From Betaproteobacteria bacterium (lineage in GTDB: Bacteria; Pseudomonadota; Gammaproteobacteria; Burkholderiales; SG8-41): a stretch of 46,461 nt of DNA. The position numbers and the translations under genes were made by a program. A model generated the notes under the pieces. It did not search any database and was not told the DNA's origin. It worked only from the letters and a program-made list of their open reading frames with translations. The stretch's first letter is position 1. Each line of letters starts with the position of its first letter. This document shows, piece by piece, positions 1 to 46,461 of this stretch. The stretch covers positions 1-46,461 of the forward strand of contig JACQGN010000009.1 in NCBI GenBank assembly GCA_016199545.1, written 5' to 3'.

Positions 1-116
1 GCATACCGCCAGTTTCTAGCACACTGGACGCCACTGTACAACCCCTTTCCCTACGAAAGATGTGTAGATACCTATGCCTTGAAGGGGAGGGACCGGATTC
101 CTTGACCGCGTAAACG

Positions 117-2441
117 TTAACGAGCGGTCCCGTTGATCGCCCGCCAAAGCTTCGCCGGCGTGAGCGGCATATCAAGGTCCTTGATGCCGAACGGGCGCAC
201 CGCATCGAGCACCGCGCCAACCAGCACCGGAATCGAAGCGGTGCAGCCGGATTCGCCGACGCCCTTGACGCCGAGCGGGCTCACCTTGCTCGCGGTGGGA
301 TGTTCTTCCCCGCGAATCTCCGGGATCAGGCCCGCGCGCGGCATGTAGTAGTCCATGAAGGTCGCCGTCAGCGGTTGTCCCGTCTCCGGGTCGTAAATAA
401 CCTTCTCGCCGAAGACCTGTCCCGCGCCCTGCACAATGCCGCCGTGCAGTTGCCCTTCGACGATGGCATGGTTGATGACGACGCCGATGTCGTCGACCGC
501 GCAATACGACATGACCTCGGTCGCGCCGGTCTCCGGGTCGACTTCGACTTCGGCGATGTGACATCCGTTCGGATACGTGGAACCGAACTTGCCATCCGCC
601 ATGAAGCTCAGCGTCTTCTCTTTCGCCAGGTCCGCGAGCTTCACCGTCCTGGGCGATTCACGAGTGCGAAACGTCCCCTTTGCGTATTCCACCTGCGAGG
701 GTTCGACACCCAGTTCCAGGGCCGCCAGCGCCTTGCCTTCTTCGACGAGCTTCTTCGCCGCAAGGTGGCACACGCTGCCGGCGCCGACGGTGCTGCGCGA
801 ACCGCCGGTGCCGTTCCCCTTGAGCCTCGTACCGGGCGCGCACTCTACGATCTTCACCCGCTCGATCGGGATCTCCAGCGCATCCGCGACGATCTGTGCG
901 AACGTCGTCTCGTGACTCTGTCCCTGCGACTTGGCGACCGTGAATGCGCTGACCGTGCCGCTCGCGTCGAGCTGAATCTCGACCTCGTCCTGCGGGGCGT
1001 TGCCGAGGCCGGTATTCTCGATGACCGTCGATATGCCGATGCCGCGCAGCTTCCCGGCCTTCTTCGATTTGGCGCGCCGGCCCGCGAAGCCCTTCCAGTC
1101 GGCGAGCTTGAGCGCCTTTTCGAGCACACCCGGCAGGTCGGCGATCTCGTAGCTGCCGCCGGTCGGCGACGTGTACGGGAAGGCCGACGGGGGAATGAAG
1201 TTACGCCGGCGCAGCTCAGCCGGGTCAACGTCAAGCTCCGCGGCGGCCTGGTTGACGAGGCGCTCGACGGTGTACGCGATATCCGGCCGTCCGGCGCCGC
1301 GATAGGCGCCGATGGGTGTGGTGTTCGTGATGGGAATGCGATACGTCCCGTACAGCGCCGGAATGCGGTACACGCCCGTCATGCAGTTAGTCGTATTGCG
1401 GATGTGCCCCTGCGCGCCCGGCGAGAGGTACGCGCCCAGGTCGACGATCCAGTCGATGCGCATCGCCAGGAACTTCCCGTCCTTGTCGAGCGCGAGCTGG
1501 CCGTGGGCGATCATGTTGCGGCCGTGCGTGTCGGTCATCAGGCCTTCCGTGCGCGTGGCGGTCCACTTCACCGGCGCGCCGAGCGTCTTCGCGGCGATCA
1601 TGAGCGCGGCGTATTCCGGATAGGCGCCCGAGCGCTGGCCGAAGCCGCCGCCGACGTCGCGCGCCTCGAAGACGAGCTTCTCCGGCGGCACTTTGGTGTA
1701 GTTCGAGAGCTGCGAGCGCTGCGTGCCGACGCCCTGCATCGGGGTGTGGATCCGATACGATTCCGTGGCCGCGTCGTAGGCGACGTGGCACGCCCGCGGC
1801 TCCATGGGATTCGGCGCAACGCGCGTCGATACGACTTTGGCGCGGGTGATGTGCGCCGCGGCCGCAAACGCCGCTTCGACGGCCTTTTCGTCGCCGATCT
1901 CGGACTCCCACGCGAGATTGCCCGGCACTTCGTCGGAGAGTTGCGGCGCGCCCTCTTTGAGCGCACCTTCGGGATCGGTGACGCTCCGGAGGTCGCGGTA
2001 CTCGACTTCAACGAGCTCGGCGGCGTCCTGCGCGGCCGCCGCGCTGTCGGCGACGACCAGCGCCACGGCTTCTCCGACAAAGCGTACCTTCTTGTGCGCG
2101 AGCACCGGGCGCTCCGGCGACCTCGCCTTCATGCCGTTCTTGCCGATGAACGCCATGGTGTGCGGCGCCCGGACGTATCCGGCGCGCACCGCGTCTTCGC
2201 CGGTGAACACGCGCTTCACGCCGGGGAAGGCCGCCGCGTTCTTCGTGTCCACCGAGACGATCTCGGCGTGGGCGCGGTCAGATCGCACGAAATGGCCGTA
2301 GAGCTGGCCGGGCACGTTCCAGTCCGAGGCGTACCTGCCGGCGCCGGTGATGAGGCGGACGTCCTCAACGCGGCGGCCGTCGTGATGGTCGTGGGTTTTG
2401 TTGCTCATGGCGTTTCTTGCTCCTCCCGGTTTTGGCGGCAT
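117..2441 (-). CDS. xanthine dehydrogenase family protein, molybdopterin-binding (large) subunit; real start probably MSNKTHDH
   Basis: 774 aa; VGGGFGQRSGAYPEYAAL and AYRGAGRPD motifs, C-terminal GVKGVGESGC typical of CoxL/XdhB-like subunits. Confidence 0.93.
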   Translation of the reverse strand: MPPKPGGARNAMSNKTHDHHDGRRVEDVRLITGAGRYASDWNVPGQLYGHFVRSDRAHAEIVSVDTKNAAAFPGVKRVFTGEDAVRAGYVRAPHTMAFIGKNGMKARSPERPVLAHKKVRFVGEAVALVVADSAAAAQDAAELVEVEYRDLRSVTDPEGALKEGAPQLSDEVPGNLAWESEIGDEKAVEAAFAAAAHITRAKVVSTRVAPNPMEPRACHVAYDAATESYRIHTPMQGVGTQRSQLSNYTKVPPEKLVFEARDVGGGFGQRSGAYPEYAALMIAAKTLGAPVKWTATRTEGLMTDTHGRNMIAHGQLALDKDGKFLAMRIDWIVDLGAYLSPGAQGHIRNTTNCMTGVYRIPALYGTYRIPITNTTPIGAYRGAGRPDIAYTVERLVNQAAAELDVDPAELRRRNFIPPSAFPYTSPTGGSYEIADLPGVLEKALKLADWKGFAGRRAKSKKAGKLRGIGISTVIENTGLGNAPQDEVEIQLDASGTVSAFTVAKSQGQSHETTFAQIVADALEIPIERVKIVECAPGTRLKGNGTGGSRSTVGAGSVCHLAAKKLVEEGKALAALELGVEPSQVEYAKGTFRTRESPRTVKLADLAKEKTLSFMADGKFGSTYPNGCHIAEVEVDPETGATEVMSYCAVDDIGVVINHAIVEGQLHGGIVQGAGQVFGEKVIYDPETGQPLTATFMDYYMPRAGLIPEIRGEEHPTASKVSPLGVKGVGESGCTASIPVLVGAVLDAVRPFGIKDLDMPLTPAKLWRAINGTAR

Positions 2442-2549
2442 ACTGCGAGTCTAAATCAACTGTGATTAAAAAGGGGCCAGGATCGCTTGTCGTGTCACGT
2501 GTCACTTACCTCAAGCTTCCCGACTAGAACGGCTTCTTCCGCGTCGGGT

Positions 2550-3434
2550 TCAACGCTCGGCGGCCACTTTCAGGTCCATCGTACCGATGCCCTCGATGGT
2601 GCCCTTCAGGTGATCGCCGTCGGCGAGCTTCGATACGCCGGCCGGCGTGCCGGTCGTGATCAGGGTCCCGGGCTGCAACGTCAGCGCGGCTGACAGGAAG
2701 CGGATCAGGTCGCGCAGGCCGTTGATCATGTCGGCGGTGTGCGCGTGCATCACGTTCCTGCCGTTCTGCTCGACGTCGATGTGGAGATCCTGCGGCTCGC
2801 GGATCTCGTCGCGCGTCACGATCCACGGCCCGAGTCCGCAGAACGTGTCGAAGCCCTTGCGGATGTTGCGGGTGTTGTGGAATCCCTTGCCCCAGGGATC
2901 GCGGATGCTGATGTCCCAGCACATGGTGTAACCGTACACCCAGTCGAGCGCCTGCGCCACCGGCACCTTGCGCGCCGGGCGGCCGATGACGGCGCATAGC
3001 TCGCATTCGAAATCGACGTGCCGCGCGATCTTCGGCAGTATCACGGTACCGCCGGGCCCGATGATGGACGAGGCTGGCTTCAGAAACAGCTCCGCCATCA
3101 GGTCGTCGCTCGAGAGCTTCGAGCGGTCGTAGCCGCCGACGCGTTCGATCATCTCCGCCTGGTGGGCGCGGTAGTTGGCGGCCGCGGCCCAGATCGCCGG
3201 CGGATGGTCGAGGGGCGCGAGCAGCCGCGCCGAGGCGAGCGCGACCGGCTCTTCCTGGCGCGCGGACGCAAGCGCTGTGGCAGCCGACGGATGGTTCGCA
3301 AGCGCATCGACGACTTCCGCCATGGTCGCACCCGCGCGTGACGCGCCCGCGGCGGCCAGCGCGTCGGAAAGCGGATAGATCAGGCCGCCCTCGATCAGTC
3401 CCGGCGCGCCGTCGTCGTAACAGCAAATCTTCAT
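2550..3434 (-). CDS. fumarylacetoacetate hydrolase family protein
   Basis: 294 aa; VDFECELCAVIGRPAR, GYTMCWDISIRD, TGTPAGV motifs of FAH fold. Confidence 0.92.
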   Translation of the reverse strand: MKICCYDDGAPGLIEGGLIYPLSDALAAAGASRAGATMAEVVDALANHPSAATALASARQEEPVALASARLLAPLDHPPAIWAAAANYRAHQAEMIERVGGYDRSKLSSDDLMAELFLKPASSIIGPGGTVILPKIARHVDFECELCAVIGRPARKVPVAQALDWVYGYTMCWDISIRDPWGKGFHNTRNIRKGFDTFCGLGPWIVTRDEIREPQDLHIDVEQNGRNVMHAHTADMINGLRDLIRFLSAALTLQPGTLITTGTPAGVSKLADGDHLKGTIEGIGTMDLKVAAER

Positions 3435-3585
3435 TGAACCCTCGTGTCGGTCTGGCGTGCTACTTGGTGAGCGTCAGCAGGTTGTCCGGCGCGAATGAGT
3501 CGACATGCGGCACGTCTTTCTTCCGGTGGCTGCCAGGCACAGTCACTGAGGGGGGCTGGATGAAAGGGGTGACCGGCCGCAGGCC

Positions 3586-4182
3586 TTAAGAATCCGGGCG
3601 GCATTGCCTGCGCACTTCTTCCACCAGCTTGCGCGCTTCCTCCAGGTCCCGCGCGCTCAGCTTCTCCTTCAACTGGCCGAGCAACTCGGTCGGCTTGGCC
3701 CCGTTCTCCAACGCTACGGTGAGCCATGCGACTGCAAGGACACCGCTGGGCGCGACGCCGCGTCCCATGGCATAGAACAGCCCCACGTTGTACTGGGAGG
3801 CGGCATGGCCGCGCTCCGCCGCGCGCCGAAACCAGCGCAGGGCCCGCACATCGTCGCGCGGCACGAGCAGGCCCTGAGCGTACATTTCCCCGAGATAGGC
3901 CTGCGCCACGCGATCGTTCTGCTCGGCGGCGCGCCGGTACCACAGCACTGCCGTAGCGCCATCCTGCGGCACGCCCAGGCCATTTTCGTAGAGCAACCCG
4001 AGATTGAACTGGGCATTGACGTTGCCCTTCTCGGCGAGGGGTTGCCATGCGCGCAGCGCCGCGCCATAGTCACCCGCTCCCGCGGCGGCGACTCCGGATT
4101 CAAAGTCCGCGGCCGCGGTAAGCGGGAGGGCTAGCAGCAGCAGGAAAAGAAGCCGCATGATTCGCCTTGGGAGTCTGCGCAT
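3586..4182 (-). CDS. Sel1-like/tetratricopeptide repeat protein with signal peptide
   Basis: 198 aa; repeated A(x)NLGLLYENGLGVPQD / AYLGEMYAQGLLVPRD / YNVGLFYAMGRGV units after hydrophobic N-terminus. Confidence 0.9.
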   Translation of the reverse strand: MRRLPRRIMRLLFLLLLALPLTAAADFESGVAAAGAGDYGAALRAWQPLAEKGNVNAQFNLGLLYENGLGVPQDGATAVLWYRRAAEQNDRVAQAYLGEMYAQGLLVPRDDVRALRWFRRAAERGHAASQYNVGLFYAMGRGVAPSGVLAVAWLTVALENGAKPTELLGQLKEKLSARDLEEARKLVEEVRRQCRPDS

Positions 4183-4238
4183 TGTAATCGCGTGCCGGGC
4201 TTCCGATGATCCGCGATTGCGGTATCGGTTACCTCGGC

Positions 4239-4315
4239 CCGAAGCAATCTCGTTGCAGGCAACGCAACCGCGGCCAGCCGCGAGATCGCCGCGTCGTCGA
4301 CTCCTCGCGATGACA
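4239..4315. repeat. intergenic repeat of the GAAGCAATCTCG...CTCGCGATGAC type
   Basis: gaagcaatctcg ... cgagatcgccgcgtcgtcgactcctcgcgatgac, resembling a widespread proteobacterial intergenic palindromic repeat. Confidence 0.45.
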
Positions 4316-4367
4316 GCAGGCGCCGTGCCCGCCGCAGATTACTGACAGCAATTTACGGGACACGATA

Positions 4368-5210
4368 CTAGCTCTTCTTCGGCGACCAGCCATAGGCCTT
4401 GGCGCAGGCACCGCCCATCAGCATCGCCCGTTCACTGTCGGTGAGGCGGTTGGTCTGGCGGAAGGGCTCGACGGCCTGCTCGAAGTTGACGACCGCGAAG
4501 GCGCGGGTCCAGTCGGTGCCCCACAGGCAGCGCTCGAAACCCCAGGCGTCGAACACGCGGGAGAGTGGGTCCCAGATGTCCGGGAAGGGATACGGCTCCT
4601 TGGACAGCGTGCAGGCGCCGCTCACCTTGATCACCGCGTTCTTGCGCTTCGCGAGCTCCAGCACCTTCGGCAGCTCGGCCCAGGGCTCACGCGGGGCGGG
4701 CGGCGTGCGCGGCTGCATGAGACCCAGATGGTCGATGATGAAGCGCGTGTCGGGGTGGCGGTCGACGAGCGCCGTGCCCGCGTCGAGGTTGCCCCAGCAC
4801 AGCATGTTGACCGGAAAGTCGTGCCGCACGGCTGCGCGCAGTACCCGGTCGAGGCCCTGCTCGCTCGGGCTGCGTCCCGGATCCTTCGTCACGATGATGC
4901 GGATGCCGACGGTGCCCGGCGTCTTCTTCCACTCCGCGATGACGTCGTCCACGGCCGGATCGTCCGCGTCGACCGGCTTGACGATGGCGAACCGGCCGGG
5001 ATGGGCCCGTTGCACTTCCACCGCATAGCTGGCGTCGTACCGGTACATGGAAAACGCGGAGATGAAGATCGCGCCGTCGATACCGAGCTTGTCCATCGCC
5101 GCCGCCATCTCGTCGCCGGTGGCATGAGGGGGCCAGTTCGGCACATTGTGCCAGGGCCGTTTTGGCGTGTTCGCCTCGTAGCAGTGCACCTGCGAATCGA
5201 TGATAGGCAT
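4368..5210 (-). CDS. amidohydrolase family protein (TIM-barrel metal-dependent hydrolase)
   Basis: 280 aa; MPIIDSQVHCYE start, FIIDHLG, LWGTDW motifs. Confidence 0.9.
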   Translation of the reverse strand: MPIIDSQVHCYEANTPKRPWHNVPNWPPHATGDEMAAAMDKLGIDGAIFISAFSMYRYDASYAVEVQRAHPGRFAIVKPVDADDPAVDDVIAEWKKTPGTVGIRIIVTKDPGRSPSEQGLDRVLRAAVRHDFPVNMLCWGNLDAGTALVDRHPDTRFIIDHLGLMQPRTPPAPREPWAELPKVLELAKRKNAVIKVSGACTLSKEPYPFPDIWDPLSRVFDAWGFERCLWGTDWTRAFAVVNFEQAVEPFRQTNRLTDSERAMLMGGACAKAYGWSPKKS

Positions 5211-5247
5211 CGGGAAGCTCCTCTGTGCTAAGGGGAATAGAGACTGC

Positions 5248-5444
5248 TAGCAGCCTGTCGGACTCAGCGGTCCGCACAGGCTGCTATAAGCAAAACCGAC
5301 TGACAATTCATAAAAACTGAGCCAAAGCGATCGAATTTGAGGAAAAGCGTGGGGGACATCGCATAGTTTTCATCATTTTCTCGCACTTCTCCCGGCACCG
5401 GTTTTGCATAAGGAGTTTGTCGGGGCTAAGTCCGACAAATTCCT
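5248..5444 (+). repeat. 197-bp double-hairpin dispersed element, copy 1
   Basis: Terminal hairpins tagcagcctgtcggac...acaggctgcta and aggagtttgtcgg...ccgacaaattcct flank a core with gcaaaac / gttttgc; homologous to reverse complement of 43746-43942. Confidence 0.85.
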
Positions 5445-5528
5445 AGTGTAACTTTTCCGCGGGCGACGGTCGCTGTCAGGAAGTCGAAGCGTTACACTGA
5501 CGCCAATTTCGCATGCAGGAGAGAATCG

Positions 5529-6206
5529 ATGGCTAGCGTTGCAAGCGGCTACCTGCCCGGCGACCCGCGGTACGGGCTGAGCGGCGACGAGTTGCGCCGG
5601 TACTACAGCAAGAAGCCGGCGCAATGGGTGATCTTTGGGTGGGACGGGGCCGGCAAGGCCGGCGCGCGCGCGGCCAATATCGCCGCCCAGAAAGACTATG
5701 CGAAAGCGCTCGGTGAGCGCCTGGTCGGCTATGGACACATCGTGTCTGACGGCGCGTCCCTAACGCTGGCGACTACCTGGTTCGTCCAGCTCGACGACCG
5801 GGCCGCCGCCGAAGCATTTGTCGCCGCGGACCCTTTGAACCGTGCGGGCGTCTACGAAAAGACGGATATCCGTCGCTGGTCGAACAGCTACCTGAAGCGC
5901 GCGGCCGACTACGAGCGCAAAGGGATGCAACGATACCTATGCACCGGATCCAAAATTCCCGGCGCAGCGCCTTTCTTTGCCAGGCACCTGCACGCCCATG
6001 AGGCTTACTTCAAGAAGTACGAAGACAGCTTCATATTCCGCGGACCGCTGCGTTCGCCGGACGGAGCCGAGAATGTCGGGACCGCGCTGCTGCTCGAATT
6101 GCCCGACCGCGCGGCAGCCGAGAACTTCTGGAACAACGAGCCGTTCGCAGCGAACGGCGGTTACCAGGACGACTCGCGGATCTATCGCTGGGAATTTGGC
6201 GACTGA
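5529..6206 (+). CDS. tandem YciI-like domain protein
   Basis: 225 aa; two copies of a YCII-like pattern (LDDRAAAEAFVAADPLNRAGVYEKTDIRRW and LPDRAAAENFWNNEPFAANGGYQDDSRIYRW). Confidence 0.75.
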   Translation: MASVASGYLPGDPRYGLSGDELRRYYSKKPAQWVIFGWDGAGKAGARAANIAAQKDYAKALGERLVGYGHIVSDGASLTLATTWFVQLDDRAAAEAFVAADPLNRAGVYEKTDIRRWSNSYLKRAADYERKGMQRYLCTGSKIPGAAPFFARHLHAHEAYFKKYEDSFIFRGPLRSPDGAENVGTALLLELPDRAAAENFWNNEPFAANGGYQDDSRIYRWEFGD

Positions 6207-6238
6207 CCGGTCGGGAATCCTTGGACAGGGAGACGGAC

Positions 6239-6610
6239 ATGAGCAACGGACAGACGATCATCGAGCTCGACCAGAAGCGCATGACCGCGATGGCGCAGAA
6301 GGATGTCGCGGCCTTGAAGAACATGCTGTGCAAGGGGCTCGTCTACACCCATTCCTCCGGCCGCCAGGACACCAAGCAGAGCCTGCTCGACGGCATGGAA
6401 TCCGGCACGACCGTCTACACGTCGATGGTGCCCTCCGACGTCAAGGCGCAGGATTTCGGGAACGTCGTCGTGCTGACCGGCGTCGCGGCCATCAGCGTCA
6501 ATTCCCGCGGCAAGCCGAATTCGTTCCGCGTGCGGTTTACCGACGTCTATGAGAACCAGAACGGCACGTGGCGCATGGTGACCTGGCAGTCGACGAAGCT
6601 TCCCGACTAG
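6239..6610 (+). CDS. nuclear transport factor 2 (NTF2)/DUF4440-like family protein
   Basis: ATG at 6239; LDQKRMTAMAQKDVAALKNMLCKGLVYTHSSG...DVYENQNGTWRMVTWQSTKLPD. Confidence 0.85.
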   Translation: MSNGQTIIELDQKRMTAMAQKDVAALKNMLCKGLVYTHSSGRQDTKQSLLDGMESGTTVYTSMVPSDVKAQDFGNVVVLTGVAAISVNSRGKPNSFRVRFTDVYENQNGTWRMVTWQSTKLPD

Positions 6611-6650
6611 ACGCCGCCGTCTCGCCAGAGCATAGCAAGCTACCTAAATC

Positions 6651-6709
6651 GGGGAATATGAGACAGTCGGGCTCAGCCGACAATTGGTGTCAGGGGTTTC
6701 CTGCCAGCA
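6651..6709 (+). repeat. double-hairpin repeat, left copy flanking the protease/lipoprotein island
   Basis: gacagtcgggctcagccgacaattggtgtcaggggtttcctgcc; similar to 17381-17440. Confidence 0.75.
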
Positions 6710-6724
6710 GAATGAAAGACAACG

Positions 6725-6997
6725 TCAGCCCTCGGATGACTGCGCCGGGGATTTGAGCTTGCGCTGGACTTCACCCTCCACGAACTCAACATATGGCTCG
6801 CCAGACAGGAGCGAGCGAATGGCGGCCTGGCACTCCGGATCGTCTATATCGACGATGTACAGAGCGGCGAGCTCCTTGTCCTTTTCGTTCGGGAACAGCG
6901 GGCGCACGGCCGCCGCTCCGGCATGGGTGACTCTTTCGATCACTCTCTGGCGGTGTGTGGCGGTTGTCGCACCTCGGAACTTGAGTTGGAGCTTCAT
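6725..6997 (-). CDS. small protein resembling a stand-alone subtilisin propeptide/I9-type inhibitor
   Basis: ATG at 6997; 90 aa; C-terminal half AALYIVDIDDPECQAAIRSLLSGEPYVEFVEGEVQ resembles the I9 'YIV...L...pxVxxVE' pattern; directly downstream of S8 peptidase. Confidence 0.55.
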   Translation of the reverse strand: MKLQLKFRGATTATHRQRVIERVTHAGAAAVRPLFPNEKDKELAALYIVDIDDPECQAAIRSLLSGEPYVEFVEGEVQRKLKSPAQSSEG

Positions 6998-7035
6998 TCT
7001 CCGGACCAACCGGGATTCTCGGGATTCTCCCCCGG

Positions 7036-8379
7036 CTACTTTAGCAGATTTGGCAGGTACAGTAGACCGTAGCCGTACTCTGAAGTTCTAGACTTTCCCT
7101 TCATCCCGAGGAGGCGCTTCGCCCGAGCTCGCAACAGCGAGCGGACCTTGGCTGCTGTAAGCTGCGGCGACTTGCCAAGTAGTCGCGCAACACCGCCCGC
7201 GACGTGAGGAGTCGCCATCGAGGTGCCATCCCAGGCGGCATATTCCACTTCATCCCGGTGCGCGGATTTCTTCATGGGAAGCGTGGACAGGATCGAAACG
7301 CCGGGCGCGACGACATGTATGTGTTTACCGGTATTGGAGAAATCGGCGCGGTCGAGCAAGCTGTCCACTGCTCCGACCGCTATCACGCCGGAGTACGCAC
7401 CGGGGTACTCCACCGGGTTTCCGTCGTTAAATTCGTTGCCCATGGCGGCGACGACGTTTATACCCCTGGAAACCAGCCGGCGAAAGAGCAGCTGCTCGGT
7501 CTGCGACGAACTCGCACCCCCGATGCTGAGATTGAGAACCCGCGCACCCGAATCCTCCACGGCCCGCAGTGATTGAAGGTAACGCTCGCCGTCCACGTAG
7601 AAATCCCCGTCGGTCGGTTTGTCCGGGAAGATTTTCCATACCTTGAGCTTGCAGTTCGCCACTCCGCTGATGCCGACCGCATTGTTCAATATCGCGGCGA
7701 TGATGCCCGCTACGTGAGTGCCGTGGCCCAGGACGTCTTCAGCGCGGAAGCCGCCGTGGTCGTAATCGATCGTGAGCTCCTTGAGATCGGGGTGCGTCGC
7801 GTCGATCCCGGTGTCGAGCACGGCGACGGTGATGTTATGCGCGCTTGGCAGCGCCTGGTCGAACCAGCCGATGGCATGCAACCCCCATTGCGAGCCCTGC
7901 ATGGGGTCGCCGGCCGCCGCCACGATCCATCGCGCCGGCATCGGTTCCACGAAATCGACTGCGTCCGACGCCTCAATGTCTTTTACGAGCTTGGCCGTCA
8001 CCGCCTTTGGATCGACCTCGACCATATTGAACCCGCGCAGTTCCTCCGAGGGCGATGCCGCCACGCTCATCACCAGGGCCGCCTTGTGCGCTCCTCCCTT
8101 GATGCCCGCGAATTTGATCTTCGGATCCACGGCGCCGGAAAAGAGGGGCGTGACTGTTTCGAGCCCGGCCCTGTTCCTGAGGTAGTCGAGCGGACCCGAA
8201 ACCGTTTCGGGCATTTCGTGAACCGCCGTGGTCATGCGCGCCGCCGAGTGAAACATTCTCGGCCCCACCCGGGGAATCGCCTTTTCCTTGAAGCGGACGA
8301 TGAGCTGTCCAGGAATGTGCGTCAGGCGATGCTTTACGCGGAATGTCGGCTGTTGGGTCCTGCGTGTTCTGGCTGGCAT
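7036..8379 (-). CDS. S8 family serine peptidase (subtilase) with N-terminal prodomain, no obvious signal peptide
   Basis: AVLDTGIDATHPDL (Asp), GHGTHVAGI (His), GTSMATPHVAGG (Ser); start MPARTRRTQ. Confidence 0.95.
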   Translation of the reverse strand: MPARTRRTQQPTFRVKHRLTHIPGQLIVRFKEKAIPRVGPRMFHSAARMTTAVHEMPETVSGPLDYLRNRAGLETVTPLFSGAVDPKIKFAGIKGGAHKAALVMSVAASPSEELRGFNMVEVDPKAVTAKLVKDIEASDAVDFVEPMPARWIVAAAGDPMQGSQWGLHAIGWFDQALPSAHNITVAVLDTGIDATHPDLKELTIDYDHGGFRAEDVLGHGTHVAGIIAAILNNAVGISGVANCKLKVWKIFPDKPTDGDFYVDGERYLQSLRAVEDSGARVLNLSIGGASSSQTEQLLFRRLVSRGINVVAAMGNEFNDGNPVEYPGAYSGVIAVGAVDSLLDRADFSNTGKHIHVVAPGVSILSTLPMKKSAHRDEVEYAAWDGTSMATPHVAGGVARLLGKSPQLTAAKVRSLLRARAKRLLGMKGKSRTSEYGYGLLYLPNLLK

Positions 8380-8413
8380 GATTTTTCTCCCTCTTTGAAT
8401 TATTCCGTTGCCT

Positions 8414-8881
8414 TCATTTGCCACCGTCGACTATCGCGATATCCAGGGAATCCAGTTGGGCGAACGCCCAGCTGTCCTCCTTCGATTGATCCCTCAGGGC
8501 AATCAAAGAGCCCGCTATCGCGACTTTCCCACCGGCCTTGATCGGCACACCCAGCCTGGCATCCAGGGGTCCGTGCTGGTCCGACGACGAAACCATGACG
8601 CGGCGCCCCCGCGCCATCAGGAGAATGAGCGCCCATCCGGACGGCGAGGACGATTCCAGGGCGCCACGAAGATCGATCGTAAGCAGCGATCGCTTCTTGA
8701 TGCCGTTCACGCGGAATTCGAGACCGAAGGACCGCGACTCGACCTTGCCCGCGGCATCGGCTTTGTCGTTCGTCACCATCGCCTTGTCGAACAGGATGCT
8801 CAGCTCAGCGCTGTCGGGAGAAAGCGTGCTGATGAGCTTCTCCTTGCCACGGGTCAGCTTCGGCTTGGTAAGGGTGGGCAT
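8414..8881 (-). CDS. hypothetical protein in protease/lipoprotein operon
   Basis: 155 aa; 11 bp downstream of the 1333-aa gene and same strand; no family recognised. Confidence 0.75.
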   Translation of the reverse strand: MPTLTKPKLTRGKEKLISTLSPDSAELSILFDKAMVTNDKADAAGKVESRSFGLEFRVNGIKKRSLLTIDLRGALESSSPSGWALILLMARGRRVMVSSSDQHGPLDARLGVPIKAGGKVAIAGSLIALRDQSKEDSWAFAQLDSLDIAIVDGGK

Positions 8882-8892
8882 GCGTGTTTCCT

Positions 8893-11800
8893 CTACCTGG
8901 GTCCGCCGGTCGCAGCCTGCCCAACGAGAGTGAGCGAGGTGTCCAGCTGCCGCAGGGTGTCGATCCTGCGCTTGGCATTGCGCACGATGAGCGGATTTAC
9001 TGTATCGACGACCGACTTCGCTCCGCGCGTCCGGTTTTCAACCGCATTTTCGTGGCTGGATCGGGCTAGATTGGCGGCGGTCTCGAGACCAGGAATGTTC
9101 TTCTCCAGATTCTTTCTTTCATCGCTATCCAGGGGAAGCGCTTGCGCCTTGCGGCGCTGCTCGGCAAGCGCACCGTTCTTCTGGGCCAGATCAGTCGAAT
9201 ACTTCTCAACGAGGGGGTTGTCCCCGCGAATCAGCGACTCCAGCCTGTCCCTCAGCCTGCGCATGGATTCGAGCGCCCGGATCATCACGCCCGCCTGCTC
9301 CGCCGCGGTCGCGTCTTCCTTGGCAAGAATGTCCGTGAGCGCGTCGTTCGAGGACTTGATCTCGGCGATGCCGGACGCGTCCTCGGTCACATGCCTCGAC
9401 TTCAGTCCGTTCAAAACATCGTCCCTGGACGCGCCGCTCAGACCGCTTTCCCATGCGCTTCGGATGTCCTCGCCAAGGCGTCCGATTTCTTTCCGCAGGT
9501 CTTCCGCCTCGCTCCTTGTCCGCTTTGCGTGATCGGCGCGATAACCTTCGACCAGCCTCCCCAGTGCATCGGTCCCGGCTGTGCCCGGCTGGGCATTTAC
9601 CTTGTCGAGCTCCCCGCGTATCCCCGCCTTGCTCTCCTCGGGCGTGTCGCGCGAATCCAACTGACGCTGGAGCTGTGCCCGGCGCAGCAGGTTGAGGTCG
9701 AGCCCTTTGCCGATGCCAAACAGCGCCAGCCCCTGCGCGGATCTGAAGATGTCGCTCGGGTCTGCCGAGTAGGCCTTGACGTACCAGTTTCCGACGTCGT
9801 CCTTGGCGAGCACATAGTTGATGTTTCCGCCGCCCGCCAGGTTGACGGTGTTGATGTTCTGCCAGTGCTGCTTGTCGATCTCGCCGAGCGTTTCCAGGTA
9901 CCCCTTTTCGAACTGCGTGAGCGTCGATGCGCCGAGAGAGCGGTTGGTATTGCGGGCAATCATGTTGACCCAGTCCACGTCGGGTTTCGCCTGCAGCGAG
10001 GTCGCCGCGTAGACGCTCCTGAGATAAGCGCTAGCAGGACGCAGGTAAGCAAGATCGGCGCGCTGCTCGAGCACGCTCTCGATTGCCTTCTCCAGGCCAC
10101 GCGCGCGCCTCGTCTCGTTGGACGCAAGGGCGTGTGTTCGCTGATTGCGCAGCATGGCGAGCAGGTCGTCCACCACGTCCTTCTGCGTGGGGTGGGCGTC
10201 GCGCGATTGGACCATCACTGGGGCCCGCACCGGCGTCGTCTCCTTGACCAGCTTGAGCGCGATGTCGAAGCCGCGCCTTCTCTGCACATCGCCGTCAGCC
10301 GTCGAACTCTCGATCTTCTTGCGCTCAGCCTGCAGCGCGTCGGCGAGCAATGCGAGAAGGCCGGCCTGCCTCGCGACACCGGCATCGTTGGCCTTCTTCA
10401 GCACGCTGCCGCGCAAGGCGTCCAGCTCTTCTCGCGCCTTGCTGTAGTCCGCGTGTCGGCCCGCGGCCTGCCCCCCCCGCTTCAGCCTGGCCACCTCACG
10501 GCCGAGCTCGGCTTCCTGCCGCATCAGCGTTTTCACGTTGGCGCGCTCCGACGCAAGGTCGAACAGGAGTTTCTCATTCAGGTTCCTGAAAAATGTGCTC
10601 GCGTCATCGCCCGGCAGCGTGGCGAGCGCATCGCCGTTCGTCTTGAAGAACTTGCTCGTCTTGTCGAGGTTCATCCCCCACGCGGAGCGTTTGCCCGCAT
10701 CGGTGATCGCCTCGAGTTGATAAGCGTCGTCGACGGCCTTCTTTATCGCCGCGATGACATCCGCGCCCTTCTTGGTTTTGTCCTTTGCGAGCGCCTTCAC
10801 CTGCCCATCGATCGAATCGATGAGCTTGACGCCCCTGGGATCGGGCTTGGCACGGGGCTTCGCCGAAGGCGGGAAGACGACCGATATCGCCGCCGCCAGC
10901 GACTCGGCCGACTCCTCGGCGCCTTCACGCTCCCCCTTCTTACCCTGGAGCTTTTCCTCCTCGATCGCCAGGGGCGTCTTTCCTCCCTGGGGCACGGGTT
11001 TCGCGGGAACTACGTCGCGGCTTATGCGCTCGATTTCCGAGTGCAGGTTGCGGAGCAGATTGTCGAGCGCCTGGGCAGGCGTAAGATCGAAGGCGCCGCG
11101 AACCGCCTCGGCCTCCACCCGCCCGCGATCTCTCAGACGCTGCTGGTGCTCGTCGCGCCGGCGCGTGTCATCAGCATGAATGAGGATGGTGTTCGCCACG
11201 GCCTGCACGACTGCGGCCTCGCGCGCGACCTCCGCCGCCCCGCGCTGGTCCTTCTGATCCGGCGGGAGAAGCGCACGGTTGTTGACCGCTACCAGCACGC
11301 GCTCCGCCCAGATGATGAGCGTCTCCTCCAGCTTCTTTCTTGCACTAATGACACGCGGGTTCCGTAGGTCGTTGCCGTAATGCAAGAGCGTTTCCTGGAA
11401 CTTGGTGGTAAGCGAGTCAATCCCCTGAATCTGCCTTGCACGCTCGAAACCGGCGACGGTCCCTGCCGCTATCAGCGACAGGTTGGAAGCCAGCCTGGAG
11501 AGTTGCTGGCTGAAGTTGCGGCCTAGGGTCGGACCGCGGGAAAATCCGAATTGGCGGGCTATCGCAGGAACAACCTCAAGATTATCCTTGCCTGAAAGCG
11601 CCGTGCACCCCGTGAGGTCCCCGGGTGTGGCGACAATGAACGCCCGGTCGCTCTCCTTGAGCAGCTTGACCATTTCCTTCGGAAATCGCGTTGCCGCCTC
11701 CCTGATAGCGCGGCCCGCGCTGTCGTAGGGATCAAGCGAGTCTGCGTTCTCGGACGAATCCGCTGTCCTCGGCTCCAGTTCCCATACCAGACGACCCGTC

Positions 11801-12894
11801 GAGTCCCTCAGCACGGAACGCTCCAGCACGCTACCGAGCCCGCCTGTGAGCGGTGGAGCGCCCTTCCTCGTCAGATAGCAGGCTATTGCCCGGGGTTGCG
11901 AGGTCGCCGCCAGGAAGCGCGCCGCGAGTTGGAGCTGGTCGGAACGATCGGCGTCGCCGAGATGGTCCACGATCTCGAGCATTGCCTTCCAGAGAGATCG
12001 CATCGCGCGCCGCATCTCGAGGAACGCCTCCGAGATTTCCTTCACGCGGGAGACATAAGATTGATCGATCGTCCCGAAGAGGACAGAAGAATAGCCGGCA
12101 AGAACTTCGCTTTTCGACATCTCCGTGTAGATCTCGTTCGCGCCAGCGTTCTTCGAAGCGCAGGCGATATTGTCACGCCCGTCGACGTGCTTTCTTCGCT
12201 GCGCAGCAGGCAATTCCGAAAGCGACTGTTCCATCAGACGACAAGCGCAATGCAGCTCTTCCGCAAGCTTGCGTTTGTTCGGCTCGACATTGTGCAGCGC
12301 CGCGACCGACGCTTTCTTCTGTCGGTCGGCCTCCAGCGAGCATGCCGATGGGACTTGCGTGCTGTCCTCACTCATGAGAAACCGGGCGTGAATGTAGCCG
12401 AACAGCCGCCGGTGCTCATCGATCCCGACGGGATTGCTGGTCATCCGCGGATATGCCTTCAGCAGCCTTTCGGCGAGCGGCCTGTCCTTGCTCTCGGAGA
12501 AGCCAAAAACCTCGTTCTGGTGCCACACCACCTGGAAAGACCGATTTGCACTTTCCATCTCGCTGCCGAGCACAGAATCGGCCGTATCATGGTAAAAGCT
12601 GAGCGCGCCGTTGACGAAACGCGCCGTCTCGTTCGTGAACTTGTAGGCGGGCGCCCAATCGTCGCGGAACGGTCCGAGGCTTTCTCCGAATTTTTCGTTG
12701 CCTTTCCCTTCGAGGCGATTCCTCAACGATGCGAGCACCGGGCGCGCCGCTACGGCGAGCGCAGCATACTGGCGCACCTGTATGTCCTCATGGTTGGCGA
12801 GCGGGCCCTTGTAGACATCGACGTCGATGCGCAGGGCGGCGCAACCGGCGAAGGTCAGCGCGGCAAAAGTAGCAAGCCCGATCCGCGTATTCAT
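8893..12894 (-). CDS. very large (1333 aa) predicted lipoprotein, mostly charged/helical
   Basis: N-terminal MNTRIGLATFAALTFAGCAAL lipobox; single long ORF; ATGA overlap with upstream gene. Confidence 0.85.
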   Translation of the reverse strand: MNTRIGLATFAALTFAGCAALRIDVDVYKGPLANHEDIQVRQYAALAVAARPVLASLRNRLEGKGNEKFGESLGPFRDDWAPAYKFTNETARFVNGALSFYHDTADSVLGSEMESANRSFQVVWHQNEVFGFSESKDRPLAERLLKAYPRMTSNPVGIDEHRRLFGYIHARFLMSEDSTQVPSACSLEADRQKKASVAALHNVEPNKRKLAEELHCACRLMEQSLSELPAAQRRKHVDGRDNIACASKNAGANEIYTEMSKSEVLAGYSSVLFGTIDQSYVSRVKEISEAFLEMRRAMRSLWKAMLEIVDHLGDADRSDQLQLAARFLAATSQPRAIACYLTRKGAPPLTGGLGSVLERSVLRDSTGRLVWELEPRTADSSENADSLDPYDSAGRAIREAATRFPKEMVKLLKESDRAFIVATPGDLTGCTALSGKDNLEVVPAIARQFGFSRGPTLGRNFSQQLSRLASNLSLIAAGTVAGFERARQIQGIDSLTTKFQETLLHYGNDLRNPRVISARKKLEETLIIWAERVLVAVNNRALLPPDQKDQRGAAEVAREAAVVQAVANTILIHADDTRRRDEHQQRLRDRGRVEAEAVRGAFDLTPAQALDNLLRNLHSEIERISRDVVPAKPVPQGGKTPLAIEEEKLQGKKGEREGAEESAESLAAAISVVFPPSAKPRAKPDPRGVKLIDSIDGQVKALAKDKTKKGADVIAAIKKAVDDAYQLEAITDAGKRSAWGMNLDKTSKFFKTNGDALATLPGDDASTFFRNLNEKLLFDLASERANVKTLMRQEAELGREVARLKRGGQAAGRHADYSKAREELDALRGSVLKKANDAGVARQAGLLALLADALQAERKKIESSTADGDVQRRRGFDIALKLVKETTPVRAPVMVQSRDAHPTQKDVVDDLLAMLRNQRTHALASNETRRARGLEKAIESVLEQRADLAYLRPASAYLRSVYAATSLQAKPDVDWVNMIARNTNRSLGASTLTQFEKGYLETLGEIDKQHWQNINTVNLAGGGNINYVLAKDDVGNWYVKAYSADPSDIFRSAQGLALFGIGKGLDLNLLRRAQLQRQLDSRDTPEESKAGIRGELDKVNAQPGTAGTDALGRLVEGYRADHAKRTRSEAEDLRKEIGRLGEDIRSAWESGLSGASRDDVLNGLKSRHVTEDASGIAEIKSSNDALTDILAKEDATAAEQAGVMIRALESMRRLRDRLESLIRGDNPLVEKYSTDLAQKNGALAEQRRKAQALPLDSDERKNLEKNIPGLETAANLARSSHENAVENRTRGAKSVVDTVNPLIVRNAKRRIDTLRQLDTSLTLVGQAATGGPR

Positions 12895-13640
12895 TTGCCC
12901 CCCGCCTCGGTGCGCAGATCCTCCAGTCGGTCGCGCTGCATCCGGAGCTCCGCGAGATCGTTGAAGAGCGCTCGCTGCAGGTCGAAGCCTCCCCTGCCCT
13001 GCGTCGCCGAAGCCACCACTCCCAGCGCCTCGTCGATGGCTGAAAAAAACGCCTGCGGATTCGCTCCCATGACGACCACCAGCCGATGGTCCTTGGGGGC
13101 CTCCCGGAACCCCTCCGGCCCGAACATCACCAGCCGGCGGCCGGTCTTCAGCGCCTTCGTCTCTTCATCGGCCCGCTTGATCTCGAATCCGCCGCCGTTG
13201 CCCGCGTGCGCGATCGTGGACAGGGAATCGACGAGATCAGCACGCACCCAGCCCGAGGCGAACTTCGTGAAATTGAGCATGCTGGACTGGCCGCGCACGC
13301 GCACCCGGTACATCGTCGGCGGCAACTGCTCCTGCGGGTCGAACACGCCAAGGTAGTACACCTGCTCGATGTCGGTCGACGGAATCTGGCTTGCGATGGC
13401 GGTGCCGACGACCAGGGCGCCGACGGCCGCCTTCTCCCCCGAAGAGAGGTTGGCGCACCCGCTCAGCACGAGGCCCGCTCCCACCGCGCTGGCCGTGAGA
13501 AGGCTGCACCAGGAACGCCCGACAGCGGCGCTCCATGAATCTGCACCGACGTCACGTACTTCGCTCACGTGCGATTTCGACAAGTCATTGCGCAAGATTC
13601 CGGTTACCATCCCTCTCCCTTTCGTCTGTATCGATACCAT
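12891..13640 (-). CDS. predicted lipoprotein, 249 aa (start may be internal)
   Basis: LLTASAVGAGLVLSGCANL lipobox; 4-bp ATGA overlap with the 1333-aa lipoprotein gene. Confidence 0.8.
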   Translation of the reverse strand: MVSIQTKGRGMVTGILRNDLSKSHVSEVRDVGADSWSAAVGRSWCSLLTASAVGAGLVLSGCANLSSGEKAAVGALVVGTAIASQIPSTDIEQVYYLGVFDPQEQLPPTMYRVRVRGQSSMLNFTKFASGWVRADLVDSLSTIAHAGNGGGFEIKRADEETKALKTGRRLVMFGPEGFREAPKDHRLVVVMGANPQAFFSAIDEALGVVASATQGRGGFDLQRALFNDLAELRMQRDRLEDLRTEAGGK

Positions 13641-13679
13641 CGGCTGTTTCGATCTGCTTTTTGGTTGCCGGGTCGGCTG

Positions 13680-15179
13680 CTAAAGCTGGAACGAGTATTC
13701 GTAGAACAGCGGCGTGACCGTGAGCCGCGTCGTGAACGCCTTGCGCTGCGCCTCGGTAAGCGACGCCAGGCTTTCCTTTTTCGGCGCGTCCTGGTCCGAA
13801 AACACCAGGCGCCCGCCGGTCTTTTCCCTGAGCCGCTTCACTAGCGGCTCGAACGGCATCTCGTCCCAGCGGTTCTTCTTCGCCTGCTCCTTCGAAACCG
13901 GCACGAACGCGATCAGATCGTCGCTCGTCATCTGCTCCAGGCCGAGCGTGCGCAGGGTCGCGTTGTGGCTGCCGTGGTGGCCGACCTTGTAGAACACCAC
14001 GCGTTGGAGCAGGTCGGGTCCCGTCACGGTCCGCGTCTCGTTGCCATCCTTGACGGTCCATTTCGTGTCCTGCCAGGAAAGCCAGTTGCCCACCTGGGCG
14101 TCGGCGGCGAACAGGAGCACCTGCCCGCTCTTCACCAGCTCGAACGCGAGCACGAGGCAGGTGTTGTTGGTGTGGCTGTCGAGATTGAGCGCGAGCGTTT
14201 CGGCGGCAGCGGTCCAGTCGAGTTCGATCTTGCGCCAGCTCTCCTCGGGCTCGTCCCAGGTGTCGGCGATGAGCCTCGTCAGCGCCGCGGGCACGGGCTT
14301 CGCCCCCGTCTTCCCCGGAAACAGCGAGAGGTTCTCTTCGAACGGGCAATCCGGGCCGCCTGCTTCGCCCGGCGCCTGGAGACGCTCGAATGCCACCGCC
14401 AGGTTGTCGTCGATCGCCGCGTCCAGGGCGAACTCGTAGACTTCCTTCCCCTTCTTGGTGGGGGAGCTGCGCTTGATGCGGGCTTCGTCCTCGGGCGGCC
14501 CCAGCACGTACACCCGGACGCCGTCCACGCCGGGAAGGGTGAGGGCCGCTTTGGTGGGATAGCGGTAGCTCACCTTCACGCCGCGGCGCTGGCCCAGGTA
14601 CTCGAAGGCGCTCCGGGTCTTGCCGATCGCCTCGCCGGCCGCTGCCAGGCCCTGCAGGCTCGCGGTCGATTCGACGCCGAAGAATTGCAGCAGCGTTTCG
14701 ACCCGGGCCGCGCGACCGGCCGCAAGAGGAGCTGCGTTGCCGCGGAGCGCCATCGCCGCCGCATGCAGGGCCTTCACCTTCGCCGCGCGCTCCTTGCGCA
14801 GCTTCTTCCCGAGCTCGTTCTCGGGATCCTCGGTCCAGGCATACCAGACCTCGCCTACGTCGATGTTGTCGAAGGCGTCCTGGGCCTGCTGCGTCGAGAA
14901 GCCGGAGGCATGGTCCCAGTGCTCGTGAGTCATGACGGCGATGTCGATGCGGCTGCCGCAGCCCTCGGCGATGCTGGCGACCACTTTCTGCATCGTCGGC
15001 TTGGGGTCCTTGGCGACGCCGATCAGGCCGCAGTCGATCAACACGGTGAACGAGCTGTTGCCGCCTTCCTTCGGGAATCGCAACAGGAAGCAGTCGCCGA
15101 GGCCGTGGCGGTACATCCGCACGAGCACCTGCCCGCCAGGGGTCTTTTTCCTCGATCTTGGCTTCGGAGCTTGCGCCAT
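13680..15179 (-). CDS. metallo-beta-lactamase fold protein, ComEC/Rec2-like
   Basis: ATG at 15179 (MAQAPKPRS); MTHEHWDHASGF, FAADAQ, KVGHHGSHNAT motifs. Confidence 0.88.
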   Translation of the reverse strand: MAQAPKPRSRKKTPGGQVLVRMYRHGLGDCFLLRFPKEGGNSSFTVLIDCGLIGVAKDPKPTMQKVVASIAEGCGSRIDIAVMTHEHWDHASGFSTQQAQDAFDNIDVGEVWYAWTEDPENELGKKLRKERAAKVKALHAAAMALRGNAAPLAAGRAARVETLLQFFGVESTASLQGLAAAGEAIGKTRSAFEYLGQRRGVKVSYRYPTKAALTLPGVDGVRVYVLGPPEDEARIKRSSPTKKGKEVYEFALDAAIDDNLAVAFERLQAPGEAGGPDCPFEENLSLFPGKTGAKPVPAALTRLIADTWDEPEESWRKIELDWTAAAETLALNLDSHTNNTCLVLAFELVKSGQVLLFAADAQVGNWLSWQDTKWTVKDGNETRTVTGPDLLQRVVFYKVGHHGSHNATLRTLGLEQMTSDDLIAFVPVSKEQAKKNRWDEMPFEPLVKRLREKTGGRLVFSDQDAPKKESLASLTEAQRKAFTTRLTVTPLFYEYSFQL

Positions 15180-15195
15180 GAGTGTCTCCGGCAGG

Positions 15196-17148
15196 TCAGG
15201 CTTCGCTGTGAAGGAGCGAAAGCGGCTCGTCGTCGAGCCTCGTCCCGTCTCCGCCGGTGCCGAAATAGGTGCCCCGGAGCGACAGGCGCTCCTCGCCCTT
15301 GCGCTTCCGGTAGCCGCGGATCTCGGCGAGCCGCTGCTCGTCGTCGATGCGGCGCGTGATGGCATAGCGCAGGCTCGGCTTTTCACCCTCCAGGTCGAAG
15401 ATGAGCGTCGCGCCGCCGCGGAACTCGAATCTGCCCAGGGCCCGATTCTCCGGATCAATGAAGACGCGGCGTACCTGCGTGAGCACCATGATGAGCTGCT
15501 TCATGATCGTGCCCGCGGGGCTCACGCGCAGGGCGGGCCGCAGCGCGTGCACCTCGAAATAGGGAATGCCGTTCGACTTCACAGCGAGACCCTCCAGCCC
15601 GCTCTTGCTCCAGAGATTCAGTCCTGTCACCCGATTGAATTCGGGGCGATGGGGGGCATCGCTGAGGTCGGACATGGATACTTCGAGATACTCGTGTATC
15701 GCGCCCCTCGCGTCGCGCAACCTGTGGAACAGCACCCGCCGATCCCGGACGTACAGCGTCTCCGTAATCTGCGGCCGCAGCTTCGCAGCCACTTCCGTCA
15801 GCGCACCCCAGCCCTCGAAATCCTCCATCCGCGCAAAGGGCAGGCGCAGTTGCTCCTCCGAGAGCGTGCGCAGCCCCTTCGGGAGGATTCCCCAGCGCCG
15901 GAACGATTCGATCAGCGCCACGCGATAGCCGTAGCGATCGTTGGGCACCATGTCGAAGTCGGCGGTGACGAGGGCGCGCAGATAGTCGCCGAAGGTCATG
16001 TCCACCGGTGGGCAGTAGTCCAGCGCGCGGATGCACATGTTGAGGAAGGTCTTCGCAGTGGCGTTCGCCTGCTCGGTGAGCCGGTTGACCAGGTCCGGAT
16101 GGATCGAGCCTGCGGGAAGCACGCCGGTTCCGGCCGTCGCAAGGCGTATCAGGTCCTCGACGCGGGCCTTGTTGACCGCGAGGAATGCGCCGAACACGGC
16201 CGCCACCAAGATGGCGCCGCGGGCATGCGGCTCGAACTCGTTCCCAAGGCGGGCGGGATCCGGCTCGATGGGGTGCCACTTGCCGTCGGGCCCGCGCTCA
16301 CCGATGGCACTGCGTAGCGCCCCGTAGCGCCCGGTCGCTTCACCGAACTGCTGCGCCAGCTCGCCCAACAGGGACTGACTCGCGAGGTCGCCGCGGGTCT
16401 GCGCGATCTGATGGCGGAGGACCTCGGGAAACATGAAATGCTCGAAGAGCGCGACGAGATCGGCGAAGGCCTCGTGGAAGGCCAGCGAGTCTTCGTGATT
16501 GTCCTCGATGAAGCGCCGGTGCATGCCGTCGAGGAGCGCGTGCGTCGTCTCGTGCGCCACGATATCGTGCGACAGGCAGGAGAACACCATGCCGGATGGG
16601 CCGGGGAAATATCCGAACAGCAGGGCCCGCTTGTTCGGGCTGTAGTAGGCGTTGGCGGCCCGCAGGGCATGCGGATAGATCCGCAGGCGCTGAACGTACA
16701 CGTCGCGCTGTCCGGGCGGTTGCGTTTCGTCGTAGAGCGCCGCCCAGAAGATCTGCCGCCCCAAGGCATGCTCAAAGTTGGCGATCGTGTTCATGGTGGC
16801 CGCATACACCATCTGCTGGTGGAACTGCGGGTTGCCTTCGGACGGCGCGAGGCCGTCCTGGGCGACGATCTCGAGCTTGTTCAGATCGACGGGCTCGTAC
16901 CAGCAGCCGCTCGCCGGGTCGTAGTCGAGGACCTCGACGTACTCGCCCACGGGACCGGGATCGAGCTTTCGCTCCCAGGGCGTCTCGAACACCGCCTGGT
17001 TCATCGAGGCCGTGTCCAGCCGCAGCGCGAGGCTCGGATCGAAGGCGTAACCGCGCAAGCGCCGAAAGGGCGGCGGTGGCGCCGTGGCGGACGCGGGATC
17101 GTCGAGTTTACGGTCCAGGTAGAACTGATTGGAATCCGGCGAGAACAT
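15196..17148 (-). CDS. gluzincin-type zinc metallopeptidase
   Basis: 650 aa; VAHETTHALLDGMHRRF (HExxH) followed by AFHEAFADLVALF supplying a third-ligand Glu; no signal peptide visible. Confidence 0.78.
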   Translation of the reverse strand: MFSPDSNQFYLDRKLDDPASATAPPPPFRRLRGYAFDPSLALRLDTASMNQAVFETPWERKLDPGPVGEYVEVLDYDPASGCWYEPVDLNKLEIVAQDGLAPSEGNPQFHQQMVYAATMNTIANFEHALGRQIFWAALYDETQPPGQRDVYVQRLRIYPHALRAANAYYSPNKRALLFGYFPGPSGMVFSCLSHDIVAHETTHALLDGMHRRFIEDNHEDSLAFHEAFADLVALFEHFMFPEVLRHQIAQTRGDLASQSLLGELAQQFGEATGRYGALRSAIGERGPDGKWHPIEPDPARLGNEFEPHARGAILVAAVFGAFLAVNKARVEDLIRLATAGTGVLPAGSIHPDLVNRLTEQANATAKTFLNMCIRALDYCPPVDMTFGDYLRALVTADFDMVPNDRYGYRVALIESFRRWGILPKGLRTLSEEQLRLPFARMEDFEGWGALTEVAAKLRPQITETLYVRDRRVLFHRLRDARGAIHEYLEVSMSDLSDAPHRPEFNRVTGLNLWSKSGLEGLAVKSNGIPYFEVHALRPALRVSPAGTIMKQLIMVLTQVRRVFIDPENRALGRFEFRGGATLIFDLEGEKPSLRYAITRRIDDEQRLAEIRGYRKRKGEERLSLRGTYFGTGGDGTRLDDEPLSLLHSEA

Positions 17149-17249
17149 GGTTCATTCGCTTTCTTCTGTCGGCTCGACGACCGGCCCCCCAACAGCGTAA
17201 AGGCACGGACACGCCGCAATCCATTGGCGTTTTGGCCTAGTACGGAAGT

Positions 17250-17375
17250 CGTACGGATTACGGCCTGCGCGCATGCGTAGCGCAGGCTCCCTTCGCTCAG
17301 GCAGTGCAGGTAGAAACCGTAATCCTCCCCGGCAAAGAAGCGGGGCGCGCCGTCATTGCCGCGTTGAAGCGTAAC
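17250..17375 (-). pseudogene. N-terminal fragment of a REP-associated tyrosine transposase (RAYT, TnpA_REP-like)
   Basis: Minus-strand translation VTLQRGNDGAPRFFAGEDYGFYLHCLSEGSLRYACAQAV, matching the RAYT pattern QRGN...FF..EDY.FYL.CL.E; cut off next to repeat 17381-17440. Confidence 0.65.
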
Positions 17376-17380
17376 TTAGC

Positions 17381-17440
17381 GAGGAAATAGGTCACAGTCG
17401 GGCGTAGCCGACAAACGATGTCAGGGAATTCCTGACGCAG
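17381..17440 (+). repeat. double-hairpin repeat, right copy flanking the island
   Basis: cacagtcgggcgtagccgacaaacgatgtcagggaattcctgacg; includes palindrome gtcagggaattcctgac. Confidence 0.75.
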
Positions 17441-17457
17441 ACGACGCCCCGAATAAC

Positions 17458-17580
17458 CTAGCCCTTCGTCTGCGACCAGCCGTAGGCCTTAGCGGAGGCG
17501 CCGCCCATGAGTATCGCCCGCTCGCTCTCGGTGAGGCGCTTGATCTGGCGGAAAGGCTTGACCGCCTCTTGCGTCGTTGA
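17458..17580 (-). pseudogene. C-terminal fragment of an amidohydrolase paralogous to 4368-5210
   Basis: EAVKPFRQIKRLTESERAILMGGASAKAYGWSQTKG vs EAVEPFRQTNRLTDSERAMLMGGACAKAYGWSPKKS. Confidence 0.85.
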
Positions 17581-17587
17581 CGACGCA

Positions 17588-17654
17588 ACGTCTATGAGTA
17601 CCAGAACGGCACGTGGCGCATGGTGACCTGGCAGTCGACGAAGCTTCCCGACTA
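17588..17654 (+). pseudogene. duplicated 3' end of the NTF2-like gene at 6239-6610
   Basis: cgtctatgagtaccagaacggcacgtggcgcatggtgacctggcagtcgacgaagcttcccgacta; one mismatch over 66 bp against 6544-6609. Confidence 0.9.
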
Positions 17655-17743
17655 AAAGGTCATTCCCGGACGCTCCAGCGTCAGGCTCTGCGGTTCTCCT
17701 TGAGCGGAGTATGTCGTTCATGAACAACATCGTGCGGGCGCGG

Positions 17744-18712
17744 CTAATCGAGCTTCACGCCGAACTGGCGGAATAGCTTGCCTATCTTCTCGTAATCTGT
17801 CCTCAGGCGCTGGGCCAACTGTTCCGGCGTCCTGTGCACGGGGTCGTACGTCAGGTCGCTCAGCCTCGAGGCGATCGCGGGATCGCGCAACGCGTTCCCG
17901 AGCTCGGTGTTCAACCGATCGAGGATTGCCTTGGGGATTCCCACCGGTGCAAGAACAATGACCCAGGTCGTGGCTTCGTACCCCGGGAAGGTTTCCGCGA
18001 CCGCCGGCACATCCGGGAGCTTCTTCACCCGCTCCAACGAGGTTACCCCCAGCGGACGCACGCGATTCGACTTGATATGCTCGATAATATCGCCGATCCC
18101 CGCGGTCATGGCGTGGATTTCCCCGGAGACCAGGCCCACTACAGTGGGTCCACCGCCTTTGAACGGCACCTGGGTAACCTGGATGCCCGTCGTGGATTCC
18201 AAGATCACCGTGTTCAGGTGGATGAAGCTTCCGTAGCCGGCATGGCCGAAGAGGACTTCTTTCGGGCGTTTCTTCGCCAGCGCGATGAACTCCTTCACCG
18301 ACCGTGCCGGCACCGAGGGGTGCACGGTCAATACGGTCACCAGATTCCCGAGAGGGGTTATCCCGACGAAATCGCCCAGCGCGTCGTACGACAGCTTCTT
18401 GTACAGGTGCGGGTTGGAAGTGTGGGAGGCGACGGTTTGTATCAGCAGGGTATAGCCGTCGGGCCGGCTTTGCGCCACGACGGCCGAGCCGACCGTGCCT
18501 CCCGCGCCCGAGCGGTTTTCGATGATGAACTGCTGGCCCATCTGCTCGGAGAGCTTCGGGAAAACGATGCGTGCCATGATGTCGTTCGCCCCTCCCGGGG
18601 GAAACGGGATGATCACGCGCACGGGCTTGGCGGGATAAGCCTGCGACCAGGCCGCGCCCCCTGCGCACAGCATGCCGGCGATGAATGCTGCAAGAACACG
18701 AATTGCTCTCAT
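17744..18712 (-). CDS. Bug/TctC family tripartite tricarboxylate transporter substrate-binding protein
   Basis: 322 aa from MRAIRVLAAF signal peptide; YPAKPVRVIIPFPPGGANDIMAR. Confidence 0.93.
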   Translation of the reverse strand: MRAIRVLAAFIAGMLCAGGAAWSQAYPAKPVRVIIPFPPGGANDIMARIVFPKLSEQMGQQFIIENRSGAGGTVGSAVVAQSRPDGYTLLIQTVASHTSNPHLYKKLSYDALGDFVGITPLGNLVTVLTVHPSVPARSVKEFIALAKKRPKEVLFGHAGYGSFIHLNTVILESTTGIQVTQVPFKGGGPTVVGLVSGEIHAMTAGIGDIIEHIKSNRVRPLGVTSLERVKKLPDVPAVAETFPGYEATTWVIVLAPVGIPKAILDRLNTELGNALRDPAIASRLSDLTYDPVHRTPEQLAQRLRTDYEKIGKLFRQFGVKLD

Positions 18713-18838
18713 GCCATGCGCCCTCCTCTTGGCTGTTCGTATCGTGGACATTATAGCCACCTGGGTCCTGCAGATGATTTGACGCCCGCCGCGTTGCGGG
18801 AGATACCGTAAAAGCGTATCGGCCCGTGGACGGATCTC

Positions 18839-19792
18839 GTGATCCGTTATTACGAGTCGGGCGCCGATGTCCCCAAGGTGCCGGCCTCCAGTTGGAAGCC
18901 CGACAAGGCCGTCGAGTTCGTCGTGCAGGCTGCAGCCGGCGGCGGCAGCGACATCTTCGGCCGCACCATAGCCAAGATCATGTCCGACGAGAAGATCGTC
19001 ACCGTGCCGATCAACGTCGTCAACAAGCCGGGCGGCAGCGGCGCGGTCGCATACTCGTACCTGAGCCGGACGAAAGACGATCCGCACGTCATCGCGACCG
19101 CGACCGGTGGCTACATCACCACGCCGGTGCAGGGGAAGTCACCGGTCAGCTACAAGGATTTCACCAACCTGGCGGTGCTGTGCGTCGAGGACTATGTCGG
19201 CGTGGTACGCGCCGATTCGCCCTAGAAGTCGCTGAAGGACCTGATCGCGGCGGCGAAGCAGAAGCCGAATGGCATCCGGTTCGGTGGCAGCAACCCCGGA
19301 TCTTCCGACAACATCATCGAAACCCGGCTGGAGAAGGCGGCGAAAGTCCAATTCAATTACATTCCATTTCAGAGCGGAAGCGAGGTCAATGCGGCGCTTC
19401 TCGGGGGCACCGTCGACGTCGCCAGCCCGAATCCCAGCGAGGCAGCGCAACTGGTGAAGGCAGGCCGGCTGCGGCCGCTCGCCATGTTTTCTCCGGAGCG
19501 GCTCGGCCAGTGGAAGGACGTCCCGACAGCAAAAGAGCAGGGGTTCGATGTCACGCTCTCGCAGTTCCGCGGCGTGGTGGCTGCGGGCGGGCTGGGCAAG
19601 GAGCAGTCGCTGTTCTGGCAGAACGCGATGGTGAAGATGTTCCAGTCGCCCGGCTTCAAGAAGTACCTGCAGGAAAACGGTCTGCGCCCGCTGGTCAAGG
19701 TCGGAGGCGACGCTGACAAGTACCTCGCGGAGCAGACTGCCTTCTACACGGAAATTCTCTCCGAACTCGGCATGGTGAAGAAGAAGAAATAG
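18839..19792 (+). pseudogene. TctC-like substrate-binding protein, no signal peptide and interrupted by an in-frame TAG
   Basis: ORFs 18839-19225 and 19454-19792 share a frame; VRADSP*KSLKDLIAAAKQKPNGIRFGGSNPGSS reads straight through one TAG; in-frame TAA at 18809 precludes an upstream signal sequence. Confidence 0.8.
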
Positions 19793-19825
19793 GCGTTACC
19801 GCACTGTGGTTCGGAGGGGACCGTC

Positions 19826-20296
19826 GTGACTCGCGCGAACTTCGTCGGCGGCTTGCTGCTGTCGGCGTTCTTCGGTGCTACGCTGTGGGAGGCTTGGTCT
19901 TTCCAGTACGGCACCGAGTTCGCGCCCGGGCCGGGGTTCGCACCCGTCTGGCTGAGCGCGATCGGCCTGTGCGTGTCGCTGCTGATCGCTGCCCATGGGC
20001 TGTGGGCCATGCGGGGTGGCGAAGGCTCCGACAAGAGAGCAGCGCCCGCGCTTGAGAAGTGGGGCCTGGGGCGCGTGGCGCTGTCGCTCCTCGGCCTGGC
20101 CGCGATGGTTCTCCTCACGGAGCCGCTCGGGCTGGTCGCCTCGATCCTCCTCTTCCTGCTGTACCTCACCCTCGTCGTGCAGCGGCACAGCGTCGCCGTC
20201 GGCATCGGCGCCAGCGTGGGGACGGTCGTTTTCGTCTATGTGGTGTTCGTTTATTTCCTCGAAGTTCCGATTCCGAAAGGCCCCCTGGGATTCTGA
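19826..20296 (+). CDS. tripartite tricarboxylate transporter TctB family protein
   Basis: 156 aa, four hydrophobic segments, position directly before tctA-like gene. Confidence 0.85.
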   Translation: MTRANFVGGLLLSAFFGATLWEAWSFQYGTEFAPGPGFAPVWLSAIGLCVSLLIAAHGLWAMRGGEGSDKRAAPALEKWGLGRVALSLLGLAAMVLLTEPLGLVASILLFLLYLTLVVQRHSVAVGIGASVGTVVFVYVVFVYFLEVPIPKGPLGF

Positions 20297-20302
20297 ACCC
20301 TC

Positions 20303-21808
20303 ATGAACCCGGACCACCTGCTGCTCGGCTTCTCGCTCGCGACCACCCCGGTCAACCTGCTGTTCGCCTTCCTCGGGGTATTGCTGGGCACGATCATCGG
20401 CGCTTTGCCGGGGATCGGCCCATCGGCCGGCGTCGCCGTGCTGCTGCCGGTGACTTTCGGCATGTCACCGGTCTCCGCCATGATCATGCTGGCCGGTATC
20501 TATTACGGCGCCCAGTACGGCGGCACCATCACCTCGGTGCTGATCAACACCCCGGGCGAGTCGTCATCCGTCATGACCACGCTCGACGGTTACCAGATGG
20601 CGCTCAAGGGCCGCGCGGGGGCCGCGCTGGGAATAGCTGCGATCGGTTCGTTCATCGCGGGCACACTCAGCGTCGTGCTGCTGATGGTCGCCGCGCCGCC
20701 GCTCGCCGAGTGGGCCGTCAGCTTCGGACCGCTCGAATACTTCGCCCTCATGGTGCTCGGGCTTACGACGCTGGCGAGCCTCACCGGAGGCTCCATGCTG
20801 AAAGGCCTGGCGATGGCGCTGGCAGGGTTGCTGCTCGGAACCGTCGGCATCGATCTCATGATGGGCGAGCCGCGCTATACATTCGGAATGGTCGAGCTGT
20901 ACGACAGGCTCGATTTTCTCCCCGTCGCCGTCGGCCTGTTCGCCCTTGGGGAGATTCTATACAACATCTACCAGCCCGTTCGGCTCGAGCCGATCAAGGC
21001 CAAGCTGAGCGGCCTGCTGCCCACGCGCCAGGACTGGCGCGACTCGTGGGGGGCCATTGCGCGCGGCACGGTCATCGGCTTTTTCGTCGGCGTTCTTCCG
21101 GGCGCGGGCGCGACCATTGCATCGTTTCTCGCGTATGCGACCGAGAAGCGCGTCTCCAAGCGCCCGGAGCAGTTCGGCACCGGGGTCATCGAAGGGGTGG
21201 CGGCGCCGGAGTCGGCCAATAACGCGGCGTCCACGGGCGCGCTGGTGCCGCTGATGGCGCTCGGCATCCCCGGCTCGGGTACCACCGCCGTGATGCTCGG
21301 AGCATTGACGCTTTATGGATTGCAGCCCGGGCCGCTCCTGATGAGCACGAACCCGGAGGTTTTCTGGGGGCTGGTCGCCAGCATGTACGTCGGCAATGTC
21401 ATGCTGCTGATCCTCAATCTTCCGCTCGCGCCGGCGTTCGCGAGCGTTCTGCGCATTCCCTACAGCGTGCTCATACCGATCATCATCGGCATCGCGTTGT
21501 TCGGCGTCTACAGCGTCGAGAACAGCATTTTCAACGTGGGCGTGGCGCTTCTCTTCGGGGGCATCGGCTTTGTCACGCGCATCTACGGCTATCCGCCGGC
21601 GCCGCTGGTGCTGGCGGTGGTGCTCGGGCCCATGCTGGAAAAGGCGCTGCGGCAGCCGATGCAGATGTCGCTCGGCCGCCTGGACGTCTTCGTCACGCGG
21701 CCGGTGAGCGCAGGAATCCTGGCCTTCGCCCTGTTGGCCGTGCTGTATCCGTTCGTTCTTTCGTTCTTTGCGCGCCGCCGCGAACAGGCGCTCGCCGGTT
21801 CGCGCTGA
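20303..21808 (+). CDS. tripartite tricarboxylate transporter permease, TctA family
   Basis: 501 aa; [57 protein letters not shown]. Confidence 0.96.
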
Positions 21809-21895
21809 ACCGTTGCCGCGCCGCGTTAGCGCCCGCTTCGATTGCGCCGATCGCGATAGCGTTACTTCTTGTGCCTGATCCACCGCCCAGGCGCA

Positions 21896-23149
21896 TCAGC
21901 CTGGCTTGGGCGCCAGGACCAGATTTCTCAACGCCGTCGCGCGCGCGAGCGACAGCCACACGTAGGCAAGCACGATCACTGCGCCTCCCGCGAGCGCCAG
22001 GCGCGGACCCGCCAACGACCCTGCGATATTCAACAGAAATCCGCTCAACGATGCCAGGCTCCATACCAGCGTGAATACGCTCATCACCCGCCCGCGGTAA
22101 TGGTCCTCGACCATGGTTTGCAGAATCACCTGCGCACAGGTCAGGAAATAACCATGGCACAGGCCGGCGACAAAGATCATGCAAAACGAAAACCAGTACC
22201 AGTCGCTCAAGGCCAGGCCTATCAATGCCACGTTGTAGGCGGTCAGGGCGCCCACCATCAGGTTTCTCGGCGACATGCGCGACTCCAACCAGGCATAGGA
22301 AAGCAAGCCGGCCAGCGCGCCGACGCCGGCGGCGGAGGTGAGGATGCCAAGGCCACGCGAATCGACCTCCAGGACATCCTTGGCGAATACCGGAAGCATA
22401 TGGATATAGCCCATGGCCATGGTGGCATTGAGCAGCGCCACGGCGATGACCTTGGCGAATACCTCGTTGCCGCGGATGTAATGCAGGCTATCGGTGAAAT
22501 TGTTGAGTAGACTGCCATGCGAACGCGCTTCCCCGCGCGCGGGACGCACCAGGAACAGCACCGCGATCATGGTGCTGACGCCTGCCGCGCACACCAGAAA
22601 AGTGGTCGGCGCGCCTGCCGCGGCAATGAGAAATCCCGCGATCGAAGGGGCAATCATGCGGCTGCTGCCGAAAGCCATGGAGATCAGCGGCACCGCGGAA
22701 CTCAACAGTGGGCGGGGGAGCAGGCGCGGGAAAAAAGACGCGCGCGCGGGCTCGTCGATGGCGCCCGACAGTCCCAATAGAAATGCTCCCAGCGCCAGGT
22801 GCCATAGCTGCGCCACGCCGAACATTGTCGCCAGGCCGACGATGATTATCCCGATCGCGGAATTGGTCTGCGCGGCACCGATGAGCTTGCGCGCGTCCAC
22901 GCGATCGGCCAGCACGCCGCCCAGCAGCGTCAGGGTGAATTGGGGCACGAAACCGCAAAGATAGATGAAACCCAGTTGCGCCTGCGATCCCGTGATCTCG
23001 AAGGCGAGCCATCCCAGAGTGAACCAGAACATATGCTGGCCGACAACCTGCGCGACCAGGGCCACCCAATAAAGGCGAAAGTTGCGCACCGTCAGCGCTA
23101 AAAGTGGATTGGCTTTCTTTTCCACGGATGCTCCTCCGGACCTCAGCAT
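21896..23149 (-). CDS. MFS transporter
   Basis: 417 aa from MLRSGGASVEKK; FRLYWVALVAQVVGQHMFWFTLGW, GGVLADRVDARKLI. Confidence 0.9.
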   Translation of the reverse strand: MLRSGGASVEKKANPLLALTVRNFRLYWVALVAQVVGQHMFWFTLGWLAFEITGSQAQLGFIYLCGFVPQFTLTLLGGVLADRVDARKLIGAAQTNSAIGIIIVGLATMFGVAQLWHLALGAFLLGLSGAIDEPARASFFPRLLPRPLLSSAVPLISMAFGSSRMIAPSIAGFLIAAAGAPTTFLVCAAGVSTMIAVLFLVRPARGEARSHGSLLNNFTDSLHYIRGNEVFAKVIAVALLNATMAMGYIHMLPVFAKDVLEVDSRGLGILTSAAGVGALAGLLSYAWLESRMSPRNLMVGALTAYNVALIGLALSDWYWFSFCMIFVAGLCHGYFLTCAQVILQTMVEDHYRGRVMSVFTLVWSLASLSGFLLNIAGSLAGPRLALAGGAVIVLAYVWLSLARATALRNLVLAPKPG

Positions 23150-23269
23150 ACCCGAGTCTGGAGCTTCGATATGATGGCCCGGATCAGTCCGCGACGACGG
23201 AAGTGACTTGGACAAATACGCAGTATGTGCGAAGCTTGGGAAGCTCACATAGCCAAAGGAGGCTGAACC

Positions 23270-24493
23270 ATGTCGAACAGCGCTGATTACGACTTTCTCG
23301 CCGGAGTCCGGGTCGTCGACTTCACCCAGTTCGAGGCAGGGCCGACCTGCACCGAATCCCTCGCCTGGCTGGGCGCGGAAGTGGTCAAAATCGAGAATCC
23401 GCGAAGCGGCGATCCGGGGCGGCGGCTGCGGGCGGGCCAACCCGATGACGATCCGTATTATTTTCAGCAGTTCAACGCCAACAAGAAATCGATCACGCTC
23501 AATCTGAAAGAGCCGCAGGGGTTGGCGCTGGTCAAGGACCTGCTGCGCAAGGCCGACATCACGGTGGAGAACATGGCGCCCGGCACGATCGAGCGTCTCG
23601 GCCTGGGCTATGACGAGGTGAAGAAGTTGAATCCCGGGATCATCTATTGCCAGGTCAAGGGGTTCGGCGAGGGCAGCCCGTACGAGGCCAACCTCGCCTT
23701 CGACATGATCGCCCAGGCGACGGGCGGGACGATCAGCGTGACCGGCGAGAAGGGGCGGCAACCGGTGAAGCCCGGCCTGTCGTTCGGAGACACCGGAACG
23801 GGGATGACGATGGCGATCACCCTCCTTGCCGCGTTGCGCAAGCGCGACAAGACCGGCGAGGGTTGCCGTTTGCAGGTGGCGATGCAGGACGCGATGCTGC
23901 ACTACATGCGCACCAACTTCGCCACCCAGTCGCGCACCGGCAAGGCGATCGAGCGCGACGGCACGCACTCGGGCGGCGGCTCCAATACGCCCTCGGGCCT
24001 CTATCCCTGCGCGCCGGGCGGGCCGAACGACTATATCTGGATCATGACCAGCCGCGCGAATCCCGAGCACTGGTCGCGGCTGTGCAAGGTAATGGGGAAG
24101 GAGGATCTGATCGAGGATCCGCGCTTCGCCACGACGGCGGCGCGCGTGAAGAACGAGGCCGAGGTGGACTCGATGATCGCCGCCTGGACGAAGGCGCGCA
24201 CCAAGCACGAGGCGATGTCGGAAGTGGGAGGCGCGGGCATTCCGGCAGGCCCGGTGCTCGATACGATGGAGCTGCTGAACGAGCCGAGCTTCGAACGGCG
24301 CGGCATCATGCAGGTGATGCCGCACAAGACTCATCCCGTCAAGATGCCGTCCTGGCCGGTGCGTATCAACGGGAAGCCTCCGACGGTGAAGGCGTCACCC
24401 GGTCTCGGGGAGCATACCGCGGAGGTGCTGACCGGCTGGCTCGGTCTGAGTGCTGATGAGGTCGGTAAGCTCAAGGCGGATAAAATCGTCTGA
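23270..24493 (+). CDS. CaiB/BaiF family (class III) CoA-transferase
   Basis: 407 aa; LAGVRVVDFTQFEAGPTCTESLAWLGAEVVKIENP. Confidence 0.95.
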   Translation: MSNSADYDFLAGVRVVDFTQFEAGPTCTESLAWLGAEVVKIENPRSGDPGRRLRAGQPDDDPYYFQQFNANKKSITLNLKEPQGLALVKDLLRKADITVENMAPGTIERLGLGYDEVKKLNPGIIYCQVKGFGEGSPYEANLAFDMIAQATGGTISVTGEKGRQPVKPGLSFGDTGTGMTMAITLLAALRKRDKTGEGCRLQVAMQDAMLHYMRTNFATQSRTGKAIERDGTHSGGGSNTPSGLYPCAPGGPNDYIWIMTSRANPEHWSRLCKVMGKEDLIEDPRFATTAARVKNEAEVDSMIAAWTKARTKHEAMSEVGGAGIPAGPVLDTMELLNEPSFERRGIMQVMPHKTHPVKMPSWPVRINGKPPTVKASPGLGEHTAEVLTGWLGLSADEVGKLKADKIV

Positions 24494-24542
24494 GCGGGGA
24501 TCGCCTCGGTCCGCCTTTGATTCACGAGTCGCGCCGTGAGCC

Positions 24543-24710
24543 CTATGCACGCAGCGGGCGCGGCCCATCGGGTTGCGGCGGCTCCCGCTGCGGAACGACT
24601 TCCGGCTCCTCGTCAGGGGGCACCGGAGGCTGCTTCACGTCGGGTTCCTCGTCGTCTTCCATCGGATCGGGCGTCGGCGTGTGCATGGATCGTCCATTTT
24701 GGGCTTTCAT
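24543..24710 (-). CDS. small Pro/acidic-rich hypothetical protein
   Basis: MKAQNGRSMHTPTPDPMEDDEEPDVKQPPVPPDEEPEVVPQREPPQPDGPRPLRA; compositional evidence only. Confidence 0.35.
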   Translation of the reverse strand: MKAQNGRSMHTPTPDPMEDDEEPDVKQPPVPPDEEPEVVPQREPPQPDGPRPLRA

Positions 24711-24775
24711 GAAATATCCGACCCCTGTCCGAGTCAGGAAGTTCTTCGGGAGTTCGGGGCTGATCTCAGTTACGG

Positions 24776-24804
24776 TTGACCTGTTGTCGACGGGTCGACA
24801 TAAT
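24776..24804 (+). promoter_or_regulatory. sigma70-like promoter with dyad operator candidate in spacer
   Basis: TTGACC-17 nt-CATAAT; spacer holds gtcgacgggtcgac; -10 ends 7 nt before the ATG at 24812. Confidence 0.6.
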
Positions 24805-24811
24805 TGCTCGT

Positions 24812-25015
24812 ATGACGAAAATAGGTTCAAAGCAGGGTATTCGCGACCGCAGGATCATCGGTTTCAGCCTGCCGCCCGAGCTTGCCGCCGAGGTGAAAAT
24901 CGAGGCGGCCCGCCGCAATGTTTCGCTGCGCAATCTCTTCGTCGAGATGTGGAGCATTTATAAGGACAAAAAAAGCAACGTGAGCAGCGCAGCGGATGGG
25001 CGTCAATCTCGATAG
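24812..25015 (+). CDS. small ribbon-helix-helix-like regulator, overlapping the restriction gene start
   Basis: MTKIGSKQGIRDRRIIGFSLPPELAAEVKIEAARRNVSLRNLFVEMWSIYKDKK; overlaps 24996 ATG by 20 nt. Confidence 0.6.
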   Translation: MTKIGSKQGIRDRRIIGFSLPPELAAEVKIEAARRNVSLRNLFVEMWSIYKDKKSNVSSAADGRQSR

Positions 25016-26024
25016 ACCGCAGAACTGGAAAGCCGACGTCGTCCGGTCCGTTGACATGTACAACGACTGGTTCATGAAGTTCGCGCCGAAGGCTTTTCGT
25101 GACACCCGCATCTAGACGACTAAGGACGTTGAGGCGGCGCTGAAAGCGACCAGGAACCTCACCGATATACAGCCGTCCTTGCTGAAGCGGCATCCCGCGA
25201 TCCTGCCGACACTGCGGATGTCCACCTGCCCACCGCTGGCCGTTGACCGGCTGATTGGCCTCGCGAAGATTTCCAAGAGCCTTGTCAAGCGGATGGAAAA
25301 AGAACACAAGCTTCCGGTGCGCATGAGAGAACCGGTTCTAAATGCCGAGCTCGCGAAAATCGGCACCATTATTAAGAAAATGGCGGACCCAGATATTTTT
25401 GTGTGGCTTGGCCGACGCGCGCAGGCGACTGAAGTCGAAATACACCGGGCCGCCACAATCGTGGCTGACCGGCTGTGCGGTTCCGTCGCCAATCCGATCA
25501 TCCGCAACGCACAGGAAAAGCGCCAGCTCGCGGAAATCAAGGCATGGCTCGAAGCACGCGGTTACAAACAGCTGCCGGCGGGAGGCGGCACAAAATTCAA
25601 TGCGATGCCGCCGGGGACCTTTAGCTTTCGCATGAACGTTCCCATCCGGCTTGTGGGCGGCGAGGAAGCCTTGAAGTTGCTTGAAGAGTCTGAGGACCGT
25701 AAGCCCGTCATCCAAGAGGACGAGGAAGGCGTTAAGGTTAATATTCCGATAGATGCGGTGATCATGCCGAAGAAGGCGAAGCGGGGCGATCTGCCCGTCT
25801 TTTTCGAAGCGAAATCGGCAGGGGACTTTACGAACACCAACAAGCGCCGCAAGGAAGAGGCCGTGAAGATGGCGCAATTGCGAAATACATACGGCAACAA
25901 GATGAGTTTTAACCTTTTTCTATGCGGCTATTTCGATAGTGGCTATCTTGGCTACGAAGCCGCCGAGGGCATTGATTGGGTGTGGGAGCACCGCATCGAC
26001 GACCTCGCAAAATTCGGGATCTGA
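24996..26024 (+). pseudogene. XamI-like type II restriction endonuclease gene with in-frame amber at 25113-25115
   Basis: Frame from ATG 24996: MGVNLDRPQNWKADVVRSVDMYNDWFMKFAPKAFRDTRI*TTKDVEAALKATRNLTDIQ... continues into the 281-aa ORF at 25179; family call from remembered XamI-type sequences. Confidence 0.7.
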
Positions 26025-27620
26025 ATGACACGCAGCACTGAAAAACTTGAGCAAGAACGGCTAGCGTTACAGGCCGACCTGGACGGCCACAAGACGCAAG
26101 GCGAGCGCAACCGATTGGGCCAGTTCGCAACGCCCACATTGCTGGCACGCGACGTGGCGACTTATGGTCTTTTATTGCTGCCAGAATACACGCCGATCCG
26201 GTTTTTCGATCCGGCGATAGGCACGGGCTCTTTCTACTCGGCGCTCCGGGCAACAGCTAAGGATCGACTCATCGAATTTGCCAGAGGCTTCGAAATCGAT
26301 CCCCACTACGCGAAGCCTGCACAGGAGCTTTGGCGGGAAACGACGCTGAAGATCGAACTGGCCGACTTCACGCGGCAAGCCGTGCCTGCGGACGAAAAAA
26401 GCAAACCGAATTTACTGATCTGCAATCCGCCATATGTCAGGCACCATCACATAGACGCGGGAGAAAAAAACCGGCTGCGTCATGCCGCAGCCGAGGCCGC
26501 GCATATCCATCTAAGCGGATTGTCGGGTCTGTATTGCTATTTCATGGCGATGTCGCACGCATGGATGAGCGATGGCGGCATTGCGGGCTGGCTCATTCCG
26601 AGCGAATTCATGGACGTCAATTACGGGCGCCACGTGAAGCAATATCTTCTGCGCGAGGTGACGCTCCTGCATATACATCGCTTTGATCCGAACGACGTGC
26701 AGTTTGACGATGCGCTTGTGTCGTCCGCTGTAGTCTGGTTCAGGAAGGCCAAGCCGACACCAGATCACCGCGTAACGTTTTCGTACGGGGGAACGCTTAA
26801 TGCGCCGATGATCTCGAAAGAAATCAGCGTTCACGATTTACGCCTTAACGTGAAGTGGACGAAGTTTCCGCGCACCGATCCTGCAAGGGAACACGAGGGC
26901 TACCGATTGGACGATCTTTTTGCCATCAAGCGTGGCCTTGCGACCGGAGATAACAGTTTTTTCATACTGGATGAGGACCGGGTAAGAGCGTTGAACCTAC
27001 CGCGTGAGTATCTGCGTCCCGTGTTGCCGAGCACGAGATACATCAAGGCGGATGAGATCAAGGCAGACGCGGAGGGCGTTCCATTGCTGGACAAGCGGCT
27101 TTTTCTGATCGACTGCGACATGTCCGAAGATGACTTACCCCGCAACTATCCTGCGCTTTGGGACTATCTGAAGGGCGGACTAGAGACAGTCGCGCCGCGT
27201 TATCTCTGTCGGTCGCGCCGCGTCTGGTATTCACAGGAACGCCGACCAGCCGCGCCGATTGTCTGCACGTATCTGGGCCGCAGCGACCATGACGGCCGCC
27301 CGTTCCGGTTCTTGCTGAACCACTCGCAGGCGACGGCGACGAACGTCTATCTAATGCTTTATCCGCAGCCGCTGCTTGAGGCCGCCCTTGCGAAAAACCC
27401 AGGGGCCCTGCGCAAGCTCTGGCAGGCGCTCAACAACATTCGCCCAGCAACACTACTCAGCAGTGGTCGCGTTTACGGCGGGGGGCTCCACAAGCTGGAG
27501 CCGAGGGAACTTGCGAGTGTGCCCGCTGATGACCTGGCCGCCCTCGTTGGGCTGAAGCCGAAAAGGGTAACGCGTCAACTTGAATTGCTAGAAAAACGCG
27601 CGGCCTACGCGGTCATGTAA
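26025..27620 (+). CDS. N6-adenine DNA methyltransferase (Eco57I-like), partner of the XamI-like endonuclease
   Basis: 531 aa; FFDPAIGTGSFYSAL (motif I), LLICNPPYVRHHH (motif IV); starts immediately after the endonuclease stop. Confidence 0.92.
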   Translation: MTRSTEKLEQERLALQADLDGHKTQGERNRLGQFATPTLLARDVATYGLLLLPEYTPIRFFDPAIGTGSFYSALRATAKDRLIEFARGFEIDPHYAKPAQELWRETTLKIELADFTRQAVPADEKSKPNLLICNPPYVRHHHIDAGEKNRLRHAAAEAAHIHLSGLSGLYCYFMAMSHAWMSDGGIAGWLIPSEFMDVNYGRHVKQYLLREVTLLHIHRFDPNDVQFDDALVSSAVVWFRKAKPTPDHRVTFSYGGTLNAPMISKEISVHDLRLNVKWTKFPRTDPAREHEGYRLDDLFAIKRGLATGDNSFFILDEDRVRALNLPREYLRPVLPSTRYIKADEIKADAEGVPLLDKRLFLIDCDMSEDDLPRNYPALWDYLKGGLETVAPRYLCRSRRVWYSQERRPAAPIVCTYLGRSDHDGRPFRFLLNHSQATATNVYLMLYPQPLLEAALAKNPGALRKLWQALNNIRPATLLSSGRVYGGGLHKLEPRELASVPADDLAALVGLKPKRVTRQLELLEKRAAYAVM

Positions 27621-27799
27621 CGCATGCGAACTCACCAAGCGATTGGGTTGAGCACGCATCTTGGCTGGCGCACAATGTCACTCTGTCGTCGCGCACCGCT
27701 GTACCGCTCGATTGATTGCAGATATGCCTAAGCCTAAGCCGGCATAGCCGGAACCAAGATGGGTAAAGTAGCTCGACGCCCCGAGCAAGGGAGACGGCG

Positions 27800-28096
27800 A
27801 TGACGCAGATGCTGACAGAGCGCTACCGGGACCGCATGGTGGGGGTGCCGTCGTGCTACGACCGAATCGTCACCGCCGGGACGCTGCCGGGCGCTTGCTA
27901 CACGGGCGGGATGACGAGCTTTCTTTACTCTCGCGGCATCCGCATCTTTGACTACGCGCGCTTTGCCGAACCGCTGCGAGAACGCATCCGCACTCGCGCA
28001 GGAGGCGTGTGCCAAGGCGGGCATCCAGATCGGGCACATCAACAAGGCCCACATCCGCAAGGAAGAGGTGGTGGCGAACCATCGCGGCGATTTTAG
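27800..28096 (+). pseudogene. frameshifted, truncated fragment of a mobile-element-associated protein (MTERYRDRM...SCYDRI family)
   Basis: MTQMLTERYRDRMVGVPSCYDRIVTAGTLPGACYTGGMTSFLYSRGIRIFDYARFAEPLRERIR, then continues in another frame as AQEACAKAGIQIGHINKAHIRKEEVVAN before ending. Confidence 0.6.
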
Positions 28097-28113
28097 CTTT
28101 CGCGCCTGTTTGA

Positions 28114-28698
28114 ATGATTCGTGAGTTCGTACTTCGCGAATGGCTTTACTTGCGATCGCGCTGGGCGACGCCCGCGTGGCTGGACGCGCTTTCGTACGAA
28201 CACAAGAAAATTGTGGCGACCGGGCCGTTTCCCCGGCGGCTCCGGCGGCTAGCCGCGGCGCACGTGGGCATGTTTTCTTGGGTGATGGTGCCGCACGAGG
28301 GCAACCCAGAGATCCACAACGGGTCGATGTTTCTGCTGGATTGCGGCCAAGGTCCCTTCTTAGTCACCGCTGGGCACGTCTATACGGGCTACTTAGCACA
28401 GCGCGATTCTGCAAAACGAAACATTTGTCAGATCGGCAATCTCGAGTTTCATGCGGAAGATCGCCTCATTGATTTACAGAAGCGACCCGACATTGCTACG
28501 TTTCGCGTGACCGATCACGAAATCCAGATCATCGGCAAGCAGATCGTTACACACACCGCAGCGAGTTGGCCATGGATCGTTCAGTTGGCGGGGGTTATTA
28601 CCCAAGCGCATTCAAATGAAAACTGGGAGCAAGTCATCGCTGCCACTGCCGCCCACATTCGACCCGATGGGCGAATCCTTCACCAAGTCCTAGCCTGA
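28114..28698 (+). CDS. truncated trypsin-like serine protease domain protein
   Basis: GSMFLLDCGQGPFLVTAGHVYTGY (His box) and KRPDIATFRVT (Asp box) but no GxSGGP Ser box. Confidence 0.6.
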   Translation: MIREFVLREWLYLRSRWATPAWLDALSYEHKKIVATGPFPRRLRRLAAAHVGMFSWVMVPHEGNPEIHNGSMFLLDCGQGPFLVTAGHVYTGYLAQRDSAKRNICQIGNLEFHAEDRLIDLQKRPDIATFRVTDHEIQIIGKQIVTHTAASWPWIVQLAGVITQAHSNENWEQVIAATAAHIRPDGRILHQVLA

Positions 28699-28739
28699 AA
28701 ACCGGTACACACGGCCGGGATGGATCGAGTGAGAAGCAC

Positions 28740-29351
28740 ATGCTGAAAATCCTGGGAAGAAAAACCTCGGGCAATACCCAGAAAGTACTGTGGTGCTGCG
28801 ATGAGCTGGGTCTCGCGTACGAGCGCGAAGATTACGGTCGAGGGTTCGGCAACAACCACGAGCCCGCCTATCTGGCGCTCAATCCCAACGGCAGAGTTCC
28901 GACGATCGTGGACGACGGCTTCGTGTTGTGGGAATCGAACGCCATCGTGCGCTACCTCTGCGCCAGGCATGGCATGGGCACGCTATGTCCGCCGGAGTTA
29001 CAGCGGCGCGCCGATATGGAGCGCTGGATGGACTGGCAGCAGACCACGCTCAGGCCGCGCTTCCATGCGCTGAGAGACGCGCTGCAAAATAGCAATCCAC
29101 CCAGCGATGCCGCGCTGGACATCCTGAAGCAGGCGCTGGATGACGCCTGGGAAATCCTCGACGCCCAACTGGCGAAGCACCCCTTCATCGCTGGCGCGAG
29201 CCTCACGATGGCGGACATACCGTTCTGCTACATTGTCAATCGCTGGCACAGGTTGCCAATCGAGCGCGGTGGGCTCACTCACGTCAAGGCGTGGTATGAC
29301 AGGCTTTGCGAGCGCCCGGCGTTTCGGCGCAATGTCTACGAAGTCGGGTAA
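28740..29351 (+). CDS. glutathione S-transferase family protein
   Basis: 203 aa; MLKILGRKTSGNTQKVLWCCDELGLAYERED, NPNGRVPTIVDDGFVLWESNAIVRYL. Confidence 0.95.
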   Translation: MLKILGRKTSGNTQKVLWCCDELGLAYEREDYGRGFGNNHEPAYLALNPNGRVPTIVDDGFVLWESNAIVRYLCARHGMGTLCPPELQRRADMERWMDWQQTTLRPRFHALRDALQNSNPPSDAALDILKQALDDAWEILDAQLAKHPFIAGASLTMADIPFCYIVNRWHRLPIERGGLTHVKAWYDRLCERPAFRRNVYEVG

Positions 29352-29380
29352 TCATTCGGACCAAGGTTGAAGGGGCGGTC

Positions 29381-30337
29381 ATGAGCATTGGTGTCCTAGC
29401 GCTCGTCCGGCTTGCGCCCGAGCGCGTCGCCGCGCTGACGGCCGCCGGCTATGCCGTTTGCGAGGCGGCGAAGTATCCCAGTCGGGTGGATGCCGTGCGC
29501 GACAGCGGCGATGTCAGGGCCGTTCTGACCAACGGCCGCGGCGGGCTGAGCGGCGACGAGATGGCATTGCTTCCGAAGCTCGGGATCGTCTGCGCCACCG
29601 GCGCAGGCTATGAAGCTATCGATCTCGACACCGCCCGGAGCCGCGGCATCGCGGTCGCCAATTGCCCCGACACGAACGCATCCGCCGTCGCCGACTCCGC
29701 CATGATGCTGTTGATGGCGGCCACGCGGCACCTGCTTGCGGCCGATCGCTTCGTGCGCGCCGGCGGCTGGCAGGATCAATGGCGCGTCGACACCCCGACC
29801 ATTTCCGGCAGGCGCCTGGGCATCCTCGGCCTGGGAACCATCGGGAGCAAGATCGCGCACCGCGCCGCGCGCGGCTTCGACATGGAGATCGGCTATCACA
29901 ACCGGCGGCCCGTCGCCGGATCCTCCTACCGGTATTTCGACAGTCTCATCGAGCTGGCGAAGTGGGCCGATTTCCTGGTCGCCGCCGCCCCCGGGGGCAC
30001 TGCGACGCGGCACCTCGTCAACGCCGGTGTTCTCGCCGCGCTCGGACCGAAGGGGTATCTCGTCAACGTCGGACGCGGCACGGTGGTGGACACGGCAGCG
30101 CTGATCGATGCCCTGCGGTCCAAGCGCATTGCGGGCGCAGGCCTGGATGTCCTCGAGGGCGAACCGAACGTGCCGCCGAAGCTCCAGGAGCTTCTACAGT
30201 TCGACAACGTCGTGGTCACGCCGCACTGCGCCGGACGCGCACCGGAGTCGCGCACCGCGGCGACCGCGCTGATTCTCGCCAATTTGAACGCGTATTTTGC
30301 GGGCAAGCAGCTTCCGTCTCCCGTCGCGCCGCTATAG
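29381..30337 (+). CDS. D-isomer specific 2-hydroxyacid dehydrogenase
   Basis: 318 aa from MSIGVLALV; RLGILGLGTIGSKIAHRA, VNVGRGTVVDTAALIDAL, VVVTPHCAGRAPESR. Confidence 0.95.
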   Translation: MSIGVLALVRLAPERVAALTAAGYAVCEAAKYPSRVDAVRDSGDVRAVLTNGRGGLSGDEMALLPKLGIVCATGAGYEAIDLDTARSRGIAVANCPDTNASAVADSAMMLLMAATRHLLAADRFVRAGGWQDQWRVDTPTISGRRLGILGLGTIGSKIAHRAARGFDMEIGYHNRRPVAGSSYRYFDSLIELAKWADFLVAAAPGGTATRHLVNAGVLAALGPKGYLVNVGRGTVVDTAALIDALRSKRIAGAGLDVLEGEPNVPPKLQELLQFDNVVVTPHCAGRAPESRTAATALILANLNAYFAGKQLPSPVAPL

Positions 30338-31309
30338 CTTGGGAATCCCCGCGTCCTTGATCACCTGCGCCCAGCGCGCGATCTCCGCGCGCATGAACTT
30401 GTCGAACTCCTCGCGGCTGGTCGGCGCGGGCGGCATCCCCAGCTCGGTCAGGCGCCGCTCGACTTCGGGGATACGCAATACCGAGTGTATGTCGGCATTT
30501 AACTTATCGAGCAACGCTACGGGTGTGGCGGCCGGCGCACACACGCCGTACCACGAATTGACCTCGAAGTCGGGCACGCCCGATTCCTGCATCGTCGGCA
30601 CGTCCGGCAGCAGCGTCTGACGCTTTGCGCTCGCAACCGCGAGCGCGCGCAAGCGTCCGGCCTGAACCGGTGCTACGAGGAACGGAAAGTTCGTAATATT
30701 GATCGGAATCTGGCCGGCAATAACATCGCTCGTCCCCTGCACCGCGCTCTTATAAGGAATGTGCACGATGTCGAACTTCATCCGCAACTTGAGCCACTCC
30801 ATCGTCAGGTGCGGCGAGGTGCCGACGGTCCCGGCGGCGTAACTCAGCTTGCCCGGGTTGGACTTTGCATAAGCCACGAGCTCCTTGATCGATTTGAACG
30901 GCACCGACGGGTGCACGACAATAACGTTGGGCGGCATGCCGATGCGCGTGATCGGCGCGAAATCTTTATGCTGGTAGGGTATCTTTGCGATCATCGACAG
31001 GGAAATTGCATTCGGGGCGATATTGCAATGGAGCAGCGTGTACCCGTCGGGCGGCGACTTCGCGACAAACGCCGCGCCGATCGTGCCGGAGGCGCCCGCC
31101 CGGTTGTCAACGATGACCTGCTGGCCCCAGAGGCGCGTCAATCGTTCGGTGACCAAACGACCGACGATGTCGTTTCCGCTGCCTGCAGGAAACGGGATAA
31201 CGTAGCGAACAGGTTTGACGGGAAAATTCTGCGCCCACGCCGCGGCGCTGCACATCCCTGCAGCCGCAATTGCGCACATCAACAGCCAGGTAGCTTTCTC
31301 AATTTTCAT
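30332..31309 (-). CDS. Bug/TctC family substrate-binding protein
   Basis: 325 aa from MKIEKATWLL signal peptide; FPVKPVRYVIPFPAGSGNDIVGR. Confidence 0.95.
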   Translation of the reverse strand: MKIEKATWLLMCAIAAAGMCSAAAWAQNFPVKPVRYVIPFPAGSGNDIVGRLVTERLTRLWGQQVIVDNRAGASGTIGAAFVAKSPPDGYTLLHCNIAPNAISLSMIAKIPYQHKDFAPITRIGMPPNVIVVHPSVPFKSIKELVAYAKSNPGKLSYAAGTVGTSPHLTMEWLKLRMKFDIVHIPYKSAVQGTSDVIAGQIPINITNFPFLVAPVQAGRLRALAVASAKRQTLLPDVPTMQESGVPDFEVNSWYGVCAPAATPVALLDKLNADIHSVLRIPEVERRLTELGMPPAPTSREEFDKFMRAEIARWAQVIKDAGIPKL

Positions 31310-31355
31310 CGTGCCCTCCCTTGGTGGTGTTCTGCGAACGCGACGTGCGCCCGCG

Positions 31356-32606
31356 CTATGCGGATTTGGCGCCGGGGATGGCCCGCAGTTTCTCGTCGCG
31401 CGCGGCGGTGCGGTCCCCGCCACCGCCGGAAACCAGGGCCGTTCCGCTCAACGCGACGTGCTGCGGCCCGATCTCGGACACCCGGTTGCAGGAAATCTGC
31501 GCCATGCCGCGGCTGATTTCGCCGCGATAGATGTCGAGAGCCCGGGTCGCGCCCGCGTGGCCCGCGGCGGCCGTGCCGTAGAGCGTGCTGCGCCCGATCA
31601 GCACCATTTTCGCCCCCAGCGCCAGCGCCTTCACCACGTCGCTGCCGCGGCGCACGCCGCTGTCGAAGAGGACGGTGGTGCGATCGCCCACCGCCTTGAC
31701 GATCTCCGGCAGCACTTCGATGGGCGCGGGCGCGGCGTCGCAGTTGCGCCCGCCGTGGTTGGACACGATGATGCCGTCGGCGCCGTATTCCAGGGACTTC
31801 GACGCATCATCGGGATGCAGCAGCCCCTTCACCAGGAGCTTGCCGGGCCAGATGTCGCGCAGTGCCTTCAAGTCGTCCCAGTTGAGCGAATCATTGCGGG
31901 TTTCCTTGCTGCCGCCATAGGCAGAGGTGATCTTGCCCTTCAACTCGTCGGGAAAATTCACGCGCGTGGGCATGCCGCCGTTGGCGATATAGCGCCCCAG
32001 CACGCCGAACATCCAGCGCGGATGCATGAGCACGTCGGTGGTGTTCCGGCTGTTGTACTTGAAGGGCACGGAGAAGCCGTTACGCCGGTTGTACTCGCGG
32101 TTGCCGGCGACCACGCCGTCCACGGTCACCAGCAGCGCTTCGAAGCCCGCCGCCGAGGCGCGGCGCACCAACTGATGCGAAAGCCTGCGATCGGCCCACA
32201 TATAGAGCTGCATCCACAGCGTGCCGCCGACTTCGGCGGAGATCTTCTCCATGCTGGTGATGGAGCCGGTGGCGAGCGAAAAGGGAATGCCGGCCTCCTT
32301 GGCGGCGCGCGCGAGTTCCAGCTCGCCCTGGTACCACATCATGCCCACGGCGCCGGTGGGAGCGATGCCGATCGGCATCTTGTGCTCCTTGCCGAAGAGC
32401 GTGGTGTCGAGCGTGCGGCCGGAGACGTCCACCAGCATGCGCGGACGAAACTGGATGCGCTCGAACGCCTCGCGGTTGTTGTGCAGCGCCACTTCGTCTT
32501 CGGTGCCGCGGTCCACGAACTCGAACAGCCACTTGGGCAGGCGGCGCTTCGCCATGTCCCGCAGGTCGAAAATGTTCTGTGCGTCTTCCACTCTCATCAT
32601 GCTCAC
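31356..32606 (-). CDS. FMN-dependent alpha-hydroxy acid oxidase/dehydrogenase
   Basis: 416 aa; GADGIIVSNHGGRNCD, DSGVRRGSDVVKALALGAKMVLIGR. Confidence 0.95.
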   Translation of the reverse strand: MSMMRVEDAQNIFDLRDMAKRRLPKWLFEFVDRGTEDEVALHNNREAFERIQFRPRMLVDVSGRTLDTTLFGKEHKMPIGIAPTGAVGMMWYQGELELARAAKEAGIPFSLATGSITSMEKISAEVGGTLWMQLYMWADRRLSHQLVRRASAAGFEALLVTVDGVVAGNREYNRRNGFSVPFKYNSRNTTDVLMHPRWMFGVLGRYIANGGMPTRVNFPDELKGKITSAYGGSKETRNDSLNWDDLKALRDIWPGKLLVKGLLHPDDASKSLEYGADGIIVSNHGGRNCDAAPAPIEVLPEIVKAVGDRTTVLFDSGVRRGSDVVKALALGAKMVLIGRSTLYGTAAAGHAGATRALDIYRGEISRGMAQISCNRVSEIGPQHVALSGTALVSGGGGDRTAARDEKLRAIPGAKSA

Positions 32607-32655
32607 CTTCTTGCGGTTTATCCGAAAAGTTACACTGACCCCATTTACATTGTAG

Positions 32656-34920
32656 TCAGCAACCCGCCTTCACGCCATCCACGGCGATGACACGCTCGCG
32701 GATCAGGCGCTCCAGCTCGCCGGCCATGCCGATTTCTGCGAGCACGCCGGCGGCGTCCGATCCGGGTCTCGCCGCCGGCCGTCCGGCCGTCACCGGCGTG
32801 CGCGAGAGCTTCATACCCGGCGCCGTGGTGGTGATGGGGCCGAAGCCCTCGTGATCGCGGGTGACGGCGAGGCCGCGCGCCTGCACCAACGGATCGGTCA
32901 TCAGATCGACGAGGCTCGGCACGACGCGGTGGGCCCCGATACCGGCCCCACTGAACAATTCCACCCACGCCGCCACGCTGCGGCTGCGCATGCGCGCTTC
33001 CAGTTCCCGCTCGAGGTCCGCACCGCCCAAGCCGGCGAGGTCGGCGAGTTCCGCGCAGCGCGCAAGGTCGCCCGCCCGTGCCGCGAGGAAGAGCCACCCG
33101 TCGCTTGCCTGATACATGCGATTGAGCGGCCCGCTGCCCATCGCCTCCTGGCCGTGCGGTTCGTTCCACTCCTTGCCTTTGTAATCCTGCAGCAGCGCCG
33201 ATTGCAGCATGGTCGCGGTGTAGGCGAGCGCGCTGTCCACGAACTGCCCCTCTCCGGTGCGGCGCCGGTGCAGGAGCGCCAGCGCCACGGCGTAGCAGGC
33301 CATCAGGCCGGTGCCGTAGTCGTTTGCGGCGAACGGCGCAGTGGCGGGCTTCGCCGAGCCGTAGCGCACCTGCATGCCCGACACCGCCTGGCCGAGCTGC
33401 TCGTGGCCGGGACGGGGGGCGTAGGGGCCGAATTGGCCGAAGGTATTCATGTAACCAAAGACAATGTCCGGCCGGCGCGCGCGCACCTGCTCGTAGTCGA
33501 TGCCGAGCCGTTCGGCGACGCCGCCGCGGAAATTCTGGAGCACCACGTCGGCCCAATCGACCAGCTTCCAGAAGATTGCGAGCCCCTCTTTGGTCTTGAG
33601 GTCGATGAGAATGCTGCGCTTCGCGCGGTTGATGTCGTTGTGCCGCAGCACGGTCTTAACGTGCGGGCTGTCGATCTTGACGACGTCGGCGCCGAACTCG
33701 GCGAGCGTGCGCCCGCAGGTCGGGCCGGCGAGGATGATGCAGAGGTCCACGACCTTGACACCCTCGAGCGCCGAACGCAGCACTTCGCTGCCTTCCACCC
33801 CTACCCCAGCCCTCCCCCGTTCAGGGGGAGGGAGGTTGATGTCCTGAGGGGAAGAGAGATTTTTCAGTTCTTTCAGGATTTCCGCGCGGTGTGCGTCTGG
33901 CTTCGGGCGCGGGGTGCGCACCGAGCCCGGCGTGACCGAAAGGCGCGCGTTGATGCCCGGGCCACGGAAGCGGCCCAGTTCCGGATCATCGTAGTCGGCG
34001 ATGATTTTCGATCCCAGCGCCTGCGGATGTTTCAGCCATTCGGCGCTGGTGTGGCAAATCACACCTTCGGAGCCGATGTCCGCAATGAAGTCTTCCCACT
34101 CCCTGGCCGTGCGGGTGCGCATCACCTGTTCGAACTTCTGCGCAAGTTCGTTCGGGGGGAGTTTGGCGTCGCGCCACTGGTCCATGCCGATCACCTTGAT
34201 GAAGGCCTCGAACCGCTTGTTGTTCGCCACGTACATGAGCCAGCGCCCGTCCTTGCAGGGCAGTTGCCGGCTCCAGTTGAATTCGGGCTCGGGCTCGGGT
34301 TTGCCGTTGACCAGCAGGCCGCGCGCGCCAACCACGCTGAAGGTCGCATCGAAGAGCGGAATCTCCACGACCTGGCCCAAGCCGGAACGCGCCCGCGCAT
34401 TGAGCGCGATCGCTACGGTGACCGCGCACAGGAAGGCCGCGTAGGCCGAACCGTAGGGGATGACGGTATAGACCGGGCGGCCTTTGGTCGCGTGGCTCGC
34501 GCGATAGGCGCCGGTGGCCGCTCCCACCACGCCCTCCCATGCCCTGACCCGGGCACGCGGATCGTCCGCGCCGAAGCCCGGCAGCGAGCAGTAGATGAGG
34601 CGCGGGTTGGCCTCCGTCATCGGCACGGCGCCCAGGCCGAGGCGGTCCATCACGCCGGGACGGAAGTTCTCGATCACCACGTCGGCACCCGCGATGAGTT
34701 GCCGCGCGCTTTCCCGGTCTGCATCCTGTTTCAGGTCGAGGACGATGCTGCGCTTGTTGCGGTTCCAGGTGGCATTGCCCGACACATTCCAGCGCGGCCC
34801 GCCCGGCGGATCGATGCGGATCACGTCCGCTCCCTGGTCGCCCAGCAGCATGGCCGCCATGGGGCCGGCGATGTACTGGCCGAAATCGATGACGCGAATG
34901 CCTTCCAGAACGCCTGGCAT
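32656..34920 (-). CDS. tandem fusion of two CaiB/BaiF CoA-transferase domains
   Basis: 754 aa; two N-terminal-type starts, LEGIRVIDFGQYIAGPMAAMLLGDQGADVIRIDPP and LEGVKVVDLCIILAGPTCGRTLAEFGADVVKIDSP. Confidence 0.92.
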   Translation of the reverse strand: MPGVLEGIRVIDFGQYIAGPMAAMLLGDQGADVIRIDPPGGPRWNVSGNATWNRNKRSIVLDLKQDADRESARQLIAGADVVIENFRPGVMDRLGLGAVPMTEANPRLIYCSLPGFGADDPRARVRAWEGVVGAATGAYRASHATKGRPVYTVIPYGSAYAAFLCAVTVAIALNARARSGLGQVVEIPLFDATFSVVGARGLLVNGKPEPEPEFNWSRQLPCKDGRWLMYVANNKRFEAFIKVIGMDQWRDAKLPPNELAQKFEQVMRTRTAREWEDFIADIGSEGVICHTSAEWLKHPQALGSKIIADYDDPELGRFRGPGINARLSVTPGSVRTPRPKPDAHRAEILKELKNLSSPQDINLPPPERGRAGVGVEGSEVLRSALEGVKVVDLCIILAGPTCGRTLAEFGADVVKIDSPHVKTVLRHNDINRAKRSILIDLKTKEGLAIFWKLVDWADVVLQNFRGGVAERLGIDYEQVRARRPDIVFGYMNTFGQFGPYAPRPGHEQLGQAVSGMQVRYGSAKPATAPFAANDYGTGLMACYAVALALLHRRRTGEGQFVDSALAYTATMLQSALLQDYKGKEWNEPHGQEAMGSGPLNRMYQASDGWLFLAARAGDLARCAELADLAGLGGADLERELEARMRSRSVAAWVELFSGAGIGAHRVVPSLVDLMTDPLVQARGLAVTRDHEGFGPITTTAPGMKLSRTPVTAGRPAARPGSDAAGVLAEIGMAGELERLIRERVIAVDGVKAGC
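33797..33840. repeat. GC-rich palindromic repeat inside the linker of the CoA-transferase fusion
   Basis: cctccccc-gttca-gggggagg perfect 8-bp stem with flanks; encodes NLPPPERGRAGVGVEG on minus strand. Confidence 0.7.
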
Positions 34921-34923
34921 GTT

Positions 34924-35340
34924 TTACAGCGGCCTCCGCCGGGGTGGCGGGACTCCAACAACAGCCAACCGTATCATGTCGGTGCCATTGTTGAGCAGTT
35001 GATGCTCCACGACGCCTGCAGGCATATGTATCGTGTCACCGGGCCCCACTTCCTGCTCCCGGATCTCGCCGCTTTCGGTCTTCCACTGGATCACTCCCCG
35101 CCCGCTGAGTATGAAATAGATCTCCTCGAAATCGCCGGGATATTCGACCTCGTAACCTTCCGCCCTGTATTTCGTGTGCGTATGCCAATGATGAGGGCTG
35201 AAGCCCGGACTGACTTCATCCACGTTGAAGAAGAGCTTTTCCGTGGCAATGATTCTTTTTATCTGCCCCGCTTCCTTACCCAGGCCGCGTATGTTCTGCG
35301 GCTGAACCTCATCGGACCTGACAATTCTCAGCTGCGCCAT
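34924..35340 (-). CDS. cupin domain protein
   Basis: 138 aa; HHWHTHTKYRAEGYEVEYPGDFEEIYFILSGRGVIQW...VGPGDTIHMPAGVVEHQLLN. Confidence 0.92.
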   Translation of the reverse strand: MAQLRIVRSDEVQPQNIRGLGKEAGQIKRIIATEKLFFNVDEVSPGFSPHHWHTHTKYRAEGYEVEYPGDFEEIYFILSGRGVIQWKTESGEIREQEVGPGDTIHMPAGVVEHQLLNNGTDMIRLAVVGVPPPRRRPL

Positions 35341-35353
35341 CGGATTCTCCTTA

Positions 35354-37117
35354 TCAGACCATCGGCCCGGGTTTTGGAATGTAGATCTCCTTGATGCCGT
35401 CTGCGGCCCAGCACGCCAGCATGCCGATGGTTCCGGTCGGTCCTTGCGCGGGATTCTGCGGGAACGCACTGCCGCCGACGACGAACAGGTTCGGGACATC
35501 CCAGGACTGCAGGTACCTGTTCACGACGCTGGTTGAAGGATCCGTGCCCATCACGGCACCACCGATGTTGTGAGTGCTCTGGTACGGAATGATGCTGTAC
35601 TTCAACGGAATGGCGTGCGCGTGGTACTTGGCCGGCTTCATGGCCTTCGCGATCTCGACGCAGCGCTCGTACATCCAGGCCAGCATCTTCTGCTCGTTCT
35701 TGTGCCAGTCGAACGTCATGCGCAGCAGCGGCAGGCCGTTGGCGTCACGGTAGGTCGGATCGAGATCGAGATAATGCTGGCGATAGCTCATGCAGGAGCC
35801 GTGTATGTGGACGCCGAGCGTGCGCCGGTAGTTGTGCGCGACCGCCTTCTTCCACTCCGCACCCCAGCGCGGCGTGCCGTGCGGCACCGGCTTCGACTTT
35901 ATCGGCGAGGCCCCGGCGCTTGGACAATTGATATAGGCGCCGCCGACGAATCCGAGCTGCGCGCGATCGATCACATCCCCGTTCAGCTCGTCGATGGACG
36001 TGTTGACTTGCCCGCCGCCGATGAATGGATTGAACTCCCGGTCATCGAAGAATACGTGCACCCTGCCGCCGACCTGGTAGGAATAGTTGCGGCCCACGAC
36101 GCCGCGCCCGGTCTGCGGATCGTACGGCTTGCCGATGCCGGACAGCAGCAGCAATCGGGTGTTGTTGAAGCAGTACGTCGCCAGCACCACGATGCCGGCC
36201 GGCTGCTCGACTTCCCGGCCGCGGGCATCGATGTAGGTCACGCCGGTCGCCTGCTTGCCGGTGGAATCGGTATTGACCTTGATGACGTTGCACAACGGAC
36301 GCAGCTCGAAATTATCCTTCTTGTAGAGCGCGGGGAGCACCGCTGTCAGGGGATTTGCCTTTGCGCCCTGCGAGCACACGTGGCTGCTGCAGAATCCCCC
36401 GTGCTGGCATTCGAGCAGCATCACCTTATAAAGATTGTTGTAGTCCTGGGTCATCGCCGCAGCCGGCCCCTGGAACGGCGTGTAGCCAAGCTCGGTCGCC
36501 GCCTTGGCAAATAATTGGCCCTGCGGCGTCGGGCGTGTCGGGGGATTCGGAAACTCCCGCGAGCGCGGGCCTTCGTGCGGATTTCCCCCCGACTGGATCT
36601 CACCGTTCAGGTTGCCCGCCTTGCCGCTGACGCCGTAGATGTGCTCGAACTGGTCGTAGTACGGCTCGAATTCCTCGTAGGTCACTCCCCAATCCTGGGC
36701 GGTGCAGTCTTCGGGGAAGAAGTTCTTGCCGTAACGTTCCGTCACCTTGGAGCGAATCTCGAAATCGTGCGGGAGAAAGCGCCGCGCATTGCCGCCCCAG
36801 TGCGCCGCGGTGCCGCCGACCATCTCGCCCGGCTTGAACGAACCCAGCTCGCGCATCGGGAGAGCGGTCTGCCTCGCGTTGTTGCGGAAGGTGATCGTTT
36901 CGCGCGACAGGTTCTGGAAGATGTCGCTGTGGCGGTCGTACTTGAGCTCGTCGTTCACGTACGGCATGACGAAATCCGTCTGCGGGTCGATCATCCGGCC
37001 GCGTTCGAGGCAGAGCACCTTCAAGCCCGCGTTCGCGAGTTCCATGGACATGATCGAGCCCACGACGCCGCTGCCTACTACCACAGCATCGACCGGTTTC
37101 AGTTTGGTCGTCGTCAC
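35354..37117 (-). CDS. GMC family oxidoreductase (gluconate 2-dehydrogenase large-subunit-like)
   Basis: 587 aa; VDAVVVGSGVVGSIMSMELANAGLKVLCLERG, C-terminal VVGGSAFPQNPAQGPTGTIGMLA. Confidence 0.95.
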   Translation of the reverse strand: MTTTKLKPVDAVVVGSGVVGSIMSMELANAGLKVLCLERGRMIDPQTDFVMPYVNDELKYDRHSDIFQNLSRETITFRNNARQTALPMRELGSFKPGEMVGGTAAHWGGNARRFLPHDFEIRSKVTERYGKNFFPEDCTAQDWGVTYEEFEPYYDQFEHIYGVSGKAGNLNGEIQSGGNPHEGPRSREFPNPPTRPTPQGQLFAKAATELGYTPFQGPAAAMTQDYNNLYKVMLLECQHGGFCSSHVCSQGAKANPLTAVLPALYKKDNFELRPLCNVIKVNTDSTGKQATGVTYIDARGREVEQPAGIVVLATYCFNNTRLLLLSGIGKPYDPQTGRGVVGRNYSYQVGGRVHVFFDDREFNPFIGGGQVNTSIDELNGDVIDRAQLGFVGGAYINCPSAGASPIKSKPVPHGTPRWGAEWKKAVAHNYRRTLGVHIHGSCMSYRQHYLDLDPTYRDANGLPLLRMTFDWHKNEQKMLAWMYERCVEIAKAMKPAKYHAHAIPLKYSIIPYQSTHNIGGAVMGTDPSTSVVNRYLQSWDVPNLFVVGGSAFPQNPAQGPTGTIGMLACWAADGIKEIYIPKPGPMV

Positions 37118-37118
37118 G

Positions 37119-37778
37119 TTATTTTCCCCCGTCCTGTTTCAACATGATGTGCTTCGCGAAGCCCTGCGCATCGACCTGAGCCTGTTTCAACTGGATGTCG
37201 AGGATGCTCACCGGCTCGGCGCGGTACGGCGCGGGATTGTCGAGGTGCGCGTTGTAGGCGCCGGAGGCCACGCCGGGAAATCCCAGAAGCTTCCACCCCA
37301 CCTTGCCGCGGTTGCCGCCGTACATCGGGTCGGCGAAGTAACCTTCCTCGGTATTGCGCCAGAGGAGATCGAAAAAGAGCTTGGAGGACAACGAGGGCAG
37401 CTCCACCTTATCTTGCTCGAGCGCCTTCAGGACCTCGTCCTGCCTGGGCGCCGGCAGATTCTCGAAGAACTGCTCGTAGCGGGCGCGGCAGAACGCGTTG
37501 ATCTCCTGGATGCCGATCCGATAGATCTCCTGCGGCGTGAGCCGCGACTGGAAGCCCTGCTCGGGCACGCCTTCGAGCCACGGACCCGAGCGGTAATTGC
37601 GGCCGTGCGTGCCCCATGCGCTACATAAGTGACGATCGATGTAGCAGGTGACGCCCGCGTCTCTGCCGCCTGGCCCGAGATCGTCGGTCGGTATCAGTCG
37701 CTCTACCGCCGCGTCGAGAAAGCGAACTTCCGGCTGTATCAGATAGCCGTATGCGTGTAGAAGTGCGGACTCCGCCAT
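37119..37778 (-). CDS. gluconate 2-dehydrogenase subunit 3 family protein
   Basis: 219 aa from MAESALLHA; AAVERLIPTDDLGPGGRDAGVTCYIDRHL, adjacent to GMC subunit. Confidence 0.88.
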   Translation of the reverse strand: MAESALLHAYGYLIQPEVRFLDAAVERLIPTDDLGPGGRDAGVTCYIDRHLCSAWGTHGRNYRSGPWLEGVPEQGFQSRLTPQEIYRIGIQEINAFCRARYEQFFENLPAPRQDEVLKALEQDKVELPSLSSKLFFDLLWRNTEEGYFADPMYGGNRGKVGWKLLGFPGVASGAYNAHLDNPAPYRAEPVSILDIQLKQAQVDAQGFAKHIMLKQDGGK

Positions 37779-37924
37779 CCTTGCCCCCTGGATCACGAAA
37801 AGAGGGGATTGTAGTGCCCAACGCCGCTTCAAGTCCCATAGTCCACCAGTCGGAATCGGCGCGCATGAAGGACGCGGACCAACCCGTCAACCGGCCTGGT
37901 GGTCTATCCCCTAAGCGCCGCTGG

Positions 37925-38905
37925 TCACAGCAAGTTCATTCCTGCGGATTTCACCAGCTTCGTCCACTTCGCGATGTCCGCCTTGATCGACGCGGCAAAC
38001 TCGTCCGGAGAGCTTGCGACCACTTCGAGGCCGTCCACAGCGAGCCGTTCCCTGATGTTCGGCGCGCGCAGTATGGCAGTGGCTTCCTTGTGCAGCCAGG
38101 TGATGATTCCCTGCGGAGTCCCCGTCGGCGCGAAGAGACCGTACCACTGCCCCGACTCGTAGCCGGGCACTCCCGCTTCCGCGATGGTCGGGAGGTCGGG
38201 CGCGGCGGCGGCACGGCGCGCGCTGGAGACGCCGAGTGCGCGAAGCTTGCCGGCGCGCACGTGCGGCATCAGGCTCGACATGCTGTCGGTCATCATCGCG
38301 ACCTGGCCGGCGATCAGATCGATGACCCCCAGCGAGCCGGACTTGTAGGGGACATGGGTCATGCGAATCTTTGCCATGCTTTCGAAGAGAGCTGCGGCCA
38401 GATGTCCGTTGGTTCCGATTCCACCTGAAGCATAGAGGACAGGATCCCCTTTGGCCGCGAGTGCCTTCGCGAGCGCGATCATTTCTCTCACCGAATTCAC
38501 GGGTACCGATGGATGCACGGTCATCAGGTTGGGCGTGGACACCCCCATCGTGATCGGCGCGAGGTCACGCGATGGGTCGTAAGGGATGCTCCGATAGATC
38601 GCCGGACTGATCGCGAACGAGGCCGTGGTCAGCAACAAGGTGTAGCCGTCGGGCTTGGCCTTGGCGGCGACCGCGGTGCCGATCGTGGCGCCGGCGCCCG
38701 GCCGATTGTCCACGACGAACTGATGTCCCGCGCGTTCGGAAAATTCTCTTGCGAGCAGGCGCGAAAAAGTGTCGAGCCCGCCGCCGGGCGCGACTGGCAC
38801 GATCACGCGCACCGGCTGGGCCGGATACTTGGGCTGTGCCAGAGCCGCAGGGAGCGCTGCGATCAGCATCATTCCGCTCGCAATCAGACGTATCGCGTGG
38901 TTCAT
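37925..38905 (-). CDS. Bug/TctC family substrate-binding protein
   Basis: 326 aa; signal peptide, YPAQPVRVIVPVAPGGGLDTFSR. Confidence 0.95.
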   Translation of the reverse strand: MNHAIRLIASGMMLIAALPAALAQPKYPAQPVRVIVPVAPGGGLDTFSRLLAREFSERAGHQFVVDNRPGAGATIGTAVAAKAKPDGYTLLLTTASFAISPAIYRSIPYDPSRDLAPITMGVSTPNLMTVHPSVPVNSVREMIALAKALAAKGDPVLYASGGIGTNGHLAAALFESMAKIRMTHVPYKSGSLGVIDLIAGQVAMMTDSMSSLMPHVRAGKLRALGVSSARRAAAAPDLPTIAEAGVPGYESGQWYGLFAPTGTPQGIITWLHKEATAILRAPNIRERLAVDGLEVVASSPDEFAASIKADIAKWTKLVKSAGMNLL

Positions 38906-38951
38906 CCCGTCCTCCGAACGTAACTCATGGATCCGCCCTTGCCTGGAAACC

Positions 38952-39162
38952 TCAGTAGATCGCCTGTTTTATGCGTTCCGGGTAGCCCTTGTCATGCTCG
39001 GCGGCGTCGATCGCCTTGTTGGTGATCTCTTCCTATGAACGCCCGATAGTGCTCGGAGATGTGATCGATCTCCTTGACTACGGCGGGGCCCACCGGCGCT
39101 CCGTACAGCGCCTCGAGCTCGTCGATGGTCGTGATCTGCCGTTCACCTGCCGCCGCGCTCAT
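38952..39162 (-). pseudogene. internally deleted pyridoxamine 5'-phosphate oxidase-family gene (N-terminal end joined to C-terminal end)
   Basis: MSAAAGERQITTIDELEALYGAPVGPAVVKEIDHISEHYRAFI then, in another frame, EEITNKAIDAAEHDKGYPERIKQAIY*. Confidence 0.55.
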
Positions 39163-39959
39163 GCGAAACCTCCAGACCGGCCTTTGAAAAAGGGAACCAC
39201 CGTATCCACGAACAATTGCGGTGTCGCCAGGTTCATGAAGTGCCCGGTATCGGCCAGCACGTACTTCGCGCCGTGGATGGCGTTGGCTACCCGTTGCGCC
39301 TTCTCGGGGGGACGCTGCGTGTCGTGCCTGGCGCCAATGACCAGTGTTGGCGCCTTGATCTTCGCGTATTCCGGCGTCAGATCCACTGCGATCATCATGC
39401 GGGCCGCGGCCGTAAACGAGGCTGGTGTATTGCAAACCCAGCGGGACTGGTAGCGCTGGAAACGTTCCCGGTCCAGCGCGCGCAGATTCTCGGGGTAGGA
39501 ACGATCGTGGCTCGCCTTCATGGCGGCGCGTATCCCTTCGCGCTCGACCAGGACAGCACGCTCCACGCTTGGCCCGCTGCGTGCGGCATTGCTGTCGATG
39601 TTGGGGCTCGCCAGGGCGAGCTTCGCAACCCGCCCGGGGTGACGCGCGGCAAACCCGACCGAAAAATCGGCACCCATCGCGCAACCAGCCACATGCACCG
39701 GCGCGGTGATTTGCAGAGCGTCGAGCAGTCCGGCCAGGTCCGCCACCACGGTCTCGAAGGTGAGTTCGCGCACCTTCTCCGAAAATCCGAAACCGCGCTG
39801 GTCGTAACGCAGAACGCGGAAATCCTTTTCCAGTCCGGGCAGTGCGTCCTCGTAACTTTCGAGGCACCCGCCGGCTTCATGAATCAAAACCAGCGTCTCT
39901 GTTCCCGATCCGCTCAGTTCGTACCGCAGGCTCGCGCCGTTCGCTTCGATCCAGGGCAT
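39159..39959 (-). CDS. alpha/beta hydrolase
   Basis: 266 aa from MPWIEANGASLRYE; ETLVLIHEAGG, VLRYDQRGFGFSE, HVAGCAMGADFSVGFAARHP. Confidence 0.92.
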   Translation of the reverse strand: MPWIEANGASLRYELSGSGTETLVLIHEAGGCLESYEDALPGLEKDFRVLRYDQRGFGFSEKVRELTFETVVADLAGLLDALQITAPVHVAGCAMGADFSVGFAARHPGRVAKLALASPNIDSNAARSGPSVERAVLVEREGIRAAMKASHDRSYPENLRALDRERFQRYQSRWVCNTPASFTAAARMMIAVDLTPEYAKIKAPTLVIGARHDTQRPPEKAQRVANAIHGAKYVLADTGHFMNLATPQLFVDTVVPFFKGRSGGFA

Positions 39960-39976
39960 CGCAAATCCCTGCGATC

Positions 39977-42262
39977 CTAGCCCCGTTGTTCCGCGTCGAG
40001 CGCGGCGAGCACCTTCGGCGGCGACATCGGCAGCTCGGTCAGACGCCGGCCGATCGCGTTTTCGATCGCGTTGGCGATCGCCGCCATCGGCGGAACGATA
40101 TTGGCCTCCGCCACCCCTTTTACGCCGTACGGGTGATTCGGGTTCGGCACCTCCACCACGATCGTCTCGATCATGGGGAGATCGGATGCGACCGGGATGC
40201 GGTAGTCGAGAAATCCCGGGTTCTCCAGTTTTCCGTTCCGGTCGTAGATGTATTCCTCGTTCAGCGCCCAGCCTATTCCCTGCACGACGCCGCCCTGGAT
40301 CTGCCCCTCGACGTATTTCGGATGAACGGCGCGGCCCGCGTCCTGCGCGGCGACGTAGCGCAGGATCTTCACCTGTCCGGTCTCGGGGTCGACCTCCACG
40401 TCGCAAAACTGGGCGGCGAAGCCAGGCCCCTGGCCGTCCGCGTTGATGGCGGAAGCCGCTACGATCGGCCCGCCGGTCGCGGTGCGCTTGGACGCGATAT
40501 CCTTGAACGAAAGCGGCGGGAACTCGCCGGCCCGCTTGCCCGCGGGCCGGGCGAATCCGTCCTCCCAGATCACATCCTCGACATCGATCTTCCAGATCTT
40601 TGCGGCCCGTGCGCACATTTCAGCGATCACCTTATTGCATGCGCCGATCACGGCGCGGCCGGTCGCGTAGGTTACGCGCGAGCCGCCGGTGGCCTGCGTG
40701 TAGCCGACCGAATTGGTGTCGGCGATGATTGGCCTCACCCTTTCGTATTCGATCCCCAGCGTCTCGGCCGCCATCTGGGCCGTCGAAGCGCGCGAGCCGC
40801 CGATATCCGGGCTGCCGGTCGCGACGACCGCCGAGCCGTCTTCGTTGACGTGCACGGTCGCGCTCGATTCGCCACCGCCGTTGAACCAGTAGCCCACGGC
40901 CATGCCGCGACCCTGGTTCTTCCCGAGCGGTTTGGTGTAGCCCGGATGCCGCTGCAGCGCCTGCAGGGTTTCGGCAAAGCCTTCATGCGCGATTTTCGCC
41001 CCGTAGACCAACTGCGTTCCCGGTTTGGCGATGTTCTTCAGCCGGAACTGCAGGGGGTCCATGCCGATCTTCTTCGCCGCCGCGTCCATGGTGCTCTCCA
41101 CGGCGTAAGCCGAGATTGGCGAGCCGGGAGCGCGGTAAGCGACCGTCTTCGGGCGATTGCACACCACGTCGTAGCCGATGGTGCGCACGTTCGGAATGTC
41201 GTACGGCGCGAAGCCGCACATCAAGCCGTTCATGACCGGTGAGGTCGGGAAGGCGCCTGCCTGATACTTCATCAAGGCATCGGCGGCGACGATATCGCCG
41301 TCCTTCATGACGCCGATCTTGATCGTCATCGACGCGCCGGAGGTCGGCCCGGTGCCCCTGAACACTTCCTCCCGGCTCATCATGATCTTCACAGGATGGC
41401 CGGACTTGCGGGACAACGTGACGGCCACCGGCTCGACATACACGACGGTCTTGCCGCCGAAGGCGCCGCCGATCTCGGCGGCATGCACGCGCAGGTCGGC
41501 GGTCTTGATGCCGAGGAGCCTGCACACCATGGTGCGCACCACGAAGTGTCCCTGGCTCGAAACCCAGAGCTCGACCTGCCCGTCGGCGTCGGTGCGCGCG
41601 AGCGTTGCGTGCGGCTCGATGTAGCCCTGGTGCACCGGCTTCGTCTTGAAGCTCAACTCGACTATTTCGTCGGCCGCTGCGAAGCCCGCCGCGATGTCGC
41701 CCATCTTGTACTCGATCCGCTTCGAGACGTTCGAGGGCTCCTTCGGCGGGGGATCGATGCCGCGGGTGATCATGTCCTCGAACAGCAGCGGCGCTTCAGG
41801 CTTCATCGCCTCATCGACGTCGATGACGTGCGGCAGCACCTCGTAGTCGACCTCGATCAGCTTGAGCGCCTCTTCGGCGATGGCCGGGGTGGTCGCGGCG
41901 ACGGCGGCGACGGCGTGGCCCTCGTAGAGCACTTTCTCGCGCGCCATGATGTTGCGCGTCATGTGCCAGAAATTCACGGCGACGCGCTCGGGGCCGACGT
42001 ACTCGAACTTCTGCTCAGGGAGGTCCGCGGAGGTCATCACGGCCTTCACGCCCGGCAACGCCTGCGCTTTCGAAGTGTCGATGGAGCGGATGCGCGCATG
42101 CGCGTGCGGCGAGCGCAGAATTTTTCCCCACAACATGCCGGGGAGGCTGAAGTCCGCGCCGTATTGTGCGAGCCCCGTCACCTTCGGCACGCCATCGGGC
42201 CGCACCGGACTCGTGCCGACGACTTTCAGTTCCTTTTCGGGATGAACGATCACGCTAGCCAT
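39977..42262 (-). CDS. xanthine dehydrogenase family protein, molybdopterin-binding subunit
   Basis: 761 aa; EIGGAFGGKTVVYVEPVAVTLSRKSG, VAYRAPGSPISAYAVES. Confidence 0.95.
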   Translation of the reverse strand: MASVIVHPEKELKVVGTSPVRPDGVPKVTGLAQYGADFSLPGMLWGKILRSPHAHARIRSIDTSKAQALPGVKAVMTSADLPEQKFEYVGPERVAVNFWHMTRNIMAREKVLYEGHAVAAVAATTPAIAEEALKLIEVDYEVLPHVIDVDEAMKPEAPLLFEDMITRGIDPPPKEPSNVSKRIEYKMGDIAAGFAAADEIVELSFKTKPVHQGYIEPHATLARTDADGQVELWVSSQGHFVVRTMVCRLLGIKTADLRVHAAEIGGAFGGKTVVYVEPVAVTLSRKSGHPVKIMMSREEVFRGTGPTSGASMTIKIGVMKDGDIVAADALMKYQAGAFPTSPVMNGLMCGFAPYDIPNVRTIGYDVVCNRPKTVAYRAPGSPISAYAVESTMDAAAKKIGMDPLQFRLKNIAKPGTQLVYGAKIAHEGFAETLQALQRHPGYTKPLGKNQGRGMAVGYWFNGGGESSATVHVNEDGSAVVATGSPDIGGSRASTAQMAAETLGIEYERVRPIIADTNSVGYTQATGGSRVTYATGRAVIGACNKVIAEMCARAAKIWKIDVEDVIWEDGFARPAGKRAGEFPPLSFKDIASKRTATGGPIVAASAINADGQGPGFAAQFCDVEVDPETGQVKILRYVAAQDAGRAVHPKYVEGQIQGGVVQGIGWALNEEYIYDRNGKLENPGFLDYRIPVASDLPMIETIVVEVPNPNHPYGVKGVAEANIVPPMAAIANAIENAIGRRLTELPMSPPKVLAALDAEQRG

Positions 42263-42265
42263 GGC

Positions 42266-42742
42266 TTAAGCCCTCCGCATTTCGCTGGCGGCATCGAGCA
42301 CCGCCTCGATGATCTTGTTGTACCCGGTACAGCGGCACAGGTTGCCCGCCAGCCAGTAGCGCACCTGTTCCTCGGTCGGATCGGGATTGCGCTCCAGCAG
42401 CGACTTCGCTGCGACCAGAACCCCCGGCGTGCAGACGCCGCATTGGAGCGCGGCATGCTCCAGGAACTTGCGCTGCAGCGGGTGCAGCTTCTCGCCGTCG
42501 GCCATGCCCTCGATCGTCTGGATCGACTTCCCCTGCATCTCGGCGCCGAGAATCAGGCACGAGCACATCAGCCGCCCATCGACCGTCACGCTGCAGGCGC
42601 CGCAGTCGCCCGTGCCACACCCTTCCTTGGTGCCGGTCAAGTGCAATTCGTCGCGCAGGATCTGGAGCAGCGTCTGGCGCGTTTCGCAAAGAAACTCGAC
42701 CGCATTGCCATTGAGTGTTGCCGTTACATGAACTTTGGCCAT
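42266..42742 (-). CDS. (2Fe-2S)-binding protein, molybdenum hydroxylase small subunit
   Basis: 158 aa; GTKEGCGTGDCGACSVTVDGRLMCSC, QCGVCTPGVLVAAKSLL, GNLCRCTGYNKIIEAV. Confidence 0.97.
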   Translation of the reverse strand: MAKVHVTATLNGNAVEFLCETRQTLLQILRDELHLTGTKEGCGTGDCGACSVTVDGRLMCSCLILGAEMQGKSIQTIEGMADGEKLHPLQRKFLEHAALQCGVCTPGVLVAAKSLLERNPDPTEEQVRYWLAGNLCRCTGYNKIIEAVLDAASEMRRA

Positions 42743-43614
42743 CAGTTTTTCCTCCGCGCCCGATCGAGCGCAATTTGAGCGGCGCGCCGTGCCATCACGC
42801 CGGCAACCTTGATCCGGTATTCCTTCGTTCCGCGCTTGTCGTCGATCGGCCGGCAGGCTGCGCTCACGGCCGCGGCCATGCGCTGGAGCGCTTCCGCATC
42901 GACTTTGGTGCCGATCAGGGCGGCGGCGGCTTCGCGCACCAGCAACGCGCGCTCGGCCACTGCGCCTATGCAGACCCGCGCCTGGCTGCAGACACCCGCT
43001 TCGTCCAGCGTAAGGTTGATCCCCGCGCCGACGACCGCAATGTCCATCTCGGTGCGCGGGATGAAGCGAAGATAGGCATCGCCCGAACGCGGCGGGCGCC
43101 GTGGCAGCAGGAACGACGCGACGATCTCGCCCCTGACGAGCGAAGTCTTGCCCGGTCCGGTGGCGATATCCTCGACCGGCACCTCGCGTCTGCCGTTGGA
43201 CCCGACAACGCTGACGGTCGCTCCGGCGGCGATCAGCGCCGGAACGGTGTCCGCAGCCGGCGAGGCATTGCACAGATTGCCGCCCGCGGTCGCGCGTCCT
43301 CTCACCTGGATCGATCCGATCAGGTTCGCTCCGTCAATCACGCCAGGCCATGCCTTCGCGAACGCCTCATGTTCGACCAGCTCCATGCACGGAACGGCCG
43401 CTCCGAACCGAAACACGCCGTTGTCGGCAACAATCGAGGTCATCTCGGGGATGCCCTTGATGTCGACCAGCAGCTCGGGATCAACGCGGCCGCCGCGCAT
43501 CTGGATCAGCAGGTCCGTGCCGCCGGCCAGCACTCTCGCCTGCCCGCTGGCGCCCGCGAGCAGGGAAACCGCCGCCGCCAGTGTCTTTGGCGCCTCATAA
43601 CGCATTTCATGCAT
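42742..43614 (-). CDS. FAD-binding subunit of xanthine dehydrogenase family
   Basis: 290 aa from MHEMRYEAPK; ARVLAGGTDLLIQMRGGR, GGNLCNASPAADTVPAL; 1-nt TGATG overlap with the 2Fe-2S gene. Confidence 0.96.
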   Translation of the reverse strand: MHEMRYEAPKTLAAAVSLLAGASGQARVLAGGTDLLIQMRGGRVDPELLVDIKGIPEMTSIVADNGVFRFGAAVPCMELVEHEAFAKAWPGVIDGANLIGSIQVRGRATAGGNLCNASPAADTVPALIAAGATVSVVGSNGRREVPVEDIATGPGKTSLVRGEIVASFLLPRRPPRSGDAYLRFIPRTEMDIAVVGAGINLTLDEAGVCSQARVCIGAVAERALLVREAAAALIGTKVDAEALQRMAAAVSAACRPIDDKRGTKEYRIKVAGVMARRAAQIALDRARRKN

Positions 43615-43745
43615 AATTGCTCCCCCCGTTCGGGTGCGACTCCTGTGCAACTCAGCTACCCCCATTATGCCTTATGCTAGCCACCTTCTGACGATCGGCA
43701 TCGCTCCGTGGGCCAATTGCCCGGGCGGTGCCAAAAGAAGCCACA

Positions 43746-43942
43746 AGGAGTTTGTCGGACTGAGCCCCGACAAACTCCTTATGCAAAACTGGTACCGGAG
43801 AAGTGCGAGACAATGGAAGAGAATAGGTGACGCCACATACGCTTTCCCTCAAGTTCGACCGCTTCGAGTGGTTTTATGATGAACGGCCAGCCAGTTTTGC
43901 GTATAGCAGCCTGTGCGGGCTGTCAAGACCGACAGGCTGCTA
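43746..43942 (-). repeat. 197-bp double-hairpin dispersed element, copy 2 (inverted relative to copy 1)
   Basis: aggagtttgtcggactgagccccgacaaactcct ... tagcagcctgtgcgggctgtcaagaccgacaggctgcta; same length and shared core with copy 1. Confidence 0.85.
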
Positions 43943-43960
43943 GAGGGGAGACCTGAGACC

Positions 43961-45193
43961 ATGAGTTCCGCAGCGTTCGATTTCGTGCCGCTTTTGCCCG
44001 CAGGGCTGCCGCCGCCGGCGGCGCGCTGGACCGGGCGCGTCAAGTACGATTTCACCGGCGGCAACAATGACGCCGACGGGCTGCCGCTCGAGGGGCTGAT
44101 CGCGGCCGCCGATGCAGTGCTCAGACGCGAGGGACGCACGCTCTCGACCTATGGGCTGGCGAGCGGCCCGCAGGGCTACCGGCGGCTCCGCGAGTTCCTC
44201 GTCGCCAAGCTCAAGGCCGATGCGGGCATTGCCTGCGGGGCCGACGACATCCTGATCACGTCGGGCTCGCTGCAGGCGATAGACCTGGTCAACGGCACGC
44301 TGCTCGCGCGCGGCGACACCGTCGTCATCGAGCAGGACTGCTACCAGGGCTCGATCAACCGGCTCACCCGGCTCGGCGTCACCCTGGTCGGCATCCCGCT
44401 CGACCGCGACGGCATGCGGCTCGACGCGCTCTCGAGCGCGCTCGACGATCTCAAGCGCAAGGGCATTCGGCCGAAATACATCTACACCATTCCGACCGTG
44501 CAGAACCCCACCGGCACCATCCTGCCCGTGGAACGGCGTGAGGCAATGCTGCGGCTGTCGGAGGCGCATGGCGTGCCGATCTTCGAGGACGACTGCTATT
44601 GCGACCTGATCTGGTCGGGGGAGCGCCCGCCCGCGCTCTACGCCATGAGCAAGCGCGGCGGAGTGATCCACATCGGCTCGTTCTCGAAGTCGATCGCGCC
44701 GGCGCTGCGGGTCGGCTACATCGTGGCGCCCTGGGACGTGATGTCGCGCATGCTCGCGTTGAAGACCGACGCCGGCACCGGCGCGCTGGAGCAGATGGTG
44801 CTGGCGGAGTATTGCGCGACGCATTTCTCCAGGCACGTTCCCGCGCTGCGGCGGAGCCTGCGCGCCAAGCTCGAGACGCTGATGGAATCGCTCAACGAGC
44901 ACTTCGGAACGGCGGTGGAGTTCGACGATCCCAAGGGCGGCATTTTCCTCTGGGTCAAGCTTCCCGACGGCGTGGACACGATGAAGCTCTACGAGCCGGC
45001 GCTCGCGGCGGGCGTCGCGATCAATCCGGGGCCCCAGTGGTCGGTGAACCAGGGCCACGCCCGCAGCCGGATGCGGCTGTGCTTCGCGAGCCCGAGCCAC
45101 GAGGAAATCCACCAGGGCGTGGCAGCGCTGGCCGATGTCTGCCGCCGCGAGTTCGGCGTGCCCGCTAGCAGCCTGTCGGACTTGAAGACGTGA
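43961..45193 (+). CDS. PLP-dependent aminotransferase, class I/II (MocR/2-aminoadipate type)
   Basis: YIYTIPTVQNPTGTILPVERREAML, IFEDDCYCDLIW, HIGSFSKSIAPALRVGYIVAP. Confidence 0.95.
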   Translation: MSSAAFDFVPLLPAGLPPPAARWTGRVKYDFTGGNNDADGLPLEGLIAAADAVLRREGRTLSTYGLASGPQGYRRLREFLVAKLKADAGIACGADDILITSGSLQAIDLVNGTLLARGDTVVIEQDCYQGSINRLTRLGVTLVGIPLDRDGMRLDALSSALDDLKRKGIRPKYIYTIPTVQNPTGTILPVERREAMLRLSEAHGVPIFEDDCYCDLIWSGERPPALYAMSKRGGVIHIGSFSKSIAPALRVGYIVAPWDVMSRMLALKTDAGTGALEQMVLAEYCATHFSRHVPALRRSLRAKLETLMESLNEHFGTAVEFDDPKGGIFLWVKLPDGVDTMKLYEPALAAGVAINPGPQWSVNQGHARSRMRLCFASPSHEEIHQGVAALADVCRREFGVPASSLSDLKT

Positions 45194-45203
45194 CAGGCTG
45201 CTA
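45166..45203 (+). repeat. single hairpin related to the left end of the 197-bp element; overlaps gene 3' end
   Basis: tagcagcctgtcggacttgaagacgtgacaggctgcta. Confidence 0.85.
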
Positions 45204-45301
45204 AACGTCGATCGCGCGCGGTAGCGGCGATCCGTAGCCGCCGGCGCCGGGCTTCGGCTATGATCTCGCGGAATATCTGACCTGTCGTGGAGGAAGCACT
45301 C

Positions 45302-46351
45302 ATGCCCGATACCATTCGCATCGGCGTCGTCGGCGCCGGCGCCAATACGCGCCGGCACCACATCCCCAACCTGAAAAAGATCGAGGGCGTCGAGATCGCG
45401 TCGGTCGTGAACCGCTCGCGGGCCTCGTCGGAAAAAGTGGCCAAGGAATTCGGCATTCCGCGCGTGCACGACACCTGGCAGGATCTCGTGAGCGACAATG
45501 GCATCGACGCAGTCGTCATCGGCACCTGGCCCTACCTGCACTGCCCGGTGACACTCGCGGCGCTCGCGGCCGGGAAGCACGTCCTCACCGAGGCGCGCAT
45601 CGCGATGAACGCGGCCGAAGCGCGGCAGATGCTCGCCGCCTCGCGTGTGCGTCCGCACCTCGTGACCCAGGTCGTCCCGGGTCCCGCCACGTTCGCGGCC
45701 GACCCGATGGTGATGCATCTGTTGGCCGACGGTTACATCGGCGAGCTGCAGTCGATGGACCTGCGCGTCCCAGCCGGGTTTCTGAACCGCGATGCGCCGC
45801 TGCACTGGCGGATGAACCGCGACTACTCGGGCCTGAACATCCTGTCGATGGGCATCTGGTACGAGTGCATCTCGCGCTGGGTAGGACCGGCGACGGCGGT
45901 CATGGCCCGCACCAGGGTGGCGGTCCCGTACCGCATGGACCAGGAGCGCGGAGAGCGCCGCTCGATCGCGGTGCCCGACCACGTCGAGGTACTGGCCGAT
46001 CTTGCGAACGGCGCCATCGCCCGGCTGCACTGGAGTTCGGTCGCGGGTTTCATGCCCGGGCCCGAGGTCTCGCTCTATGGCAGCGAGGGCACGCTGCGCC
46101 TGGAAATGCGCGGGCGCGACAACGCGTTTCTTTCGGGCGGCCGGCGGGGGGACAAGGAAATGGCCCAGATCGCCATCCCGGAGGAAAAGACCTACCGCTG
46201 GCGGGTGGAAGAGGAATTCATCAGCGCGATCCGGGGGAAAGAGCCGATCCGTCGAACGTCGTTCCTCGACGCCGTGAACTACATGGACTTCACGGAAGCG
46301 GTTCACATCTCGAGCCGCGAAGGACGGCGCGTCTATCTGCCCCTCGCCTAG
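45302..46351 (+). CDS. Gfo/Idh/MocA family oxidoreductase
   Basis: 349 aa from MPDTIRIGVVGAGANTRRHHIPNLKKIEGVEIASVVNRS; GIDAVVIGTWPYLHCPVTLAALAAGKHVLTE. Confidence 0.93.
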   Translation: MPDTIRIGVVGAGANTRRHHIPNLKKIEGVEIASVVNRSRASSEKVAKEFGIPRVHDTWQDLVSDNGIDAVVIGTWPYLHCPVTLAALAAGKHVLTEARIAMNAAEARQMLAASRVRPHLVTQVVPGPATFAADPMVMHLLADGYIGELQSMDLRVPAGFLNRDAPLHWRMNRDYSGLNILSMGIWYECISRWVGPATAVMARTRVAVPYRMDQERGERRSIAVPDHVEVLADLANGAIARLHWSSVAGFMPGPEVSLYGSEGTLRLEMRGRDNAFLSGGRRGDKEMAQIAIPEEKTYRWRVEEEFISAIRGKEPIRRTSFLDAVNYMDFTEAVHISSREGRRVYLPLA

Positions 46352-46386
46352 CAGCCTGTCGGACTTAAAGCTCCGACAGGCTGCTA
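46349..46386 (+). repeat. hairpin of the same family; its first three bases are the stop codon of the Gfo/Idh gene
   Basis: tagcagcctgtcggacttaaagctccgacaggctgcta followed by atgcaaaaccg as in copy 1. Confidence 0.85.
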
Positions 46387-46461
46387 AATGCAAAACCGCC
46401 CGCAGATTTGCAACGGAACGGTGCGAAAAGAACTGTTTTGGCCGTCGCCAAGGCACGGACC

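What the first reader, a model, noticed from the sequence alone, without database searches (positions are those of the whole stretch)
6725..17148. Seven-gene operon combining two proteases, an MBL-fold protein, two lipoproteins and an inhibitor-like protein
Seen: seven same-strand genes with gaps of about 11-39 bp or overlaps, in transcription order gluzincin peptidase, MBL-fold protein, 249-aa lipoprotein, 1333-aa lipoprotein, 155-aa orphan, S8 subtilase, 90-aa inhibitor-like protein. Established: HExxH...E, THxHxDH/HHGS and D/H/S subtilase motifs are catalytic signatures; MBL plus protease combinations recur in bacterial conflict systems. Inference: the enzymes lack visible signal peptides while two partners are lipoproteins, suggesting an envelope-sensing or effector module with an intracellular protease arm. 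I know no described system with this combination.
Basis: partly seen in the sequence, partly recalled or inferred. Interest (0 to 1): 0.85.

Follow-up and report, generated by a model that had tools for sequence, protein, structure and literature searches.

The report
Thermolysin-like protease paired with pro-nuclease
Two of the seven genes, an uncharted thermolysin-like protease and a nuclease-type metallo-beta-lactamase protein, form a pair found side by side in many bacteria and some archaea, probably a suicide-type virus defence in which the protease switches on the nuclease, while the other five genes are a local addition of unknown role.

Summary
The seven ORFs exist, lie on one strand, are tightly spaced, and show coding codon bias. 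They are not a recurring seven-gene system. The first two genes form a conserved pair: a thermolysin-like gluzincin (M4/M36 fold, catalytic residues invariant, no Pfam or NCBIfam family) and an MBL-fold protein related to Avs1a/LmuA-type nucleases. The pair is adjacent in 90 of 96 distinct loci across many bacterial phyla and archaea. It sits beside exchangeable partners: patatin, S8 subtilase fused to the gluzincin, an SMC/LmuB-like ATPase, or a caspase. On several plasmids it is next to CBASS, Hachiman or SIR2 genes. The MBL model has two low-confidence loops where Hachiman/AVAST pro-nucleases carry protease-cleaved "gating" insertions, and the larger loop holds a near-invariant Pro-Phe and a conserved Tyr. 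Best reading: a protease-activated pro-nuclease abortive-defence module, a new variant of the nuclease-protease pairs described in 2025. The S8 gene and its small I9-like neighbour resemble a separate subtilase-inhibitor module. The two lipoproteins and the 155-aa protein have no detected relatives, so the envelope-sensing idea is untested. No function has been shown experimentally.

The parts
15196..17148 (-). GLU: 650-aa thermolysin-like gluzincin, first gene of the operon; H199/E200/H203, E226, D230 and H308 correspond to the M4 catalytic set; C-terminal beta domain
   Evidence: Invariant catalytic residues in 41 aligned sequences; AF2 model pLDDT 84 with Foldseek probability 1.00 to M36 fungalysin, aureolysin and thermolysin; no Pfam, NCBIfam or PADLOC family above cut-off
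13680..15179 (-). MBL: 499-aa metallo-beta-lactamase-fold protein, putative gated pro-nuclease; low-confidence loops at about residues 171-190 and 241-300
   Evidence: PADLOC LmuA 7.9e-14, weak Avs1a/RTasMBL; colinear with an Avs1a-like protein over three motif blocks; AF2 pLDDT 86.5 with two low-confidence loops; metal ligands invariant in 44 aligned sequences
12891..13640 (-). LP249: predicted lipoprotein (LVLSGC lipobox), start perhaps 13610; lineage-specific, function unknown
   Evidence: Sequence; coding bias; no homologue in 369 class genomes beyond one negligible hit or in plasmids
8893..12894 (-). LP1333: predicted large lipoprotein (TFAGC lipobox), no detectable homologue
   Evidence: Sequence; coding bias; no homologue in 299 order genomes, plasmids or the two genomes with the nearest GLU
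8414..8881 (-). O155: 155-aa orphan
   Evidence: No family; no homologue in 299 order genomes or in plasmids
7036..8379 (-). S8 subtilase with N-terminal prodomain-like segment and no visible signal peptide; belongs to stand-alone S8 subtilases
   Evidence: Pfam Peptidase_S8 1.9e-53; 37-38% identical to stand-alone S8 of Sinorhizobium and Deinococcus, 24-28% to GLU-fused S8
6725..6997 (-). 90-aa I9-propeptide/inhibitor-like protein directly after S8
   Evidence: Weak pairwise similarity to the prodomain of the neighbouring S8, E 0.019; Sinorhizobium and Deinococcus S8 genes are also followed by an 84-87 aa gene

Best explanation
The functional core is GLU + MBL. MBL is made as an inactive DNase whose active site is covered by two disordered loops. 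On infection or another trigger, the cytosolic thermolysin-like GLU cuts one or both loops, probably near the conserved Tyr248 or Pro279-Phe280 of the larger loop. The freed nuclease then degrades DNA, so the infected cell dies or stops growing before the invader spreads. A third, exchangeable component (patatin, S8, SMC ATPase or caspase) supplies the trigger or a second effector. In this genome that place is probably taken by the S8 protease with its I9-like inhibitor, possibly coupled to the envelope through the two lipoproteins. Shown by computation: pairing, catalytic residues, folds, loops, partner exchange. Inferred: cleavage of MBL by GLU, DNase activity, defence role, and the roles of S8, the 155-aa protein and the lipoproteins.
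For: GLU is directly followed by MBL in 91 of 97 loci (90 of 96 without the duplicate L028 = L065), in Proteobacteria, Bacteroidota, Acidobacteriota, Planctomycetota, Deinococcus, Chloroflexota and archaea. Distances of the two proteins correlate across loci: r 0.73, permutation maximum 0.15. Distribution is patchy: 14 of 299 order genomes. Partners swap: patatin in 26 distinct loci, S8 fused to GLU in 12, SMC/LmuB-like in 2, caspase in 3 that lack MBL, plus a caspase-domain ORF upstream of a GLU-MBL pair in L120. A Desulfobulbaceae locus has GLU-MBL-S8-GLU-MBL with a stand-alone S8. Plasmid copies lie by CBASS, Hachiman or SIR2 genes. MBL aligns colinearly with an Avs1a-like protein, and the segment between the first two blocks is about 215 aa against 120. 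The model has two low-confidence loops; P279 is invariant (44/44), F280 is 42/44 and Y248 is 41/44. In HamM and EpiAvs1a such loops are cut by the partner protease to release a DNase (PMC12799240).
Against: No cleavage, nuclease or phage data for any member. Conserved loop residues were found only in the larger loop. GLU is neither trypsin-like nor caspase. About half of the loci (53 of 97) show no recognised third partner. The window copy lies among metabolic genes; the only other defence genes seen are a type II restriction-modification pair 8 kb away. The island comparison rests on 8 control windows.
Confidence: 0.55

Rival explanations
1. Protease cascade: S8 (in this operon, or fused to GLU elsewhere) is the initiator that cuts and activates GLU or MBL; GLU is itself a zymogen or a second step; the I9-like protein keeps S8 silent until a signal removes it.
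For: S8 recurs with the pair in three arrangements: fused to GLU (12 distinct loci), stand-alone in L071, and at the end of this operon. A small I9-like gene follows S8 here and in Sinorhizobium and Deinococcus.
Against: Window S8 is closer to stand-alone S8 (37-38%) than to GLU-fused S8 (24-28%), so it was probably recruited separately. GC3 falls from 0.83-0.89 in GLU/MBL/LP249 to 0.73-0.78 in the rest, which fits two joined modules.
Confidence: 0.25
2. MBL is not a nuclease but another hydrolase (for example acting on a nucleotide signal or a lipid), and GLU-MBL-patatin act together on envelope or signalling molecules.
For: Patatin is the commonest partner. Foldseek hits for the MBL model are only local and include lactonases and phosphodiesterases as well as RNase Z/CPSF-type nucleases.
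Against: Sequence relationship is to LmuA and Avs1a defence MBLs, whose best-studied members are DNases (PMC12799240). Patatin also occurs beside an Avs1a-like MBL in L133.
Confidence: 0.2
3. GLU-MBL-patatin are cargo or toxins delivered by a contractile injection or other secretion apparatus, not intracellular defence.
For: One relative (L033) has a contractile-tail-like sheath and tube gene cluster about 4.9 kb from its GLU-MBL-patatin genes.
Against: Sheath/tube genes occur in only one of 97 loci; no secretion signal is visible on the enzymes.
Confidence: 0.07
4. The seven genes are an accidental operon: a defence pair next to an unrelated lipoprotein/subtilase locus with no joint function.
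For: Downstream genes are absent from all relatives; the 71%-identical L042 ends after MBL; GC3 shifts along the operon.
Against: Small gaps and a 4-bp overlap across seven genes; no terminator-like site on this strand within the operon body; S8 recurs with the pair elsewhere.
Confidence: 0.3

Closest known systems
Gated pro-nuclease/protease pairs of Hachiman (HamM), AVAST type 1 (Avs1a-Avs1b), Lamassu and DRT (PMC12799240)
   Same: MBL-fold protein of the same superfamily branch, adjacent protease gene, low-confidence insertions between the same motif blocks, exchange between different defence partners
   Different: Protease is thermolysin-like (M4/M36), not trypsin-like; it is a free protein or fused to S8, not to HamA/Avs/LmuA; MBL lies downstream of the protease; the inter-motif segment is longer
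Canu (caspase-nuclease) loci (PMC12799240)
   Same: Nuclease gene downstream of a protease gene of another family; a caspase-domain ORF lies upstream of a GLU-MBL pair in L120 and upstream of GLU in three loci
   Different: No caspase in the window; GLU is the constant partner instead
Lamassu (LmuA-LmuB)
   Same: MBL matches a PADLOC LmuA model over its N-terminal part (7.9e-14); Hymenobacter loci have an LmuB-like SMC ATPase directly upstream of GLU-MBL
   Different: No SMC protein in the window or in most relatives
M4/M36 peptidases (thermolysin, aureolysin, fungalysin)
   Same: Fold and full catalytic residue set
   Different: Only 10-12% identity, no visible signal peptide, extra helical and C-terminal beta domains, operon partner MBL

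Membership tests
Gated MBL pro-nuclease with protease partner (PMC12799240) | MBL fold with intact metal-binding residues | tested here: met
   Ligands invariant in 44 aligned sequences; AF2 model
Gated MBL pro-nuclease with protease partner (PMC12799240) | Two disordered insertions between the motif blocks that block the active site | tested here: inconclusive
   Two low-confidence loops in the right interval; position relative to the active site not measured
Gated MBL pro-nuclease with protease partner (PMC12799240) | Conserved cleavage-site residue in each insertion | tested here: inconclusive
   Y248 and P279-F280 in the larger loop; no highly conserved residue in the smaller loop
Gated MBL pro-nuclease with protease partner (PMC12799240) | Adjacent trypsin-like or caspase protease | tested here: not met
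   Adjacent protease is a thermolysin-like gluzincin
Gated MBL pro-nuclease with protease partner (PMC12799240) | DNase activity after proteolysis; phage protection | not testable with these tools
   Needs biochemistry and phage challenge
AVAST type 1 | STAND NTPase Avs1b with protease domain | tested here: not met
   No NTPase domain in the seven proteins; MBL scores 23 bits against the Avs1a cut-off of 420
Lamassu | SMC-like LmuB | tested here: not met
   None among the seven genes; present in Hymenobacter relatives
Canu | Caspase-family protease | tested here: not met
   None in the window operon
Thermolysin-like peptidases, clan MA(E) | HExxH plus distal Glu, with M4-type Asp and second His | tested here: met
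   H199/E200/H203, E226, D230, H308 invariant in 41; fold match
Thermolysin-like peptidases, clan MA(E) | Membership of Pfam Peptidase_M4 or M36 | tested here: not met
   M4 E = 0.29, 12 bits, below the cut-off of 22.4
S8 subtilase | Catalytic domain with D/H/S motifs | tested here: met
   Pfam 1.9e-53; motifs at 186, 218, 385

The most novel reading that the evidence does not exclude
A large undescribed immune family in which a cytosolic thermolysin-like metalloprotease is the constant activator of a gated pro-nuclease while the sensor or second effector (patatin, S8, SMC, caspase) is exchanged. In this genome it is rewired into a protease cascade that senses the cell envelope through two lipoproteins.
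Probability: 0.15. Interest if true: 0.85.

Novelty: new variant of a known kind. Interest (0 to 1): 0.6.

Why it matters
If right, proteolytic activation of a death nuclease, known so far with trypsin-like proteases and caspases, extends to a third catalytic class (zinc metalloproteases) with hundreds of members across bacteria and in some archaea that current defence-system libraries do not name. It would also give a defined set of exchangeable partners with which to ask how bacterial immune systems attach new triggers to one executioner pair.

Tried and rejected
1) One conserved seven-gene system: rejected, because genes 3-5 and 7 are absent from every related locus.
2) Spurious long ORFs in GC-rich DNA for the lipoproteins and the orphan: rejected by codon bias.
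3) Known defence system by library: PADLOC, NCBIfam, Pfam and PHROGs give no full-length match except S8.
4) Solved relatives by sequence: none useful for GLU or MBL.
5) A sequence reference set of true Avs1a: only one distant locus in 200 genomes; used for the colinearity test only.
6) Patatin in the window operon: absent, although it is the usual partner in the nearest relatives.
7) Papers on thermolysin-like, patatin or subtilisin-type combinations with MBL in phage defence: none found beyond PMC12799240 in the held library; subscription papers and preprints are not covered.
8) Promoter scan: no sigma-70-like site; uninformative for this organism.

Full report
OBSERVATION. Seven minus-strand ORFs at 6725-17148 are real. 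The probable starts differ a little from the listing: MBL at 15179, S8 at 8379, the last gene at 6997, and perhaps 13610 for the 249-aa lipoprotein. Gaps are then 16, 39 (or 69), -4, 11, 34 and 38 bp. All seven have GC3 of 0.73-0.89 and positive codon scores, whereas the long antisense ORFs do not. GLU, MBL and LP249 have GC3 of 0.83-0.89 and the four later genes 0.73-0.78, which fits a composite of two blocks but is not proof.

WHAT THE GENES ARE. Only S8 has a family match above cut-off. GLU carries HETTH, E226, D230 and H308, all invariant in 41 aligned sequences. Its AF2 model (pLDDT 84) matches M36 fungalysins, aureolysin and thermolysin with probability 1.00 and target-normalised TM of 0.50-0.55 at 10-12% identity. 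It is a thermolysin-like gluzincin outside Pfam M4 and M36. MBL scores weakly against defence MBLs (PADLOC LmuA 7.9e-14, then RTasMBL and Avs1a; NCBIfam Avs1a and 6A-MBL). Its metal ligands are invariant in 44 aligned sequences.

THE CONSERVED UNIT IS THE PAIR. A tblastn search of plasmids found GLU in 62 records. The MBL search returned largely the same replicons, with the MBL gene beside GLU. A scan of GTDB species genomes found at least 485 relatives, of which the best 80 were kept. In 91 of 97 loci (90 of 96 without the duplicate L028 = L065) MBL directly follows GLU on the same strand. Four of the six exceptions are the distant GLU copies L029-L032, three of which pair with a caspase protein instead. 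The two proteins' distances correlate across loci (r 0.73, permutation maximum 0.15). That is expected for co-inheritance and does not by itself show interaction. In the order, GLU occurs in 14 of 299 genomes.

PARTNERS. Directly next to the pair are patatin (26 distinct loci), an S8 domain fused to the N-terminus of GLU (12), an SMC/LmuB-like ATPase in Hymenobacter (2) and a caspase in others. One Desulfobulbaceae contig has GLU-MBL-S8-GLU-MBL with a free S8. Fifty-three loci showed none of the partners searched for. Plasmid copies sit beside CBASS (L022, L127), Hachiman-type DUF1837+helicase (L021, L127) and SIR2 (L020) genes. Eight control windows on the same replicons gave one possible defence cluster and two HipA toxin genes. 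The comparison is small and annotation-based.

WHAT IS SPECIAL HERE. The lipoproteins, the 155-aa orphan and the 90-aa protein occur in none of the 97 loci. The 1333-aa lipoprotein and the orphan are also absent from 299 order genomes, and the 1333-aa lipoprotein is absent from the two genomes with the nearest GLU copies. LP249 has no credible match in 369 class genomes. The 71%-identical copy L042 ends after MBL; the 82%-identical copy L002 is on a 3.3-kb contig and cannot tell. Window S8 is closest to stand-alone S8 proteins of Sinorhizobium and Deinococcus that are also followed by an 84-87 aa gene. The 90-aa protein resembles the S8 prodomain only weakly (E 0.019 in a one-to-one comparison), so 'I9-like' is plausible, not proven.

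MECHANISM. In Hachiman HamM and AVAST Avs1a, an MBL-fold DNase is held inactive by two disordered insertions, and a partner protease cuts conserved residues in them. Caspase-linked and other protease-linked nucleases form further clades (PMC12799240). The window MBL aligns with an Avs1a-like protein in three colinear blocks (18-118, about 334-360, about 398-420), with about 215 residues between the first two against about 120. The AF2 model (pLDDT 86.5) has low confidence at residues 171-190 and 241-300 in that interval. Sequence there is poorly conserved, except P279 (44/44), F280 (42/44) and Y248 (41/44). I infer that GLU cuts MBL in this loop and frees a nuclease. This is the analogy, not a result.

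VERDICT. The core works like the known nuclease-protease pairs as far as sequence shows, but it fails one defining feature (a trypsin-like or caspase partner), so it is filed as a new variant and not as a member. The seven-gene operon is a lineage-specific elaboration whose extra parts have no assigned role.

Noticed in passing
window 25179-27620: A type II restriction-modification pair: XamI-type endonuclease (Pfam RE_XamI 9e-120) followed by an Eco57I-like methylase, about 8 kb from the operon.
   Followed up: partly
window 20303-21808, 30332-31423, 37925-38905: TctA and TctC-type (tripartite tricarboxylate transporter) genes; a further receptor-like ORF at 17744-19087 was judged from sequence only. 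The operon's surroundings are mainly metabolic, not a dense defence island.
   Followed up: no
L033, genes at about 15794-19293: Contractile-tail-like sheath, tube and baseplate genes near a divergent GLU-MBL-patatin set; unique among the 97 loci.
   Followed up: partly
L133 3337-5605: A patatin close to the GLU-MBL-associated patatins lies directly before an Avs1a-like MBL gene without GLU, so patatin is shared between different gated-MBL contexts.
   Followed up: partly
L029, L030, L032: About 980-aa caspase-domain protein directly upstream of a GLU relative without MBL.
   Followed up: partly
L121 3-2234: An S8 protein carrying only the C-terminal domain of GLU, so that domain is a separate shared module.
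   Followed up: no
window 43940-46456: An 838-aa ORF reaching the contig end with no Pfam match.
   Followed up: no
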